Positions 1-64,000 of a stretch of 64,000 nt of DNA are shown here, piece after piece. Under the pieces are notes generated by a model, which was not told the DNA's origin, ran no database searches, and worked only from the letters and a program-made list of their open reading frames with translations. The position numbers were made by a program, and so were the translations under genes. Every line of letters starts with the position of its first letter. Positions within the stretch are counted from its first letter, which is position 1. Location of the stretch: positions 1-64,000 of the forward strand of contig JACCTC010000343.1 in assembly GCA_013812655.1 (NCBI GenBank), written 5' to 3'. Source of the stretch: Deltaproteobacteria bacterium. GTDB lineage: Bacteria; Myxococcota_A; Polyangia; Haliangiales; Haliangiaceae.

Positions 1-1701
1 ATGTGGGGCCGCCCGCTCGCGGTCGGCATCGGAGGCGAGCTGCCCGCCCGCCCCGCGCTCTTCGACTTCGTGTGCGGCGGCAAGGTCCTCGATCCGTTCG
101 GTCGCGCGCTCGGCTCGGCCGCGCTGCGCATCCACCGCGGGGCGGCGACCGGCTTCGTCGCGCGCCGCGATGACGGCACGACCGATGGCCAGACCCAGCC
201 ACCGGATCACCACGCCGAGATCGTGGCCGCCCGGGCGCGTGCCGAGGCTGCGCAGCGCGAGCTGGCGTCGCGCGAGACCGCGATCGTGCGCGTCGATCGC
301 ACCCTCCCCGTTCGCCCGCAGATCTGGGCTGTGTGGCTGTGGCCGGTCTACTGGATCGGCCGCTGGCGTGCCCGCGGCAAGCTCGTCGAGCGGCGGCTGG
401 CAGCGCTCGCCGTCGACGAGGCGCGCCGCGAGCTCGACACGATCGACCGCGACGCGACGGCGATGGAGGCGCATGCCCGGCTCGCGCGCAACCGCTACCA
501 CGACGCGCTCCGCGCCCTGTGCGGCGGCGGACCGACGGCCGAGAACGTTCTCGAGGTCGAGCTCACCCTCGTGAGCGGACCACTGCCCGAGGGCATCGAG
601 ATCGTCGAGCTTGCCGGCGCGAACCGGGCCGGCGCCGAGACCGACGCGGTGTTTGTCGTCGAGGATGGCCGGTTGCTCGCGCCCGTGCGCGGCGGCGCGC
701 CGCTGCCGATCGGCGACTTCGCGGAGGCGGTCCCGACCCTGCCGTCCGTGCTCGCGGACGCGCGTGCCCTGCGGGTCGCCCGCCGTGTCCGCGATCGAAT
801 CGCGACCGCGCTCGCCGCACTCGAAGATCAGCTCGAGCAGCACGAGGCGACCTTTCGCGCCCGCCTCGATCGCGTGCACGCCCTACGCATCCCCGATCCC
901 GCCGCATTCACCGGCGTCCAGCTCGCGCGCGTCCGCAGCGATATCAGCGCGAGCGTCAACGCCGTCATGGAGCACGCGGCGGTGCACCTCGGCTCCGAGC
1001 TCGCGAGCCTGCAGCAGGACTGGATCGGCTCGATCGCAAACGCGGCGAACACCGACGCGCTCAAGGTCGCGCTCGCCCGCGTCGAGGCCCAGTGGGACGG
1101 CGAACCGAAGCGGATCGCCGAGGAGGTCAAGGTCCTCGTGATGGGCGGCGTCGGCGGCAGCGCGCGCGACCTCTATCCCGACCTGGTCTCGACGCTGGTG
1201 CCCTACGGCCTGCCCGCCGAGCACGCCCGCCCGCTCCGCGCCGCACCGGTGTTGCCACCGACGCCGCTGTTACCCTCGCTGTCGCGCGGCAGCTCGAAGC
1301 TCGAGAAGCAGAACTGGTTCGTCGGCCTGTTCCGCTCGTTCGAGGCGCGGCGGACCGAGATCCGCGAGCACGTCCACGACCGCCTCGAGCACATGCGCGA
1401 GGTCGCGGAGGCTGAATTGCGCGACGCCGAGCCGCAGCTTCACGCCGTGCTCGATCACGTGCTGCGCGGCCTGCTCGCCGGCGCGTTCGAGCACCAGACC
1501 GCCGCCCTCGAACGGATGCTCGCCGCAGAGCGCGAGGCGATCGCCGTCGAGCGCAAGACCCTCGCGCCCCTCGTGCGCGCCTGCGACGACGTTCGCACCG
1601 AGGCCGCGCGCCTCGGCGAGCTGATCGCGCAGCTCGAGCGCCACCAGCCCGCCGTCGCGATCGCCGCCGCCGCCGCCGACACCGCGAGCCTGTCGCGCTG
1701 A
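1..1701 (+). CDS. Large coiled-coil protein, possibly dynamin-like (5' end uncertain)
   Basis: Open from base 1 for 566 codons, so the gene probably starts upstream of the window. Two hydrophobic/Trp-rich residues stretches near 105-120 (IWAVWLWPVYWIGRW) could touch a membrane. Residues 60-170 and 440-550 are Ala/Glu/Arg-rich and predicted helical. A middle part (about 185-235) reads like a degenerate GTPase core: a beta-strand ending LVSGPLPEGIEIVELAGAN, where dynamins have a VDTPG element, followed by DAVFVV. No P-loop is visible in the part present. I infer a dynamin-related or other coiled-coil membrane-remodelling protein, but the family is not secure. It reads in the same direction as purT, 88 bases downstream. 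Confidence 0.5.
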   Translation: MWGRPLAVGIGGELPARPALFDFVCGGKVLDPFGRALGSAALRIHRGAATGFVARRDDGTTDGQTQPPDHHAEIVAARARAEAAQRELASRETAIVRVDRTLPVRPQIWAVWLWPVYWIGRWRARGKLVERRLAALAVDEARRELDTIDRDATAMEAHARLARNRYHDALRALCGGGPTAENVLEVELTLVSGPLPEGIEIVELAGANRAGAETDAVFVVEDGRLLAPVRGGAPLPIGDFAEAVPTLPSVLADARALRVARRVRDRIATALAALEDQLEQHEATFRARLDRVHALRIPDPAAFTGVQLARVRSDISASVNAVMEHAAVHLGSELASLQQDWIGSIANAANTDALKVALARVEAQWDGEPKRIAEEVKVLVMGGVGGSARDLYPDLVSTLVPYGLPAEHARPLRAAPVLPPTPLLPSLSRGSSKLEKQNWFVGLFRSFEARRTEIREHVHDRLEHMREVAEAELRDAEPQLHAVLDHVLRGLLAGAFEHQTAALERMLAAEREAIAVERKTLAPLVRACDDVRTEAARLGELIAQLERHQPAVAIAAAAADTASLSR

Positions 1702-1789
1702 TCGCGCCGATCCCCGGGGTGACGTCGGGCCCCGCTCGCCAGCGTTCGCTGGCTCGCTCCGTCTCGGGCCGGCGTGGTAATCACCGGCC

Positions 1790-2983
1790 ATGAAGCCCGT
1801 CTCGATCGGCACCCCGAAAAGCCCTCATGCCACGCGGGTCCTCATGCTCGGCTCCGGCGAGCTCGGCAAGGAGGTCGTGCTCGAGCTGCAGCGGTTCGGC
1901 GTCGAGGTGATCGCGTGCGATCGCTACGCCGATGCACCGGCGATGCAGGTCGCGCATCGCAGCCACGTGATCGACATGCTCGATCGCGCGGCGCTTCGCG
2001 GCGTCATCGAGCGCGAGAAGCCGCACCTGATCGTCCCCGAGATCGAGGCGATCGCGACCGCCGAGCTGGTCGCGCTCGAGCGCGAGGGCTGGACCGTGAT
2101 CCCGACCGCCGAGGCCGCGCGGCTGACGATGGATCGCGAGGCGATCCGCCGGGTCGCCTCCGAGGAGCTCGACCTACCGACCGCGCGCTACCAGTTCGCC
2201 GATAGCTTCGACGAGCTCCGCACCGCCGCCCGCGCGCTCGGCTGGCCGGTCGTGATCAAGCCGATCATGAGCTCGTCGGGCAAGGGCCAGTCGGTCGCGC
2301 GGACCGAGGCCGATCTCGAACAGAGCTGGCAGTACGCGCAGACCGGCGGCCGCACCGGCGCGGGCCGCGTGATCGTCGAGGAGTTCATCGCGTTCGAGAG
2401 CGAGATCACGATGCTGACCGTCCGCGCCGTCAACGGCACGGCATTCTGCGATCCCGTCGGGCATCGCCAGGTCGGCGGCGACTATATCGAGAGCTGGCAG
2501 CCGCACCCGATGTCGGCGATTCAGCTCGAGCGCGCGCAGGCGATCGCGAAGCGGATCACCGACCGGCTCGGCGGCCACGGCCTGTTCGGGGTCGAGCTGT
2601 TCCTGTGCGCGAACGACAAGGTCGTGTTCAGCGAGGTCAGCCCGCGCCCGCACGACACCGGCATGGTCACGATGGCGACGCAGACCTGGAGCGAGTTCGC
2701 GCTCCACGCACGCGCGATCCTCGGGCTGCCGATCGCCGCGATCCGCCGGCACGCCGCCGGGGCGAGCGTCGCGCTGCGTGCCGACCGCGAGCTGCGCTCG
2801 CCGGTGCTCGACGGCCTCGCCGAGGCGTACGCGACGCCCGACGTCGACGTCCGGTTCTTCGGCAAGCCGAGCGCGGGACCGCGGCGGCGGCTCGGCGTCG
2901 TGCTCGCGACCGATGTCACGTGGGACGCCGCGCTTGCGAAGGCCCAGCGGATCGCCGGCGGCCTCAGCCTTCGCGACGGCTAG
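1790..2983 (+). CDS. purT: Formate-dependent phosphoribosylglycinamide formyltransferase 2
   Basis: 397 aa, the usual PurT length. It makes formyl-GAR from GAR, formate and ATP in de novo purine synthesis, in place of folate-dependent PurN. An ATP-grasp layout is visible: N-terminal Rossmann-like strand with [11 protein letters not shown] (about residues 20-30), the central ATP-binding loop [12 protein letters not shown] (about 158-169), and the C-terminal [11 protein letters not shown] and [14 protein letters not shown] motifs (about 262-295) that bind ATP and metal. The ATG is supported by homology of the first residues after it. The TAG stop lies in a CTAG that also supplies the TAG stop of the convergent gene, so there is no room for a separate terminator. 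Confidence 0.95.
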
Positions 2984-3798
2984 TTCTTCGCGGGCGGCAG
3001 TCGCTCGAGCACGCCGAGCAGATCGTGGCCGTTGCCGTCGACGATCACCCGCGCCGCGTTGTTGAGCTGCAGCAGCGCGCCGAGCTGGTGCTCGTCGGCG
3101 ACCGCGTACCACGTGATCCCAGGCGCCACCGCGATCGCGTGGCGCGGCAGTGCCAGGTCGGTGCCACGCGCGACTGCCCCGGCGAGCTCGACGAGCGCTG
3201 GCCCGACGAGCCGCGCGTCGGCGTCCCCGCACAGCGCGACGAGATCGGGTGCGCCGAACTTGCGCAGCCCGCGCGTGTGCATCGCGTGGGCGCGGTCCGC
3301 ACGCGACGAGTCCGTCTCGTAGATCACGCGCACCTCGCGGCTGACGTCGAGGTCTGAATCCGCCGGCGGGATCGCAGCGGCCGCGCGGTACGTCATCGCG
3401 TGGACGTCGAGCACGGTGGTCGCGCCGCGCGCACCCAGCTGGCGGGCCAGCCCCCAGGCGACCTGGAGATACGAGAGGTCCGCGGGGTTCGCGAGCTCGA
3501 GCGCGATCACGTGCACGTGATCTGCGGCGTCGAGATCCGCGAGCTGGGTGCCGAGATCACGCTCGGCGATCGCGCGGAGCGACCCGCCGCGCCACGCATC
3601 GAACCATTGTGGATCCGCCGCGCGTGCGATCGCGCGGACCTCGGCGACCTCGAGTGGCGCGGTCTCCGGAATTCCGAACCGCTCGCGTGACAGCGTGGCG
3701 TCGACGCCGAGCGGACCGCGACTGAACGCGGCGAGCACCACGCTCGCACGGCGGGCACCGGCAGGGCTTGTCGCGAACGTCCACGGATCCACGGGCAC
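2980..3798 (-). CDS. Conserved-looking protein of unknown function
   Basis: About 272 aa from a GTG at 3798; another in-frame GTG at 3792 is equally possible. The open frame continues well upstream, but that extension lies over the glutathione transferase and ATP-grasp genes and has no protein-like composition, so I stop here. The product looks cytosolic, with alternating helix and strand, a central [20 protein letters not shown] segment and a [15 protein letters not shown] segment around residue 130. No catalytic motif or known domain is recognised. It converges with purT, sharing the CTAG that gives both stops. Confidence 0.6.
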
Positions 3799-3888
3799 GC
3801 GGCACGTTACCGCGGCCGCGTGGGTACGGCACGCGACGCGAGCGCCCTGTGCGATCGCAGTTGCGCGTGCCGTGTATCCTGCGCCCTC

Positions 3889-4572
3889 ATGTACGACCTC
3901 TACATCGCGAACAAGAACTACTCGTCGTGGTCGCTGCGCCCGTGGGTACTGATGAACGAGCTCGCGATCGACTTTCGCGAGCACATCACGCCGTTTCCCG
4001 CAGACCGCGACGGCGCGGCATTTCGCACGTTCTCGCCGACCGGCAAGGTGCCCGCGCTCCACGATGGCACGACCGTCGTGTGGGACTCGCTCGGCATCAC
4101 CGAGTACCTCGCCGAGCGCCACCCCGGCGTGTGGCCGGCGAACCCCGACGCGCGCGCGTGGGCCCGCTGCGCCGCCGCCGAGATGCACTCGGGCTTCACC
4201 GCCCTGCGCGAGCGCTGCAGCATGACCTGCGGCCTCCGCGTTCGCCTCCACGAGCAGCCTCCCGCGCTCCTCCGCGATCTCGCGCGCATCGACGAGCTGT
4301 GGCGCGCCGGCCTCGACCGCTTCAGCGGTCCGTTCCTCGCCGGTTCCGCATTCAGCGCCGTCGACGCCTTCTTCGCGCCGGTCGCGTTCCGCATCCAGAC
4401 CTACGGCGTCGCCCTCGATCCGCGCTCCGCCGCCTACGCCGGCCGGCTGCTCGCACTGCCATCGATGCAGCGCTGGTACGCCGACGCGCTCGCCGAGACC
4501 TGGCGCGATCTGCCGCACGAGGCCGAGGTCGTCTCCTACGGCACCATCGTCGAGGACCTCCGCGCGCACTGA
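3889..4572 (+). CDS. Glutathione S-transferase family protein
   Basis: 227 aa. The N-terminal thioredoxin-like GST domain (about 1-80) starts [19 protein letters not shown], where the SSWSLRPW stretch is the usual glutathione-contacting Ser/Arg region of zeta/YfcF-like GSTs. GKVPALHDG and [10 protein letters not shown] supply the cis-Pro and the Glu/Ser glutathione-binding pair. Residues 90-220 are the all-helical C-terminal domain. It probably conjugates or isomerises small electrophiles; the substrate cannot be read. An upstream in-frame ATG at 3820 would add a non-homologous leader, so the ATG at 3889 is chosen. No operon partner is evident. Confidence 0.88.
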
Positions 4573-4621
4573 TGTCGCAGCCGCGCGACGCGGTATCGTG
4601 ATTGCCAGAGGGAGCTCCCAG

Positions 4622-5401
4622 ATGCACTGGCTGGTCGAACGTGGCGTGTTTGGAAGTGGGGTTGACCTGACGGCCGCCATCGAGCGTGCAGGACACCACG
4701 CGATTTCCTGGCAGGACGAATGGTGGGACACGGCAGGCTGGCCTCGGCTCGGCGAGGAGCCGGTGATCTTCCACGGCAGTCTTGGAAATGCGGCGAGGAT
4801 CCGGCGCGAGCTTTCCTGGCGACCCGGGAGCTTCTGCGACACGGACGCATTCCGATGCTCCGCCTGGTACGACCGTGCTCGGCCATGGCTGCTGAATTCG
4901 GAGTGGGAAATCATGCCTGCCCACCAGCTCGTGGCCGAGCCGCCCGATCACGACGCCGTCTTCGTCCGTCCGGACAGCCCCCTCAAGCCGTTCTCCGGGC
5001 GCGTGCTCGAACGCAGTCGCATCAGCCTCGCCGCGCTCGATTTCGGATTCTACTTCGATGATCCAGCGTTGCCGGTGGTCGTCGCTCCAGCGCGGCAGGT
5101 CCAGCGAGAGTGGCGGTACGTGGTTGTAGATGGCGAGGTCGTGGCCGGGAGCGCATACGAAGCGGATGGACGTCGCGCGCTTCCCGACGACCCGACCGGA
5201 CGTCCATGGGCGTTTGCCAAGGCCGTTGCGTCCGACCTGGAGCCGCCGGAGAGCGTGTACGTCCTCGACGTGTGCGAGTCCGGTGGCGAGCTCCGGCTCC
5301 TTGAGCTGAACCCGTTCAGTGGTGCTGATCTGTACGCTTGCGATGCGGACGACGTGGTCCGGACCGTGTCGGTGGCTGCTCGGCGCCTCGCGCAAGGCTG
5401 A
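4622..5401 (+). CDS. ATP-grasp domain protein (DUF4343 / R2K type)
   Basis: 259 aa. The start is the ATG at 4622, preceded by AGAGGGAG at 4607-4614; a GTG at 4598 would precede this ribosome site. The fold is a compact ATP-grasp: a central [16 protein letters not shown] stretch carries the nucleotide-binding Lys/Arg, and a C-terminal [15 protein letters not shown] carries the acidic and Asn metal ligands typical of ATP-grasp ligases. The family (R2K clade, DUF4343) is thought to ligate amino acids or modify peptides, but no substrate is established. It follows the GST gene by 49 bases, so the two may share a transcript. Confidence 0.8.
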
Positions 5402-5914
5402 CGTCACACCCGGGCAAACGTGGAGTCCGGAGGTGGCTGGCGCTTCGGGCGTGATCCCCGACCGTGGCGGAACCGTTTGGGTCGAACGCGGCGGCGAACG
5501 AGTTGCCGTTCTCGGGGCAGATACGCGGTCATCGATCGTTGCCCAGGCTCCACCGGTTCAGAGCGCGCGGCGGCGCCGTGACTCGTGATGGACAGGCGCC
5601 GAGCGGCGTCCTGGGTGACACGCCCGCGCCTGCCCCCACGACGCTTCCCTCGGACCAGCGCTCCGCTTTCGATCATTTCATGTTTTGATTTCGGAGTGCA
5701 TGTATCGGCGCTGAGCCAAGCTTCGCCAAAACCACCACGTCGCGGTTTCGTGAGCGGCGCCACGGGCACGCACCCGCTCGCTGTCCCAGCGTCGAGAACC
5801 GGCATCGCAGCGATGCGTGCGCACGCGGATCGATCGATTCGGATCATTCGGGAGTGACACGCAGATCGATCGCAGTGAGATCTATAATGTCATAGTCACA
5901 ATGTAGAAGTTTAC
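5402..5914. other. 513-base spacer without a convincing gene
   Basis: Short open frames on both strands have Arg/Pro-rich, low-complexity translations and no start signal, so I call none. The last 70 bases become AT-rich and contain TATAAT at 5883-5888, about 26 bases before the ATG of the broken HNH gene. This is a plausible -10 box, although I see no well-spaced -35. A decayed gene may once have lain here. Confidence 0.4.
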
Positions 5915-7350
5915 ATGCACAAGCAGATCGAGTTACTCGGCGAGGAGATCGCGGCGGACATCGCGCATCTCGACGCTGTGCTCCACGCCGTGCTCGAGAA
6001 GATCCGCACGTTCGACGAGGGAGGCGGTTGGTATCGTCAGGGCTTCCGGTCGTGCGCAGACTGGCTGTCGTGGCGGGTCGGCTGGAACCTTGGGACGGCA
6101 CGCGAGCACGTGCGCGTCGCGCGGCGCCTCGTCGAGCTCCCACAGATCGATGAGGCGCTCCGCGTCGGCAAGCTGTCGTACTCGAAGGTCTGTGCGATCA
6201 CGCGCGTGGCGACGCCGCCGATCGAGGGCGTGCTGCTCGAGGACGCGCTGCTGACGACCGGCCAGCAACTCGAAACCATCTGCCGCAAGTACGCGACCGT
6301 GCAGCGGCACGGTCCGGATCGAGGCGGTCCTCCACCCCGAGGAAGCGGCCATGGTGTGGGCCGCACTCGAGCGGGTCGCTGCTGAGAAGTGTCGCGAGCG
6401 GGAGATTGACGCCACCTTGGCGGCCGAGTCCGTGGAATCAACGCAACTTGGCGAAGAAAACGTTCCCGCGGGAACGTTCGGCGACCACGGGCTCGACGAC
6501 ACGCTCGACGTTCCCGTGGGAACGTCCGGCAACCACCAGTTCGACGACACGCTAGACGTTCCCGCGGGAACGTCCGGAGACCGCGAGCTCGACCAGGCGC
6601 TCGACGTTCCCGCAGGAACGTCCGGCGACCACCGGCTCGACGTTCCCGCGGGAACGTCCGGCGACCAAGGGCGCGACCTTCCCGCGCGGACGACCCGCGA
6701 TCAGGGGGGCCGGAAGACGCCCGCCTTCGATCGCGCCAGCGCGCTGGTCGCGATGGCGCAGGCCGTGATCCGTGGCGAGCACCCGGACCGCTCGCCGTAT
6801 CAGCTCATGATCAGCGTCGCTGCCTCCACGTTGCAGCGAGATGCCGATCCCGATCCTGCGAGCGTGGCGTGCTGCGGCGACGGCACCTGCATCTCCGCGG
6901 ATGCCGTGCGGCGGCTCGCTTGTGACGCCTCCGTGGTCACGTTTCTCGAGGATGCGAATGGCACGGCGATCTCCGTAGGTCGCAAGACGCGCACGATCCC
7001 CGGGGCGATGAAGCGAGCGCTGTTCCGACGCGATCAAACGTGTCGGTTCCCGGGATGCCGGACCCGCGTCTTCCTCGAAGGTCACCACATGCGGCACTGG
7101 GCCAACGGCGGAGAGACGAAGCTATCGAATCTGATCGTCTGTTGCGACCACCATCGCTTCGTCCACGAGTACGGATACCAAATCGAGCTGACGCCGGAGG
7201 GCGACGTCGTGGTGTTCGACCAGGCGGGACGGCCGATGTCCGAGGTGCCCGAGCCGATGAGTGTCCCCGGATCGTGGCCGGGCGATGATCACGCTCCACA
7301 CCGCAGACCTCGGGATCGATCCCGACACCCGCGAGACCTGGAACGGCTAA
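5915..7350 (+). pseudogene. DUF222/13E12-type HNH endonuclease, broken by two frameshifts
   Basis: The N-terminal half (5915 to about 6305) matches the DUF222 helical domain, including the segment SYSKVCAITRVATP. The frame then shifts. Reading continues from about 6303 in another frame as SGTVRIEAVLHPEEAAMVWA, the expected next part of the family, so a base or a short segment is lost near 6303-6311. The HNH motif follows in that frame (CRFPGC about 7042, EGHHMRHWANGGETKLSNL, CCDHHRFVHEYGY). A second shift near 7280 moves the expected C-terminal GIDPDTRETWNG into yet another frame (ATG 7285 to TAA 7350). The region between the domains holds the palindromic repeats listed separately. A sequencing error could explain one shift but hardly both. 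Confidence 0.75.
6459..6692 (+). repeat. Six in-frame repeats, each centred on a GTTCCCGCGGGAAC-like palindrome
   Basis: Palindrome cores of 16 bases begin at 6461, 6509, 6557, 6605, 6641 and 6677. The spacing is 48, 48, 48, 36 and 36 bases, all multiples of 12 and of 3. The first core extends to a perfect 20-base palindrome, AACGTTCCCGCGGGAACGTT (6459-6478). The third and fifth are perfect at 16 bases, the second and fourth have one change, and the last is degenerate. Translated, they give repeated (N/D)VPAGTSGD units joined by charged linkers such as HGLDDTLD. They lie between the DUF222 and HNH parts of the broken gene. Confidence 0.9.
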
Positions 7351-7607
7351 TTATTGAACGGGTTCCGCAATTGAGACTGGACGACGGACACCTGTCCATA
7401 CGACACGTCGAGTTCTCCCAGAGCGGTCATCTGCATCACTCCACGACGATCCGGACGCGAGCCCCATCAGGAAAGCGACGGCATTGGTTCGAAACAAGTT
7501 CGGGCACCCAGGTTGTCAGCGGCATTCACAGGTCGAACGCTCGCTCCCGTGATCTGGATCCGCATCAAGTTCTGCCAGGGACCTTCGCATGACCTGCGAT
7601 TGCTGCG

Positions 7608-9446
7608 TTAGCGATACGGACCGGCCGCGGGCTCGAGCGCGGCGAGTAGCGCACGCAGGAGGCGGACGAGCTCGCTCGCGGCATCGGCCTCCGCGCTGCC
7701 GCCGGTGATCGGACGCCACGCGCTCGCGACGCCATCGGCGATCTGGAGGTCGACGATGTCCGCGGGCCACGCGACGAGCTGCGCCACCAGTGCCTCGGGC
7801 GTCGAGGCGGCGAGCGCGTCCGCGGCCGGGCGTGAGAGCGCGACGGCGATGGCGCGCACCTCGCCGCTCGCGTCGACGGGATCGCCGACGTGGGCGCGCA
7901 GGCCGTAGGGCTTGCCGTCGCCATCCCAGACGAGGCCCACCGAGACCGGCTGGTTGTCGAGGCGGCCATCGATCGCGAGCTCGCCGACGGTGAGCCGGCC
8001 GCGCAGGTCGTGCGCGAGCTGCTGCCAGTCGGCCAGGCCTGCGGTGATCCCCGGGGGCATCGTGATGGTCGGGCGCGCGCCGTCGATCGCGTGGGCGAGC
8101 GCCTGTAGCGCGAGGTCGAGCTCGGCGAGCTTCGCGGGCTCGGGCCAGACCACGGCCTGCTCGCAGACGACCGCGTCGTCATCCCAGCGGACGACCGGGC
8201 CGAGGACCCGCGTCGCGGCGAGCACGGCCGGCACCGCGGCGCGCAGGAACGGGATCGCCTGCTCGGGCGACCGCGCGCCGACGTGATGCGCGCGATCCCA
8301 GGCGGTGATGTCGATCTCGAGATCGCGGAAGAATACGTGACGCAGCGACGAGCTCGGCGTCACGGTGAGATCGAGGCCGAGCGCGGGATGTGCGACGCGC
8401 GCGACGAGGAACGTGCCCTCCTCGCCGCGATAGGCGTAGGCGATTCGCAGCTCGCTATCGTCGAGCGCACGCACGAGCTGCGGCTGGCCGCCGCTGGCCG
8501 CATCGCCGGTGACGACCTGCCAGCCGTGCTTCGCCGCGAACGCTTCGAAGACGGCGGTGACGCGCTCGTCCGCGAGCTCGGGTGCTGCGGTGAGCTGCGC
8601 GGTGGTCGCGGCGGCGCTGCTATCGACGAGCTCGAGCGGAATCGTGACGTCGACCTTGGTGCTGAAGAACGAGCCCGAACGCGCGACCAGCGCCCACGCG
8701 AGCTCGTGCGACACCGTCGTGAACGTCGGCGTCATGTCGGGCGCGAGGCGGAAGTGGAACGGCACGCTGGTCCCCGCGCTACCCGCCGGCAGCGTCACCG
8801 TGACGTCGTACGTCCGCCCGCGCCGCTCGCGTACCCGGCCGCGACCGTGCAGCTTCAGGGTCGGCACCAGCGACAGATCGATCTCGCGCGGCTTGCTGTC
8901 GTCGAGGTGAAACACCGCGCACGAGCCGACCACGGTCTCGCCGGCGATCAGCCGCCGTGATGCGAGGCTGACCTCGAGCCGCGGCTTGTCGGTGCCGGAC
9001 GTGCTGCGCAGGACCACCGGCGTACGCGTCACCTCGCCCGGCGCGGCGACCCGGACCGGCACGAGGAACGTACGCCGTGCGTCGAGCCGCCACGGGATCG
9101 AGACGTGGACGAACAGCTCGAACGTCGCGTGCGCCGGATCCATCGCGTGGGTCGGCGCGGTGCCCGCCGGCACCGTGATCGACGTGCTGAACCGCGTCGC
9201 GCCTTCGGCCAGCACGCCGGCCTCCATCAGCCGCGCGACCAGCGCCGGAAACTGCGTGTCATGCGCGACGCGGCTCTTGCCCGAGCCGACCACCCAGCCC
9301 TGCTTGCCGCGCGCGTGCAGCGCGATGTGCTCGATCTTGGTCTCCTCGGCGGCGGTGACCACGACCTGGATCAGCGCCGGCCTGCCGACGACGATCGTGG
9401 TCGGCGCGAACACCTCGATCTGGGGGCGCGCGGAGAAGATTCCCAC
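7608..9446 (-). CDS. Arrestin-like / Spo0M-type cytosolic protein
   Basis: 612 aa starting MGIFSARPQIEVFAPTTIVV. Residues 1-290 form two beta-sandwich-like halves resembling the arrestin/Spo0M fold: repeated strands such as GRPALIQVVVTAAEETKIEH, a proline-linked second domain and IPLELVDSS at its end. Residues 300-612 form a second region with FRDLEIDITAW and many Ala-rich helices and no clear family. Spo0M proteins in Bacillus affect sporulation and division; whether this one does is inference, although a developing myxobacterium would be a natural setting. There is no signal peptide. It follows the giant lipoprotein gene on the same strand after 116 bases. Confidence 0.65.
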   Translation of the reverse strand: MGIFSARPQIEVFAPTTIVVGRPALIQVVVTAAEETKIEHIALHARGKQGWVVGSGKSRVAHDTQFPALVARLMEAGVLAEGATRFSTSITVPAGTAPTHAMDPAHATFELFVHVSIPWRLDARRTFLVPVRVAAPGEVTRTPVVLRSTSGTDKPRLEVSLASRRLIAGETVVGSCAVFHLDDSKPREIDLSLVPTLKLHGRGRVRERRGRTYDVTVTLPAGSAGTSVPFHFRLAPDMTPTFTTVSHELAWALVARSGSFFSTKVDVTIPLELVDSSAAATTAQLTAAPELADERVTAVFEAFAAKHGWQVVTGDAASGGQPQLVRALDDSELRIAYAYRGEEGTFLVARVAHPALGLDLTVTPSSSLRHVFFRDLEIDITAWDRAHHVGARSPEQAIPFLRAAVPAVLAATRVLGPVVRWDDDAVVCEQAVVWPEPAKLAELDLALQALAHAIDGARPTITMPPGITAGLADWQQLAHDLRGRLTVGELAIDGRLDNQPVSVGLVWDGDGKPYGLRAHVGDPVDASGEVRAIAVALSRPAADALAASTPEALVAQLVAWPADIVDLQIADGVASAWRPITGGSAEADAASELVRLLRALLAALEPAAGPYR

Positions 9447-9562
9447 GCCGCGAAGCTACCGCGTATGCCAGCGCCGGTGGCCCGTGTCCTCGCGCGCCGG
9501 CGCCCCATCTGCGTGCGCTCAGCCCGCTCGAGCTCGTCGAGCTTCTGCGATGCGCCGCCAGG

Positions 9563-12500
9563 TTACTGACAGGTACCAGCGGTACAGGTCGTGCCGGTCG
9601 GGCAGACGAGCACACCCGCCGTGAACATCGGCGACGTGCAGTCGGTGCCCGTGGCGACGGTGCCGCGCACGTTCAACAGGAACGAACCGTTGTTCGAGCT
9701 GCCGAAGCCGTCGACCTGGATGGCGTAGTTGCCGGCCGGGACGTTGGTCTGCGTGATCAGCGAGCGGTTGTCGGTGCCCGGAGCGCTGTCGTCGTCGCAG
9801 GTGATCTGCGAGGCGCAGTTGGCATCCCACAGCGACAGGACCGTGTCCGCGATCGTCGAACCGATCGTGTCGATGGTCAGCGTCGCCACCGGTACCGGCA
9901 GCTGCAGGCCAAAGGCGCGATCGTTGCCGGTCGAGGTCTGGCACGTCTGCTCGTAGTTGTCGGTCGCCGGAGCGGCCAGCGAGCCGGTGGTCTGCGGCGT
10001 GCTGATCACGGTGCTCGGGGTGGTCTCGATGGCGCAGAACACCTCGGTCGTGCCGCCCGCGGAGGCGCAGCCGAAGTCCGCCGGGAAGTCGGACGCCGAA
10101 TCGCTATCGTCGTCGAGCGCGTTCGAGCAGACCGGGCAACTGGCGCCGATCGTCGGCGAACAGTCATCGGCCTCGTCGTGATCGCTCGCCGACGCGCAGC
10201 CCGGATCGTTCGGGAAGTCGACGAGGTTGTCGCTGTCGTTGTCGAGGCCGTCGTTGCAGAGCGCGAGCACGCAGGTCCGCGAGCCCGAGGCGCCTGCGCA
10301 GGCATGACCGCTCGTGCACGTGAAGGCACCGGACTGGAACAGCGCACCTTCGCAGCTGCCGCCGACCGCGACCGTGCCGCTCGTGGTGAGCGTGAACGCA
10401 CCATTGCCCGAGCTGAAGCCGTCGATGACGAGGTAGTAGGTGCCAGCGGGCACGTTCGTGCGGGTCATCAGAGCCGGATCGCTGCACGCGACTGGCGTTC
10501 CGCCACACGTCGCATCCAGCAGCGAGTGCGTGCTGTCGAAGCCGGTGACGTTGAGGGTGAGCGTCGCCATCGCGGGCAGATCGAGCTGGTATGCGAGGTC
10601 AGGTGCGGTGTGGGTCGTCGAGCTGCCGCAGGTCGGCGCGTAGTCGTTGACCTGGCCGGCGGTGTTGCCCGTCGTGACGCCCTGGGTGATGACGCCGATC
10701 GGCTCGCTCTGCGTGCAGGCCTCGTTCGTCGAGGACGCCGCGAGGCAGCTCTGGTCGGCCGGGTAGTCGGTCGCGCCGTCGCCATCATTATCAACGCCGT
10801 CGCTGCAGATCGGGCATCCGGCTCCCGGGCACACCGTGGCCTCGGTGTCGTCGGAGAACGAGTCGCAACCGGGGTCGGCCGGGAAGTCCGTGCGGCCGTC
10901 GGCGTTGTTATCGAGACCGTCGAGGCACTCCGCCACCTGGCAGCTGCGCGAGCCGGATGGTCCGCTACATGCGAAGCCGAGCGAGCAAGTCAGCACGCCG
11001 GACTGCACCAGCGGGCTCTCGCAGCTGCCGCCGGGAATGATCACGCCGGAGACGTTGAGGTTGTAGGTGTTGCCCGTCGCCGAGGTGCCATCGACCGCGA
11101 TCGTGTAGACGCCCGCGTTCAGGAAGCCGCGCTGGATCAGCGAGTCGCCGGTCCCGACACCGCCATCGTCATCGCACGCCTGGGCCGGCTCCTGGCAGTC
11201 GGAGTTCATGAGCGAGAGCACGGTGTTGACCACGGAGCCCTCGGTATCGATGGTCAGCGACTGCAGCATCGGGACCTCGAGCGTGTAGATCCGGTCGGGG
11301 CCGTTACTCGTGACGCAGCTCGGATCGTGATCGTCGGACGCACCGACCAGCGTCCCGGTCGTCAGCGGCGTCGTGACCGCGGCGATCGCGTCGAGATCGA
11401 CGCAGCCTTCGGTCGCGCCAGCCGCGGACGAGCAACCCGAATCCGCTGGGTAATCGGTCCGGCCATCGTTGTCGTTGTCGACGGTATCGGAGCAGACCGG
11501 GCACGTGGCGCCCGGGCAGACCGTGACCTCGGTGTTATCGGACGTAGAGTCGCAGCTCGGATCGTTCGGGAAGTCGACGCGGCCATCGCCGTTGTTGTCG
11601 ATGCCGTCCTGGCACTGCGCGGCGGTGCACTTGCGCGAGCCAGATGCACCGTTGCAACCAAACCCGGTCGGGCACACGAGGACGCCTGCCTGGAACAGCG
11701 AGCCCTCGCAGCTGCCGCCCGGGATGATCACGCCGACGACGTTGACGATGAAGGTGCCCAGGGTCGTGCTATCCGAATCGACCGCGATGGTGTAGCTGCC
11801 GGCCGCCACGTTGTTGCGGCTGATCAGCGAATCGCCCACGCCCACGCCACCATCGTCGTCACACGCGATGCTCGGCTCGGCGCACGACGAGTTCATGAAC
11901 GAGAGCACGGTGTCGACCACGGAGCCTTCGGTGTCGATGTCGAGCGACTGCAAGGTGGTCGGGATGTCGAGCGTGAAGATCTTGTCGGGCAGGTTGGTGG
12001 TGACGCAGCGCGGATCGTGATCGTCGGTCGCACCGACGAGGGTGCCGTTGGTGGTCGGCGTGGTGATCGCGACGATCGCGTCGGTCTCGGCACAGCCCTC
12101 GTTGTTCGCGGACGCCGCGAGGCAACCGGTGTCTGCCGGGTAGTCGATAAGCAGGTCGCCGTCGTTGTCGAGGCCGTCGGAGCAGATCGGGCAGCTCGCA
12201 CCCGGGCAGACGGTGTCCTCGGTGCCGTCGCTCGAGCTCGAGCAGCCGGGATCGGCCGGGTAGTCGATGAGGCCGTCGCTGTTGTTGTCGAGGCCGTCGT
12301 TGCACTGCGCGGGCTGGCAGGTCCGCGTGCCGGCCGTGCCGCTGCATGCGTAACCGACACCGCACGTGATCGCGCCGGACTGCGCGAGCGCCGACTCGCA
12401 GCTCTCACCGTTCACGATCGTGCCGGTGGTGTTCAGCGTGAACGTGCCACTGGCGGTGCTGAATCCATCGACGATCAGGTAGTACCGGCCGGCGGCGACG

Positions 12501-13942
12501 TTCGACAGCACCATGTTGTTGGGGTTGTCGTGGCAATCGATCGGCGTGCCGCTGCAGCTCGCGTCGAGCAGGATGTGCGAGCTGTTGAAGCCGACCGGGC
12601 TGAGCCGCAGGCTCAGGGTCGTCATCGCCGGGACGTCGAGCTGGATCGCGACATCGGGTGCCGTGTTCGAAGTCGTGCTCGTGGTCGAGCACGCGTGGCC
12701 GTTGAAGCTGCCAGGCGGCGGCGTGTAGTCGTTGACCGCGCCGACCGTGGTGCCCACCGTCTGCGGCGTCGTCGCGATCATCAGCGGCTCGCTCTGCGGG
12801 CACGACTCGGTGTTCGTCGAGGCCGCGACGCAGCTGAGGTCCGCGGGATAATCGATATCGCCGTCCGCGTCGTCATCGATACCGTTGCTGCACTTCGGAC
12901 ACAGCACGTTGGTCGGATCGGTTCCGCAGATGTCGTTCTCGGTGTCGTCGGTCGCGCTCGTGCAGCCCGGATCCGCCGGGAAGTCGATCTTGCCGTCGCC
13001 GTCGTCGTCGAGCGTGTCGTTGCAGACCGGCTGCGTGCAGACCTTCGCGGTCGAGCCCGCCGGGATCCGGCAGAGCAGTCCCGGGCCGCAGTCGGCGGTC
13101 AGGTTGCACGTCGTGCCCTCGCCCGAGAAGAACTCGACCTTGAGGCCGTAGGTGCCGGTATCGCCGACGGTGCGGCCCTCGACGATGAGGTAGTAGGTGC
13201 CGATCGGCAGCGAGCGGGTGAGCCGCGACTTTTCGTTGGTCGCGCTGATGTCGTCGTTGCAGACGAGGTGCGCGGCCGGCGTGACGCAGGCGGCCGAGCG
13301 CAGATCGAGCACACTGTCGAAGTTCGTCATCGGGTCATCGGTCGAAGCGACGACGACCTTGGGCTCGGAGAGGTGGAACACGTACGCGATCGCGTGCGCG
13401 CCGGCGCCGCCGCCACAGGTCGTGGTCAACGACGACGTGCTGGTCGCGGCGAGCGTGCCCATGTCGGTGCCGGCGCCCGGCAACATCTTCACGGTCAGGC
13501 CCGCGCCGCACGCGACCGGGTTGTCGATGAACTCGATGCCGTCACCCGCTGCGATGCAGCCAGGGTCGTTCGGGTAGTCCATCATCCCGTTGTTGTCGTT
13601 ATCCATACCGTCGGCACACTGCGGACACGCCGGGCCGTTCGGGCAGTCGTCTTCTTCGCTGTCGGCCAGCGGGATCGGACAGCCCGGATCGTTCGGGTAG
13701 TCCTTCAGCCCGTCGCCGTCGTTGTCGCGATTATCCTGGCACGCGGCAGCCGCGAGGCTGTCTTCGCTCTCGTCCACCTCGTTCTCGCAGCCGAGATCAT
13801 CGGGAAAATCGATCGTGCCGTCGCCGTCGTTGTCGACGCCGTCGGAGCACGGCGGACCCGACGCATCGGGAATCGAGAAAGAATTGTCACCACACGCCAC
13901 CAGAACCCCGAGCAACAAGCAGAACGATGAAGTGGCGCGCAT
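9563..13942 (-). CDS. Giant secreted lipoprotein of Asp-rich (TSP3-like) repeats and PPC-like domains
   Basis: 1459 aa. The ATG at 13942 follows GGGAGGA with good spacing and opens a lipoprotein signal (MRATSSFCLLLGVLVAC, Cys about 17). The mature protein has 13 Cys-flanked acidic units of the form CxDGxDNDxDGxxDYPxDPGC, which look like calcium-binding thrombospondin type-3 or EF-like loops. Three are at the N-terminus and then come five pairs. Between them lie six beta-rich domains of about 110 residues with (V/L)AGxYxxxVDG signatures, as in pre-peptidase C-terminal (PPC) domains. One pair plus one beta domain is a unit of about 680-720 bases; neighbouring copies are similar in DNA, so the array probably grew by duplication. 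A Ca-dependent surface or adhesive role is inferred. Confidence 0.8.
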   Translation of the reverse strand: MRATSSFCLLLGVLVACGDNSFSIPDASGPPCSDGVDNDGDGTIDFPDDLGCENEVDESEDSLAAAACQDNRDNDGDGLKDYPNDPGCPIPLADSEEDDCPNGPACPQCADGMDNDNNGMMDYPNDPGCIAAGDGIEFIDNPVACGAGLTVKMLPGAGTDMGTLAATSTSSLTTTCGGGAGAHAIAYVFHLSEPKVVVASTDDPMTNFDSVLDLRSAACVTPAAHLVCNDDISATNEKSRLTRSLPIGTYYLIVEGRTVGDTGTYGLKVEFFSGEGTTCNLTADCGPGLLCRIPAGSTAKVCTQPVCNDTLDDDGDGKIDFPADPGCTSATDDTENDICGTDPTNVLCPKCSNGIDDDADGDIDYPADLSCVAASTNTESCPQSEPLMIATTPQTVGTTVGAVNDYTPPPGSFNGHACSTTSTTSNTAPDVAIQLDVPAMTTLSLRLSPVGFNSSHILLDASCSGTPIDCHDNPNNMVLSNVAAGRYYLIVDGFSTASGTFTLNTTGTIVNGESCESALAQSGAITCGVGYACSGTAGTRTCQPAQCNDGLDNNSDGLIDYPADPGCSSSSDGTEDTVCPGASCPICSDGLDNDGDLLIDYPADTGCLAASANNEGCAETDAIVAITTPTTNGTLVGATDDHDPRCVTTNLPDKIFTLDIPTTLQSLDIDTEGSVVDTVLSFMNSSCAEPSIACDDDGGVGVGDSLISRNNVAAGSYTIAVDSDSTTLGTFIVNVVGVIIPGGSCEGSLFQAGVLVCPTGFGCNGASGSRKCTAAQCQDGIDNNGDGRVDFPNDPSCDSTSDNTEVTVCPGATCPVCSDTVDNDNDGRTDYPADSGCSSAAGATEGCVDLDAIAAVTTPLTTGTLVGASDDHDPSCVTSNGPDRIYTLEVPMLQSLTIDTEGSVVNTVLSLMNSDCQEPAQACDDDGGVGTGDSLIQRGFLNAGVYTIAVDGTSATGNTYNLNVSGVIIPGGSCESPLVQSGVLTCSLGFACSGPSGSRSCQVAECLDGLDNNADGRTDFPADPGCDSFSDDTEATVCPGAGCPICSDGVDNDGDGATDYPADQSCLAASSTNEACTQSEPIGVITQGVTTGNTAGQVNDYAPTCGSSTTHTAPDLAYQLDLPAMATLTLNVTGFDSTHSLLDATCGGTPVACSDPALMTRTNVPAGTYYLVIDGFSSGNGAFTLTTSGTVAVGGSCEGALFQSGAFTCTSGHACAGASGSRTCVLALCNDGLDNDSDNLVDFPNDPGCASASDHDEADDCSPTIGASCPVCSNALDDDSDSASDFPADFGCASAGGTTEVFCAIETTPSTVISTPQTTGSLAAPATDNYEQTCQTSTGNDRAFGLQLPVPVATLTIDTIGSTIADTVLSLWDANCASQITCDDDSAPGTDNRSLITQTNVPAGNYAIQVDGFGSSNNGSFLLNVRGTVATGTDCTSPMFTAGVLVCPTGTTCTAGTCQ

Positions 13943-14010
13943 GAAAATTCCTCCCGAGAACGCGCGCACGCTAACACGATCAATTTTTCGTGTAGTTGTC
14001 TTAAGAGTGC

Positions 14011-14934
14011 TTAACGCGCGAGCTGCGGCACGACGAGCACGACAGGGAGGTGATCGCTCACCTCGGGCACGTAGCCCGGCAGCGTGTGCAGCCGCGGGAT
14101 CACGATCGTGGATCCTCCGAGCTCGTCCTCGAGGCCAGCCGTCGTCGCGATGTGATCGATGAACCGCTGCGATGGCACGAACGTGATCTGCCCTGCCTCG
14201 GCCGCGGCTTGGGTACGGATCGTGTAGCGATCGGGCGCGCCGAGGAACGCCGCGAAGTTCGTCTGCCCCTGCACCGTCGTCAGCACCTCGTTGAAATCAC
14301 CGGCGATCACGATCTCGTCCTCGCCGCCGCCGTCGACCTGCGCACGGATGTGGGCGTCGAGCTGCTCGATCGCGGCGCGTCGACGCTCGCCGTCCTCGGT
14401 CGTCCCGCCGGCCTTGAGGTGAAGGCCGATCACCTCGAGCGCGAGCGTGCGGTGCACGCCGTCGTCGATTGCGAGCTCGACTGACACCGGCGGGCGCGGG
14501 AACACGAAGCTCTCGGTCGGGAACAGCAGCCGGATGGGCCCCGGGATCACCATCGTCGCGCGGTAGATCACTCCGATCTTCTGGTACTCGGTCGGGCTGT
14601 AGCGGTGATCGGAGAGCACGCCATCGTGCTCGCGCAACCGATCGAGTAGCTCGCGCCACGCGGTGTCACTCGCGATCTCCTCGACCACGATCACGTCGAG
14701 ATCGAGGCTCGTGATCAGATCAGCCGTGCGCGCCGGCGAGATCGACATCAGCGGGAAGTTCTCGATGTTCCACGTCGCGATCTCGAGCGTGTCGGCCGAG
14801 CCGATCGCGGGGAACACGTCGGTGCGCGGCGGTGGATATGGATAGCCGTCGCTGTCGGGGCGCGCGTCGTCGAGCTCTGCATCCTGTTCGCGGCAGCCGA
14901 GCAACACCAGCGCGAGTGCGAGCAGGTGACGCAC
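14011..14934 (-). CDS. Lipoprotein of the endonuclease/exonuclease/phosphatase (EEP) family
   Basis: 307 aa. The GTG at 14934 shares its G with the TAG stop of the upstream gene, suggesting coupled translation. Residues 1-15 (VRHLLALALVLLGC) form a lipobox. The EEP fold shows its metal and catalytic motifs: TWNIENF (about 52-58), VIVVEEI with the metal-binding Glu (about 81-87), VIGLHLKAGG (about 165), IVIAGDFNEV with Asp and Asn (about 205) and SDHLPVVL with the catalytic Asp-His (about 293). It is therefore an exported, membrane-anchored Mg-dependent phosphoesterase; DNA, phospholipid or another phosphate ester could be the substrate. Confidence 0.8.
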   Translation of the reverse strand: MRHLLALALVLLGCREQDAELDDARPDSDGYPYPPPRTDVFPAIGSADTLEIATWNIENFPLMSISPARTADLITSLDLDVIVVEEIASDTAWRELLDRLREHDGVLSDHRYSPTEYQKIGVIYRATMVIPGPIRLLFPTESFVFPRPPVSVELAIDDGVHRTLALEVIGLHLKAGGTTEDGERRRAAIEQLDAHIRAQVDGGGEDEIVIAGDFNEVLTTVQGQTNFAAFLGAPDRYTIRTQAAAEAGQITFVPSQRFIDHIATTAGLEDELGGSTIVIPRLHTLPGYVPEVSDHLPVVLVVPQLAR

Positions 14935-15455
14935 TACGGGCGCTCGCGCAGCGGGCCGGGCGCCGCACACAGCGGGCACCCCTCCGCGACGATCGCGCGA
15001 TCGCAGCCGTCGCACGCGTACGCGATGACGTGATAGCCGGGGTCCCCGAGCTCGGCGAGCGGCTTTGGTTTCGGGGTCTCGCCGCCGCCGTAGCGCGCCG
15101 ACGCCGGCACGAATGCGATCGCGAGCAGCTCGAGCTCGCTGCACTTCGGGCACCGCTTCGGCACGGCCATCCGGTTCGTTTCCGCGAGGGCCCTGGTCAG
15201 CCCGCCGGTCGCGTGACAGCGCGGACAGTCGGAGTTCGTGAACACGACGTGCGCGCAGCTCGCGCAGGCGATCCGGTACGTGCCGTCGACGAACTTCTCG
15301 CCATCGTGCGCCCACTTGCCGGCATCGTTGGGTTCGGCGGCCATCACGACCACCGTGCGATCGATGTAGCTCTGGATCTCGACCGTCGGATGTCCGCACG
15401 CGGAGCATCCCGCATTCACCATCCGTTCGAACGTCGGCTGATCGAGCTGGCCCAT
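14934..15455 (-). CDS. Zinc-ribbon protein of unknown function
   Basis: 173 aa with several CxxC pairs: CSACGH (about 17), CASC (about 64), CPRC (about 77), CPKC (about 102), CDGC (about 148) and CPLC (about 157). Six such pairs indicate multiple zinc ribbons or knuckles and no other recognisable domain. There is no signal peptide or membrane segment. The stop overlaps the start of the EEP lipoprotein gene by one base, so the two are probably expressed together. The function is unknown; metal-stabilised protein or nucleic acid binding is inferred. Confidence 0.65.
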   Translation of the reverse strand: MGQLDQPTFERMVNAGCSACGHPTVEIQSYIDRTVVVMAAEPNDAGKWAHDGEKFVDGTYRIACASCAHVVFTNSDCPRCHATGGLTRALAETNRMAVPKRCPKCSELELLAIAFVPASARYGGGETPKPKPLAELGDPGYHVIAYACDGCDRAIVAEGCPLCAAPGPLRERP

Positions 15456-15486
15456 CGAGCCGGACCGTACACCGTCTGCGCGGTGT

Positions 15487-17280
15487 TCAGCGCTTCTTGC
15501 GCTCGTCGGCGGGCCCGACCTGCTGCGGCGTCAGGTTGCACGCGGTGTTGACGAGGCCGACGTGCGAGAACGCCTGCGGGAAGTTGCCGAGCAGACGACG
15601 GGCGACCGGATCGTATTCCTCGGCGAGCAGCCCGACGTCGTTGCGCAGCGACAGCAGGTGCTCGAACAGCGCGAGCGCGTCGTCCCGCCTGCCGAGCAGC
15701 GCGTAGTTATCGGCGAGCCAGAAGCTGCACGCGAGGAACGCGCCCTCGCCTGGGGGCAAGCCATCGTCGGTGATGTCGCTGCGATAGCGCATCACGAGCC
15801 CGTCCTGCAGGAGCTCGCGCTCGATCGCGCGGACCGTGCCGCCGATGCGCGGGTCCGACGCCGGCAAGAACCCGACGAGCGCGGTCAGCAGCAAGCTCGC
15901 GTCGAGCGTCGACGACCCGTAGGCCTGGGTGAACGCATCCTGCGTGGTGTCGAACCCCTTCGCGCAGACGTCGGCGTGGATCGCATCGCGGATCGCGCGC
16001 CAGCGATCGACCGGACCATCGATCTGCGAGGCCTCGACGGTCTTGACGGCACGATCGAACGCGACCCACGTCATGATCTTGGAGTGCGTGAAGTGCTGGC
16101 GCGGCCCGCGCACCTCCCAGATCCCCTCGTCGGGCTGCTGCCACGCGCCCTCGAGGAACTCGAGCATCCGCCGCTGCACCGCCCAGGCCGTCGCATCGGG
16201 CGCGATCCCGAGCTTGCGGCCCTGGAACAGCGCGTCGATCACCTCGCCATAGATGTCGAGCTGCAGCTGGGTTGCCGCGTCATTGCCGATGCGCACCGGT
16301 GCCGAGCCCTCGTAGCCGGGCAGCCAGGGCAGCGTGAGCTCCGGCAACCGGCGCTCGCCGGCGACGCCGTAGAGGACGTGCAGCTGGTCCGGTGATCCGG
16401 CCGCCGCGCGCAGTAGCCAGTCACGCCACGCGTGAGCTTCCTCCTCGTAGCCGCCGAGGCGCAGCGCGTAGAGCGTGAACGTCGCGTCGCGCAGCCAGCA
16501 GTAGCGATAGTCCCAGTTGCGGACGCCACCGATCGCCTCGGGCAGCGACGTCGTCGGGGCGGCGACGATGCCGCCGGTCGGCCGGTAGGTCAGCGCCTTC
16601 AACGTGATCAGCGAGCCGACCACGGCCTCGCGCCACGGCCCCTGATACACGCAGCGCGCCGACCACGCACGCCACCACGCCTCGGCACGCGCGATCTCGG
16701 CAGGGACGTCGATCGGCGGCGGCGGCGCCTCGTGCGACGGATACCAGCTCAGCGCGAACGGCACGCGGTCGCCGGCCGTCATGGTGAAGTCGGCGACCGT
16801 CGCGAGCCCCTCGCCGCGCAGCGCGACCGGCGCCTGCAGCTCGAGTGCGTCCGGCCCACCGACTGCGAGCAGCGCGCCATCGGCCTTGCGGACCCACGGC
16901 ACGATCCATCCGTAGTCGAAGCGGATCACGAGATCCATCCGCATCGTGACCTGGCCCGACACGCACTCGACCTGGCGCACGAGGTTCGGCGTCGCCTCGT
17001 CGGGTGGCATCGCATCGACGATCCTCACCACGCCGGTGTCGGTCGTGAATTCGGTCTCGAGGACCAAGGTCCCCTCGCGATAGCGCCGGCGCGTGGAGCG
17101 CACGTCGCCGACCGGGGCGATCTGCCAGCGACCATGCTCGCGGGATCCGAGCAACGCGGCGAAGCACGCGCCGGAGTCGAAGCGCGGCAGACACAGCCAG
17201 TCGATCGAGCCATCCCGGCCGACCAGCGCGGCGGTACGGGTATCGCCGATCAGCGCGTAATCTTCGATCCGGAGGCCCAT
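15487..17280 (-). CDS. Glycoside hydrolase family 15 protein (glucoamylase/trehalase-like)
   Basis: 597 aa, the usual length for cytosolic bacterial GH15 proteins. Residues 1-30 give MGLRIEDYALIGDTRTAALV followed by GRDGSIDWLCLPRFDS, the family signature at the N-terminus of the beta-sandwich domain. The (alpha/alpha)6 barrel follows with GGVRNWDYRYCWLRDATFTL near 265 and the family's carboxylate region. It would release glucose from alpha-glucans or split trehalose; the two activities cannot be told apart from sequence. ATG 17280 has GGAG just upstream; an ATG at 17295 is an alternative. OtsB, which makes trehalose, is encoded 13 kb away. It diverges from the 17421 gene. Confidence 0.88.
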   Translation of the reverse strand: MGLRIEDYALIGDTRTAALVGRDGSIDWLCLPRFDSGACFAALLGSREHGRWQIAPVGDVRSTRRRYREGTLVLETEFTTDTGVVRIVDAMPPDEATPNLVRQVECVSGQVTMRMDLVIRFDYGWIVPWVRKADGALLAVGGPDALELQAPVALRGEGLATVADFTMTAGDRVPFALSWYPSHEAPPPPIDVPAEIARAEAWWRAWSARCVYQGPWREAVVGSLITLKALTYRPTGGIVAAPTTSLPEAIGGVRNWDYRYCWLRDATFTLYALRLGGYEEEAHAWRDWLLRAAAGSPDQLHVLYGVAGERRLPELTLPWLPGYEGSAPVRIGNDAATQLQLDIYGEVIDALFQGRKLGIAPDATAWAVQRRMLEFLEGAWQQPDEGIWEVRGPRQHFTHSKIMTWVAFDRAVKTVEASQIDGPVDRWRAIRDAIHADVCAKGFDTTQDAFTQAYGSSTLDASLLLTALVGFLPASDPRIGGTVRAIERELLQDGLVMRYRSDITDDGLPPGEGAFLACSFWLADNYALLGRRDDALALFEHLLSLRNDVGLLAEEYDPVARRLLGNFPQAFSHVGLVNTACNLTPQQVGPADERKKR

Positions 17281-17420
17281 GTGATCTCCGCGCATTATGG
17301 CGCGTGATGACGTGGCTGGTCGCGTCGTAGAAGGACACTGCGCGCCAGTGTCGCAGCGAGCGTGGGAGCACGCCAAACAAGCGCTTTGCGATCCAAGGGC
17401 AGCTGATTAACCTCGATCCC

Positions 17421-17942
17421 ATGTCCCGGCTCATCGCACGCTCGCGTCGGAACATCCGACCGGTCGAGATCCGCCGTGATCGCGATCAGGGCAACGTGCA
17501 TCCGATCGGAACGCCCAACGGGGGCGTGTCGCCGAACACCGGGCCGCTCGCGTCGGCGGCGTGGTTGATGGCGCGCGGGGGCTATCCCACGGAGTCGCGC
17601 TGGTTCGTCGAGATCGTGCTCGATGCGGATGCGGCGGCCGGCCGAGAGCTCGACCAGGCATGCGCGACCCGGTTCATGATCGAGGTCTACGCCGAGGAGT
17701 GGGGCTTCATGTTCTGTCATCGGGGGCAGGTCTCGTGGATCCGCGTGACGGACATCCCGTTCGTCCATGGCCGTGACGACCACCAGCTCCTGCGCCAGAC
17801 GCCGCCGCTCCGCGACATCGGCCGCCTGATCCACAACCTCGAGAAGCAGCACGCGATCGCGTTGCCGCGCGCCACCGCGATCATTCGCACCTGCCTGACC
17901 GACGCAGAGTCCGCGATTCGCGAGTGGACCGCGAAGCTGTGA
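17421..17942 (+). CDS. Hypothetical protein
   Basis: 173 aa with a clean ATG and a globular composition. The middle part, EIVLDADAAAGRELDQACAT then FMIEVYAEEWGFMFCHRGQ, suggests an alpha/beta fold. A conserved-looking VTDIPFVHGRDDHQLL follows, and the last third is helical with ARATAIIRTCLT-type content. No signal peptide, membrane segment or known motif is visible. It diverges from the GH15 gene across 140 bases and ends 19 bases from the convergent ice-binding gene. I do not recognise the family. Confidence 0.6.
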   Translation: MSRLIARSRRNIRPVEIRRDRDQGNVHPIGTPNGGVSPNTGPLASAAWLMARGGYPTESRWFVEIVLDADAAAGRELDQACATRFMIEVYAEEWGFMFCHRGQVSWIRVTDIPFVHGRDDHQLLRQTPPLRDIGRLIHNLEKQHAIALPRATAIIRTCLTDAESAIREWTAKL

Positions 17943-17961
17943 ACGCCAGCGCGCGCTGATG

Positions 17962-18813
17962 CTACGGCGCGGTGATCGCGTTGTTGTCGATCGCCACCAG
18001 GGACTGCGCCAGCAGTCGGCCGCGCAACGTCGCGGTCGTCTGCAACGTGATCGCGGTCTTCGAGATGATGACGCCCTCGAAGTGCGCGTTCTCGTGGATC
18101 GTCGCCTGCCCTGCGACCTGCCAGAAGATGTTCTTCGCCTGCGCGCCGCCGGCGAGGATGATGTTCTGCGCCGCCGTGACATCGAGGTCGTTCGTGATCT
18201 GGAAGATCCACACGTCGTTCGCGCCGCCCGAGATCGTTACGTCCGTCGGGATCGTCACGGTCGTGCCCCAGTGGTAGAGGCCGGGCTCGAGCGTCAGCCC
18301 GCCGAGGTTGCCGCTGCTTAGGTTCAGGAAGTCCGGGTCACTGCGTGACGCGGCATCCGAGTAAGCGGTCTGCATCGCGAGCACCGCGACGGTCAGGTTC
18401 GCGGGCGTCGGGCTCGCGTAGTTGCTCGCGTAGATCTTGCCCGGTGACGCGACCGACGCCGACGTCGAGAACATGTTCGAGGCATCCATGCTCGGCCCGA
18501 AGCCGGTGATGAACGTCGCCGCCGCCGGGCTCAGCCCGACGTGGCCGCCGGTGATCAACGAGCCCGTGACGTTCGTGACGCCGGTCTTCGCGAGGATGAC
18601 GTAGCTCCCTGCGGCTGCGAGATCACTGGTCGAGCCGAGCTCGATCGGCGCCGGGCCGAGGCCTGCCGGGTTTGGTGGGTTGTACTTGCCGTCGGGCGTC
18701 GTCGCGTCGACCGAGGACGAGGACGAGTCCCCGCAGCCCGCGCCGAGCCAGGCGGCAGCGCCCAGTGCGAAGGTCATGGCGAAGGTGCGATGCAGCGTGG
18801 TCGTCGATCTCAT
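17962..18813 (-). CDS. Ice-binding family (DUF3494) lipoprotein
   Basis: 283 aa. ATG 18813 is preceded by AGGAG. The signal peptide ends in a lipobox (WLGAGC, about 22-27) followed by a Ser-rich linker. Residues 60-283 match the DUF3494 beta-solenoid: LGSTSDLAAAGSYVILAKTG, NVTGSLITGGHVGLSPAA, and late strands such as DVTISGGANDVWIFQI and AKNIFWQVAGQATIHENAHF. Members bind ice in cold-adapted microbes, but the same domain occurs in many soil bacteria where the role is likely adhesion or surface protection. Membrane anchoring fits a surface role. Confidence 0.88.
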   Translation of the reverse strand: MRSTTTLHRTFAMTFALGAAAWLGAGCGDSSSSSVDATTPDGKYNPPNPAGLGPAPIELGSTSDLAAAGSYVILAKTGVTNVTGSLITGGHVGLSPAAATFITGFGPSMDASNMFSTSASVASPGKIYASNYASPTPANLTVAVLAMQTAYSDAASRSDPDFLNLSSGNLGGLTLEPGLYHWGTTVTIPTDVTISGGANDVWIFQITNDLDVTAAQNIILAGGAQAKNIFWQVAGQATIHENAHFEGVIISKTAITLQTTATLRGRLLAQSLVAIDNNAITAP

Positions 18814-19032
18814 TCGAGGCTCCTGGTTTCGTTCGGTGTGGTCGGCGGACCTCCGTCGCTTCACGCCCCGCTCGCGTGATGCCCCAACGTAAGGACGACT
18901 GCGATCGCCACAACCCGGCCCGGCGAAATAACTCTGTGACTTTATTGGCTTACGCGACGTCTCTATGGGCGGATTCGCACACCGGGCAGCGGCCTGGTCG
19001 TACCGTCGTCGCAGCTATGGGAGACTGGGGTC

Positions 19033-19404
19033 GTGCCCCCTCCTGGACGCTTCGACTTCTACTGGAAGCGAATCTCGCGATGGTGCCTGCTCGGGACGGT
19101 CGTGATGTTTTTGTGGCTGATGGCGCCGGTCGTGAGCTGCAGCTGGACCGCGTTCCGCGAGACCCCGATCAGCGAGATGCAACCGACTGACGCCACGCCT
19201 GCCGACGCCGATACCCAGCGCGTCGCCGAAGCGCAGGGCTTCTGGGCGAAGTTCACGCGCTCGACGAAGCAGTGCTACGCGAAGACGCCGCTGCTCGGTC
19301 AGGAGGGCTGGAAGACCCAGCTGTTGCTGTGGCTCGCCGGTGCCACGCTCGTGACGTCCCTGCTCGCGCGCTACGACGAGCGGCGCCGCAAGAACTTCAC
19401 GTAA
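19033..19404 (+). CDS. Small inner-membrane protein with two membrane segments
   Basis: 123 aa from a GTG. A membrane segment lies at about 17-37 (WCLLGTVVMFLWLMAPVVSC) and a second at about 93-111 (LLLWLAGATLVTSLLARY), with a polar loop between them that should be periplasmic. The C-terminus is basic (DERRRKNFT). The next gene starts two bases after its stop, so this protein is probably made together with the multicopper oxidase. A shared role is plausible but not shown. Confidence 0.6.
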   Translation: MPPPGRFDFYWKRISRWCLLGTVVMFLWLMAPVVSCSWTAFRETPISEMQPTDATPADADTQRVAEAQGFWAKFTRSTKQCYAKTPLLGQEGWKTQLLLWLAGATLVTSLLARYDERRRKNFT

Positions 19405-19406
19405 CC

Positions 19407-20792
19407 GTGCTGCGGATCGCGCTGTGGCTCGTGATCGCGGTGGCGTGTCGGAGCACCACGTCCGCTCCCGATCCGCTCGCGCTCGACGATGCGTACCCCG
19501 CCGAGGCGTCGCCGACTGGCGTGGTCAAGACGTTCGAGATCACCGCTGCCGAGGCGGAGCTGCCACTGATCGATGGCACCCGCCGGAAGGTGTGGGCCTA
19601 CAACGGCCAGGTCCCCGGTCCCACGTTGCGCGTCCGGCTCGGTGACACCGTGCGCGTCCAGTTCACGAACCGCTTGCCACAGGCGACGACGATCCACTGG
19701 CACGGCGTGCGAGTCCCGAACCGGATGGATGGTGTGCCTCACTCGAGCCAGCCGCCGATCGAGCCCGGCGGCACCTTCGTCTACGAGTTCGCGCCGAAGG
19801 ATGCCGGCACGTTCTGGTTTCATCCGCACATCCGCTCGAGCGAGCAGGTCGAGCGTGGGCTCTACGGCATGTTGATCGTCGAGGACAAGGTGCCGCCGCC
19901 ATACACCCAGGACGTCGTGTGGATCCTCGACGACTGGCTGCTCGGCGCCGACGGCCAGATCGTCGGCCAGTTCAATACACCCCACGATCTGTCGCACGAT
20001 GGCCGCTGGGGCAACGTGATCGCGGTCAACGCGCGCACCGATACCGCGCTCCAGCTCGCGACCGACGAGCGGATCCGGCTGCGGCTGCTCAACGCGTCGA
20101 ACGGCCGGATCTACGCGCCCGACTTCGGGGACCTCGACGCCACCGTGATCGCGGTCGACGGCATGTACCTGCGCGCGCCGATCCCGCTCGAGCGGTTCGA
20201 GCTCGCGCCTGGCAACCGCCTCGATCTCGACATCGTGTCGACCGGCAACGCGAGCCGGCGCGTCGTCGTCGTCGATCGGTTCACGAACCGGCCGAACCGG
20301 CTCGCCGAGATCGCGGTCGACGGCGGCTCGAACCCTCCGCGCTTCGCGTCACCTGCGCGCGCGCGCGTACCGGCGTGGAGCACCGGTCTGGCCGCGCCGA
20401 TCACGCAGGAGGTCCGGCTCGATGCGCGGCGTGGCGGTGCCCTAGGGATCGAGTGGACGTTCAACGGTCAGGCCTTTTCGGGGCACGAGCACCATCACCC
20501 GTCGCTCGTGCTGACCCGCGACACGTGGGCCCGCCTGCGGTTCACCAACGTCAGCGCCCGGCTCCATCCGATCCACCTGCACGGCATGTTCTTCAAGGTG
20601 ATCGCACGTAACGAGATCGCCGTGGACGAGCCGTTCTTTCGCGACACCGTGCTCGTGCACGGCCGCGAGACCGTCGACATCGGCCTGGTCCCGCTCGACG
20701 TCGGCAGCTGGATGATGCACTGCCACATCCTCGAGCACGCCGAGGCCGGGATGATGACGATGATCGACGTCGTGGCGCCGGCCGCGCGTTGA
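19407..20792 (+). CDS. Multicopper oxidase, lipoprotein-type
   Basis: 461 aa from a GTG two bases after the upstream stop. The leader ends in a lipobox-like IAVAC (about 11-15), so the enzyme should be anchored outside the inner membrane. All four copper-ligand blocks are present: HWHG (about 92), FWFHPH (about 134), HPIHLHGMFF (about 390) and HCHILEHAEAGMM (about 440). Three cupredoxin domains are spanned, as in CueO and laccases. It would oxidise Cu(I), or phenols and metals, with O2 as acceptor. No CorE-like promoter element is visible upstream, unlike for the copper ATPases. Confidence 0.9.
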   Translation: MLRIALWLVIAVACRSTTSAPDPLALDDAYPAEASPTGVVKTFEITAAEAELPLIDGTRRKVWAYNGQVPGPTLRVRLGDTVRVQFTNRLPQATTIHWHGVRVPNRMDGVPHSSQPPIEPGGTFVYEFAPKDAGTFWFHPHIRSSEQVERGLYGMLIVEDKVPPPYTQDVVWILDDWLLGADGQIVGQFNTPHDLSHDGRWGNVIAVNARTDTALQLATDERIRLRLLNASNGRIYAPDFGDLDATVIAVDGMYLRAPIPLERFELAPGNRLDLDIVSTGNASRRVVVVDRFTNRPNRLAEIAVDGGSNPPRFASPARARVPAWSTGLAAPITQEVRLDARRGGALGIEWTFNGQAFSGHEHHHPSLVLTRDTWARLRFTNVSARLHPIHLHGMFFKVIARNEIAVDEPFFRDTVLVHGRETVDIGLVPLDVGSWMMHCHILEHAEAGMMTMIDVVAPAAR

Positions 20793-20872
20793 GCGTCGCG
20801 CAATGCCATCGAATCCATCACCGAGACAATCTCCGAGACGGACGAATTGTCAGGCGGCCTGGCGATCGCGAG

Positions 20873-21070
20873 CTGTTGACCGCGGTCGCGATCGTCGTCG
20901 AGCCGGCCGTGGTGTTCACCCACAAACGCTTCACGTTCCTCGCCGGCATCCGGGCCAAGAACGTCGTCTACGAGCACATGGCCATGGAGTACGACGGCGC
21001 CACTACCAGCGAGGTCATGGTGTGGAAGCCCGAGGCCGGCGTCAAGCTGGGGCTGCGCGTCGCGTTCTGA
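20873..21070 (+). pseudogene. Probable remnant of an outer-membrane beta-barrel protein
   Basis: An open frame after the multicopper oxidase gene has an implausible first third (RIHHRDNLRDGRIVRRPGD). From about 20873 it becomes amphipathic: LLTAVAIVVEPAVVFTHKRF, then KNVVYEHMAMEYDG, then a last strand ending GVKLGLRVAF. A C-terminal aromatic residue after alternating hydrophobic residues is the usual end of an outer-membrane barrel. It has no start signal or signal peptide. I read it as the 3' end of a lost gene; a short real protein cannot be excluded. Confidence 0.35.
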
Positions 21071-21231
21071 ACCTCGACTCCGGCGAGGGAGCGCACAGCA
21101 ACGGACGTGCCGTCGAGCGACTGCAACCTCCAGGTTGAACACGGCCGGGCCGAATCGCCTTCGTGAACAAGGCAACTCGTGACAACCACGATGACGTGTG
21201 GTGGTCTCGTGCTTGCGTGCATGCCCCCACG

Positions 21232-23829
21232 ATGAAGAGGTTGACCAGCGCTGCCTGCGCGCTGCTGATGATTCCGGTTCTGGTCACGCGCCTCGCGGCG
21301 AGCCCGGCCGCCGGCGAAGGACCGGCCACCTGGGGTCCCGTACAGCGGGCGGTGCCCGAGAAGCCCGGCAAGCTCGGCGCGCGCGTCGACGGCCCCGCGG
21401 TCTCGCGGATGGTTCAGGGTCGACCGGCCGGCGGCACGCTCGCCGGCAAGACCGTGTACCTGTCGGCGGGACACGGCTGGAACTACACCGCCGGCGCGTG
21501 GCGGACCCAGCGCGGCAACACCCACGATCTCGTCGAGGACTTCATCACGATCGAGGGCGTCAACGAGTACCTGATCGGTTACCTGCACGCGATGGGCGCC
21601 TACGTAGTGCCGATCCGCGAGGCCGATCTCAACCCGAACATGGTGGTCGTCGACGACGACGCGCTGACGATCGAGGGCGAGGTCGCCGAGGTCGCGACTC
21701 AGGATCGCGGCTGGGGTGCGTTCACGACGCCGTTCGAGAGCGTCGACCTGCAGCCCTTCGCCGCGGGTGGCGCGCGGCTGATGACCGCGACTGCCGCAGA
21801 GACCGGGCGTGCCGTGTTCGCGGCGACGATCCCCGAGGCCGGCCACTACAACGTCTACGTCTCGTACGTCCAGGGTCCAGATCGCGTCGCCGACGCGCAC
21901 TTCATCGTCCGGCATGCCGGCGGCGAGTCACACGTGCGGGTCGATCAGCGACGGCACGGCTCGACGTGGGTGTTGCTCGGTCGGTGGTACTTCGACAAGG
22001 ACGCGCTGCCCGAGCACGCGGCGGTCGCGGTCGCCAACGACAGCGCCACTGCCGGCGGCAAGATCTCGTTCGATGCCGTGCGGTTCGGCGGCGGGAAGGC
22101 CCAGCACCTGCGAGGCGGCGCCACCACGGGTCGTCCGGCCTTCGAGTCTGCCGCCACGTCCTCGACGCAGCTGCTCGGCGCGCCGCGCAACGTCTACGAC
22201 TACTTCACGACGAGCGACGGCAGCGATGACGTCGTCGCGCGCCCGCGGTTCGCCGCGTGGGAGCACGAGGCCGGCGAGGATGCCGTGTACGTCGCGTATC
22301 ACACCAACGCACCGAGCCCGAGTCGCGGCACGATGTCGATCGCGTTCGGCAACACCTATCCGTGCTGCCGCGGTTATGACGACTTCGCCGGGACCGCCGG
22401 ATCGCTCCAGCTGCTCGACGCCGTCCACGACGAGCTCATGGCCGATCTGCGCAGCGCGTACGAGCCGACCTGGCGCAACGCCGGCAAGGTCACCGCTGCG
22501 CTCGGCGAGCTGAACCCCGCGCACAACGGCGAGATGCCGGCGATCCTCGTCGAGCTCGCGTTCCACGACACCGCGGCCGACGCCGAGGCGCTGCGCGATC
22601 CGCGGTTCCGCAAGATCTCCGCGCGCGCGATGGCGCAGGGCATCGCGAAGTACTTCGCCGCAAAGGATGGCCGCACCCTCGTGCTGCCGCCGGAGCCGCC
22701 GACCGCATTGCGCGTCGAGAATTCAGGCCCCGGCAAGCTGAAGATCTCGTGGCGGGCTCCCGCGGCCGAAGCCGCCGGCGGCGGGGCACCGACGAAGTAT
22801 CGCGTCTACGTCGGCGACCACGGGTACGGTTTCGACGACGGCGTCATCGTCGAGGGCGAGACGGTAACGCTCGACAACCTGCCCCGCGCGGCGCTGCGCT
22901 TCGTCCGCGTCGCGGCTGTCAACGACGGTGGCGAGTCGTTGCCGACCGAGGTCGTCGGCGCGCGGCTCGCAGCGAGTGGCGCGGCACCCGTGCTTGTCGT
23001 CGGTGGCTTCGATCGCCTCGACAAGAACTCGATGCTCCGCGAGACCGCACCGCTCGTCGGCGCGATCGATCGCTCGCGTCTCGACCGCATGAACGACGGC
23101 AGCTACGCCGCACGCCACGGCCGCGCGCTCGCCGAGGCGGGCTTCGCGTTCGATGGCGCCACCGACGAAGCGGTCGCCGAGCGTGACGTCGACCTCGCCG
23201 CGTACCGGGCGATCGACTGGTTCGCGGGTGAGCAGGCAAACGCCACCGCCCTGCCCGCCACCACGCGCACCGAGCTCGAGCGCTTCCGCACCGCCGGCGG
23301 CAAGCTCTTGCTCAGCGGGTCCGAGCTGGTCTGGGCGCTCGACACCCAGGGCACGCCCGAGGATCAGACGTTCGTCCGCGAGATGCTGCACGTCTCGCTC
23401 GGCACCGACGACGCCGGCACCTACGACGTCGTCTCGCTCGCCGGTCCATTCGCGGCGCTCGCACCGATCTCGTTCCGTGACACCGCGCCCGGTGGCTACG
23501 ACGCGGAGTTCGCCGACGTGCTCGTGCCCGGTCCGGGCGCGACCGCACTCCTCGCCTACGGTAGCGCCGACGGTGGCGTTGCCGCGGTCGCCTTCGACGG
23601 CGGCATCGTGATCGGCTTCCCGCTCGAGCTCGTGCAGGGCGCCGAGGCACGGCGCGCGCTGGTCGAGGCCGCGCTCGTTCACTTCGGCGTCGAGAAGGAC
23701 CCTGACCTGCCCGATCCCGATCCCGATGCCGAGGACCCGGCCGGCTGTGGCTGCAGCACCGGATCCGGTGGCAGCGCGGCCCTGTGGCTCGTGGTGGCGC
23801 TCTTGCTCGTGCGCCGCCGCCGCGCCTAG
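21232..23829 (+). CDS. Secreted N-acetylmuramoyl-L-alanine amidase with accessory domains and MYXO-CTERM-like tail
   Basis: 865 aa. ATG 21232 opens a signal peptide (MKRLTSAACALLMIPVLV). The Amidase_3-type zinc domain begins with VYLSAGHGWN (about 77-86, first zinc His) and resumes after an insertion with HTNAPSPSRG (about 358) and ILVELAFHD, holding a late Glu (about 440-448). The insertion (about 160-285) resembles golvesin/xanthan-lyase beta domains (VPEAGHYNVYVSYV-like). Then come a fibronectin III domain (about 488-580), a glutamine-amidotransferase-like domain (about 585-815) and an acidic linker. The tail is Gly-Cys-Gly-Cys, a hydrophobic helix and RRRRA, typical of MYXO-CTERM surface anchoring. 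It should cut peptidoglycan stem peptides outside the cell. Confidence 0.88.
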   Translation: MKRLTSAACALLMIPVLVTRLAASPAAGEGPATWGPVQRAVPEKPGKLGARVDGPAVSRMVQGRPAGGTLAGKTVYLSAGHGWNYTAGAWRTQRGNTHDLVEDFITIEGVNEYLIGYLHAMGAYVVPIREADLNPNMVVVDDDALTIEGEVAEVATQDRGWGAFTTPFESVDLQPFAAGGARLMTATAAETGRAVFAATIPEAGHYNVYVSYVQGPDRVADAHFIVRHAGGESHVRVDQRRHGSTWVLLGRWYFDKDALPEHAAVAVANDSATAGGKISFDAVRFGGGKAQHLRGGATTGRPAFESAATSSTQLLGAPRNVYDYFTTSDGSDDVVARPRFAAWEHEAGEDAVYVAYHTNAPSPSRGTMSIAFGNTYPCCRGYDDFAGTAGSLQLLDAVHDELMADLRSAYEPTWRNAGKVTAALGELNPAHNGEMPAILVELAFHDTAADAEALRDPRFRKISARAMAQGIAKYFAAKDGRTLVLPPEPPTALRVENSGPGKLKISWRAPAAEAAGGGAPTKYRVYVGDHGYGFDDGVIVEGETVTLDNLPRAALRFVRVAAVNDGGESLPTEVVGARLAASGAAPVLVVGGFDRLDKNSMLRETAPLVGAIDRSRLDRMNDGSYAARHGRALAEAGFAFDGATDEAVAERDVDLAAYRAIDWFAGEQANATALPATTRTELERFRTAGGKLLLSGSELVWALDTQGTPEDQTFVREMLHVSLGTDDAGTYDVVSLAGPFAALAPISFRDTAPGGYDAEFADVLVPGPGATALLAYGSADGGVAAVAFDGGIVIGFPLELVQGAEARRALVEAALVHFGVEKDPDLPDPDPDAEDPAGCGCSTGSGGSAALWLVVALLLVRRRRA

Positions 23830-23832
23830 CCG

Positions 23833-24246
23833 CTACCCGCGAAACCGGCGCAGCGTGTCTTCGCTCGCGAAGTACAGCACCTTGCCGGTCGTGTCCTGGA
23901 TGATCACGGCCATCGACTTGTCGACCTGTTCGCCGGTCACCGGATCGCGCGCGACGCGGCTCGACGGATCGTTGCCGAGTCGGTCCTTGCACATCGCACA
24001 GCAGCCGTAATAGGTGCGGCCGGCGACCTCGATCGGGATCTGCGGCTTGTTCATGTTCTGGTTGTTGACCATGCAGACCTGCGTCGGATCGGCGACCCGC
24101 GTCATGCCCGCTGGCAGCGCGATCGGTGCGGAGGACGAGGTCTGCCCGGTGGGCGCGGTGGTCTGAGGAGTCGAGGTGCTCTCGTTGCTACACGCCGCGA
24201 GGCCGAGCGCGAAGCCGAGCGTGATGATCGAGGTGATGAGCTTCAT
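23833..24246 (-). CDS. Metal-binding (TRASH/YHS-like) lipoprotein
   Basis: 137 aa with a lipobox (LGLAAC, about 14-19) followed by a Ser/Thr/Pro linker. The core contains VCMVNNQNMNKPQIPIEV and YYGCCAMCKDRL (about 85-96). This CCxxC next to an aromatic pair, with an earlier Cys, resembles TRASH/YHS copper-binding domains, and the similar segment [10 protein letters not shown] occurs in the copper ATPase of this window. The C-terminal DKSMAVIIQDTTGKVLYFAS fits the end of such domains. Periplasmic metal sensing or delivery is inferred. It converges with the amidase gene. Confidence 0.7.
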   Translation of the reverse strand: MKLITSIITLGFALGLAACSNESTSTPQTTAPTGQTSSSAPIALPAGMTRVADPTQVCMVNNQNMNKPQIPIEVAGRTYYGCCAMCKDRLGNDPSSRVARDPVTGEQVDKSMAVIIQDTTGKVLYFASEDTLRRFRG

Positions 24247-24308
24247 GACGTCGCAGGTATACCCAGCCTTGGGCTGGCACGCCAACCCGAACGTCCGGGC
24301 GCCCTGGC

Positions 24309-24536
24309 TTAGTGCTTGTGGCCCCCGCCGGCGTCGCCATGGCCCTCGTGCGCGCCGCCCGCGTGCGCGGCATCGAAGGCATCCGCCCACGCCTTGATCG
24401 CCGCGAGCTCGTCGCCTTGCACTGCGCCCTTGTCGTCCGCGGGCATCGTCGGTTTCTTCTCTGTGAGCCCGATCACTTCACGGATCTCGCCGCTGATCTC
24501 CATCGCATGATGTCCGCCGAACGGATACGACGTCAT
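24309..24536 (-). CDS. Small His-rich protein of unknown function
   Basis: 75 aa from an ATG at 24536, 25 bases after the upstream stop; a TTG at 24572, overlapping the upstream gene, is the alternative. The middle ([12 protein letters not shown] then [12 protein letters not shown]) resembles the C-terminal helix of class I cytochromes c, but there is no CxxCH. The tail, [19 protein letters not shown], has five His and could bind metal. There is no signal peptide. It could be a truncated cytochrome or a small metal-binding protein. The surrounding lipoprotein and copper ATPase genes make metal handling plausible. Confidence 0.45.
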
Positions 24537-24561
24537 GTCGAAGTGCTCGCGGACCGAATGC

Positions 24562-25284
24562 CTACTCGACAACCTGATCGATCACTTGGCGCAGGACCTC
24601 GGTCTTGAAGCTCAGGTTCACCGCCTCGAGTCCGGTCAACTTCGTCGTGATCTTGTCGCGCGCGAGCGTGTGCTCGAACGGGGATGCGGCGACCCGCTTG
24701 CCGTCCGGGATCGAGTACACGAGCACGTCTCCGGCTGCGCTCGGTGGTGTGAAGGACTTCGTGCTGTCGTCGACTGTTGGCTCCGTATACGCGCGAGTCC
24801 GCACGAAGATGATGTGGTTCACCTTCGAGAGCCTGTCGAGCGAACCTTCGACGGCTGCGGTGGTCGCGTAGCCGCTCGTATCCCAGTAGCCCTCGGCGAA
24901 CAGTTGCTTGAGCTTGGGGCCGTCCACGAGGGTTGGCCACAACGCGAGCTTGACGCGCTCGGAGCTCGGTCCCGCGAGCCAGCCGGGGCTCGCGATCAGG
25001 ATGCCGTCCTGCTCGAGGTCCATCTGTGATGGCCGGGTCTGCGACGACCTGAGCTTTTCGGCGATCGGCTCGGGCGTCGTGACGTTCGGTGCCGCGATCG
25101 CCTCGGCGTCGACTTTCTGCAGCGCCTCGAACTTCTTGCCTGCGATCGCGCGGTGCTTCTCGATGATCGGCGCGAGCGTCTGCTTCTCCGCCGCGACGCG
25201 CGCCTTGCTGTCATCTTCTGCAGATCCGCTCTTGCCGCAGCTCGCCAGCGCCGCCGTGACCATGACCGCTACGACCATTCGCAT
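24562..25284 (-). CDS. Lipoprotein of unknown function
   Basis: 240 aa from ATG 25284. The signal [16 protein letters not shown] ends in a lipobox Cys at 16. The mature part starts with a charged helix ([19 protein letters not shown], about 24-45), followed by a mixed alpha/beta domain with [25 protein letters not shown] and [14 protein letters not shown]. The last pieces look like a small periplasmic domain that handles a printed or measured value. No catalytic motif is visible. The start is 33 bases from the stop of the copper ATPase gene on the same strand, so it may be co-transcribed with it. Confidence 0.65.
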
Positions 25285-25317
25285 GCGGCGAACGTATAAC
25301 GCGTGCGTCACGGGCGT

Positions 25318-27705
25318 CTAGATCACCCGGGCGTGCGCTGCCGCGTGCTGGCGCAGCCGTAGCGCGTTGCCGATCACCGACACCGACGACAGGCTCATCG
25401 CGAGTGCCGCGAGCATCGGTGACAGCAGCCAGCCGGTGAACGGGTACAGCACGCCCGCCGCGATCGGGATGCCGGCGGCGTTGTAGACGAACGCGAAGAA
25501 GAGGTTCTGCTTGATGTTCGTCATCGTCGCGCGCGACAGCGCCCGCGCTCGCACGATGCCGCGGAGGTCGCCCTTCACGAGCGTGACGTGCGCGCTCTCC
25601 ATCGCGACGTCGGTGCCGGTGCCCATCGCGATGCCGACGTCCGCGAGTGCGAGCGCCGGGGCGTCGTTGATCCCGTCGCCGGCCATCGCGACCTTGCGGC
25701 CCTGCGCCTGGAAGCGCCGCACGTGCTCGGCCTTCTGATCGGGCAGTACCTCGGCAACGACCTCGTCGAGCCCGAGCTTGGTCGCGACGGCCTGCGCCGT
25801 GGTCTTGCTGTCGCCGGTCATCATCACGATGCGCAGCCCCTCGGCGCGCAGCGCGCGGATCGCCTCGGCCGTGGTCTCCTTGATCGGATCGGCGACCCCG
25901 ACGATGCCGGCGAGCTGACCGTCGACGGCGACGAACATCACGGTCTGGCCCTCGCCGCGCAGGGCCTCGGCGCGTGCCGCGAGCGTGCTCGCGTCGATCC
26001 CGTCGGTGTCCATCATCGCGCGGTTGCCGAGCGCAACCGGCTTGCCGTCGACGTCACCGCGGACGCCCTGGCCGGTCACCGACACGAAGTTGGTCGCCTC
26101 GCCGAGCGCGATCCCGCGATCGCGCGCGCCGGCCACGATCGCCGCGGCGAGCGGGTGCTCGCTGGCGCGTTCGAGGCTTCCCGCGTAGCGCAGCAGCGCG
26201 GCCTCGGTGTGACCGTCGGCAGCGATCGTGGACACCAGCCGCGGCTTGCCCTCGATCAGCGTCCCGGTCTTGTCGACGACGAGCGTGTCGACCGCCCGCA
26301 TCACCTCGATCGCCTCGGCGTTGCGGAACAGCACGCCCAGCGAGGCGCCCCGCCCGGTCGCGACCATGATCGACATCGGCGTCGCCAGCCCGAGCGCACA
26401 CGGACACGCGATGATCAGCACCGACACCGCGTTGACGAGCGCGTGCGCCATCGCCGGATCGCGGCCCCAGATCGACCACGCCACGAACGTCGCGATCGCG
26501 ATCACGATCACCGCGGGCACGAACCAGCCGGCGACCTGATCGGCGAGCTTCTGGATCGGCGCGCGGCTGCGCTGGGCGTCCGCGACCATCGCGACGATGC
26601 GCGCGAGCAGCGTCTCCGCGCCGACCTTGTCCGCACGCATGACGAGCGCGCCGGTGCCGTTGACCGTCGCGCCGATCACGCGCTCGCCGGGACGCTTCTC
26701 GACGGGGATCGACTCGCCGGTCACCATCGACTCGTCGACGGCCGACGCGCCCTCGAGCACGACGCCATCGACCGGCACCTTCTCGCCGGGACGCACGCGC
26801 AGCCGATCGCCGACGCGGATCGCATCGAGCGGGGCGTCGGCCTCGCTGCCGTCCTCGCCGATCCGGCGCGCCGACGTCGCCGCCATGCCGAGCAGCTTGC
26901 GGATCGCCGCGCCGGTCGAGCTTCGTGCGCGCAGCTCGAGCACCTGGCCGAGCAGGATCAGCGTGACGATCACGCCCGCTGCCTCGAAGTACGTGCCGAC
27001 CGTGCCGTCGTGCATGCGGAACGCAGGCGGAAACCAGTCGGGGACCAGCGCGGCGACCACGCTGTAGCCGAACGCCGTGGCGACGCCGAGCCCGATCAGC
27101 GTGAACATGTTGAGGTGGCGATTCCGCAACGATGCGGCGAACCGCACGTAGAACGGCCACGCGGCCCACGTACAGATCGGCAGCGCGAGCGCGAGCTCGG
27201 TCCACACCCGCGCGCGCCCGGTGACGATCGCGAGACCGACCATCTCACCCATCGCGATCGCGAACAGCGGGATCGTGAACGCCGCCGCGATCCAGAACCG
27301 GCGCGTCATGTCGACGAGCTCGTGATCGGGACCGGCGTCGAGGGTCGGCAGCGTCGGCTCGAGTGCCATGCCGCAGATCGGACAGCTGCCCGGCACATCG
27401 CGGAGGATCTCCGGGTGCATCGGACACGTGTAGGTCGTCCCCGGCGCAACCGGTGCGGGCGCCGCGGCCACCTGCGCAACCGGTGCGGGCTCGGTGTACT
27501 TCGCCGGATCCGCCGCGAACCGGTCCTTGCAGCGAGCGCTGCAGAACAGCACATCGTGGCCGCCGTGCACCAGGTGGTGGGCGGTGGTCGGCTTGACGAT
27601 CATCCCGCAGACCGGATCCTTTGCTGACGCCGGCTCGGTCGCGGCGAGCTCGGGGTGAGCGTGCGGCTGCGAGGAATGCGGGTGGTGATGCTGTGGCGTG
27701 CTCAT
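25318..27705 (-). CDS. Copper-translocating P1B-type ATPase with His-rich, YHS and HMBD N-terminus
   Basis: 795 aa. ATG 27705 starts a His-rich leader ([12 protein letters not shown]). A YHS-type domain follows (DPVCGMIV about 31, [10 protein letters not shown] about 55), then a heavy-metal-binding domain ([17 protein letters not shown], about 90-115). The ATPase core has TGES (about 330), CPC in a membrane helix (about 435), DKTG with the phosphorylated Asp (about 477), the SEHP motif (about 515) and GDGINDAP (about 677). CPC and DKTG indicate a Cu(I) exporter. There is no HMA domain, unlike the copA at 58712. A TGTAATG-N15-CGTC element lies at 27723-27748, just upstream. GCGAGG is the likely ribosome site. 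Confidence 0.92.
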
Positions 27706-27722
27706 CGGGGCCTCGCTGACAC

Positions 27723-27748
27723 GACGCCGTGGGTGCTCCGCCATTACA
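27723..27748 (-). promoter_or_regulatory. Putative CorE-like ECF promoter of the 25318 copper ATPase gene
   Basis: On the minus strand TGTAATG (27748-27742) is followed after exactly 15 bases by CGTC (27726-27723). The ATG is 17 bases further on, so the leader would be very short. The same 26-base layout precedes the copA operon, copZ and the MFS gene near 58 kb. Upstream GCAGG also matches GCAGGG before the copA element. Confidence 0.65.
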
Positions 27749-27836
27749 CCTGCAAGAACGGGAGGCGATCTCGACGGGTGTCGACGACGACGTCCGAGCG
27801 CTCGCGCTCGCTCCTGATCTGACCGATGCTGGGCGT

Positions 27837-28598
27837 GTGATCGAGCTGCACGACGTGGGCAAGCGGTACGGAGCGACCTGGGTCGTACGGCACGTGACGA
27901 TGCCGATCGCGCGCGGCGAGCTCGTCGCCGTGCTCGGTGAATCGGGCAGCGGCAAGACCACGCTCGTCAAGATGATCAATCGACTGATCGATCCTGACGA
28001 GGGCACGGTCAAGATCGACGGTCGCGACGTGCGCGACGCCGATCCGGTCGCCCTGCGGCGGACGATCGGCTACGTGATCCAGCAGGTCGGCCTGCTGCCG
28101 CACCTCACCGTCAGCGACAACGTCGCGATGGTGCCTCGCCTGCTCGGATGGTCCGCGGCCGACATCCAGGCCCGTGTCGACGAGCTGCTCGAGCTGGTCG
28201 AGCTGCCGGCGACCACGTACCGCGCTCGCTACCCCGATCAGCTCTCGGGCGGCCAGCGCCAGCGCGTCGGCGTCGCGCGCGCACTCGCCGCCCGGCCGCG
28301 CGTGTTGCTGCTCGACGAGCCGTTCGGTGCGCTCGATCCGATCACTCGCGTGGGACTTCAAGACAAGCTCCGGCGCATCCACCTCGAGCTCGGGCTGACC
28401 TCGATCCTGGTGACCCACGACATGGTCGAGGCGCTCGTGATGGCCGACCGCATCGCCGTGATGTTGCGTGGCGAGCTGCGCCAGCTCGCGACGCCGGCCG
28501 AGCTGTTCGCCGCGCCAGCCGACGAGTATGTGGCAAGGCTCGTCGGGATGGCCCGCACCCAGGGCGAGCAACTGCGTGCACTCGGCGGCGCCGGATGA
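27837..28598 (+). CDS. Osmoprotectant (glycine betaine/choline) ABC transporter ATP-binding protein
   Basis: 253 aa from GTG 27837 ([12 protein letters not shown]), where family homology begins; the 36 codons before it are not ABC-like. Walker [10 protein letters not shown] (about 39-47), the Q-loop region [12 protein letters not shown] (about 80), signature LSGGQRQRV (about 135), Walker [14 protein letters not shown] (about 155) and switch His in VTHD (about 190) are all intact. Similar to OpuCA/ProV but without the C-terminal CBS pair. It energises import through the membrane protein of the next gene, with which it overlaps by four bases (ATGA). Confidence 0.9.
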
Positions 28599-30166
28599 CC
28601 GAGCTCCTGCGCGGCATCCCGCCGCTGCTCGCGAGCCACCTCGAGCTCGTGCTGATCGCGCTCGCGCTCGCCGCATCGATCAGCCTGCCGCTCGCCGTCG
28701 TGGTCGCCGCGCGGCCTCGCCTCGCGTTCGTGATCGTCACGACCGCCGGCGTGATCCAGACCGTGCCTGGCCTCGCGCTACTCGCGCTGATGGTGCCCGT
28801 GCTCGCGACGACCGGCTTGCTCTCGCCGTTCGGGTTCCCCCCAGCGGTCATCGGGCTGACCCTGTACGCGATCCTGCCGATTCTTCGCAACGCGGTCACC
28901 GGCCTGCGCGGGGTCGATCCGGCCACGGTCGAGGCCGCACGGGGCATGGGCCTCTCGCCGTGGCAGATCATGCGGGTCGTCCAGTTGCCGCTCGCGGCGC
29001 CCGTGATCGCGGCGGGAATCCGCACGGCGACGGTGTGGACGGTCGGCGCCGCGACGCTGGCGACCCCGGTTGGCCAGCCGTGCCTCGGCAACTACATCTT
29101 TGCCGGCCTGCAGACCCGGAACTTTTCGATGCTGCTGGTCGGTGTCGCGGTCGCCGCAACTCTCGCGGTGATCCTCGATGCGTTGCTCGGGGCGACCGAG
29201 CACGCCCTCGCGGGCCGGCGGCGCCGTCGCGCGCTGATCCCGCTCGGGCTGCTCGCGGCACTCGTCGTGATCATCAACGGCGTGCTCCCACGGCTGGTGG
29301 TGCCGGAGGCGCGCATCGCGACCGCGACGTCGACGACGGTGGTCTCGCCGACGGCGATCACGCGGGTGCGGATCGGCGGCAAGACGTTCACCGAGCAGTA
29401 CGTGCTCGTCGAGCTCATCCGGGCGCGCCTCGAGCAGCATGGCATCGCGGCCGACCTCACGCAGAGCCTGGGCTCCACGGTGGCCTTCGACGCGATCGTG
29501 AACGGCGACATCGACGTCTACGTCGACTACTCGGGCACGCTGTGGACCAACGCGATGAAGCGCGACGCCGGGCTTCCGCGCTGGCAGCTCCTCGCCGAGC
29601 TCGAAGGCTGGCTCGCACGCGAGCACCGCGTCCGCAGCCTCGGCGCGCTCGGCTTCGAGAACACCTATGGGTTCGCGGTCCGCCGCGAGACCGCCACGCG
29701 GCTCGGCTTGCGCACGCTGGCCGACCTCGCGCGGCATCCCGAGCTCGCGATCGGCGGCGACTACGAGTTCTTCAGCCGACCCGAGTGGGCATCCGTCAAG
29801 CGCACGTATGGCTTGCGGTTCGGCCGCGACGCGACCTTCGATCCGACGCTATTGTACGAGGCGCTGGCTCGCGGCGAGGTGGACGTGATCACCGCGTTCT
29901 CGAGTGATGGCCGGATCGCCGCGTTCGATCTCGTCGTGCTCGAGGATCCGGCGGGCGCGCTACCGCCCTACGACGCGATGATCATGCTCGGCGCACGGGT
30001 CGCCGCGGATCGCCGCGTGAGCTGCGTGCTCGGCTCGCTCCGCGTCGATGTCGATCAGATGCGCCGCGCCAACGCGCTCGTCGATCGCGATGGCAAGCCC
30101 GCACAGCAGGCAGCAACCTGGCTCCTCGAGCAGCAGCTCGCCGTCGGCGACTGCGGCGAGCTCTGA
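28595..30166 (+). CDS. Osmoprotectant ABC transporter, permease fused to substrate-binding domain
   Basis: 523 aa. Residues 1-205 are an OpuCB-type permease with about five to six membrane segments and the EAA-like loop TVEAARGMGLSPWQIMRVVQ (about 108-127). A last hydrophobic segment (about 215-235) connects to an OpuCC-like binding domain (about 250-523). It begins IGGKTFTEQYVLVELIRARL and continues with GDIDVYVDYSGT (about 308) and DYEFFSRPEWASV (about 390), regions that line the quaternary-amine pocket. The fusion tethers the binding protein to the channel, as known in some OpuC/OpuF-type systems. ATGA overlap with the ATPase gene indicates coupled translation. Confidence 0.9.
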   Translation: MTELLRGIPPLLASHLELVLIALALAASISLPLAVVVAARPRLAFVIVTTAGVIQTVPGLALLALMVPVLATTGLLSPFGFPPAVIGLTLYAILPILRNAVTGLRGVDPATVEAARGMGLSPWQIMRVVQLPLAAPVIAAGIRTATVWTVGAATLATPVGQPCLGNYIFAGLQTRNFSMLLVGVAVAATLAVILDALLGATEHALAGRRRRRALIPLGLLAALVVIINGVLPRLVVPEARIATATSTTVVSPTAITRVRIGGKTFTEQYVLVELIRARLEQHGIAADLTQSLGSTVAFDAIVNGDIDVYVDYSGTLWTNAMKRDAGLPRWQLLAELEGWLAREHRVRSLGALGFENTYGFAVRRETATRLGLRTLADLARHPELAIGGDYEFFSRPEWASVKRTYGLRFGRDATFDPTLLYEALARGEVDVITAFSSDGRIAAFDLVVLEDPAGALPPYDAMIMLGARVAADRRVSCVLGSLRVDVDQMRRANALVDRDGKPAQQAATWLLEQQLAVGDCGEL

Positions 30167-30169
30167 AGC

Positions 30170-30289
30170 TCAGCGCAGCTGCGAGATCGCCGCGGTCGTC
30201 ACGGGGCCGCTCGCCACGCCGCCGATCGTGTCGCAGGCCGTGGCGGCGACCAGCATCCAGCCGAGCAACTCGCGTGGATGTACGAGCCG
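30170..30289 (-). pseudogene. Short 3' remnant of a DUF1538-like membrane protein
   Basis: On the minus strand 39 codons before a TGA read as a membrane protein tail with TACDTIGGVASGPVTTAA. This resembles the DxGGVxSGPxTxxF motif of DUF1538 integral membrane proteins. There is an in-frame TAA just upstream of the fragment and no start or ribosome site. I infer a leftover of a deleted gene; the match is by eye on one short motif. Confidence 0.3.
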
Positions 30290-30362
30290 GTGTTACTTGC
30301 GTCGCGACTGCGGTGGTCGCGGACTCACGCAGCAATTGTAGTGCCTCGACGACACTGATATC

Positions 30363-30376
30363 GTTTGAGCTCAAAC
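30363..30376. promoter_or_regulatory. Perfect 14-base palindrome upstream of otsB
   Basis: GTTTGAGCTCAAAC is its own reverse complement and ends 47 bases before the otsB ATG, in a patch that is AT-rich for this genome. A further TTTGAGA lies at 30380. The position fits an operator for a dimeric regulator, but I cannot name one. Confidence 0.4.
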
Positions 30377-30423
30377 TGATTTGAGAGATTGGTCGGGCCA
30401 CGCCAACCACGCAGGAGTTCCGA

Positions 30424-31239
30424 ATGGATGCCTTGAAGCTCGCTGTTTCGTTACCGCAGCCCGATCGCTGGCGCGAGCTGGCCTCCTGCCCCTCGCTCGC
30501 ATTGCTGCTCGATGTCGACGGCACGTTGGTCGGGTTCGCGGCGACGCCCGAGGAAGCCGTCCTGGACGAGGACACACTACGGGCACTCCGACATGTGATC
30601 GACGTAGGTGTTCACGTGGCGATCGTCTCGGGGCGTCCTCGCAGCGCGCTCGAACCGCTTGTCGAGATGCTTCAGCGCAAGATCTGGTCGTATGCGGAGC
30701 ACGGCGCCTGGCACCACGACGGGACCTCATGGACGGGTCCGCAAGGAACCGGCGACGAGCTCGATGACCTCGCGGCGACTCTGAGCACCATCGCCGACGT
30801 TCCTGGCGCACGAATCGAGCGCAAGACGCTCTCCATCTGCCTGCACTGGCGATCGGTCGAACCCGACGACCGAGCCGGCATGATCGAGGCGGCCGAGCGT
30901 GCCTGCGATGCGTGGATGCAAGCGCATCTCCACTACGAGCGGCTCCCTGGGATCGACTCTCTCGAGGTCCGCCGCCACAGCATCAACAAGGGCATCGCCG
31001 TCCGCCGGATGCGCGAGCGCCTTCCAGACAGCAGAATGATCGCGATCGGCGATGACCTCACCGACGAGGACATGTTCGCCGAGCTCGCCGAGCACGATGT
31101 CGGGATCGCGGTCGGACACCACAACCGGCCGTCGCTGGCCCAGGCTGCACTGGGGACTCCGATCGACGTCAGAAGCTTCCTCCACTGGATCGTTGATTGC
31201 CGGGCTGGAACGATGACGCTCCTCGAGTTGCCCGCCTGA
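30424..31239 (+). CDS. otsB: Trehalose-6-phosphate phosphatase
   Basis: 271 aa with AGGAG seven bases before the ATG. HAD-fold motifs are clear: LLLDVDGTLVGF (about 29-40) with the nucleophile Asp and the acid/base Asp, VSGRP (about 69), SINKGIAVR (about 186) with the motif III Lys, and IGDDLTDEDMF (about 203-213). The cap domain lies between about 105 and 180. It removes phosphate from trehalose-6-phosphate to give the compatible solute trehalose. No otsA is in the window. Osmotic-stress genes (ABC transporter, MscS) lie on both sides. Confidence 0.93.
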   Translation: MDALKLAVSLPQPDRWRELASCPSLALLLDVDGTLVGFAATPEEAVLDEDTLRALRHVIDVGVHVAIVSGRPRSALEPLVEMLQRKIWSYAEHGAWHHDGTSWTGPQGTGDELDDLAATLSTIADVPGARIERKTLSICLHWRSVEPDDRAGMIEAAERACDAWMQAHLHYERLPGIDSLEVRRHSINKGIAVRRMRERLPDSRMIAIGDDLTDEDMFAELAEHDVGIAVGHHNRPSLAQAALGTPIDVRSFLHWIVDCRAGTMTLLELPA

Positions 31240-31251
31240 TCCTTCAACAAG

Positions 31252-32265
31252 TCACTGCCGCGTGCGAGCCTCATCCGCACTCGCATCGATGCGTGCGCCA
31301 TCGCCGAGGGTACTGGCCTGGACGCGCACCGACGGAAGCCCGACGACCTCGAACGTTGTCGATGCGATGCCCACCCCAAGCTTGTCGAGTCCTCGCAGCA
31401 GGTCACGGCTCATTGCGTCCTTCAGCTCACGAGTCCCATGTATCGGCGCGATGAATCGCACGGTGAGCTCCAGCCAGTTGTCGGTGATCCGATAGAACAC
31501 GCGCGGACTGACGTCGGTCGACTTCACCAGATACCGGCGCGCCAGCTCGGAGCGATCCGCGTCGCTCATGTTCTGAAGCTCGGACGTATGGCGCTGCGCC
31601 ACGTCCAGGAGTAGCCGCTCGACGCGGACGTGATCGGACTTGTGGCCGATTGGAATCACCAGCTCTTCCCAGAGATACGAGAACTCGCGCGTGTAGTTGT
31701 AGACGGGCTCGTCAAACACGCGTGCGTTCGACACCGTAACAATGCGGCCAGTGTACTGGCGACTCTGCACCCACACCGCCGGTTCAGCCTTCTGCACCGG
31801 CGGTGGCTGCCCCATCTCCATGATGCTCGTCTGCATGAAGCCGAGACTCATCACATCGCCACGCACGCCACCCATCACGATCCGGTCACCGACGCTGAAC
31901 GTCTTGCCACGCATGATCACGACGTAACCGGCGAGCGCCGTGACCACCTTCTGCAAGGCGAATGCGAGTCCAGCCGAGAAGAGCCCGAGCGCGGTCGTGA
32001 GCCGCGACGGATCATCGAACCACAGCGACACGAGCCCGATCAAGGCCACGAGCACGCCGACGAGCCCGATCACCTGCCGGATCCAGAACCGCAATCGCGC
32101 CAGACGCTCGCCACGCAAGCTCACCCGAACAACGACCCTCAAGATCCGCTGCAGCAGGACGACCGCGACGATCAGCGCCACCGACAGCAGCAGCTTGTGT
32201 CCGCTCTCCGCGGTGATTCCAACCAGCCGTACCCCGAACAGCTCGACCGGATCTTCGGACGACAT
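31252..32265 (-). CDS. MscS-family mechanosensitive channel
   Basis: 337 aa, the size of a short MscS. Membrane segments lie at about 24-45, 65-85 and 90-120. The last is the pore helix, with Gly/Ala packing in LTTALGLFSAGLAFALQK and VVTALAGYVVIM. The beta domain follows with FSVGDRIVMGGVRGDVMSLG (about 126-145), a signature of MscS/YbdG-type channels, and a cytoplasmic cage to about 320. An insertion around 150-175 (GQPPPVQKAEPAVWVQSRQY) is longer than in E. coli MscS. It should release solutes on hypo-osmotic shock. It converges with otsB, with 12 bases between the stops. Confidence 0.9.
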   Translation of the reverse strand: MSSEDPVELFGVRLVGITAESGHKLLLSVALIVAVVLLQRILRVVVRVSLRGERLARLRFWIRQVIGLVGVLVALIGLVSLWFDDPSRLTTALGLFSAGLAFALQKVVTALAGYVVIMRGKTFSVGDRIVMGGVRGDVMSLGFMQTSIMEMGQPPPVQKAEPAVWVQSRQYTGRIVTVSNARVFDEPVYNYTREFSYLWEELVIPIGHKSDHVRVERLLLDVAQRHTSELQNMSDADRSELARRYLVKSTDVSPRVFYRITDNWLELTVRFIAPIHGTRELKDAMSRDLLRGLDKLGVGIASTTFEVVGLPSVRVQASTLGDGARIDASADEARTRQ

Positions 32266-32323
32266 TGCAACCGTGGCTGCAAGGAGTACGCCTGTGACAC
32301 AGATGCCACTGCGTGCGCCGTCG

Positions 32324-32740
32324 TCAGCAGGGAAGCTGGAACCAGAACGTGCTCCCGCGTCCCACCTCGCTGACCACGCCGAGCTCGCCGCCGTGCGCGT
32401 TCACGATTTGCTTACAGATGTAGAGGCCCGAGCCAATGCTTCCCTGCTCCTTGCGTGCACTTCCTTGCGAGTAGCGGTCGAACAGTCGTGGCTGCTGGTC
32501 CGCAGCGATACCGGATCTGGTATCAGCGACTTCGAAGCGGGCCGAGCCTTCGTTGCGACTCGAGAAGACGCTCCATGGATGTAGCGAGCAGTCTGCAGCG
32601 CTGCATGACTTGCGATCGAGTGCGATCTGACCGGAATCCACTGCTGGCACCATCTGCGAGCTCGTTGATCAGATGCTGCATCCGGTCCGATGCACGCGCG
32701 CCGCGAGTGGAACGACTGTTGCGTGCTTCGTGCAGGACAG
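32324..32740 (-). pseudogene. Degenerate sensor histidine kinase (H-box to G2 box)
   Basis: Pieces of one kinase lie in different minus-strand frames. Around 32738 the frame reads VLHEARNSRST, a damaged H-box where functional kinases have LHELRNPLST, followed by ASDRMQHLINELADGA. Another frame from about 32560 down to 32324 gives FEVADTRSGIAADQQPRLFD, then GSGLYICKQIVNAHGGEL and GRGSTFWFQLPC, the G1, F and G2 boxes and the tail. The N-box is missing. The 5' part, including any sensor domain, is gone, replaced by the divergent YihY gene at 32746. It should not make an active kinase. Confidence 0.7.
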
Positions 32741-32745
32741 AGCCC

Positions 32746-33654
32746 ATGCTGCACGGCATTCCAGGCATTCCATGGAAGCAGTTCTTCCGCGACCTCCGTC
32801 GCGAGGTCAGTGAGGACAACGTCTTCAGCGGTGCCGCGGCACTCGGGTTCTACCTGACGCTTGCAGTGTTTCCGGCGATCATCTTGACGATCACCATCGT
32901 CCCCTACCTGCCGATCGACCGCGTCGATCAAGCGATCATGGATCTACTGCAGCAGGCGCTACCCGCGCAGGCGTCCACGCTGGTCGCCGGCGTGGTCAGC
33001 GACGTGACGAGCGAGCGGCGCGGAGGGTTGCTGTCGTTCAGCATGCTCGCGACGCTCTGGGCTGCATCGTCCGGGATGTACGCGATCATGCGGCAGCTCA
33101 ACATCACCTACGACGTCAAGGAAGCCCGCGGCTTCATCCGCGGACGTGTGACCGCGATCGGTCTCAGCATCGGGTTTGGCGTGCTCGTGATCGGGGCGTT
33201 CTCGCTGATTGTCCTCGGCGGCGTCATCCAGGATTGGATCGGGGCGAGCTTCGGGTTCGGCGCTCCTCTGTTGACCTTCTTTGCCGTGTTCCGCTGGGTG
33301 GTCATCGTCCTGGCACTGCTGTTGGGATTTGCACTGATCTACCGATACGGGCCGAACGTCGAGCAGAAGTTCGCGTTCATCACGCCCGGCGCGGTGCTCG
33401 GCGTGATCCTGTTGATCGCCGCATCGCTGGGCTTCGCGTTCTACACGCGGAACTTCGGCAACTTCGACGCGACCTACGGAAGTATCGGCGCCGTGATCGT
33501 CCTGATGCTCTGGCTCTACATCGCGGGCCTGGTGCTCCTGCTCGGGTCAGAGATCAATGCGCTGGTGGAACACTACAGCCCGGAGGGCAAGCGCAAGGGT
33601 GCGAAGACCGAACACGAGAGCTCTGCAGGCCAATCGCTGCATGGGCACGCGTGA
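32746..33654 (+). CDS. YihY/virulence factor BrkB family membrane protein
   Basis: 302 aa starting MLHGIPGIPWKQFFRDLRRE. The family hallmark follows: AAALGFYLTLAVFPAIILT (about 28-46). About six membrane segments cover residues 32-55, 100-125, 145-170, 180-205, 215-240 and 248-270. LWAASSGMYAIMRQLN (about 105-120) and YRYGPNV (about 200-206) are also family motifs. Once misnamed ribonuclease BN, the family is a membrane protein of unsettled function, possibly a transporter. The C-terminal 25 residues are charged and cytosolic. The gene overlies the lost 5' end of the kinase pseudogene. Confidence 0.88.
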   Translation: MLHGIPGIPWKQFFRDLRREVSEDNVFSGAAALGFYLTLAVFPAIILTITIVPYLPIDRVDQAIMDLLQQALPAQASTLVAGVVSDVTSERRGGLLSFSMLATLWAASSGMYAIMRQLNITYDVKEARGFIRGRVTAIGLSIGFGVLVIGAFSLIVLGGVIQDWIGASFGFGAPLLTFFAVFRWVVIVLALLLGFALIYRYGPNVEQKFAFITPGAVLGVILLIAASLGFAFYTRNFGNFDATYGSIGAVIVLMLWLYIAGLVLLLGSEINALVEHYSPEGKRKGAKTEHESSAGQSLHGHA

Positions 33655-33705
33655 CTACGTGGTTCATGCGAGGCGGCCTCGCGCGTCGACGCGCGTGCTA
33701 GCTAC

Positions 33706-33721
33706 TGGCACGCCTGATGCT
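33706..33721 (+). promoter_or_regulatory. Sigma-54-type promoter for the stress-protein gene
   Basis: TGGCACGCCTGATGCT matches the -24/-12 consensus TGGCACG-N4-TTGCW in all but one position, with GG and GC at the canonical spacing. Transcription would begin near 33731, ten bases before the AGGAGG at 33741 and about 22 before the ATG at 33753. A regulated, activator-dependent start is therefore expected. Confidence 0.6.
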
Positions 33722-33752
33722 CCTTTTGGTCACAAACAATAGGAGGTTTCTC

Positions 33753-34301
33753 ATGGGTACGAAAAAGAAGACGGTCCAGGTCGGCGTGTTCGACGAAGCG
33801 GACGACGCTCGGACCGCAATCCGCGAGCTACGAGACGCAGGATACTCCGACAAGGAGATCGGGCTTCTCAGCCACGACCGGCAGGGAAACGCAGAGGTGA
33901 CGACGTTCAAGGATCTCGAGGGCAACAAGGCCGGCACCGGCGCTGCCATCGGTGCCGCGGCAGGTGCCGGCGGAGGCGCGCTCTGGGCCATCGGCATCGC
34001 TGCGGGTCTGCTTCCCGCGATCGGTCCAGTCATTGCCGGCGGCATCCTCGCCGCCCTTGCTGCGAGTGCCGGCGCCGGAGCCGCAGCGGGCCTCGTCGTC
34101 GGCGCCTTCATGGGTCTCGGCGTCAGCGACGAGGAAGCGGCGTACTACGACGCCGAGTTCGGCAAGGGTCGCACGATCGTCGTCGTGCAGAGCGACCGCA
34201 CCCCGGATACCGCGTACCGGATCCTGCACGAGCGTCGCTCGCAGAACCCGTACCTGCGCGATCCGCTGATGCCAGTGGAGGACAGCCGGACGCAGGTCTG
34301 A
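33753..34301 (+). CDS. General-stress-type protein with glycine-zipper core (YflT-like N-terminus)
   Basis: 182 aa with a perfect AGGAGG six bases before the ATG. Residues 8-40 ([32 protein letters not shown]) match the N-terminus of YflT/DUF1269-like stress proteins. A long Gly/Ala-rich zipper segment (about 65-130) alternates [14 protein letters not shown] and [15 protein letters not shown] and could insert in or associate with a membrane. The C-terminal part has [12 protein letters not shown] (about 145). The function is unknown; members are induced by general stress. The sigma-54-like promoter upstream indicates control by an enhancer-binding activator. Confidence 0.8.
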
Positions 34302-34439
34302 TCGGGCGTGCGCCTGCGTTCGCACACGGTCCCTCGGCCGCACTCGCAGCGAATACGTAGTCCGTACGCTGCGAATCCAACGGACCGGTTGCGAGCGCGC
34401 GAAATGATCAGCGGCGCTCGGCCGGCAGTGCGCAGTGCG

Positions 34440-35114
34440 TCACCGTGGCCCTCGCGTGGGCAACGTACGTGGAGGGCTCACGAGGATGCCGTAGCGTGCG
34501 GCAGCGTGGAGGATGTCGACGATCGAACGTGCCGCGAGCTTGTGCATGATACTGCGGCGATGCGTCTCGACCGTCCGACACGAGATGCCGAGCTGGGCCG
34601 CCGCGTCCTCGTTCGTCACGCCGCGAATCAGCAGCCCGAAGATCTCGCACTCGCGCGCGGTGAGCTGATCGAGACCCCAGCGCGAGGTCGTCCGCAACAG
34701 CTCTTCTACGTCATCGAGGTCGACTCCTGCCGGCAGACAACGAACGCCCTGTGCGACTCGCGTGATCGACTCGACGAGCTCTGCCTCGCTTTGCGAGACC
34801 AGGCCGCAGCCGGTCGCACCGGCGCGCAGATACACGGAGGCGCAGATCGCGTCCGGCTGCACGCACAGGGCGAGCAGCGCGGGTGGGCGGAGCTCTCCGC
34901 GCACGAGACGAACCACGCCGAGCGTGCCGAGCGGCGCAGCGCACACTCCGACGACGACGACATCGACCTCCTCGCCGCGGTGCGCATCCAGCTCCGCGGA
35001 CGTGCTCGCTCGAATGAGCCGCATCGTCGGCGTGTGCTCGATCACCGTCGCAACGCCGATGCGCAGCAATGGCATGTCATCGATGACTTGAACTCGGATC
35101 ACGGCCGCTACCAC
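34440..35114 (-). CDS. NarL/LuxR-type response regulator lacking the phosphoacceptor Asp
   Basis: 224 aa from GTG 35114, four bases after GGAGAGGAGG; a GTG at 35102 is the alternative. Residues 5-125 are a receiver-like domain (VIRVQVIDDMPLLRIGV) with the acidic pair DD. The beta-3 strand reads VDVVVVGVCAAP, where the phosphorylated Asp is expected, so it probably works without phosphorylation. Residues 150-215 are a LuxR-type helix-turn-helix (LTARECEIFGLLIRGVTNED, then GISCRTVETHRRSIMHKL). It diverges from the OmpA-like gene at 35243 and may act on that stress cluster. Confidence 0.85.
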   Translation of the reverse strand: MVAAVIRVQVIDDMPLLRIGVATVIEHTPTMRLIRASTSAELDAHRGEEVDVVVVGVCAAPLGTLGVVRLVRGELRPPALLALCVQPDAICASVYLRAGATGCGLVSQSEAELVESITRVAQGVRCLPAGVDLDDVEELLRTTSRWGLDQLTARECEIFGLLIRGVTNEDAAAQLGISCRTVETHRRSIMHKLAARSIVDILHAAARYGILVSPPRTLPTRGPR

Positions 35115-35202
35115 GCTGCCTCCTCTCCTGAGGTGCGCGAAGATACGCCTCGTTTGTCCGAGGAGCGAATCGACACATGCGTAAATGCTAGGGGAGCGCG
35201 CC

Positions 35203-35218
35203 TGGACCTCACATTGCA
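35203..35218 (+). promoter_or_regulatory. Sigma-54-type promoter for the OmpA-like gene
   Basis: TGGACCTCACATTGCA has GG and a full TTGCA at canonical -24/-12 spacing, with a weaker -24 half (GGAC instead of GGCAC). The start would fall near 35229, followed directly by AAGGAGG at 35232 and ATG at 35243. The arrangement resembles that of the 33706 site. Confidence 0.5.
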
Positions 35219-35242
35219 CATCTGTCACTCCAAGGAGGCACC

Positions 35243-35761
35243 ATGCGATTCATCGCAACGTTCATCGTCGCTGCGCTCACGACATTTACTGCTGCTACGA
35301 GTGCGGCCGACGATCAAGCACGACAACAGCCCGCGATCGCCAAGGTCTATTTCGACTTCGATTCGTCCGAGCTCCGTCCAGCCGCGGCAGCGAAGCTCGA
35401 GGAGGCTGCACGGCGCGCACGCGCGGCGCCCGACGCCAGGTTGGTGCTGCGAGGACATGCTGATCCTCGCGGCGCTTCACCGTACAACGTTGCGCTGTCG
35501 GCACGTCGCGCCGAGGCGGTACGCGATCAGCTCCTGGAGCTTGGCGTGGCTCGGGATCGCATTGTTCTCGGAATCTACGGCGAAGACGGCGCGGACAGCG
35601 ACAGCTATGCGCGCGAGCGGCGGGTCGGGGTGGTGCTGGTGCGGGAGCCCCTCTACGAGATCATCGAACGTGCGCTACCCGAGGCGACGGCCGTGATCTG
35701 GGATAGACCCGTCGCGGCTGCAGCGCTGGTGGCGCCATCCACCCCGGTGGCGAGCCGCTGA
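35243..35761 (+). CDS. OmpA-family peptidoglycan-associated protein
   Basis: 172 aa with AAGGAGG before the ATG. A signal peptide occupies 1-22 (MRFIATFIVAALTTFTAATSA, Ala-Ala cut). An OmpA-like domain follows at once, about residues 30-135: AKVYFDFDSSELRPAA, then LVLRGHADPRGASPYNVALS and RRAEAVRDQLLELGV, and a final DSYARERRVGVVL. The Asp and Arg that contact diaminopimelate are present in GHADPRG and the ARERR region. There is no beta-barrel or lipobox, so it is a free periplasmic cell-wall-binding protein. The last 35 residues are Ala/Pro/Val-rich and unassigned. Confidence 0.85.
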   Translation: MRFIATFIVAALTTFTAATSAADDQARQQPAIAKVYFDFDSSELRPAAAAKLEEAARRARAAPDARLVLRGHADPRGASPYNVALSARRAEAVRDQLLELGVARDRIVLGIYGEDGADSDSYARERRVGVVLVREPLYEIIERALPEATAVIWDRPVAAAALVAPSTPVASR

Positions 35762-35893
35762 TCGTGTTTCTCAGCACGCGATCGGCGCGTGAACGGCCGG
35801 CTTGCATCCTCCGCGTTCAGAGCGCGAGCCCGACGCTCACGCGCGTCCGAGGACGGTCGCACGACGCGCACGGATGCTGCAGCAATAGCGTGC

Positions 35894-36214
35894 ATGCAAG
35901 CCATCACCCTTTGCATCGCAGTAGCTGCGGTTCTCTCTGCCTGCGAGGACCGCGGCGAGAGGTATTATCGCGAGGCCGTCCACGCCGATCGCGTCTACGA
36001 AGACCTCGAGGAGCCGCAGAGACGGCCGAATGTGAACGGGCCGGCGATCGGTGGCGGCACGCCGATCGGGCCGAACCCGGACCGTATCCACCGCGACGGA
36101 GGCGCGGAGCAGGTGCCCAACCTCGAATCGACGACCGGGAACACCACGGCCGGAACCGGTGCCAGCCGCACGAATTCGCCTCGCCCGGTGAGCGTCCGTC
36201 CGCGACCCCGATGA
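35894..36214 (+). CDS. Small lipoprotein of unknown function
   Basis: 106 aa from ATG 35894. A lipobox ends AAVLSAC at residue 16 after MQAITLCIAVAAVLSA. The mature part is polar and low in secondary structure: a charged stretch (RGERYYREAVHADRVYEDLE) and then a Gly/Pro/Asn-rich tail (NGPAIGGGTPIGPNPD, ending SVRPRPR). No family is recognised. An upstream in-frame ATG at 35789 would put basic, non-signal sequence in front, so it is not used. Confidence 0.55.
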   Translation: MQAITLCIAVAAVLSACEDRGERYYREAVHADRVYEDLEEPQRRPNVNGPAIGGGTPIGPNPDRIHRDGGAEQVPNLESTTGNTTAGTGASRTNSPRPVSVRPRPR

Positions 36215-36294
36215 GCAAGCCGTCGCGGCGATCGTCTCGCCCCAAATGCGACGCTCGATCGTGGCCGCTCGTCACGTGCCGGTCTCGCTCGGCG

Positions 36295-36699
36295 TCAGGC
36301 GACGTGCGTCAGCTCGACGTCGCGCATCGCCGTGCGCGACGCCTCGGACAGCATGAAGTGCAGCTTGTTCCCGGTCGCCGGCTTGATCATGTACTGGTCG
36401 CAGCCCGATGTGATCGCACGATGACCGATGTCGACCTCTGCCCAGCCCGTCATCGCCGCCACGTAGATCGATCTCCCGAACCGGACGCGCAGCTCGCGTG
36501 CGAGCTCGAGACCGCTGCGATCCGGCAGCCCGATGTCGACGAGCGCGATGTCTGGATGAAAGGTCGCGAGCTGCGCGAGTGCTTCACGCACGCTGTATGC
36601 GATGCGGCACTCATGACCGTGCATGACGAACCATGCGCAGGCGCTCTCCGCGGCGTCGGGATAATCGTCGACCACCAGGATCTTGTGCTTCGTCACCAT
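36295..36699 (-). CDS. Single-domain (CheY-like) response regulator
   Basis: 134 aa from ATG 36699; an ATG at 36717 gives six more residues. A full receiver domain: KILVVDDYPDAA (acidic pair), ALVDIGLPDRSGLELA with the phosphoacceptor Asp (about 53), AMTGW with the conserved Thr (about 82), and MIKPA with the Lys (about 103). There is no output domain, so it passes phosphate on or binds a partner. No kinase gene adjoins; the nearest kinase, at 32324, is a pseudogene. An orphan regulator is therefore likely. Confidence 0.85.
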   Translation of the reverse strand: MVTKHKILVVDDYPDAAESACAWFVMHGHECRIAYSVREALAQLATFHPDIALVDIGLPDRSGLELARELRVRFGRSIYVAAMTGWAEVDIGHRAITSGCDQYMIKPATGNKLHFMLSEASRTAMRDVELTHVA

Positions 36700-36817
36700 T
36701 CCCACGCGCAAATCCATCGCATGGAGTGCTCGACGGGCTCAACCGCAATCATCCGGCTTGATGCAAACCTTGCGAAGACCTGTCGCGGACCGATTGTCGC
36801 AACGCACCGCGTCGCGA

Positions 36818-38029
36818 TCACAGCGCGTAGAAGTCCTCGGGGATGGTCTCGGTCGGGCGCCAGTCGAGCTCGCCGGCCTCCGCGCCCTTGTACTGGATGA
36901 ACGTCTCCGCACACAGCGTGTGGTTGCCGGTCGGCGCCTTGTGGTTGGCTGCACGGACCCAGGCGAGCGCGCGATCGAGTGGGAGCTGACTGCTGCGCGC
37001 GAGGCCACAGACGAGGACGAGCAGATGCTTGCAGATCGTGCCCTGGAGGCCCATGCACTCCGACAGATCGGGCTGGGCACAGCCGAAGTTGCCCTCGGGG
37101 GTCAGCCAGCTCGCGTAGACGCTGCCCGATCCACTCTGGCTGCGGACCACGCCGACGAGGTGGGCATCGTCGACCCGCGTGTAGAGCTTGAAACGATCCT
37201 TGCGCAGCATGTCGAGCGCGCGGCCGAGCTTGCCCTCGTCGACGCTGCCGTAGAGCTGGCTCAGAAATCCTGCGAAGTCGAGCTCGCCACCCGTGCTCGG
37301 CCTGTCGACGCGGACGAGCTCGAGGAACGCGCGCTCGTCGAGCTTCTTGATGGTCGCACCCGCCTCGTTCAGCTTGTCGGCCTTGTTCGACAGCGCGATC
37401 TTCGAGGGCCCGCGGCGATTGCCGACGACCAGGTAGTCGATCGTCGGGTCGAGCACGGCGATGACGACGCCGCCGGCAGTCTCGACCATGCGCGCGAGCA
37501 GGCCGTCGTCGAGGCCCGCGGGGCTGCAGTCGAACCCGCCGATGAACGCGAACCGCTTGCCCATGAGGTCGATCCGGACGCGCTCGCGAAACGTGGCCTC
37601 GTCGAGCACCTCGAGCCGCGCGTCCGGCCTGGCGACGAGCTTGTCCGCGAGCTTCTTCGCCTCGGAGCGGCCCGGGCCCCGCAGCTCGCCGAACACGACG
37701 ACGTCGACACCCTCATCGAGCGACTCGACGATCCGCGCGCCGAGGCGAGCGGCGACGCCGGCCGGAATCGAGCGGTGGTAGGTCGGCCACACCGCGAACT
37801 CGCCGAAGAAGGCGAACCGCTTTCCCGCGTAGGGTTGCGGCCGCTCGGCAGACGATGGGGTGCGCTTCGGTCTGGGCTTCGACGCGGGCGCCGGCCTGGC
37901 CACTGGCTTCGTGGCGCTCGGCGGCTTCGTCGCCGGCATCGGCTTCGTGGGCTTCGCGGGCTTCGCCGGCTTCGTCGGCTTCGTCGGCTTCGGGCTCGTG
38001 GCCGCGATCGCGCGTGCTGGCTTTGCCAT
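36818..38029 (-). CDS. Two-BRCT protein with C-terminal SWIM-like zinc domain (last gene of MoxR/VWA operon)
   Basis: 403 aa. Residues 1-65 are a Lys/Pro/Ala-rich basic tail (KPTKPTKPAKPAKPTKP). Two BRCT-like repeats follow, each with a KRFAF(F/I)G start: KRFAFFGEFAVWPTYHRSI (about 71) and KRFAFIGGFDCSPAGLDD (about 158). Each has DVVVFGELRGPGRSEAKKLA-type or DYLVVGNRRGPSKIA-type later strands. The C-terminal 150 residues are a paralogue of the 44375 protein: NFGCAQPDLSECMGLQG and TICKHLLVL give a Cys-Cys-Cys-His set, and the last stretch is YKGAEAGELDWRPTETIPED. It starts two bases after the VWA gene. BRCT domains usually read phosphopeptides or DNA ends. Confidence 0.75.
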   Translation of the reverse strand: MAKPARAIAATSPKPTKPTKPAKPAKPTKPMPATKPPSATKPVARPAPASKPRPKRTPSSAERPQPYAGKRFAFFGEFAVWPTYHRSIPAGVAARLGARIVESLDEGVDVVVFGELRGPGRSEAKKLADKLVARPDARLEVLDEATFRERVRIDLMGKRFAFIGGFDCSPAGLDDGLLARMVETAGGVVIAVLDPTIDYLVVGNRRGPSKIALSNKADKLNEAGATIKKLDERAFLELVRVDRPSTGGELDFAGFLSQLYGSVDEGKLGRALDMLRKDRFKLYTRVDDAHLVGVVRSQSGSGSVYASWLTPEGNFGCAQPDLSECMGLQGTICKHLLVLVCGLARSSQLPLDRALAWVRAANHKAPTGNHTLCAETFIQYKGAEAGELDWRPTETIPEDFYAL

Positions 38030-38031
38030 CG

Positions 38032-39201
38032 TCAACCTCGGATGATCTCGGCCATCGCCTCGGCGAGCCGCTCGGGCGTGCACACCAGGATGTCCATCCC
38101 GACCTTGCGGCACTTGCGCGCGGTCGCCTTGTTGTACTCGGGGCGGGCGTCGTAGCCGAGCGCGCCGAGGCCGATCATCCGCACGCCGGAGTCGGCCATG
38201 ACCCGCACCTGGTCGATCAGGTCGCGCTCGTCGCGGCCCTCGAAGAAGTCGGTGATCAGCACGACGATCGACCGCGCCGGCTCGGCGACGAGACCCGCCG
38301 AGTAGACGAGCGCCTGGGTGATGTCCGTGCCACCGCCGAGCTGGACCTTGAGCAGCACGTCGACGGGGGAGCCAACCTCGGCGGAGAGATCGACGACGGT
38401 CGTATCGAACAGCACGAGCGACGTCCTGACCGCCGGCAGCTCCGCGAAGATCGACGCCATCACAGCCGAGAAGATCGCCGAGTCGAGCATCGAGCCCGAC
38501 TGATCGACGCAGACGATGATGTGCCACGGCCGCTTGTTCCGCTCGGCCGCGAAATAGAACAGCTGATCGACGAGCAGCCGCCGCCGCTCGTCGTCCCAGT
38601 TGTGGAGGTTCTTGCGCAGCGTCTTCTTGAGGTCGAGGTTCTTGAACACCTTGCGCGGCGAGTGGCGGTCCTTGCGGAGCGCGCCCGTGATCGCGGCCTC
38701 GACGCGGATCTCGAGCTGCTGCTTCAGCTGCTGGACGACCTGATCGATGATCTTGCGGGCGAGGATGCGCGCGCGGGGATCGAGCAGATCCTTGTGCGTC
38801 ATCAGCGTCTTCACGAGCTCGATGTTCGGCTCGATCTTCTCGAGCAGCTTCGGGTGATCGAGGAGCTCGGCGATGCCGCGCCGCGAGATCAGCTCGCGCT
38901 CGAGCACCTCCTTCGCCTGGCGCGGGAACAGCTCGGTCACCGCGTCGATCCAGGTCGGCACCGTCAGCGCCGAGGAGCCGCGCCCTGCCCCGCGGTCATC
39001 GCCCTCGAACACGAAGTCGAGCGCCGCCGCCGCCGATGCCGCGCGCTCGTCCGCGCCGACACCGAGACCGACCTGCTCGGCGGTCTTGCCGATCACCAGG
39101 CGCCAGCGGCTGACCCAGCTCTGGTCCTCGGGTGACAGGTTGACCGCTGGAGGAGGTGGTGCGGCCTTGACGGGCGCCGCTCGCTTGCGTGGGCCCGCCA
39201 T
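38032..39201 (-). CDS. VWA-domain protein (YehP-like)
   Basis: 389 aa. The first half (about 1-215) is helical with GVGADERAASAAAALDFVFE and EAAITGALRKDRHSPRKVF. The VWA domain spans about 225-385: HIIVCVDQSGSMLDS carries the MIDAS DxSxS, GGGTDITQAL the Thr and VLITDFFEG the Asp, so metal-dependent ligand binding should work. The ATG overlaps the TGA of the DUF5682 gene by one base (TGATG). E. coli YehP is the nearest functional parallel. It should be a partner of the MoxR-type ATPase two genes upstream. Confidence 0.85.
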   Translation of the reverse strand: MAGPRKRAAPVKAAPPPPAVNLSPEDQSWVSRWRLVIGKTAEQVGLGVGADERAASAAAALDFVFEGDDRGAGRGSSALTVPTWIDAVTELFPRQAKEVLERELISRRGIAELLDHPKLLEKIEPNIELVKTLMTHKDLLDPRARILARKIIDQVVQQLKQQLEIRVEAAITGALRKDRHSPRKVFKNLDLKKTLRKNLHNWDDERRRLLVDQLFYFAAERNKRPWHIIVCVDQSGSMLDSAIFSAVMASIFAELPAVRTSLVLFDTTVVDLSAEVGSPVDVLLKVQLGGGTDITQALVYSAGLVAEPARSIVVLITDFFEGRDERDLIDQVRVMADSGVRMIGLGALGYDARPEYNKATARKCRKVGMDILVCTPERLAEAMAEIIRG

Positions 39202-41732
39202 CAGAACGTCCACTCCTTCATGATCGCGGCGACCCTCGCGTCGATCGTCGCGAGGTACGCGCCTGCCTCGGTCGAGGTCGCCGGCAGCTCCGCGATCTGC
39301 TCCGCGTCGGCGAGGCCGTAGCGCGCCGCGACCCGGTCCGCGAACGCGAGCCGCTGCCGTTCGTGGAGCCGCTCGAACGCGTGGCGGACCTTGGGGAGCA
39401 GCACCATGAAGTCGTCCCACGGCGCGGCCCTCAGCAGCTGATCGATCGCACCGATCAGTGCCTCTGCTCCGAGCAGCATCGAGGTCTTCGATACCGCGAA
39501 CGCACCGTCGAGGAACTCGCCTGCGAGCACCATCTTCGCGGGCTGCGACCGGGCGAACGCGGCGACGCGTGCCGCGAGATCGTTCGGGTCGATCTCGCGC
39601 AGCTCGGTCAGGATCCCGGCGAAAGCGCCCTGCATGAACGGAATCTCCGTCGAGATCGCGGCCTGCTTGACCTGGTCGGCGAACAGCGTGCGATCGAGCT
39701 CGAGGTCCCCGCCGAGCACGGCCTCGGCGAGCGACTTGAGGTGCGCGATCGTCAACTCCTGCTGTTCGATCGGCACGGCGCCGAGGTCGGTGATCGCGAG
39801 ACAGGCACGCGCGTAGCTACGGCTCGCGAGCTTTTCGATCGCGTCGCGGCCGAGGTCGCGCTGGATCGCGAGCCGATCGAGCACGAGCAGGTGGACGAGC
39901 GCCTCGCACTGGGAAGCGAAGTGGCGATCCTCGTCGATCGCGGCGCCCGCGGCCGCCTCGAGCCGCTGCACGAGGTGCGGCAGCTGCATCGACACCGCAT
40001 CGAGCAGGCGCTGGCAGGTCGCACCGGCGTGACGTTGCTCCTTCGCGACATCCTCCTCGAGCTGTGCGATCGCCGCGGACTCGATGGTGTCGCCGTAGAG
40101 GTTCTTGTCGATCAGCTGCGCCTCGGTCTTCGGCGACCACAGCAGCTGCCACTTCTCGCGAAATAGCGTCGAGCCGTCGCCGGTGGCCCCGCCCTCGCGC
40201 TGCGCGAGCGAGATGTCGAGCTTCGCGAGCCGGTGGAGGAATGCCGAGCGCTTCGAGTCCTGGTCCTCGCGCAGATCGAGCGTAAGCGTCATCCGCTTGT
40301 CGCGCCCCATCACGTCACCGAGCTCGAGGGTGTCGAGCTGCGCGTAGAAGTCATGGACGATCGGCAACTTGCCGAGTGCCGGGGTGACACGACCGATCGC
40401 GTTACCGATCTCCGCGCCCGTCATCGCGAGCAGCAGGTGGCGCCCCTCCTCGTCGGGGCGGCCCTTGCAGCAACACGAGATCAGCGCGTCGCGGATGTCG
40501 TCGAGGATCGGCATCGGCCGGCCGCGCAGCACCGCGAGCATCCGGGCGTGCTGGGTCACCGAGATCGCATCCGCACTCGACAGCATTTCGCCATCCTTGC
40601 GGCCACGCGCGAGGACGCTGACGACGTGCTCGACCATCGCGGCGATCCACGGCTCCTCGTCCTTGTCGTCGAGGTGCTCCCACACCGCCTGGTAGAACCG
40701 CGGCGCACGATTCGCGGCGCCATAGCCCGACAGCTCGCTGACGCGAAAGTACGAGTACGGCACGACGGTGGTCAGCCACGTCCCCGCGGGCGGCGTTGGC
40801 GGCGGCTCGGGGTCGGCGCGGTCGAGGAACAGGTGGAAGCCGCCGCACACGACCATCGCCTGCTCGGGTGCGAGTCCACGCTTCGCGAGCTCCGCCTTGA
40901 TCGTGGCGAGCATGTGGCGCTCGCGAGGCAACGTGCCGTCGCGCGCGAGCCGCGCCGGATTCGAGGTCGCGCGGACCGCGGCGCAGAAGTACGCCATGTC
41001 GCGGCGAAACTCGTCGTACGTGCCGTGGCGGTGGCCGATCTCGAACAGCGAGTCCCACGCCTCGTCCCACGAGCGATAGCCGGCGACCCTGGCGAGCGTC
41101 TGGTAGAAGCTGCTCTCGACCACGGCCGCCTCCCAGCTCGGCACGGCGGTGCCCGGTGCCGGTTCGCTGGCGTCGGCTACCTCGTCACCGTCGTCGTCGG
41201 CATCGTCGTCGATGTCATCGTGATCGCCGTCGTCATCGGGATCGTTGTCCTCGTCGTCGAACGCGGTGTGCTCCCAGTCCGCCGGATCGATCAGCGCGTG
41301 GTTTGGCAAGTCGATGAACACGGCCTCGGCGCCGATCGCGACCGCCTCCTTCATCGCGACGTACTCCGGCGAGTAGCCGAGCAGCGGGTACCAGACCGGG
41401 AACCGTGGCGGGATGTCCGGCGCCGCGCTCGCTTTCCCCGCGAGTCCGAGGATGTTTCCGTCGTCGCGGTAGCTCGCGTACAGCGCGATCGGCGGCTTGG
41501 TCTTGGTGTCGACGATGTGCCGGATCATCTCGGTCGCGCCCGCGGGTCCTTCGATCAGGACGAGCTTCGGCTTGCGCGCGCGGATCGCTGCCCGCAGGTG
41601 GCGCGCGACCATCGGCGAGTGATGGCGGACCGGAAACCAGTACAGCGGCTCCGCGAGCACGCGGTCGGCCTCGGCCCGCACGCGCTCGATGTCGAGACCG
41701 CCGTCGGGCTGCTGATCTCCCGGCGCGGTCAT
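39201..41732 (-). CDS. DUF5682 family protein (YehM-like)
   Basis: 843 aa. The N-terminal part shows WFPVRHHSPMVARHLRAAI (about 32-50) and KLVLIEGPAGATEM (about 55-68), the signature of DUF5682. An acidic insertion (about 150-185, almost all Asp/Glu) links to a core with AMVVCGGFHLFLDRA (about 290), helices and a long C-terminal region. The RHHSP and later CGGFH pieces suggest a metallo-hydrolase-like or TraB/TIKI-like active site, which is inference. The start overlaps the stop of the AAA+ gene (ATGA) and the stop overlaps the VWA start, so all three are translationally linked. The E. coli relative is YehM. Confidence 0.8.
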   Translation of the reverse strand: MTAPGDQQPDGGLDIERVRAEADRVLAEPLYWFPVRHHSPMVARHLRAAIRARKPKLVLIEGPAGATEMIRHIVDTKTKPPIALYASYRDDGNILGLAGKASAAPDIPPRFPVWYPLLGYSPEYVAMKEAVAIGAEAVFIDLPNHALIDPADWEHTAFDDEDNDPDDDGDHDDIDDDADDDGDEVADASEPAPGTAVPSWEAAVVESSFYQTLARVAGYRSWDEAWDSLFEIGHRHGTYDEFRRDMAYFCAAVRATSNPARLARDGTLPRERHMLATIKAELAKRGLAPEQAMVVCGGFHLFLDRADPEPPPTPPAGTWLTTVVPYSYFRVSELSGYGAANRAPRFYQAVWEHLDDKDEEPWIAAMVEHVVSVLARGRKDGEMLSSADAISVTQHARMLAVLRGRPMPILDDIRDALISCCCKGRPDEEGRHLLLAMTGAEIGNAIGRVTPALGKLPIVHDFYAQLDTLELGDVMGRDKRMTLTLDLREDQDSKRSAFLHRLAKLDISLAQREGGATGDGSTLFREKWQLLWSPKTEAQLIDKNLYGDTIESAAIAQLEEDVAKEQRHAGATCQRLLDAVSMQLPHLVQRLEAAAGAAIDEDRHFASQCEALVHLLVLDRLAIQRDLGRDAIEKLASRSYARACLAITDLGAVPIEQQELTIAHLKSLAEAVLGGDLELDRTLFADQVKQAAISTEIPFMQGAFAGILTELREIDPNDLAARVAAFARSQPAKMVLAGEFLDGAFAVSKTSMLLGAEALIGAIDQLLRAAPWDDFMVLLPKVRHAFERLHERQRLAFADRVAARYGLADAEQIAELPATSTEAGAYLATIDARVAAIMKEWTF

Positions 41733-42889
41733 GACGCGCTCGTCACCGCCTTGAGCGCCGCGTCGTGGAACGTCTTCCAGCTCGCGTCCTTCGCGCCGCG
41801 CTTCTTGGCGACGACCGCGAGGTACTCCTTCAGCACCTTGAGGTCATCGAGGTCCTCCTTGACGACCGAGCCCACCAGGTTCCGGGCGATCTCCTCGATC
41901 GAGACGGCGCCGTTGCCGAAGTAGCGCGCGCGGATCGCCGAGTCGAGCGCGACCCCGATCGCCTCCGCCGTCGACAGCGTGGTCGATACCTTCTGGAAGC
42001 TGATGCCATCGGCGGTCGTACCCGCGCGCATCTCGCGGAACACCGTCGCCAGCATCGCGATCACCGGCTCCTCGATCTTCGCCGGGATCTTGTAGCGCTC
42101 GAGGAGCTCCTTCGAGCGGTCGCGCACGATCGCGATCTCGGTCTTCTGGTCCGCGACGATCGGGATATGCACGTAGTTGAACCGGCGCTTGAGCGCGGCG
42201 GACAGCTCGTTGACGCCCTGATCGCGCGAGTTCGCGGTCGCGATCACGTTGAAGCCCGGGCGCGCGAACACCATGTTCGCGTCGGGCAGCTCGGGCACGA
42301 CCATGTTCTTGTCCGACAGGATCGAGACGAGCGCGTCCTGGACGTCGGGCACGCAGCGCGTGATCTCCTCGAACCGCAGCAGCGCGCCGGTCTTCATCGC
42401 GATCATCGTCGGCGAAGGGATCATGTTCTCGGGCTTCGGACCCTCGGCGATCACGCGCGCGACGTTCCACGAGTACTTGATCTGGTCCTCGGTCGTGCCG
42501 GCGGTGCCCTGGATGGTAAGCGTCGAGCACCCGCTGATCGCCGCCGCGAGGTGCTCCGAGAGCCAGCTCTTGCCGGTGCCCGGCTCGCCGACGAGCAGCA
42601 GCGCCCGCTCGCTCGCGAGTGTCACGATCGCACGTTCGACGATCGTGTCGTCGCCGAAGAACTTGCGCGTGATCGCGACCTGCGTCTTCTTGCCGTTGAT
42701 CGTCAGATCGAGCGGCTTCGCGGTGCCCGTGATGTAGGCGAGCACCGACCGCGGCGACAGCTTCCACGCGCTCGGCGGCGTGTCCGCATCGTGCTGCTTC
42801 AGCGCATCGAGCTGGGCGCGGAATTGCAGCTCCGCGGGCTCGCGCAGGATGCCGGCGTCAGTGTCGGTGTCTTTGCTGTCCTTGGCCAT
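41729..42889 (-). CDS. MoxR-type AAA+ ATPase (YehL-like)
   Basis: 386 aa. Walker A LLLVGEPGTGKSWLSEHL (about 95-112), the Walker B region GALLRFEEITRC (about 165) with Glu where Asp is usual, sensor 1 IATANSRDQGVN (about 217) and an arginine-finger region RRFNYVHIP (about 233) are all visible. It differs from classical MoxR by the FEE in Walker B. The N-terminus (about 1-70) is charged and unassigned. Together with the VWA partner it probably forms a chaperone-like machine that inserts metals or remodels a substrate. The start is 10 bases after the 42900 gene. Confidence 0.85.
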   Translation of the reverse strand: MAKDSKDTDTDAGILREPAELQFRAQLDALKQHDADTPPSAWKLSPRSVLAYITGTAKPLDLTINGKKTQVAITRKFFGDDTIVERAIVTLASERALLLVGEPGTGKSWLSEHLAAAISGCSTLTIQGTAGTTEDQIKYSWNVARVIAEGPKPENMIPSPTMIAMKTGALLRFEEITRCVPDVQDALVSILSDKNMVVPELPDANMVFARPGFNVIATANSRDQGVNELSAALKRRFNYVHIPIVADQKTEIAIVRDRSKELLERYKIPAKIEEPVIAMLATVFREMRAGTTADGISFQKVSTTLSTAEAIGVALDSAIRARYFGNGAVSIEEIARNLVGSVVKEDLDDLKVLKEYLAVVAKKRGAKDASWKTFHDAALKAVTSAS

Positions 42890-42899
42890 GCGCGCTCCA

Positions 42900-44375
42900 T
42901 CAGTGCGAGAAATCCATCGTCTTCATCAGCGAGGCGAGATCGATCTTCTCGCCGGAGATCATGAGGTACTCGGGGCCATCGTCGCCGAACACGGTCAGCG
43001 GCTGGAACACGAGCCGGCCCATCTCGACGTGCATCAGCCCGTACAGCGGCGGCCGTGCGGCCTTGGGCTTCGCGAACGCCTTCAACGTCGTCATCAGCTC
43101 ACCTCCGTCGGGACCCGTCGAGCACACCGCGTCGAGCTCGAGCCCCGCGGCCGCGAGCGGAAACACCTGTTGTTCGGGCCGGTACGGGTTCGGCACCGGC
43201 GCGCCGAGGTGATAGTCGGTGACGATCACCTCGTCCTGCAGCTCGATCTCGAGATCGAGCGGGCTGATCGGATGACCGCGCCACCGTGCCGCGACCCGTT
43301 CGCGATCCCAGTGGACGAGCCCGTCCCAGTCGACGAGCTTCTTGCCCGGCTTGACGGTCGACTTCGGGCCCAGCATCAGGCGACCGGAGCCGTGCTCGTC
43401 GAGGCTGACCGCGGCGTCGGTGACGAGGATCTCGGTGCGGTCGAGCAGGAGCTTCGGCGTGAATTTCTGCGCCTGCGGCAGGTGGAGGAACGCCTCCGCC
43501 GGCACACCCGGCTTCTTGCCGAACACGCACGACCACGCGAGCCGCGCCCCGCGAGGCACGCTGCCCTGCTCGTCGAGCGTGATCATCCGGAACTCGAACG
43601 CGGCGGAGCCGTCGAGCAGCGCACGCTTGTGGACCCCGATCACCGCGAGCCGGAGCGCGCGCACCGGCATCGCCGGCGACGACAGCAGCAACCGCCCGAG
43701 CGCGACCTGATCGTCCTCGCGGATCGCCTCGAGCAGCCCGCGGCCGATCAGCCACGTGCGGGTCAGGAAGAACACGAAGCGGCGTGCCGAGAACTGATCG
43801 CTGTCACCGAGGAATCGATCGAGCTCGTCGCCGACATAGCGCAGCGACGTCGCGAGTCGCATCAGCTTCAAGCGGGACGCTTCCTTGAAGCTGGCATCGA
43901 GCTTCTGGCGCGTGGCGGTCGACGCCGTGGTCAACCCCGATCCGACGAGCCCCTCGACCGTGCGGGCCAGCTCCTCGAGCACCGGCACGAGCGCGCTGCG
44001 GTTCTCCGGCGTCGCGGTGCGCGCGGTGGGCGGCGTCGCCGGCGTGCCACCGCTGGGCTGCCCGGGCGCGAGCGCAGCAACCGCGACATCGAGCGACAGC
44101 ACGCGCTCGAACACGCGCAGCGCCGTCTGCGTGCGCAAGAGGACGCGTGCCGCCTCGGCGTCGGCTGCACGGACGTGACGGATCAGCGCCTCGACCTCGC
44201 CGGCGAGGTAGGCAGCGCCGGCGCGGCGGAGCTCCTCACCGTGCGCCGACAGCCGCTGCACGTCATCGCTGGCCGCCGCCTTGATGCCGCGAACGAACAG
44301 GTTCTCGAGGGCCTGCTGCAGCGCGAACAGCGCCGCGGTGACCTCGGTGTGAGAACCAGCGGCGGCGCCCTGCAT
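42900..44375 (-). CDS. Unknown 491-aa protein of the MoxR/VWA operon
   Basis: ATG 44375 overlaps the TGA of the SWIM-like gene by one base (TGATG). The N-terminal 120 residues are helical (HTEVTAALFALQQALENLF). A long Pro/Thr-rich linker (about 110-135) follows, then an alpha/beta domain with ARRFVFFLTRTWLIGRGLLE (about 215). Later strands include LVDWDGLVHWDRERVAARWR and SPLDLEIELQDEVIVTDY. No ATPase or nuclease motif is visible. It may supply the part of the SWIM protein that in other YehQ-like proteins is fused to the zinc finger. The position between SWIM and AAA+ genes is the only functional hint. Confidence 0.65.
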   Translation of the reverse strand: MQGAAAGSHTEVTAALFALQQALENLFVRGIKAAASDDVQRLSAHGEELRRAGAAYLAGEVEALIRHVRAADAEAARVLLRTQTALRVFERVLSLDVAVAALAPGQPSGGTPATPPTARTATPENRSALVPVLEELARTVEGLVGSGLTTASTATRQKLDASFKEASRLKLMRLATSLRYVGDELDRFLGDSDQFSARRFVFFLTRTWLIGRGLLEAIREDDQVALGRLLLSSPAMPVRALRLAVIGVHKRALLDGSAAFEFRMITLDEQGSVPRGARLAWSCVFGKKPGVPAEAFLHLPQAQKFTPKLLLDRTEILVTDAAVSLDEHGSGRLMLGPKSTVKPGKKLVDWDGLVHWDRERVAARWRGHPISPLDLEIELQDEVIVTDYHLGAPVPNPYRPEQQVFPLAAAGLELDAVCSTGPDGGELMTTLKAFAKPKAARPPLYGLMHVEMGRLVFQPLTVFGDDGPEYLMISGEKIDLASLMKTMDFSH

Positions 44376-44893
44376 CACAGCGCGTAATAGTCTTCCGGAA
44401 TGGTCTCGGTCGGTCGCCAGTCGAGCTCGCCGGCCTCGGCGCCCTTGTAGCGCACGAAGGTCGCGGTCGCCGCATCCTTGTCGAGCGCGGGCTTCGCCTG
44501 GCGACTCGCCTTGGCCCACGCGTTCGCGATGGTCGGATCGAGCTCCCCGGATTGCGCGAGGCCGATCGCGAGCACGAGGATGTGCTTGCAGAGCGCACCG
44601 CGCAGGCCGCCGCAGTGGTTGAGGTTCTGCGTGCAGCAGAAGAACTCGCCCTTGGTGCCGAGCCGGCACGCATAGAGGAGGCTGTGATCGGTCTGGCTCT
44701 TCACCACGCCGGTCACGTGATCGTCGGTCACCGACGAGAACAGCTGGAACCGATCGGCTCGCAGCATCTTCGTCACCTTCGACATCCGCGAGGCATCCGT
44801 GTTCGCGGTCAGCGTCCGGATGAATCCCGGCAGATCGATCGTGCTCTTCGCGGGCGTCATACCCGCCGTGGGTCCCACCAGCTTCCTCGCCAT
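44375..44893 (-). CDS. Small SWIM-like zinc-binding protein (first gene of the operon)
   Basis: 172 aa. Residues 30-120 form a small domain: MLRADRFQLFSSVTDDHVTG and GVVKSQTDHSLLYACRL, followed by FFCCTQNLNHCGGLRGALCK and the adjoining His. That Cys-Cys-Cys-Cys-His set resembles a SWIM zinc finger. The last 18 residues, KGAEAGELDWRPTETIPED plus YYAL, nearly equal the end of the BRCT protein encoded at 36818. SWIM fingers bind DNA or proteins. A 64-base gap separates it from the upstream YkgJ gene, so the operon may begin here or be read through from 46424. Confidence 0.75.
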   Translation of the reverse strand: MARKLVGPTAGMTPAKSTIDLPGFIRTLTANTDASRMSKVTKMLRADRFQLFSSVTDDHVTGVVKSQTDHSLLYACRLGTKGEFFCCTQNLNHCGGLRGALCKHILVLAIGLAQSGELDPTIANAWAKASRQAKPALDKDAATATFVRYKGAEAGELDWRPTETIPEDYYAL

Positions 44894-44957
44894 GAGCGGG
44901 ACGTTTGCACGAGCCCGCGGCAACGACAAACAGCTGGTTGCTGCAATCTGACCCGGC

Positions 44958-46424
44958 TCAGGACCCGCAGAGCGCTGCGAGCGCGGCGACCAGACCGCGC
45001 GCGCGCTCCGGGTGCTGCCGGAACATCGGCGACGTGAACGGCGGCAGGACCCGGTTCGCCAGCGCGTGACCACGGCCGAGCTCCGCGATGCCCCACCCCC
45101 CGCCGGTGCGCTGGGCGCCGGCAAAGCCCGCCGCGATCGCGAGCGCGGCCTGCCCGATCGCGGCGAGCGGACGATCCTCGGGGAGCGACAGCTGGCCTTG
45201 AAAGCCCTGGACCAGCGACGTGCGGAGTGCGGCAGCGATGTCGACCGGCAATGCAGGCGTGGAGGACGGACGCTCGCGAGCACGCTCGCGCAGCAGCTCG
45301 AGGCCGGGCAGCAACTCGACGATCAACGGCGCCATGTCGCGATCGCCCGGATCTGCGTGCTCGACGTTCGCCAGAAAGCTCGCGAGCTCGTCGACGACCA
45401 GCTCGAGCGCGGCCAGCGCGGCGTCCCAGTCAGCGGGCGACGGTGGTGGCGGCGGGTCGGCAGCAATCGCGATCGAAGCCCGCCATGCTGCGAACGCGAC
45501 TGCCGGATCGGAGCCGAGCGGGAACGTGCGCGCTGCCGCGACGAACGAATCGCAGATCTCGAGCGCGTACGCGAGCTGCCGGAATGGCGCGCCGTCCGCC
45601 ACGACCTGTCGCAGCGCGCCCTCGAGCACGAGGAAGTGCGCGTAGTCGACCGGCGTGTCCTCGCGGACGAAGACGATCGGATGAAATAGCGTGAGCGGGC
45701 CACTGAGCCGCGTGCGGATCAGGTGCGCACTCTCGATCAATGCTGGGCCGCGGTCCTGGCTCACGAAATGACTCGCGCATTGCTGGTTGTTGTAGAGGAC
45801 CGCGGCCTCGAACGTGAGCTTCGCCGCGACCGGGTAGCTCCGACACGCGCTGGGCTTTGCGGCCTCGCCGAACCGCGCGTGCAGACCGCAGCGCTCGTCC
45901 GGCTGCAAGAACACGCACCCGCTGTCGACGCGCCGCAGATACTGCTTGTCGTCGTGGCGCACGAACAGCTCACCGTCGGGCAGGTCCGCGAAGCTCGCGC
46001 GCAGCGGCAGCGCCGAGATCGAGGCCACCTCGTCCGCCGTGATCGGACCGAGGCGGTAGCTGCGGCAACACATCCCCGAGCCCTGGCAGGCGAACCGCGT
46101 GTCCGGCAGCGTCCGCGGCTCGAGCTCGATCTCGCCCGCCCAGATCGCGCGGACCCGGTCGCGGACGCCATCGCCGATGCCGTCGATCAGCTGGAGCAGC
46201 GTGAGGCACCGGAGAGAGTCTTCGATCGTGGCGCGTACGAAGCCGGCCTCGACGAGCTCGGCGATCAACCGGGGCGGCTCGCGAGTGCCGTCGAGCTTGC
46301 GCGCGACCGCGACCCCGGTCGGCCCGAGCGTCACCGTGCGCGTGAACAGCGGATCGAGCAGCGTGCCGCCACTGCCATCGCTCGCCGCCTGCAGCTCGAG
46401 CTCGTCGCGAAGCCGGAGGGCCAC
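44958..46424 (-). CDS. YkgJ-type cysteine-cluster protein
   Basis: 488 aa from a GTG. Residues 105-215 hold the cysteine cluster: FACQGSGMCCRSYRLGPI (about 111-128), GCVFLQPDERCGLHARFGEA (about 168-187) and KPSACRSYPV (about 190-199), the CxxxxxCC...C..L......C.lH...G...KP..C..yP pattern of the YkgJ family, which probably binds a zinc or iron-sulfur centre. The N-terminal 60 residues resemble a PqqD-like domain (FTRTVTLGPTGVAVARKLDG). The C-terminal half is helical and Pro/Ala-rich. It is on the same strand as the DUF1152 gene, 18 bases upstream. Confidence 0.8.
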   Translation of the reverse strand: MALRLRDELELQAASDGSGGTLLDPLFTRTVTLGPTGVAVARKLDGTREPPRLIAELVEAGFVRATIEDSLRCLTLLQLIDGIGDGVRDRVRAIWAGEIELEPRTLPDTRFACQGSGMCCRSYRLGPITADEVASISALPLRASFADLPDGELFVRHDDKQYLRRVDSGCVFLQPDERCGLHARFGEAAKPSACRSYPVAAKLTFEAAVLYNNQQCASHFVSQDRGPALIESAHLIRTRLSGPLTLFHPIVFVREDTPVDYAHFLVLEGALRQVVADGAPFRQLAYALEICDSFVAAARTFPLGSDPAVAFAAWRASIAIAADPPPPPSPADWDAALAALELVVDELASFLANVEHADPGDRDMAPLIVELLPGLELLRERARERPSSTPALPVDIAAALRTSLVQGFQGQLSLPEDRPLAAIGQAALAIAAGFAGAQRTGGGWGIAELGRGHALANRVLPPFTSPMFRQHPERARGLVAALAALCGS

Positions 46425-46442
46425 GCCCGAGCATACGTCTGT

Positions 46443-47393
46443 TCAGATCGGGATCGCGGTCCGCTCGCGAATCGCGATGGCCTTGCGTGCGGCCTCGACG
46501 CGCGCCGCGACCTCCCAGATCGAGTCGGTCGCCCGCAGGTCCTCGAGGAACAGGTGCGTCGCGGCAACCGCCCGCGCATCGAAGAACCAGTACATGCTCG
46601 ACAGCGGCGAGAGCCAGACATGGGGTGCCGGCGCGCCGAACTCCCCGGCAAGCGCGCGCGTGATCACGCTGTGGACGTGGCTGCGCTTCTGATGCATCTG
46701 CCCCGCGAACACGTACTCGACGGCGCGGACGTAGGCGTCGACCGCGGGTGTGCCGGCCACCAGCGCGCTCGCACCCCAGTACGCGTTCACGCGCGAGAGC
46801 TCCGCGATCCGCTCGAACACTTGTGCGTGCGCGATGCCGTCGCGAAGCTCGGCGTTCATCCCGACACACGCCATCGCGACCGGTACGTCGACGGACGTGG
46901 CCGCCGCGAGCGACGCGAGATCCTCCGATGGCGTGCCGAGCGAGGTCTCGTCGCCGCGCAGCATCGCGTCGATGCCGCCATCGATCAACACGATCGCGTC
47001 GATGCGCAGGCGCTCGACCAGCGCGCGGTATGCCCGCGCGAGCGGACGCACGCCCGTCTTGTCGAAGCTCCACACGACATGCGGCGCGCCGCCGATCGTC
47101 TCGTCGAGCCACCGCGCCAACCACGCCTCCGGGCAGTACGCGCGCTCGGTCGCCGCACGCGCATCGACCGCGTACAGGTTCGGGTGCTCGGAATCCTGGC
47201 GCGCCTCGAGCCCGTTCAGGTATGCGAACGACAGGCTCGCGAGCTCGACCTCGACGCCGCGGCGTCGCAGCTCGTGCGCGAGCGGGATCGCGCCGAGCAC
47301 GTCATAACCACCACCGCACCCGGCAAGCAGGATCCGCCGCGGCGAGCCGAGCCTCTCCACCAGCGAGCAATCGAGCATCCCCGATCGTGTCAT
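46443..47393 (-). CDS. DUF1152 family protein
   Basis: 316 aa. The N-terminal Rossmann-like start is ILLAGCGGGYDVLGAIPLAH (about 21-40), the hallmark of DUF1152 proteins. A nucleotide-binding type loop GCGGGYD is followed by strands such as DAIVLIDGGIDAMLRGDETS (about 130-149) and VAMACVGMNAELRDG (about 170). An aromatic stretch (about 262-275, WLSPLSSMYWFFDARAV) ends it. The activity is not known. It lies 18 bases before the YkgJ gene; together with the phytochelatin synthase they are one run of minus-strand genes. Confidence 0.8.
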   Translation of the reverse strand: MTRSGMLDCSLVERLGSPRRILLAGCGGGYDVLGAIPLAHELRRRGVEVELASLSFAYLNGLEARQDSEHPNLYAVDARAATERAYCPEAWLARWLDETIGGAPHVVWSFDKTGVRPLARAYRALVERLRIDAIVLIDGGIDAMLRGDETSLGTPSEDLASLAAATSVDVPVAMACVGMNAELRDGIAHAQVFERIAELSRVNAYWGASALVAGTPAVDAYVRAVEYVFAGQMHQKRSHVHSVITRALAGEFGAPAPHVWLSPLSSMYWFFDARAVAATHLFLEDLRATDSIWEVAARVEAARKAIAIRERTAIPI

Positions 47394-47423
47394 TGAGACA
47401 CTAACGATGCAAGGACGAAATTG

Positions 47424-48533
47424 CTACGGCGACGCCGTTTCTGAAGGGCGCGTCTCCGCGGTGATCGTCCACAGCGCGCCGAGCTGGGCCCGCAAGCTCG
47501 CGAGCTCGGCAGCGAGCCACTCGTCGGCGCAGGCCAGTACCTCGGTGAGCTCGTCACGCAATGCGGGCGCGAGTCGATCGGCGACCGCGATCAGCAGGAG
47601 CGTGACTGCCTCGGCACGCTCGGCACCGACCGCGAGCTCGACGCGTGGGTACACGGCGAGCTTGCGGAGCGCGGACCGAGCTGCACTGAGCCCCGCCTGG
47701 TGCACGGTGCTGCTGGGGACCCGGACGCCGAGATGACCCGCGATCGGAAGCAGCGCGGTCGCGAGCTCCTCGATGCCCGCACCGGGACCGAGCTCGTCGA
47801 CCGCCGCCGACAGCCGCCGCGCAAACCCCTTGAGGTCGTCGCCCTCGCAGGTGAGCGTGAAGCCGAGCGACACGCCGTGGTCACGACGGCGCAGCGTGAT
47901 CCAGCCGCGTGACTTGCCGGTCACCGGATCGATCGCGCGCATCGCCTGCCAGACGCGCTCGGCGGAGATCCAGTGAGGCGGGTACTTGAACCGCGCGACG
48001 TCGAGCAGGAGGACCAGGTCGCGCGCTGCGTGGTAGCCCCCGATCGGCGAGAAGTGGCCACTGCCCGACTGTGCGAGACTGGCTCGATCGTACGAGGCGA
48101 TCACGACCACCTCCCCACGGGCCGCCGCACTCAGCGCCGCACGCCATGCCACGAGATCGCCGGCGTCCGTGCGGACCAGCTCGGCCGCCGCGCCGTTACA
48201 GCGAGCGAGACACGTGACCTCGTCGAGATCGAGGCCGCGTCGACGGACCTCCTCGAGGGAGACGCAGCAGTCGAGCAGGTCCTCGGAGAACCAGCGCCAC
48301 GGTCCTTTCCACAACCGCCCTGGATCGATGGCGAGTGCATTGAGCGCGACCACCAGCGACCCGAGCCCACAGAAGGCAGGTTCCGCTTGCGTGTGAAACT
48401 GCTCGGCGAGCCGGAAGTAGCCATCGAGACCGCCGGCGGCAAGCGCCTCGGCAAACAACTGTCGACCTTCAGGAGATGAGAACGCGATGGCATCTGCCGG
48501 AAGCGGTCGTCGGTAGAGGGTCTCGGTCGGCAT
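47424..48533 (-). CDS. Phytochelatin synthase family protein, long form
   Basis: 369 aa. The N-terminal papain-like domain (about 35-220) carries AEPAFCGLGSLVVALNALAI with the nucleophile Cys (about 54), then WKGPWRWFSEDLLDCC. CLARCNGA, GHFSPIGGYHAARD with the catalytic His and VLLLDVARFKYPPHWI with the Asp complete the triad. It transfers gamma-Glu-Cys from glutathione to another glutathione, making metal-chelating peptides, or acts as a glutathione hydrolase as short bacterial forms do. A helical C-terminal extension (about 225-369) is longer than in typical bacterial homologues and recalls the eukaryotic architecture. Cytosolic. Confidence 0.88.
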   Translation of the reverse strand: MPTETLYRRPLPADAIAFSSPEGRQLFAEALAAGGLDGYFRLAEQFHTQAEPAFCGLGSLVVALNALAIDPGRLWKGPWRWFSEDLLDCCVSLEEVRRRGLDLDEVTCLARCNGAAAELVRTDAGDLVAWRAALSAAARGEVVVIASYDRASLAQSGSGHFSPIGGYHAARDLVLLLDVARFKYPPHWISAERVWQAMRAIDPVTGKSRGWITLRRRDHGVSLGFTLTCEGDDLKGFARRLSAAVDELGPGAGIEELATALLPIAGHLGVRVPSSTVHQAGLSAARSALRKLAVYPRVELAVGAERAEAVTLLLIAVADRLAPALRDELTEVLACADEWLAAELASLRAQLGALWTITAETRPSETASP

Positions 48534-48611
48534 CCAAAGATTGCATACCGCGGTCGGTTCCTTCGCGGGAGCTCGTGGCGAATCAGCGAGGCGAGCAAGT
48601 ACTCTCGCGAC

Positions 48612-49145
48612 ATGCGATCGCTCGCCTTGTTTGCCCTGGCTGCTTGCTCGTCGCCGGCGTCGCCACCCGCGCAACCGGTGATGCCGCCCGCGGCTCCGGC
48701 CGATGCGGCTGTCGCGCGCGTCGCGATCGATGCGCAGCCCGACGTCTCGCTCACCGCGCCTGCGCACGCGTTTCGCTTCACGAGCGCGATGCGCACCGAG
48801 ACCTGGACCCTGTGGTTCGAGTCGGGTGTCGCGATGTTGAACGTGCAGCCGGCGAGTGGCGCATTGACCACGTATCGAGGCACCGCGACCGAGAGTGCGA
48901 GCGTGGTGATCGAGGTGGCGAGTCCGACCGCGAAACTGAAGCTCGACTGCAAGCGCGCGACGCGCGAGCTCGAGCCGGCATGCGATGCCGCGGCGGCGAA
49001 GTCGAAGAAGAAGCCGGCAAAGGTCCGGGTCGACGCGCTCGATTGCTTTCACGCAGACTTCAAGGAGCCCATGCCGTTCGGCCCCCTGCCCGGGATCGAG
49101 TACGTCGCCGACGGTGCATGCGCGGGCTATCGCGTCATGAGGTGA
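48612..49145 (+). CDS. Lipoprotein of unknown function
   Basis: 177 aa. The signal MRSLALFALAAC ends in a lipobox Cys at 12, followed by a Pro/Ala-rich linker (SPASPPAQPVMPPAAPADAA). The mature domain (about 50-177) has beta-rich segments AHAFRFTSAMRTETWTLWFE and GVAMLNVQPASGALTTYRGT, and three Cys (KLDCKRATR, EPACDAAA, DCFHADF) that may form disulfides, plus DGACAG near the end. No family is recognised. It diverges from the phytochelatin synthase gene across 78 bases. Confidence 0.6.
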   Translation: MRSLALFALAACSSPASPPAQPVMPPAAPADAAVARVAIDAQPDVSLTAPAHAFRFTSAMRTETWTLWFESGVAMLNVQPASGALTTYRGTATESASVVIEVASPTAKLKLDCKRATRELEPACDAAAAKSKKKPAKVRVDALDCFHADFKEPMPFGPLPGIEYVADGACAGYRVMR

Positions 49146-49160
49146 TCTCGGCGTCGGTCT

Positions 49161-49664
49161 CGGCTTCAGAGGCGTGCAGTTCAGCTTCGCGCCGGAATGC
49201 TCGACCTCGTCCTCTGCGAGATCGAACCGCCGGAAGGCATGCGGCGCGGGCTCCAGACAACGGTCGTCGACCGGACGCAGCTGGTCGCGATCGCGCCACC
49301 TGCGGTTCAACCTGCAGCCGACTGGAAGAACGTCGGGTTCGCTCACTATCGACCATCGTCCGCATACCGATGGGAAGTCTCCACGTTCCTCGATGCGCAT
49401 GGACTGCAACCGCGAATCGTTGCCGAATCCGACGATTCACTCTTTCTGGTCGAGGTCTCGGTTCGCTCTCCCTGCGTCGCGATCGTTCCAAGGTCGGCCG
49501 CCAAGGAGGCTCTTCTGGATGGTCGCGTCCGGGTGATCGCCGAGCTCGAGTCGGGAGGCGTAGCCGTTCATGCCCTCTACCAGGACAACATTGCTGCTGG
49601 TCTCACGCGCAGCGCCGTCGAGATCCTGGTGCGTGCGCACTCCGAGCCCGCCGCGGTCGTGTAA
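49161..49664 (+). pseudogene. Truncated LysR-type regulator (effector domain only)
   Basis: From about 49161 the frame reads RLQRRAVQLRAGMLDLVLCE and continues ADWKNVGFAHY, LFLVEVSVRSPCVAIVPRSA and GVAVHALYQDNIAAGLTRSAV. These correspond to the second half of a LysR substrate-binding domain. The winged-helix DNA-binding part and the first half of the effector domain are absent. The first in-frame ATG is inside the domain (49197). It is therefore a 5'-deleted remnant, or possibly a fused or re-started fragment with no regulator function. Confidence 0.6.
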
Positions 49665-49755
49665 CGCCCCCGCTTTCGCTGCCCAGTCGGCGATGGACTG
49701 CACGAAACGGGGTGCACTCGTCGCACCGCGACGCCCGGTCGGGCACAATGAGCTC

Positions 49756-50715
49756 GTGCGTCCGGCCCTGCTGCTCCTCGCGCTTGCCGCGTGCTACAGC
49801 CCCACCCCCGAGGGGGTCTGCACGGTCGCGTGCACGACCGCGTGCCCCGGTGAGCTGGTGTGCGGCGGCGACGGGCTGTGCCGCGCGACCGACGACCTCG
49901 ATTGCGTGCTGCGTGCCGAGGCTGGCGTCGACGTCGGATCGCCCGACGCGCCGCGGGTCCAGTTCGGGTTGGTCACCCGCGTCGATGCGATCTCGTCGGG
50001 CGACACCGATGATGACCCGACCGTCTCGCCGAATGGTCTCGAGATGTACTTCAACTCCGTGCGTACGGGTTCCGCGAGTGGCGATATCTATCGCTCGACA
50101 CGGCCCGCTCCGGGGCAGCTCTGGAGCACGCCCTTGCTCGTCAGTGCGTTGAACTCCGCAGCGTACGAAAACACTCCGCGGCTGAGCTTCGATGGGCTCG
50201 TGATGCACATCGGGGTTGCGGACGAGATTTTGATGTCCACGCGGCAGCTGGTCTCGAGCACGGCGTGGACCACGCCGATGCCTGTCGGCGCGCTGAGCTC
50301 GATGGAGCCCGACGCCGAGGCTTCGATGACCCGCGATCAGCTTTCGATCTACTTCGCCTCGAATCGATCCGGCAACTACGACATCTACGTCGCCACGCGC
50401 GAGTCGCCGGGATCCGACTGGGGTCCCGTCACCGCGGTCCCCGGCCTCAACTCGGCCTTCGACGACGAGTCCCCGTTCACGACGGACGGGCTGACGATGT
50501 ACTTCAGCTCGCGCCGCACGCACACGCTCGCGAGCTCGAACCTGTGGATGGCGACGCGACCGACAGTTACCGACGCCTTCGGTCCGGCAGTTCCCCTCGA
50601 CGAGCTCAACACGGATGGCGCCGAGGAGGACCCGTGGCTGAGCGAGGATGGCAGCACGATCTGGTTCGCGAGCAGTCGCCTCACCTCCTTCGACATCTTC
50701 ACCGCGACACGCTGA
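49756..50715 (+). CDS. Lipoprotein with TolB/PD40-like beta-propeller repeats
   Basis: 319 aa from GTG 49756, the only codon that gives a good signal (VRPALLLLALAACYS, lipobox Cys at 13). A short Cys-rich part (about 20-55: CTVACTTACPGELVCGGDGL) is followed by repeats of the PD40 type. The repeats include PTVSPNGLEMYFNSVRTGSA, DQLSIYFASNRSGNYDIYVA, DGLTMYFSSRRTHTLASSNL and SEDGSTIWFASSRLTSFDIF. They are propeller blades as in TolB, found in many Myxococcota lipoproteins. It probably binds proteins at the cell surface; the target is unknown. Confidence 0.75.
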   Translation: MRPALLLLALAACYSPTPEGVCTVACTTACPGELVCGGDGLCRATDDLDCVLRAEAGVDVGSPDAPRVQFGLVTRVDAISSGDTDDDPTVSPNGLEMYFNSVRTGSASGDIYRSTRPAPGQLWSTPLLVSALNSAAYENTPRLSFDGLVMHIGVADEILMSTRQLVSSTAWTTPMPVGALSSMEPDAEASMTRDQLSIYFASNRSGNYDIYVATRESPGSDWGPVTAVPGLNSAFDDESPFTTDGLTMYFSSRRTHTLASSNLWMATRPTVTDAFGPAVPLDELNTDGAEEDPWLSEDGSTIWFASSRLTSFDIFTATR

Positions 50716-50865
50716 CCCTCGCGGGTGCCACCAGTCTGCAAGGGAACCACCGACCTCGGTGCGCACTTGCTCATGCAACAGCGTGACCAGCGGCCTCCCC
50801 TGCCCTCGTCCATTGCCTGCCCGCGCTCACTATGCAGACCGCTGGCGCACGGGTACCCATCGTAG

Positions 50866-51318
50866 GTGAAAGCTCGAAGCCTGATGATCGCGGGCGTGGT
50901 GACGGCGACCGTCATCGGCGCGGCGACGGGCCTCGCGCTCTTCACGTTCGTCTACGCCGGCGGCGCTTCCTACCTCGGCAACGATCCGGCGGCATGCGCG
51001 AACTGCCACGTGATGGACGAGCACTACAACGCGTGGCGCAAGTCGAGCCACCACGCGGTCGCCGTCTGCAACGACTGTCATGCGCCACCTGGTGGGCTGT
51101 CGAAATACTGGGTCAAGGCGGTCAATGGCTACAACCATTCGCGCGCCTTCACGACGGGCAACTTCGTCGAGCCGATCCGCATCACCTCGCGCAACCGCGA
51201 GGTCACCGAGGCGCAGTGTCGCCGGTGCCACCAGGATCTCGTCGCGACCATGGGCCATGTCGCTGACCTGTCGTGCATCCGTTGCCACGACTCCGTGGGC
51301 CATCGCGTGAGGGAGTGA
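50866..51318 (+). CDS. nrfH: Cytochrome c nitrite reductase, NrfH-type membrane subunit
   Basis: 150 aa from a GTG. One N-terminal membrane anchor (about 8-30, IAGVVTATVIGAATGLALF) is followed by four CxxCH heme sites: CANCH (about 44), CNDCH (about 68), CRRCH (about 118) and CIRCH (about 137). It takes electrons from the quinol pool to the NrfA catalytic subunit. The next gene, nrfA, starts four bases after its stop, so they are co-expressed. The order nrfH then nrfA is usual. Confidence 0.93.
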   Translation: MKARSLMIAGVVTATVIGAATGLALFTFVYAGGASYLGNDPAACANCHVMDEHYNAWRKSSHHAVAVCNDCHAPPGGLSKYWVKAVNGYNHSRAFTTGNFVEPIRITSRNREVTEAQCRRCHQDLVATMGHVADLSCIRCHDSVGHRVRE

Positions 51319-51322
51319 GCTG

Positions 51323-52867
51323 ATGACCGAGCCTGCGGACCCGAAATCGTCCTCGGAACCGCGGCCGCGCGGTCGCCGTGCGGTGCTCTTGATCGGAGCT
51401 GCTGCCGTCGCCGGCGCGCTCGCCGCCGCCGCCGTCGCGGCCTTGCTCGTCAACATCTCCAACCGAAAGCACGAGGCACAGAATCCGTACTTTCGGGTCG
51501 TCGAGCTGACCGACGAGACGGTGGATCCGGCGGTGTGGGGCAAGAACTTCCCGCTCCAGTACGACGGCTACAAGCGCACGGTCGATCAGGTCCGCACGCG
51601 CTATGGCGGAAGCGAGGCAGTCCCGAGGACTCCGACCCAGGCTGACCCTCGGTCGATCGTCGCGCAGTCACGCCTCGAGGAGGATCCACGGCTCAAGGCG
51701 ATCTGGGACGGCTACGCATTCTCGAAGGACTTCCGCGAGGAACGCGGCCACGCGTACATGCTGGCCGACCAGGAGTTCACCGAACGCCAGCAGGTGACCA
51801 AGCAGCCTGGCACGTGTCTGCACTGCCACGGCTCGATGTACACGGTCTACAAGAAGGCCGGCGGCGGCGACTTGATCGCCGGGTTCGAGAAGGTCAATCC
51901 ACTGCCGTTCGCCGAGGCGCGCAAGCTCGTGGAGCATCCGATCGCGTGCATCGACTGCCACGATCCCAAGACGATGGAGCTGCGCGTGACCCGGCCCGGC
52001 TTCATCGAGGGCATCCGAGCGGTCAAGGCGAAGCAAGGCATCGCCGACTACGACGTCAACCGCGACGCGACTCACCAGGAGAAGCGCTCGTTCGTCTGCG
52101 GCCAGTGTCACGTCGAGTACTACTTCAAGGGGCCGACGAAGCGGCTCACCTACCCGTGGCTCGAGGGCCTCACCGTCGACGCGATCTACGCGTACTACAC
52201 CGAGGTCGGCCACGTCGACTGGACGCATCCACGCACCGGCACCAAGATGCTGAAGGCGCAGCACCCGGAGTTCGAGCTGTGGAACCAGGGTGTGCACGCT
52301 CGGTCTGGCGTCGCATGCGCTGACTGCCACATGCCGTACATGCGGGTCGGCGCGGTGAAGATCAGCGACCACCACGTCCGCAGTCCGCTGCTAAACATCA
52401 ACCGGGCCTGTCAGCCTTGCCACAAGTTCGGCGAGGAGGAGCTGCGCGCCCGCGTCAGTGTGGACCAGGATCGAACGTTCGCGCTCCGCAACCGAGCGAT
52501 GGACGCGGTGGTCGCGCTGATCGATGATCTCGCAGACGCGGTCGCCGCTGGCAGGACCGACGCGGAGCTGGCCACCGCGCGCGAGCTCCACCGCCAGTCA
52601 CAGTTCTTCCTCGATTTCATCGAAGCCGAGAACAGCATGGGCTTCCACGCGCCCGGCGAGGCTGCGCGCATCCTTGCGACCACGATCGATCTCGCACGTC
52701 AGGGCCAGCTCGCAGTGCGCGGCACGCTGCCCGCCGCATCACGCCCTCCCGCCGCAGCCCCCCCCGCGGGTGACTCGACTGGCACATCGCCGGGCAGCGC
52801 GGTGGCTCCGACGGGTGCAGGATCTGCGGCATCCGGCTCGGGCCCGGGTTCATCCCGTACTCGATGA
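51323..52867 (+). CDS. nrfA: Ammonia-forming cytochrome c nitrite reductase
   Basis: 514 aa. A hydrophobic N-terminal anchor lies at about 15-40. The five heme sites are CLHCH (about 165), CIDCH (about 209), CGQCH in CGQCHVEYYFKGPTKRL (about 259), CADCHMPYMRVG (about 332) and CQPCH (about 362). Heme 1 is the active site, which in most enzymes is CxxCK; here it is CLHCH, the alternative seen in some NrfA clades. The active-site Arg/Tyr/His region is recognisable. It reduces nitrite to ammonium with six electrons in anaerobic respiration. The last 60 residues are a Pro/Ala/Gly/Ser-rich tail. Confidence 0.93.
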   Translation: MTEPADPKSSSEPRPRGRRAVLLIGAAAVAGALAAAAVAALLVNISNRKHEAQNPYFRVVELTDETVDPAVWGKNFPLQYDGYKRTVDQVRTRYGGSEAVPRTPTQADPRSIVAQSRLEEDPRLKAIWDGYAFSKDFREERGHAYMLADQEFTERQQVTKQPGTCLHCHGSMYTVYKKAGGGDLIAGFEKVNPLPFAEARKLVEHPIACIDCHDPKTMELRVTRPGFIEGIRAVKAKQGIADYDVNRDATHQEKRSFVCGQCHVEYYFKGPTKRLTYPWLEGLTVDAIYAYYTEVGHVDWTHPRTGTKMLKAQHPEFELWNQGVHARSGVACADCHMPYMRVGAVKISDHHVRSPLLNINRACQPCHKFGEEELRARVSVDQDRTFALRNRAMDAVVALIDDLADAVAAGRTDAELATARELHRQSQFFLDFIEAENSMGFHAPGEAARILATTIDLARQGQLAVRGTLPAASRPPAAAPPAGDSTGTSPGSAVAPTGAGSAASGSGPGSSRTR

Positions 52868-53019
52868 ACCTGCACACGCCGACCCCGACGTAGCGTAGCT
52901 CTTCGTGATGCCCAGCGTCCTGGCTCTCATCAGCAAGAGTGGCGGCCGGCGCGTGGTGCACTCGACGCACACGAACGACGACGCGCGTCTCGCACCGGCC
53001 GCGTTGCTCGGCGAGCTCG

Positions 53020-53376
53020 TTACTCGGTCAGCTCCGCGACCAGTCCCTTGATCGGACCTGGGCACTGCCGTGCCGCCGGCCCCATCACCTTATCGAGCTC
53101 GCTCCGCCGCGCGGCGATCGCTGCCTTCATCGTCTCGTGCGACTCGGGATGATCCTTTTTCCACGCGCGCGCCGCGGCGACCTTCTGCGACCCATTCAAC
53201 GAGCGTAGGTCTCCCGAGATCATGTTGCAGTTGATGCCGCCGTCTCTGAAGATCTCGATCACGCGCTCCACCACGTCGACAACCACCTGCTCGTAGTCCT
53301 GTGGGGTGTGGATCGTGGTCGCGGCTTGCCTGCCACCGCACGCAACCAGGCAAACGATCAGCCATGCACGGTTCAT
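53020..53376 (-). CDS. Small lipoprotein of unknown function
   Basis: 118 aa. The signal MNRAWLIVCLVAC has a lipobox Cys at 13. The mature part is helical with charged faces (QDYEQVVVDVVERVIEIFRD, then KVAAARAWKKDHPESHETMK). One Cys is in GINCNMISGD and another in AARQCPGP, possibly a disulfide. It resembles small periplasmic helical domains without a known name. There are no operon partners; the convergent nrfA gene ends 150 bases away. Confidence 0.6.
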   Translation of the reverse strand: MNRAWLIVCLVACGGRQAATTIHTPQDYEQVVVDVVERVIEIFRDGGINCNMISGDLRSLNGSQKVAAARAWKKDHPESHETMKAAIAARRSELDKVMGPAARQCPGPIKGLVAELTE

Positions 53377-53843
53377 CGCGGCAGTTTGCCGCGTCAGGCA
53401 GTGTTCGGGTGGGCCGCAGACCACGAATGCACCGCGGCGCGAAGGTGACGGACCAAGCGGACCTGAGGCGCCGAACACGAGTGCGCCGCCGTGCTTGATG
53501 CCCTGCGAGTGGCGAGTGGCGATCCGGCGCGCTCATCGGCGCGGTGCGCGCTCAGGCCGCAACTCGCACGATGCTCTGACTTCGCGCGACCGCCGAGCAG
53601 CTGCGCGTGCGTCCGTGTTCCGCGTGGCGGGCCACCCCGCGCGTACAGCGTAAGCGTCGTCACGCGCAAACCAGCGTCGAGGATGACGCTCTGACCGCAA
53701 CAGTCGGCACCAGCCCGCAAGTAACGTACCTGCCCGTCCCGGCCCAGCCGAACACAAGGTCACGCGTGTGACATGGGCGCCCTTGTGGCTGACGGCATGC
53801 CGAGTGCACGAGTCCGTGTGTCGGATGCGGCAGACGAGGCCAA
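53377..53843. other. 467-base spacer between divergent genes
   Basis: No supportable gene: the open frames here are Arg/Ala-rich shadows. Near the right end, TGGCTGACGGCATGCC (53787-53802) has GG and GC at sigma-54 spacing, but several other positions differ from the consensus. I mention it only as a weak candidate promoter for the DUF421 gene. I see no repeats or RNA structure. Confidence 0.4.
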
Positions 53844-54356
53844 GTGTTCTTCCATGACCTCCCCAGTTTGGGGCGCATCGTCGTGGTGGGCGTCTTGGCC
53901 TATGTCGCGCTCGTACTCATGCTGCGCATCTCCGGGAAGCGAACGCTTTCGAAGATGAACTCCTTCGACTTCGTCGTGACCATCGCTCTGGGTTCGACGT
54001 TGTCGACCATCATCCTCGATTCCACGATATCGCTCGCCGAAGGGGTCGTCGCGCTGGGTGTGTTGATCGGCCTGCAGTTCGCCGTCGCGTGGACGTGCGC
54101 GCGCTGGCGAATCGCCGAGCGTATCGTCAAGGCGCAGCCGCGCGTCGTGTTACGCGACGGCGTGTTCATCACCGATGCCATCACCGACGAGCGCCTCACA
54201 CAAGACGAGGTCCGCGCTGCGATTCGCGAAGCCGGTATCGCGAACGTTCACGACGTACGCCAGGTCGTGCTGGAAACCGCTGGCGAGCTCGCGGTGATCG
54301 CGGACGGTCGTCCCCCCACCCTGCCTGCGCGAAGGAGCGATCCCGTTGCGACGTGA
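53844..54356 (+). CDS. DUF421 (YetF-like) membrane protein
   Basis: 170 aa from a GTG. Membrane segments lie at about 10-30 (IVVVGVLAYVALVLMLRISG) and 60-80. The DUF421 signature includes SGKRTLSKMNSFDFVVTIAL (about 30-49) and GSTLSTIILDSTISLAEGVV. The cytosolic part (about 90-155) holds the small beta domain with LRDGVFITDAITDERLTQDE and VHDVRQVVLETAGELAVI. Function unknown; the Bacillus relatives are spore or envelope proteins. It overlaps the ion channel gene by 11 bases. Confidence 0.85.
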   Translation: MFFHDLPSLGRIVVVGVLAYVALVLMLRISGKRTLSKMNSFDFVVTIALGSTLSTIILDSTISLAEGVVALGVLIGLQFAVAWTCARWRIAERIVKAQPRVVLRDGVFITDAITDERLTQDEVRAAIREAGIANVHDVRQVVLETAGELAVIADGRPPTLPARRSDPVAT

Positions 54357-55110
54357 ACCCTCGTCGCCGTACGTTGGCGCGCCCGCGTCCGCGGAGCTGT
54401 TGACACCGCCACCCGCACCCTCACCCGACAGCACCGAGTCGCAGCTCCTCGCCCGCCGCGTCGAGACCGCGCTCGAGCTGCCGATGATCGTTCTCGGACT
54501 CGTATGGCTCGCGCTTGTCGTCGCGGAGCTCGTGAGCGTGTTGCCATCGTGGCTCGAGCACGTCGGGACCGCGATCTGGGCGGTGTTCGTTGCCGACTTC
54601 GCACTTCGTCTCTCGCTCGCACCGGATCGCAGCACGTATCTTCGCAAGAACTGGCTGACCGCGATCGCGCTGCTCGTGCCGGCGCTCCGCGTGTTCCGCG
54701 TCGCACGCGTGTTCCGCATCCTGCGGGCGACTCGTGCGGTACGAGGCGTCCGGGCCTTCCGTCTCGTCACCACCTTCGGACGCGCGAAGCGCAGCATCCA
54801 CGCATTGCTCGCGAGCCGTAACGCACTCGGCTACGTCATCGGACTCACGCTCGCGGTCGTCCTGCTCGGGGCAGCGGGCCTCTACGCCTTCGAGGAGCGG
54901 TTCGACAACTACCCGTTCGCGCTGTGGTGGACGGCGATGCTCATCATGACGATGGGAACCGAGGGTTGGCCGGTGTCGGTCGAAGGTCGCGCGCTTAGCC
55001 TGCTACTCGCGTTCTACGGCTTCGCGGTGTTTGGTTACATCACAGCGTCGATCGCGAGCTGGTTCGTCGGTCGCAACCAGAACCGCGCTACAAAACCCAT
55101 GTCCCCATGA
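54346..55110 (+). CDS. Voltage-gated-like ion channel with atypical filter
   Basis: 254 aa, TTG start with 11-base overlap; later starts are possible. Four or more membrane segments precede an S4-like helix with regularly spaced Arg: ALRVFRVARVFRILRATRAV (about 105-124). The pore region (about 195-215) reads ALWWTAMLIMTMGTEGWPVS, where potassium channels have TxGYGD, so the filter is TMGTEGWP. The final helix ends FGYITASIASWFVG. The fold is clear, but ion choice cannot be inferred from this filter. It overlaps both neighbours (ATGA with the DUF2254 gene), so the three are one operon. Confidence 0.8.
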   Translation: MRREPSSPYVGAPASAELLTPPPAPSPDSTESQLLARRVETALELPMIVLGLVWLALVVAELVSVLPSWLEHVGTAIWAVFVADFALRLSLAPDRSTYLRKNWLTAIALLVPALRVFRVARVFRILRATRAVRGVRAFRLVTTFGRAKRSIHALLASRNALGYVIGLTLAVVLLGAAGLYAFEERFDNYPFALWWTAMLIMTMGTEGWPVSVEGRALSLLLAFYGFAVFGYITASIASWFVGRNQNRATKPMSP

Positions 55111-56441
55111 AGTTGGTCGTTCGAGCAGAGAAGCTGTGGGCTGCGCTGAGAGTGCAGCTCTGGCTGTTCCCGGGCGTGGCAACGATTTTCGCGTTCGTGC
55201 TCGCTCGCGTGCTGGTGGTAGTCGATCGCGAATGGATCGAGCATCATGACGCCTGGTTCCTGTACCAGGGCACGTCATCGGCCGCGGGCGAGCTCGTCTC
55301 GACGATCGCGAGCGCGATGATCACGTTCACCGGCGTCGTGTTCTCGATCACCGTGCTCGTCCTGCAGCTCGCGAGCGGGCAGTTCTCCCCGCGCGTGGTG
55401 CGGTCATTGCTCGGTGATCGTCACACGCAGGCAGCGATGGCGACGTTCGTGGGGACGTTCGTGTTCGCGCTCGGACTCTTGCTCTCGCTTCGGGGAGTCA
55501 CCGACGATGCGCACGGACTCGTCCCGGGGCTATCAGTGTTCGTCGCCTTCATGTTCGTGCTCGTCAGCGTCGGCATGTTCATCGTCTACATCCATCACAT
55601 CTCGCATTCGATCCGGGCAATCACGATCATCACGCGGATCGGGCACGAGACACGGCAGTCGCTCGAACGCATGTTTCCACGGGTGGCGCAGGGCGCCCAG
55701 GAGGAGGACAAGTCTGCGTCTGCCGTGGAGGTGCGCGACGCGCCCCCCACGATCGTGCGGTCGAGGGAGCATGGTGCACTGATACACGTGAACAGCAACC
55801 ACCTGTTCGAGCTTGCGCGCAAGCACGACGGGCTGATCGAGGTGATGCCGATGGTCGGCGACTTCGTGCCGCGCGATGCGCCGGTACTGCGCTACTGGCC
55901 GGCGACCCACGACGCGCTCGGGTCTGCACTCAGTGCACTCGTGCTCGACCGCGAGCGACTGACCGAACAGGATCCGATGTTCGGAATCCGCCAGCTCGTC
56001 GACATTGCGCAGCGAGCACTGTCGCCAGGGGTCAACGATCCGAGCACGGCGGTGCAGGTCCTCGATGAAATTCACGACCTCTTACGCATGGTGTCGCGGC
56101 GAGACTTTCCCGATCCGGTGCGGGTCGACGACGCCGGAGTGGCTCGCCTGATCCTGCCCCGGCCGGGCTGGGAGGCATTCGTGCACCTGGCACTCGACGA
56201 AATCCGTGACGCAGGCGCGGGCTCGAGCCAGGTCGTGCGAAGACTCAAAGCGTTGATCGACGACTGCATCGATTACGCACCCGCGCATCGGCACGCCCCG
56301 CTCCGCGAGCAGCGGGCCCTGCTCGAAAGCGCGGCACGCGAGGAGGCGCCGGACGCCACGGACGGGACGCACCGACGCGCACGCGTCATCGGCGAATCCG
56401 CGGCGGCCGCCGTCGCGCATCGCACGACGTCACGCATCTGA
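55107..56441 (+). CDS. DUF2254 family membrane protein
   Basis: 444 aa, start ATGA overlapping the channel gene. Membrane segments lie at about 15-35, 65-90, 112-132 and 140-160. The family signature follows: SAMITFTGVVFSITVLVLQL, then QLASGQFSPRVVRSLLGDR (about 85-105). The soluble C-terminal half (about 220-420) has VMPMVGDFVPRDAPVLRYWP and DIAQRALSPGVNDPSTAVQV. No activity is established. Expression with DUF421 and channel genes suggests a membrane or ion-related role. Confidence 0.85.
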   Translation: MKLVVRAEKLWAALRVQLWLFPGVATIFAFVLARVLVVVDREWIEHHDAWFLYQGTSSAAGELVSTIASAMITFTGVVFSITVLVLQLASGQFSPRVVRSLLGDRHTQAAMATFVGTFVFALGLLLSLRGVTDDAHGLVPGLSVFVAFMFVLVSVGMFIVYIHHISHSIRAITIITRIGHETRQSLERMFPRVAQGAQEEDKSASAVEVRDAPPTIVRSREHGALIHVNSNHLFELARKHDGLIEVMPMVGDFVPRDAPVLRYWPATHDALGSALSALVLDRERLTEQDPMFGIRQLVDIAQRALSPGVNDPSTAVQVLDEIHDLLRMVSRRDFPDPVRVDDAGVARLILPRPGWEAFVHLALDEIRDAGAGSSQVVRRLKALIDDCIDYAPAHRHAPLREQRALLESAAREEAPDATDGTHRRARVIGESAAAAVAHRTTSRI

Positions 56442-56502
56442 AGTCGTTCCGCCCTACATCCAAGAAGAACGCGCAGGTCGCGACGCGGCATGGCACGTGA
56501 AT

Positions 56503-56595
56503 GTGTCGAAGAGGATGTTGCTCGGATTCGCAATGGCATGTGCAACGCTCTTCGTGATGATCTTCTTGGGGCGCAACCTGCGCAATGTGACGTGA
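56503..56595 (+). CDS. Possible 30-aa membrane microprotein
   Basis: GTG 56503 opens MSKRMLLGFAMACATLFVMI followed by FLGRNLRNVT and TGA at 56593-56595. It has a basic start, one membrane helix and a basic end, the layout of many small membrane proteins. GAATGTGTC upstream is not a strong ribosome site. It may be chance; no homologue can be named. Confidence 0.25.
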   Translation: MSKRMLLGFAMACATLFVMIFLGRNLRNVT

Positions 56596-56655
56596 ACGTC
56601 GACGAGCTCAGGCATCGGTGACATCTCCGACGATTGGCCCTGACGACGCCGACCG

Positions 56656-58134
56656 TCACAGCGCATGACACGCGGAGAGAACGATACCGAGGAACAGCAT
56701 CGCCGCGAGTGCCGTGTGCTGCCGGCTCGCGCGCGGAACACGAATGGCCGCCATCGCAACACCGGCGGCGACGAACGCGATGATTGCCGCGCCAACGAAC
56801 GCCGACGAGAAGCCGTCGTTCATGGCCGAAGTCGCGTCGACACCGGACGCCATCAGCGACGACGTCTTCGAACCGGCGACGGCGACCATCGCAGCGAGGC
56901 CGATCGCGGAGCCAACCTGGTACGTCGTGTTGATCAGGCCCGACGCGAGACCACCGTCTTCGGGGCGCGCGGTCGCCGTCGACGTGATCATCGCCGGGAT
57001 GTAGGCGAGCGACATGCCGATCGCGCCGAGCAGCGACGGCACGAGCACATCAGCCGCGAACGTACCTCCGACCGGCATGCGTGCGAACAGCACGAGCGCA
57101 ACGCCGAGCACGCCGAGCCCGACGACGAGCGCCGACTTCGGACCGATGCGTCCGACGACCCTCTCCGTCGCCATCATCATGAGGACCATGATCGCGAGCG
57201 TCATCGGCAGCAGCGCGAGGCCGCTATCGAACGCGCCGTAGCCGAGCACCTCCTGCAAGTACATGTTGAGGAAGAACCACATCGGGATCCATGCCGCGCC
57301 GAGCAGTGCCATCACGATGTTGCCGACGGTGAGGTTCGGCGCGCGGAAGATCGAGAGCGGAACGAGGGGCGCGTTGCGAATGCGCTGCAGCGTCGCAAAC
57401 GTGATGAACAGTACGCCGCTGATCGCGAGCAGGATGCTCGTACGCAGCCCGCTCGCCGGCTCGTTGGCCGTGACGATGGCGTAGACCGCGAGTCCGAGCG
57501 CCGACGTCACCGTGGCTGAGCCCGCAAGGTCCACGCTTCCGCGCTGGCGCTGCCCGCGAGGCAGCCAAGCGTTCGTCGCGACCAGCACGAGAATGCCGAC
57601 GGGAACATTGATCAAGAACGTCCAGCGCCAGCTCAGCCACTCGGTGATCACGCCACCGAGGAACACGCCCGCGGTACCACCGGCGGCTGCCGATGCGCCC
57701 CAGAAGCCAAGCGCCTTGCGGAGCTCGGCCGGACGCGCCGCGAACAGCGCCATCACCATCGAGAGAGCAGCCGGCGCGATCATCGCCGCGCCCGCACCCT
57801 GAATGGCGCGAGCGATCAGAAGGGCCGTGCCTGTCGTCGCGATGCCTGCGACGAGCGAGGCGGCGGTGAGGATCCCGAAGCCGATGCCGAAGAGACGCCG
57901 AGGACCGAAGAGGTCGGCAAGGCGTCCGCCGAGCAGCAGCAGACCACCAAACGCGACGACGTACGCGTTGAAGATCCACTGCAGCCCGGCGGCGTCGAAT
58001 CCGAGGGCACGTTGCAGCGCCGGCAACGCAATGCCGACGATCGACGTGTCGAGGATGACGAGGAACTGTGCAGTACAGAGGAGGAAGAGTGCCCACCAGC
58101 GGCGTGGGTCAGGAAGGTAAGATGAGGTCGTCAC
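56656..58134 (-). CDS. MFS drug/metal exporter, DHA2 (EmrB-like) family
   Basis: 492 aa. GTG 58134 follows AAGGAG by seven bases. The expected 14 membrane segments are present. The family hallmarks are LVILDTSIVGIALPALQRAL (motif D1, about 21-40), GGRLADLFGPRRLFGIG (motif A, about 64-80), and FINVPVGI-like LINVPVGILVLVATN (about 175). It should export a hydrophobic compound by proton antiport. The start is preceded by three 11-base direct repeats and a TGTAATG-N15-CGTC element shared with the copper ATPase genes, so a role in metal or copper-stress efflux is inferred. Confidence 0.88.
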   Translation of the reverse strand: MTTSSYLPDPRRWWALFLLCTAQFLVILDTSIVGIALPALQRALGFDAAGLQWIFNAYVVAFGGLLLLGGRLADLFGPRRLFGIGFGILTAASLVAGIATTGTALLIARAIQGAGAAMIAPAALSMVMALFAARPAELRKALGFWGASAAAGGTAGVFLGGVITEWLSWRWTFLINVPVGILVLVATNAWLPRGQRQRGSVDLAGSATVTSALGLAVYAIVTANEPASGLRTSILLAISGVLFITFATLQRIRNAPLVPLSIFRAPNLTVGNIVMALLGAAWIPMWFFLNMYLQEVLGYGAFDSGLALLPMTLAIMVLMMMATERVVGRIGPKSALVVGLGVLGVALVLFARMPVGGTFAADVLVPSLLGAIGMSLAYIPAMITSTATARPEDGGLASGLINTTYQVGSAIGLAAMVAVAGSKTSSLMASGVDATSAMNDGFSSAFVGAAIIAFVAAGVAMAAIRVPRASRQHTALAAMLFLGIVLSACHAL

Positions 58135-58166
58135 GCGAGTTCTCCTTGAGAGGGTTCGCGCGTGAC

Positions 58167-58192
58167 GACGCGGCGTGCCTCGTCGCATTACA
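58167..58192 (-). promoter_or_regulatory. Putative CorE-like ECF promoter of the MFS gene
   Basis: On the minus strand TGTAATG (58192-58186) and CGTC (58170-58167) are separated by exactly 15 bases. The GTG start at 58134 lies 32 bases beyond, leaving room for AAGGAG. The -35-like part is also the left-most of three GCATTACAGAG repeats. Confidence 0.6.
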
Positions 58193-58217
58193 GAGGCATT
58201 ACCGAGGCATTACAGAG
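58185..58217. repeat. Three tandem 11-base repeats (GCATTACAGAG)
   Basis: GCATTACAGAG at 58185-58195, GCATTACCGAG at 58196-58206 and GCATTACAGAG at 58207-58217, without spacers. The period is one DNA turn. Each contains the reverse complement of the GTAATG element used in the copper promoters, and the last overlaps the copZ stop codon. They lie upstream of the MFS gene and could be extra -35 elements or regulator sites. Confidence 0.7.
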
Positions 58218-58437
58218 ATTGCTGCTTCGAGGCGTACCCTGCTTCGTTCAGCGTCTCGATCAGCTGCGTCACCGGAGCGCGAGTCGTGTCGTGCTTCACG
58301 ATGACGATGCCGTCGCGAAGCTTGACGTCGACCTTAACGACGCCGTCGAGGTCGGTGAGTGCCGAGCTGACGTGACGGATGCAGGACGGGCAGGTCATGC
58401 CCTGGACTTCGAGGATGGTGTCTTGCTCGTTGCTCAT
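58210..58437 (-). CDS. copZ: Heavy-metal-associated (HMA) chaperone, CopZ-like
   Basis: 75 aa with AGGGG upstream of the ATG. A single HMA ferredoxin-like domain: ILEVQGMTCPSCIRHVSSAL has the Cu(I)-binding CxxC (CPSC, about 16-19), followed by LDGVVKVDVKL, GIVIVKHD and IETLNEAGYAS. It binds Cu(I) in the cytosol and hands it to the CopA ATPase encoded divergently at 58712. CGTAATG-N15-CGTC lies upstream. Confidence 0.9.
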   Translation of the reverse strand: MSNEQDTILEVQGMTCPSCIRHVSSALTDLDGVVKVDVKLRDGIVIVKHDTTRAPVTQLIETLNEAGYASKQQSL

Positions 58438-58481
58438 GTCGTTGCCCCTGGAGTTGGCCATTCGGCCGGTTCGCCCAGCAC

Positions 58482-58507
58482 GACGCTGCCCAGCCGACTT
58501 CATTACG
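58482..58507 (-). promoter_or_regulatory. Putative CorE-like ECF promoter of copZ
   Basis: On the minus strand CGTAATG (58507-58501) is followed after 15 bases by CGTC (58485-58482), 44 bases from the ATG. The first base of the -35-like part is C instead of T. This element overlaps the dyad whose other arm serves the copA operon. Confidence 0.6.
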
Positions 58508-58525
58508 GATCCGCAGGGTGTAATG
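58501..58525. repeat. Inverted repeat between copZ and the copA operon
   Basis: CATTAC (58501-58506) and GTAATG (58520-58525) are inverted arms with 13 bases between. Each arm is the -35-like part of one of two divergent copper promoters, so the dyad may simply reflect back-to-back promoters; a regulator site is possible. Confidence 0.6.
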
Positions 58526-58544
58526 CAGCGGGGTGGGCTGCGTC
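58519..58544 (+). promoter_or_regulatory. Putative CorE-like ECF promoter of the copA operon
   Basis: TGTAATG (58519-58525), 15 bases, then CGTC (58541-58544). The ATG of the 52-aa gene is only 12 bases further, so the transcript would have almost no leader. GCAGGG just before TGTAATG matches GCAGG before the same element at 27748. Confidence 0.65.
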
Positions 58545-58556
58545 GAGGTGGGTGAA

Positions 58557-58715
58557 ATGTCGTGCAAGTCCAAAGGAACCTTGGTCGAGGCAGCCGTCTG
58601 CACGTTGATCAAGGAAATCGTCTCCGCTTACGAGGCACGGCGCCGTGCTCGCCGCGACGTCATTCAGTCCGACGCGGCTACGGGCCGCGCGACCACCGCG
58701 GAGGCGACGTCATGA
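58557..58715 (+). CDS. Small protein (52 aa) coupled to copA
   Basis: ATG 58557 with GAGGTG upstream. The product starts MSCKSKGTLVEAAVCTLIKE and is helical and basic, with Cys at 3 and 15 and an Ala/Arg-rich tail. The stop TGA overlaps the copA ATG (ATGA), so it is translated with CopA. Its two Cys may bind Cu(I), but there is no named family. The predicted promoter lies immediately upstream, suggesting it may also act as a leader peptide for copA. Confidence 0.6.
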   Translation: MSCKSKGTLVEAAVCTLIKEIVSAYEARRRARRDVIQSDAATGRATTAEATS

Positions 58716-61051
58716 CGCTCTCCGTCTCGGCAACCAATTTGCTGTCGCACCAGCAGCCGCCTCCAGCTAGCGCGAGCCTCGAACTGTCGATCACGGGCAT
58801 GACGTGCGCCGCGTGTGTGCGTCGCATCGAGAAGGCGGTGCGCGCGGTTCCAGGTGTGAACGAGGCGAGCGTGAACCTCGTGACGCAGCGAGCGTCGGTG
58901 AAGCTCGATCCGAGCGCGACGAAGCGCGAGCTGCTCGTCGCGGCCATCGAGAACGCCGGATATGGCGTCGTCGACGCGCCCGCAAGAGCGACGACGACCA
59001 GCTCTTCGTCCGAGTCGCGTGCAGATGCACTCGCGTCCGCAGAAGCCCTCGAGCAGCGCTCGATCCGGCGTGACTTCGCGATCGCGGCAATCCTCACGCT
59101 GCCTCTCCTCGTGATCGGAATGAGTCACGGCGCAATTCCAGGTACCGCTGGACCGTCTGGCCACTGGACGCAATTCGCCCTTGCCACGCCAATCGTGTTC
59201 GGCCCCGGTATTCGCTTCCTGCGCCTGGCATGGGCGGCGCTGCGGCACCGCAGCGCTGACATGAACACATTGATCACGATCGGCGTCCTGGCTGCGTGGG
59301 GCTATTCGACGGTCACCCTCTTCAGCTCCGCCTTCTCGTCCCACGCCGGACACGGCTCGCTGCCACACCTGTACTTCGAGGCTGCCGCCGCCATCATCTC
59401 ATTCGTTCTCCTCGGCAAGCTGCTCGAGACCCGCGCTCGCAAGCGGCTCTCGGATGCAGTCCGCGGCCTCGTCGCGCTCGTTCCGAAGACCGCCCGCCGT
59501 GTGAATGCCGACGGGACCACCACGGACGTGGAGGTAAGCGCACTCTCCGTCGGCGAGTGCGTCCTCGTTCGTCCCGGCGAGCGCGTCGCGACGGACGGCA
59601 AGGTCGTCAATGGCGCGTCCGCCGTCGACGAGTCGATGCTGACCGGAGAGTCTCTTCCCGTCGACAAGGCCAGCGGCTCCCTCGTGTTCGGTGGGACGTT
59701 GAACCAGAGCGGCGCGATCACGTTGGAGATCACGCGCACGGGAAGCGACACCGCACTCGCGCGCATCGTCGAAGCGGTCGAGCAGGCGCAGGGGTCGCGT
59801 GCGCCGATCGCACGCCTTGCGGACGTGATCAGCAGCTACTTCGTCCCGATCGTGATCGGGCTCGCGACGGTCGCGCTCATCGCCTGGTTCGCCATCGACC
59901 CGACGTCGGGTGGCTTTGCCGTCGCCATCGAGCGCTTCGTGGCGGTTCTCGTCATCGCCTGCCCATGTGCACTCGGCCTCGCGACACCCGCTGCCGTCGC
60001 GGTCGGCACTGGGCGAGGCGCCGAGCTCGGCATTCTCGTCAAGGGTGGTGCCGTACTCGAGGCGGCAAGTCGCATTGACACCGTCCTGCTCGACAAGACC
60101 GGCACCGTCACCGAGGGCAAGCCCGCGCTCACCGACGTGGTCGACGTCTCCGGTCGTGGCGAGCGCGAGCTGCTCGCGCTCGTCGCGGCGGTCGAGCGTC
60201 AAAGCGAGCATCCGGTGGCGCAGGCCATCGTCGCCGGTGCAGAGGCGCGCGGAGCCTCCAGGCTCGATGCGTCGACGTTCGCCATGCAGCCGGGCGCCGG
60301 TGTCCACGGCACTGTCGGAGGCCTCGACGTCCGCATCGGCACGACCGCGTGGATGTCGGCTGCGGCCATCTCGACGTTCGCACTCGACGGCTCAGCGCGC
60401 GAGCTCGCCATGCGTGGCCGCACGCCATCGTTCGTCGCGATCGCCGGTCGGCTTGCCGGCATCATCGCGATCGCAGACCGCCCGACCGTGGAGGCGAAGC
60501 GAGTGATCGCCGAGCTGAAGGCGATGGGCATCGACGTCGCCATGGTGACGGGCGATCGCGCCGAGACGGCACGCGCTGTAGCTAACGAGCTCGGCATCGA
60601 GCGCGTGTTCGCCGAGGTCCGCCCGGAGGAGAAGGCGAAGGTCGTCGCCGACGAGCGCGCCCGAGGTCGCACCGTCGCGATGGTCGGTGACGGTATCAAC
60701 GACGCACCTGCGCTGGCGGGGGCTCACGTCGGTATCGCGATCGGCACCGGGACGGACATCGCCGTCGCTGCGGCGGATATCGCCCTGCTCCGCGGTGGCA
60801 TCGCATCGCTGCCGCAGGCGCTCCGGTTGGCGCGCTCGACGCTCCGTACGATCCGCCAGAACCTCTTCTGGGCGTTCATCTACAACGTCATCGGCATTCC
60901 CATTGCTGCTGGCGCGCTGTATCCGGCGACCGGCTGGCTGTTTTCACCCATCCTTGCGAGCGCCGCGATGTCGATGTCTTCGGTATCTGTGCTTGCAAAC
61001 TCGCTGCGGCTGCGACGGTTCGCGCGTACAATGGGACGATCCGATGTCTGA
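58712..61051 (+). CDS. copA: Cu(I)-translocating P1B-type ATPase with one HMA domain
   Basis: 779 aa. The N-terminal HMA domain carries GMTCAACVRRIEKAVRAVPG (CxxC about 32-35). Membrane pairs precede the actuator motif TGES (about 310). CPC in a membrane helix (about 417, [11 protein letters not shown]), DKTG with the phosphorylated Asp (about 460), SEHPVAQA (about 500) and GDGINDAP (about 660) are intact, so it should export Cu(I). ATG 58712 overlaps the stop of the 52-aa gene, and its own TGA overlaps the sigma-factor gene by eight bases. All three thus lie in one operon behind the 58519 promoter. Confidence 0.95.
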   Translation: MTLSVSATNLLSHQQPPPASASLELSITGMTCAACVRRIEKAVRAVPGVNEASVNLVTQRASVKLDPSATKRELLVAAIENAGYGVVDAPARATTTSSSSESRADALASAEALEQRSIRRDFAIAAILTLPLLVIGMSHGAIPGTAGPSGHWTQFALATPIVFGPGIRFLRLAWAALRHRSADMNTLITIGVLAAWGYSTVTLFSSAFSSHAGHGSLPHLYFEAAAAIISFVLLGKLLETRARKRLSDAVRGLVALVPKTARRVNADGTTTDVEVSALSVGECVLVRPGERVATDGKVVNGASAVDESMLTGESLPVDKASGSLVFGGTLNQSGAITLEITRTGSDTALARIVEAVEQAQGSRAPIARLADVISSYFVPIVIGLATVALIAWFAIDPTSGGFAVAIERFVAVLVIACPCALGLATPAAVAVGTGRGAELGILVKGGAVLEAASRIDTVLLDKTGTVTEGKPALTDVVDVSGRGERELLALVAAVERQSEHPVAQAIVAGAEARGASRLDASTFAMQPGAGVHGTVGGLDVRIGTTAWMSAAAISTFALDGSARELAMRGRTPSFVAIAGRLAGIIAIADRPTVEAKRVIAELKAMGIDVAMVTGDRAETARAVANELGIERVFAEVRPEEKAKVVADERARGRTVAMVGDGINDAPALAGAHVGIAIGTGTDIAVAAADIALLRGGIASLPQALRLARSTLRTIRQNLFWAFIYNVIGIPIAAGALYPATGWLFSPILASAAMSMSSVSVLANSLRLRRFARTMGRSDV

Positions 61052-61667
61052 GCAAGCATCTGAAGCTGACGAGACGCCCGAGGTTCCGCCGACCAAAGAA
61101 GTGGTCGCGGCTCTCGTCGCCAATCATCGCGAGTTCCTCAAGTTCGTCGAGCGGCGCGTCGGCAGCCGCGACCTCGCTGAAGAGATCCTGCAGAGTGCGT
61201 TCGTGAAGAACGTCGAGAAGTTCGACACGGTCCGCGACACCGCGGTCGGGTGGTTTTACAAGGTCCTTCGCAACGCGATCATCGACTACCGACGCCGCAA
61301 GGACGTCGCCGACCGGAGCATGCAGAGCTTCGCGACCGATGTCGAGGCAGGCGCCGAGCGTGACGACGAGCTCCATGGAGTCGTGTGCAAGTGCATCGCG
61401 GAGATCGCGACGACCCTCAAGCCCGAGTACGCGGATGCGCTACACCGTATCGAGGTGGAGGGTGTGTCAGTGAAGGACTACGCCGAACAGATCGGCATCT
61501 CGACGAGCAACGCCGGCGTCCGCGTGTTCCGGGCGCGTGAAGCCTTGCGCAAGCAGGTCGTCCGTTCATGCGGTACCTGCGCGGATCACGGGTGCTTGGA
61601 CTGCACGTGCACGAAGACTCCGACGGCGACGTCGAGGTGCGGGCACACGCAACACAAGCACGACTGA
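61044..61667 (+). CDS. ECF44/CorE-like copper-responsive sigma factor
   Basis: 207 aa. Region sigma-2 (about 25-95) has NHREFLKFVERRVGSRDLAE and the DNA-melting part WFYKVLRNAIIDYRRRKD. Region sigma-4 (about 125-172) has LHRIEVEGVSVKDYAEQIGI then STSNAGVRVFRAREALRKQV. A CxC in the linker (VVCKC, about 113) and a Cys-rich end (CGTCADHGCLDCTC, about 175-188, then CGHTQHKHD) match the CorE sigma factors of Myxococcus xanthus, where copper binds directly and no anti-sigma factor is used. Encoded inside the copA operon, it probably controls its own transcript, copZ, the MFS gene and the ATPase at 25318. Confidence 0.9.
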   Translation: MSEQASEADETPEVPPTKEVVAALVANHREFLKFVERRVGSRDLAEEILQSAFVKNVEKFDTVRDTAVGWFYKVLRNAIIDYRRRKDVADRSMQSFATDVEAGAERDDELHGVVCKCIAEIATTLKPEYADALHRIEVEGVSVKDYAEQIGISTSNAGVRVFRAREALRKQVVRSCGTCADHGCLDCTCTKTPTATSRCGHTQHKHD

Positions 61668-61757
61668 CCTGCAGATCCACGTCTTCGAGCTCACGACGCA
61701 CACAACGATCCGCAGCCTTCGCGCACGTGGCACCTGCGCCTGATATCGTTCGCGCGC

Positions 61758-62930
61758 GTGGTGAGCCAGGGGGAGCTTCTTCGTCGGTTCGGTAGCCCGC
61801 TCTACGTCTATGACGCTGACGTGGTGCGCGCGAGGTATGCGCGATTCGTCGACGCGTTCGATCACCAGCCGTTGCACGTCCACTTTGCGATCGTCTGCAA
61901 CAAGAACCGCTACCTCGTGCGGTTGCTCGCCAGCCTTGGCGCGGGGATCCACGCGAACACGCCCGGTGACGCATTCGCGGCGCTCGCGGCAGGCGTCGCC
62001 GCCGACCGCATCGTCTACAGCGGCACGAACCTCGACGAGCAAGACTTCCGGTACTTGCTCGATCGCGGCATCCGCATGAACCTCGACTCGCTCGATCAGC
62101 TCCGCGACCGCGCGCGCTTCGGTCGCGCCGAGGACCGCACCGAGATCGGGATGCGCTTCTTGATCGATGACGAGGACCGCCCGAACCGGATCGGCATCAC
62201 GCTCGGTGAGCTGCCCGAGGCACTCGCGATCGCACGTGCGGCAGGGTTGCGGATCACCGGACTGCACATGTACGCGGGGACGAACACGCGGCGTGCCCGG
62301 CGCTTCATCGAGTGCATGGAGCGCCTCGTGGATGCGGCGATGCAGCTTCCCGACCTCGCCTGGATCGATATCGGCGGCGGCTTCGGCGTTGCCTACGAGG
62401 ATGACGAGCCCGAGCTCGAGATCGAGCAACTCGGCCGAGATGTCTCGGCGCGAATGCGCACGCTCTCGAAGGTCCGCGGACCGATCGAGCTGATCGTCGA
62501 ACCGGGTCGATACCTCGTCGGCGCCGCCGGCTCGCTGCTGACCACGGTCGTCTCGGTCAAGACGCACGGTGGCCGGCGCTATGTCGGCGTCGACACCACT
62601 GTCGGCAACATCGTCGTGCCGAGCGTTTATCACACGCGCCATCGCGTCGAGCTCGTCGGTGACGCGGCGCCGCTCCTCGACGTTCCGACCGACGTCTGCG
62701 GCAACACCACGCACTCGCGCGATTACCTCGGCCGCAATCTCAAGCTGCCCGAGGTCGCACCGGGCGATGTGTTGCGCCTGCGCGATGTCGGCGCCTACGG
62801 CTACGCGATGTCGAGTCACTTCCTCAATCGTCCGCGCCCGGCGGAGGTCGTGATCGATGGTGCCGGCGTACACCTCACGACCCGGCGCGAGACGTTCGCG
62901 GATCTCGTCGCGACGCAGGTGGATGAATGA
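61758..62930 (+). CDS. Alanine racemase/decarboxylase-fold (fold III) protein lacking the catalytic Lys
   Basis: 390 aa from a GTG, as long as diaminopimelate decarboxylase. The TIM-barrel starts LLRRFGSPLYVYDADVVRAR, then HVHFAIVCNKNRYL (about 37-50), where LysA has AxKANxN, so the PLP Schiff-base Lys is Val here. The PLP-phosphate loop IDIGGGFGV (about 198) and EPGRYLVG (about 251) are intact. The C-terminal catalytic Cys (GPLCESxD in LysA) is Thr in CGNTTHSRDY. GAYGYAMSSHFLNRPRPAEV (about 345) is family-like. It may bind PLP or a substrate without normal decarboxylation. Its stop overlaps the next start (ATGA). Confidence 0.75.
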   Translation: MVSQGELLRRFGSPLYVYDADVVRARYARFVDAFDHQPLHVHFAIVCNKNRYLVRLLASLGAGIHANTPGDAFAALAAGVAADRIVYSGTNLDEQDFRYLLDRGIRMNLDSLDQLRDRARFGRAEDRTEIGMRFLIDDEDRPNRIGITLGELPEALAIARAAGLRITGLHMYAGTNTRRARRFIECMERLVDAAMQLPDLAWIDIGGGFGVAYEDDEPELEIEQLGRDVSARMRTLSKVRGPIELIVEPGRYLVGAAGSLLTTVVSVKTHGGRRYVGVDTTVGNIVVPSVYHTRHRVELVGDAAPLLDVPTDVCGNTTHSRDYLGRNLKLPEVAPGDVLRLRDVGAYGYAMSSHFLNRPRPAEVVIDGAGVHLTTRRETFADLVATQVDE

Positions 62931-64000
62931 GTGGCATCTGCGGCTGGGTTGGGGAAGCAGACGACGGTGACACGCTCGATCGCATGCTCGGCGCGATCGA
63001 CTATCGCGGCGACACCTCGGTCCGCGAGAACCTGCGCGGCGCCAGTCTCGGCTATCGGTTCTGGGCCGGGCGTCCCGGCAAGTCACCCGGCGTGGCCCGC
63101 GACGGCACGCGCGCCGCGGTCTGTGCGGGCACGTTCGCACCGCCCATCGAGTCACCGGCTCGATCGGTCCTCGAGCGCACGGCGCGTGAGCCTGCCGCGC
63201 TCGACGACGCGGATGGCGCCTTCGCGTTCGCGGTCTACGACGAGGAGACCCTCGAGCTCGTGCTCGGCCGCGATCCCTTCGGAGTGCGGTCGCTCTACTA
63301 CGTGGAGCACGCAGGCCGGTTCTACTTCGCGACCGAGCTCAAGCAGCTGCTCGCGATCCCGACGTTGCCGGTCGAGATCGACCCCGCGGCGGTCCACAAG
63401 TACCTGACGTTCTCGTTCGTCCCGGGCGAAGCCGTTCCCGTGCGCGGCATCAAGCGCGTGCTGCCGGGACACCTGCTGCGCTACCGCGCCGGAACGATCA
63501 CGACCGCGCCGTACTTCACGCTGACCGAGTCGATTGACGAGGAGCTGCGCGACGTCAAGACCGCCGTGCATCGGGTCCGCGAGCTCGGCAAGCAAGCGGT
63601 CGGGCGCCGGCTGAACGGCGAGTCCGAGGTGGGACTGTTCCTGTCGGGCGGCATCGACTCGTCGATCGTCGCGCTCTGGCTGCGAGCCCTCGACGCGAAG
63701 GTCCGCGCGTTCAGCCTCGACTTCGGCGATCGCAGCGTGGAGCGCGAACAGGCGATCGAGGTCGCGAAGACGCTCGAGATTCCCCTCGAGATCGTGAAGG
63801 TCTCGGGGCCCGAGATCGAAGCCGTGTTCTGGGACGTCGTCGCGAAGCTCGACCTGCCATTCGGTGACGCAGTCACGGCACCGCAATACCTGCTCGCCAA
63901 GGCAGCACGTGCCGCGGGCGTGACTGCGGTGTTCAATGGGGAAGGCGGCGACCAGCTGTTCGGTGGCTGGACCAGCAAGCCGATGATCGCCGCGGAGATG
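62927..64000 (+). CDS. Asparagine-synthase-like protein with altered glutaminase site (3' end outside window)
   Basis: 358 codons are visible and the frame is still open at the window end. ATG 62927 gives MSGICGWVGEAD. In glutamine-dependent AsnB the residue after Met is the Cys nucleophile; here it is Ser, and HRGPD is replaced by YRGDT. The NGEIYN part is not visible, so ammonia or another nucleophile is likely used. The synthetase domain is intact: GRDPFGVRSLYYVE, then GLFLSGGIDSSIVALWLRAL with the ATP PPi-loop (about 240), and FNGEGGDQLFGG (about 335). ATGA overlap with the 61758 gene shows one operon, suggesting a joint pathway. Confidence 0.88.
   Translation, partial: MSGICGWVGEADDGDTLDRMLGAIDYRGDTSVRENLRGASLGYRFWAGRPGKSPGVARDGTRAAVCAGTFAPPIESPARSVLERTAREPAALDDADGAFAFAVYDEETLELVLGRDPFGVRSLYYVEHAGRFYFATELKQLLAIPTLPVEIDPAAVHKYLTFSFVPGEAVPVRGIKRVLPGHLLRYRAGTITTAPYFTLTESIDEELRDVKTAVHRVRELGKQAVGRRLNGESEVGLFLSGGIDSSIVALWLRALDAKVRAFSLDFGDRSVEREQAIEVAKTLEIPLEIVKVSGPEIEAVFWDVVAKLDLPFGDAVTAPQYLLAKAARAAGVTAVFNGEGGDQLFGGWTSKPMIAAEM

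Follow-up and report, generated by a model that had tools for sequence, protein, structure and literature searches.

What does a MoxR-type ATPase do in an operon that also encodes a protein with two BRCT domains? This question is raised by six ORFs on the minus strand, at positions 36818-44893 of the 64,000-nucleotide stretch of DNA that we analyzed as a whole (the window). In gene order, they are the following.

44375-44893, minus strand: SWIM-like protein, first gene, 172 aa
42900-44375, minus strand: U491, 491 aa
41729-42889, minus strand: MoxR/AAA_5 protein, YehL type, 386 aa
39201-41732, minus strand: DUF5682 protein, YehM type, 843 aa
38032-39201, minus strand: VWA_CoxE protein, YehP type, 389 aa
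36818-38029, minus strand: BRCT-SWIM protein, 403 aa

Six linked genes under purifying selection

All six ORFs start with ATG, contain no internal stop and are coding frames as judged by codon-position G+C. The sequence-only reading had described six linked genes, and both the ORFs and every junction check out: in gene order, TGATG, a 10-base gap, ATGA (the 4-base overlap of the DUF5682 gene with moxR), TGATG, and a 2-base gap. Its further claim, that the proteins are made in fixed proportions, goes beyond what gene overlap alone demonstrates. Purifying selection is acting on all six genes, with dN/dS values of 0.04-0.18 taken only from the pair formed by the window and a second genome of the genus (L031), since codon bias compresses dS and makes the comparisons with G207 and G210 unreliable.

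The core is almost certainly a YehL-type MoxR-VWA machine with DUF5682

Sequence similarity makes it nearly certain that the three central genes encode a YehL-type MoxR-VWA machine with DUF5682. The MoxR protein matches Pfam AAA_5 (E 9e-36), is 42% identical to Escherichia coli YehL (BLASTP E 1e-88) and has an intact Walker A motif, GEPGTGKS, at residue 101. The VWA protein, whose best Pfam match is VWA_CoxE (E 8e-47), is 38% identical to YehP (BLASTP E 6e-89) and displays an intact MIDAS, formed by DQSGS at 233, GGGT at 289, and LITDF at 315. As for the DUF5682 protein, it matches the Pfam family of that name (E 1e-106) and is 25% identical to YehM (BLASTP E 1e-31). These BLASTP matches substantiate the kinship with yehLMPQ that had been proposed for the AAA+, DUF5682 and VWA proteins.

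The N-terminal ~300 aa of the DUF5682 protein show a similarity to PrgY-type TraB proteins (hhalign score 32.1, P32, E 5e-4) that is weak, yet above shuffles and unrelated profiles, with collinear motifs. Residues H37, E61, R270, E271, and H300 are invariant in 19 sequences. On this moderate evidence, the region may resemble the TraB/PrgY (TIKI superfamily) hydrolase fold.

A split YehQ precedes moxR

Where the sequence-only reading had listed an unknown 491-aa protein, a protein is indeed encoded, which we now identify as a homologue of the part of YehQ that follows its SWIM domains. Comparison of U491 with the YehQ-family profile gave P90, E 1.5e-6 and a score of 58.7 in hhalign, as against a maximum of 20.0 in 40 column shuffles and 22.6 for the reversed control. 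Moreover, a YehQ HMM run on a small ORF set matched U491 both in the window (E 4e-5) and in another locus, L042 (E 1.8e-10); single-sequence BLAST gave no significant match to YehQ. U491 has a helical segment in two copies, followed by a presumably β-rich region. A diverged DUF5691 protein, a candidate because of its equal length and position, was ruled out (hhalign P0.5; Pfam DUF5691 unmatched).

The 172-aa protein encoded by the first gene has CCCH ligands (C86, C94, C102, and H104) with the spacing C-x7-C-x7-C-x-H. Profile comparison relates it to the N terminus of YehQ (hhalign P23, E 9e-4) and to the SWIM protein that accompanies DUF5691 (P78, E 2e-5), so that this module has a kinship with SWIM domains, if only a remote one. 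To that extent the earlier label "SWIM" stands; membership in the Pfam SWIM family (PF04434, CxCxnCxH) does not, since the module has no match to it and its cysteine spacing departs from CxC..CxH. Neither copy of the SWIM-like module in the operon, nor U491, has a significant Pfam match. Because U491 is homologous to YehQ after its SWIM domains, the SWIM-like protein and U491 together correspond to a split YehQ.

BRCT-SWIM combines a BRCT pair with a second SWIM-like module

The last gene encodes a protein with a Lys/Pro-rich N-terminal tail of ~60 aa, two consecutive BRCT domains (about residues 67-152 and 153-240), and a SWIM-like module (about 249-403). The first and second BRCT domains match a LigA-type BRCT profile with P94 (E 1.4e-7) and P97 (E 1e-11), respectively, and each other with P98 (E 2e-14), every unrelated profile remaining below 2%. 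In Pfam, only the second copy passes the BRCT cut-off (E 9e-5 in the window, 4e-6 in L031). The SWIM-like part is 46% identical to the 172-aa protein, and the two proteins have in common a conserved C-terminal tail, GAEAGE(L/V)DWRPTETIPED(Y/F)YA. The two BRCT domains and the second SWIM-like copy, both noticed in the initial reading, are thereby supported. The SWIM-like modules of the two genes fall into two groups in 90% of bootstrap trees, which is consistent with one old duplication/fusion. PDB sequence searches returned only noise, and AlphaFold models of BRCT-SWIM (mean pLDDT 38.6) and of DUF5682 were uninformative because each alignment comprised two sequences, those of the window and L031.

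A conserved core with a lineage-restricted accessory

DUF5682 is found in E. coli, on Streptomyces plasmids and in Myxococcota; of the 34 Myxococcota loci that we examined, most contain the core trio, with accessory genes varying around this fixed core. Occurrence is patchy (42/189 Myxococcota; 17/35 genomes of the order), and some plasmids carry a version of the core as well, with restriction-modification or toxin-antitoxin genes next to it. A phage collection yielded one DUF5682 match, in an unannotated 14-kb fecal record of uncertain origin.

The gene neighborhood, for which a comparison with related genomes had been proposed at the outset, proves to be conserved, the six-gene order recurring in L031 (also G208) and G207/L112, which belong to the same genus. 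In the three genomes, the window's included, BRCT-SWIM lies co-directionally behind the VWA gene, with a 2-base gap, a 3-base gap or a 4-base overlap, and encodes proteins 60-85% identical to that of the window; the G207/L112 protein, at 60%, still keeps its position. Two relatives (L113 and L114) have a five-gene version without BRCT-SWIM, which is therefore dispensable for the core, and in a more distant one (G188) 11 kb separate BRCT-SWIM from the core, and it is encoded on the opposite strand. Given these six-gene, five-gene and 11-kb-apart versions, we regard BRCT-SWIM as a lineage-restricted accessory. An all-species scan for BRCT-SWIM, which detects close relatives only, returned one match; we found no viral contigs with the SWIM module and no plasmids with BRCT-SWIM or U491. 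The operon flanks, compared in the window, L031, G207, G210 and G197, are not conserved.

A candidate remodeling machine with exchangeable adaptors

Our best explanation, which we hold tentatively and somewhat short of an even chance, is that the operon encodes a YehL-type remodeling machine with SWIM adaptors, which BRCT-SWIM would steer to a phosphoprotein or DNA-bound target. The MoxR ring, with the VWA protein at its pore, would remodel a client held through the VWA MIDAS site, as in the pore-plug and MIDAS-target model that comes from NorQD (PMC9976466). The SWIM proteins would be exchangeable adaptors, docking on the core via their shared SWIM-like module and conserved C-terminal tail. 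We infer a targeting step, in which the BRCT-SWIM adaptor would bring the MoxR-VWA motor to its target, either a phosphorylated protein or one bound to DNA, and an enzymatic role for DUF5682, which would probably bear the catalytic (TIKI-like hydrolase) site or else be a controlled effector. In other versions, WGR-DUF4132 proteins may play a similar steering part.

Since BRCT domains usually recognize DNA ends or phosphorylated proteins, the pair may connect the machine with DNA or with signals of damage; that such domains also serve plain protein-protein contacts tells against our main reading. A bolder form of this idea, which we rate as rather unlikely, would equip the MoxR-VWA motor with exchangeable readers of nucleic acids or damage (in many bacteria WGR-DUF4132, here the BRCT pair) and make DUF5682 a hitherto unrecognized TIKI/TraB-type hydrolase, the yeh system then being a DNA-damage-linked remodeling or proteolytic machine. 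In other loci, the genes next to this core encode WGR-DUF4132 (MolR-type) or DUF4132 proteins; published lists place the E. coli WGR gene molR under LexA control (PMC11039860, PMC4576408), and Deinococcus WGR/DUF4132 genes are repressed by DdrO (PMC8533742). A damage link, if true, would account for the presence of this WGR relative in the LexA regulon list. The window itself did not bear out the earlier suggestion that the operon is coupled to the sensing of nucleic acids or to DNA damage: no Myxococcus-type LexA box was found in it, and no repair gene was identified adjoining the operon. A LexA-type box of E. coli yehF (L084, 450-465), with one mismatch, was discarded as not significant alone (8 found vs. 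5.6 expected).

Like the absence of BRCT-SWIM from the five-gene versions, the surroundings of the operon weaken our main reading, since they are metal-homeostasis genes rather than repair genes; among them are those for a CxxCxxCC putative chelating protein, phytochelatin synthase, two heavy-metal P-type ATPases, and cytochrome c552. Such neighbors would suit a chaperone for metal-cofactor or metalloenzyme maturation, in which MoxR-VWA opens a client for metal insertion, like NorQ/NorD and CoxD/CoxE, while client binding falls to the BRCT pair and the CCCH SWIM-like proteins, as scaffolds unrelated to DNA. The top Pfam match of the VWA protein, VWA_CoxE, points the same way, as do the insertion of FeB iron by NorQD (PMC9976466) and the original description of MolR for molybdate use, cited in PMC8533742. 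However, the metal genes may be local, because the flanks differ among the five genomes compared; the operon encodes no metalloenzyme client, and a BRCT pair is atypical of metal chaperones, so that we consider this account unlikely. It would be very unlikely, in our estimation, that BRCT-SWIM is a mere passenger, a SWIM-like duplicate fused to BRCTs that acts independently and ended up behind the operon by chance in one genus. The distant copy in G188 and the loci of L113 and L114 would fit, but the protein has its SWIM-like module and C-terminal tail in common with the first gene product, and its gene directly follows the VWA gene in three genomes despite the divergence of the sequences.

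Patchy distribution, plasmid copies beside restriction-modification or toxin-antitoxin genes, and variable accessories around a fixed core would also fit an anti-phage or cell-suicide system analogous to the ternary MoxR-vWA systems (PMC7159879). MoxR-VWA would set the threshold, SWIM/BRCT or WGR proteins would detect damage or the DNA of an invader, and the effector would be DUF5682, as a TIKI-like hydrolase. Membership in the published MoxR-vWA conflict systems, a class to which the sequence-only reading had alluded, is nevertheless not supported: the bpMoxR score of 23.6 bits is below the cut-off of 27, PADLOC gave weak AAA matches only, and Pfam and PADLOC revealed no VMAP, iSTAND, FtsH or β-propeller third component in any of the six proteins. 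With a hypervariable effector absent and the scanned window neighbors not being defense genes, a conflict role appears fairly improbable.

For the adaptor-steered remodeling machine that we favor, the BRCT pair as a recognizable reader module and DUF5682 as a predicted catalytic fold offer testable entry points into the YehL branch, one of seven MoxR subfamilies (PMC3893208), for which we found no client or function in the literature. Such entry points are the binding partners of the BRCT domains and a possible requirement for H37, E61, and H300.

Comparison with known systems

The N terminus of DUF5682 aligns collinearly, if weakly, with TraB/PrgY/TIKI hydrolases, including the invariant His, Glu, Arg-Glu and His, but DUF5682 adds a large C-terminal region, and its hydrolase role is a prediction. 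We know of no DUF5682, YehQ or BRCT partners of NorQ/NorD, CoxD/CoxE or RavA/ViaA. These pairs also combine MoxR with a MIDAS-bearing VWA protein and likely share the motor principle (PMC9976466, PMC3893208), but they belong to other MoxR subfamilies, YehL being listed apart. The ternary conflict systems likewise have a MoxR-vWA core, to which they add one more conserved protein and accessories that vary; the operon differs in lacking their VMAP, iSTAND or FtsH component, and the paper describing them mentions no BRCT, WGR, SWIM or Yeh (PMC7159879).

The SWIM-DUF5691-MoxR-DUF5682-VWA loci (L053, L043, L080, and L102 on a Methylosinus plasmid) have the same core and, upstream of moxR, a SWIM gene with a ~490-aa partner. 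That partner is DUF5691, whereas U491 is not, and BRCT-SWIM is absent there. In E. coli yehLMPQ, the MoxR, DUF5682 and VWA genes occur in the identical order (42, 25, and 38% identity) and the set includes a SWIM protein. In contrast to E. coli, where yehF (WGR) and yehI (DUF4132) lie upstream, the window operon has no WGR-DUF4132 gene and has BRCT-SWIM added, and its YehQ equivalent is split into the SWIM-like protein and U491, upstream of moxR. The operon is a myxobacterial version of a widespread yehLMPQ-type protein-remodeling machine with an extra two-BRCT subunit.

Core and organization of the operon

The six minus-strand ORFs between 36818 and 44893 are present with the junctions described in the sequence-only reading (TGATG, 10 bases, ATGA, TGATG and 2 bases), encoding in order a 172-aa SWIM-like protein, a 491-aa protein (U491), MoxR, DUF5682, VWA and BRCT-SWIM, in which two BRCT domains are fused to a second SWIM-like module. 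All six show typical coding composition, and dN/dS is 0.04-0.18 across the genes when the window is compared with L031, a locus in genome G208. The proposed kinship with Escherichia coli yehLMPQ is borne out by identities of 42% (MoxR-YehL), 25% (DUF5682-YehM) and 38% (VWA-YehP), with concordant Pfam results; the Walker A of MoxR and the MIDAS motif of VWA are intact.

In L031, the gene upstream of the operon lies on the opposite strand, and the unit therefore begins with the SWIM-like gene. In the window, a CxxCxxCC protein gene on the operon strand ends 64 bases upstream. Flanking genes are essentially unshared among the loci of the SWIM-U491 group (the window and its relatives). A response-regulator receiver protein (36295-36717, -) is encoded on the operon strand, ~100 bases past the end of the BRCT-SWIM gene, and metal and stress genes surround the operon:

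25318-27744 (-), heavy-metal P-type ATPase (first of two)
44958-46424 (-), CxxCxxCC putative chelating protein
47424-48533 (-), phytochelatin synthase
51383-52867 (+), cytochrome c552
58712-61051 (+), heavy-metal P-type ATPase (second of two)

A putative split YehQ

U491, previously described as unknown, indeed matches no family in a Pfam search but proves homologous to YehQ by profile comparison. Against a profile of YehQ and relatives it scores 58.7 with hhalign (P 90%, E 1.5e-6, 356 collinear columns). Control scores peaked at 20.0 across 40 column-shuffled profiles and at 19.9 across unrelated ones, and the reversed profile gave 22.6. Among the ORFs of 34 loci, a YehQ HMM matches U491 of genome G188 (locus L042; E 1.8e-10) and of the window (E 4e-5), and a helical segment of ~80 residues, present twice in U491, also occurs near the YehQ end. 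On these profile and HMM matches, the SWIM-like protein and U491 are together best read as a split YehQ. SWIM-DUF5691 fills the position of this pair in other loci; identity of U491 with DUF5691 was ruled out (hhalign P 0.5).

The SWIM-like module gives no match to Pfam SWIM, and its ligand spacing, C-x7-C-x7-C-x-H, is unlike that of SWIM. Profile comparison relates it to the SWIM partner of DUF5691 (P 78%, E 2e-5) and, weakly, to YehQ's first SWIM. A third SWIM-like protein in G188 (locus L072, 8614-9600) carries a different N-terminal fusion region in place of BRCTs, suggesting that the module is a general dock for exchangeable readers.

BRCT-SWIM and its distribution

Pfam finds the second BRCT only (E 9e-5 for the window, 4e-6 for L031), and profile comparison supports both predicted domains (BRCT1 P 94%, BRCT2 P 97%, BRCT1 versus BRCT2 P 98%; every unrelated profile <2%). 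In 90% of bootstrap trees the SWIM-like modules of the two operon genes separate into two groups, G188 BRCT-SWIM falling on the BRCT side; the tree is small, with several forks open, and the pattern fits a single old event of duplication and fusion. Structure prediction from just the window and L031 sequences gave uninformative models, with pLDDT 38.6 for BRCT-SWIM and 40.0 for DUF5682. We found no paper combining BRCT, MoxR and VWA in the literature searched.

DUF5682 matches occur in 42 of 189 Myxococcota genomes and in 17 of 35 within the order, and accessory genes define four versions.

Versions of the system (34 loci)
Version 1: WGR-DUF4132 upstream, YehQ downstream
Version 2: ~1600-aa protein and DUF4132, with fused DUF5682-VWA
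Version 3: SWIM-DUF5691
Version 4: SWIM-U491, as in the window

Across these loci, BRCT-SWIM accompanies the SWIM-U491 version only. The sensitive search, covering Myxococcota, recovered full-length BRCT-SWIM in the window genome and G188 (phylum sample) and in the window genome, G207 and G208 (order sample). The anticipated conserved neighbourhood exists, the gene lying inside the operon in three genomes; in G188 it is 11 kb distant. G210 and G197, relatives with a five-gene version, have none at the locus and no full-length copy elsewhere.

In four loci (L035, L036, L048 and L077), DUF5682 and VWA form a single protein; before it come the ~1600-aa protein, which Pfam does not match significantly, and a short DUF4132 protein, and after it a YehQ homologue. 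The DUF5682 core is plasmid-borne in Methylosinus (L102), Sinorhizobium (L100) and Iodobacter (L101), two of these three loci adjoining transposases, toxin-antitoxin or restriction-modification genes.

A predicted TraB-like domain in DUF5682

The N-terminal ~300 residues of DUF5682 (39201-41732) align with PrgY-type TraB (score 32.1, E 5e-4, P 32%; column-shuffled TraB profile up to 17.5, unrelated profiles up to 19.2). H37, E61, R270, E271 and H300, which do not vary across 19 sequences ranging from E. coli to Myxococcota, coincide with the GTAH, E, ER and AH motifs of TraB, and TIKI-superfamily enzymes have a 2His/2Glu set (PMC6254334). A TraB/PrgY-like (TIKI superfamily) N terminus is thus a moderately supported prediction. 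The literature searched yielded no mention of DUF5682, this likeness included, which merits testing family-wide.

Possible roles

Support for a DNA-damage role is only indirect: molR (WGR) is among the genes listed as under LexA control (PMC11039860, PMC4576408), and DdrO depletion derepresses WGR/DUF4132 genes in Deinococcus (PMC8533742). The metal-related neighbours in the window keep metalloenzyme maturation alive as the operon's role, as plasmid carriage with variable accessories does for a conflict system. MoxR-VWA pairs are ATP-driven remodellers in which, as in NorQD, the VWA protein inserts a finger into the ring and binds the client through its MIDAS (PMC9976466). Read most simply, the two SWIM-like proteins would be alternative adaptors on one such motor, the BRCTs providing it with a different target.
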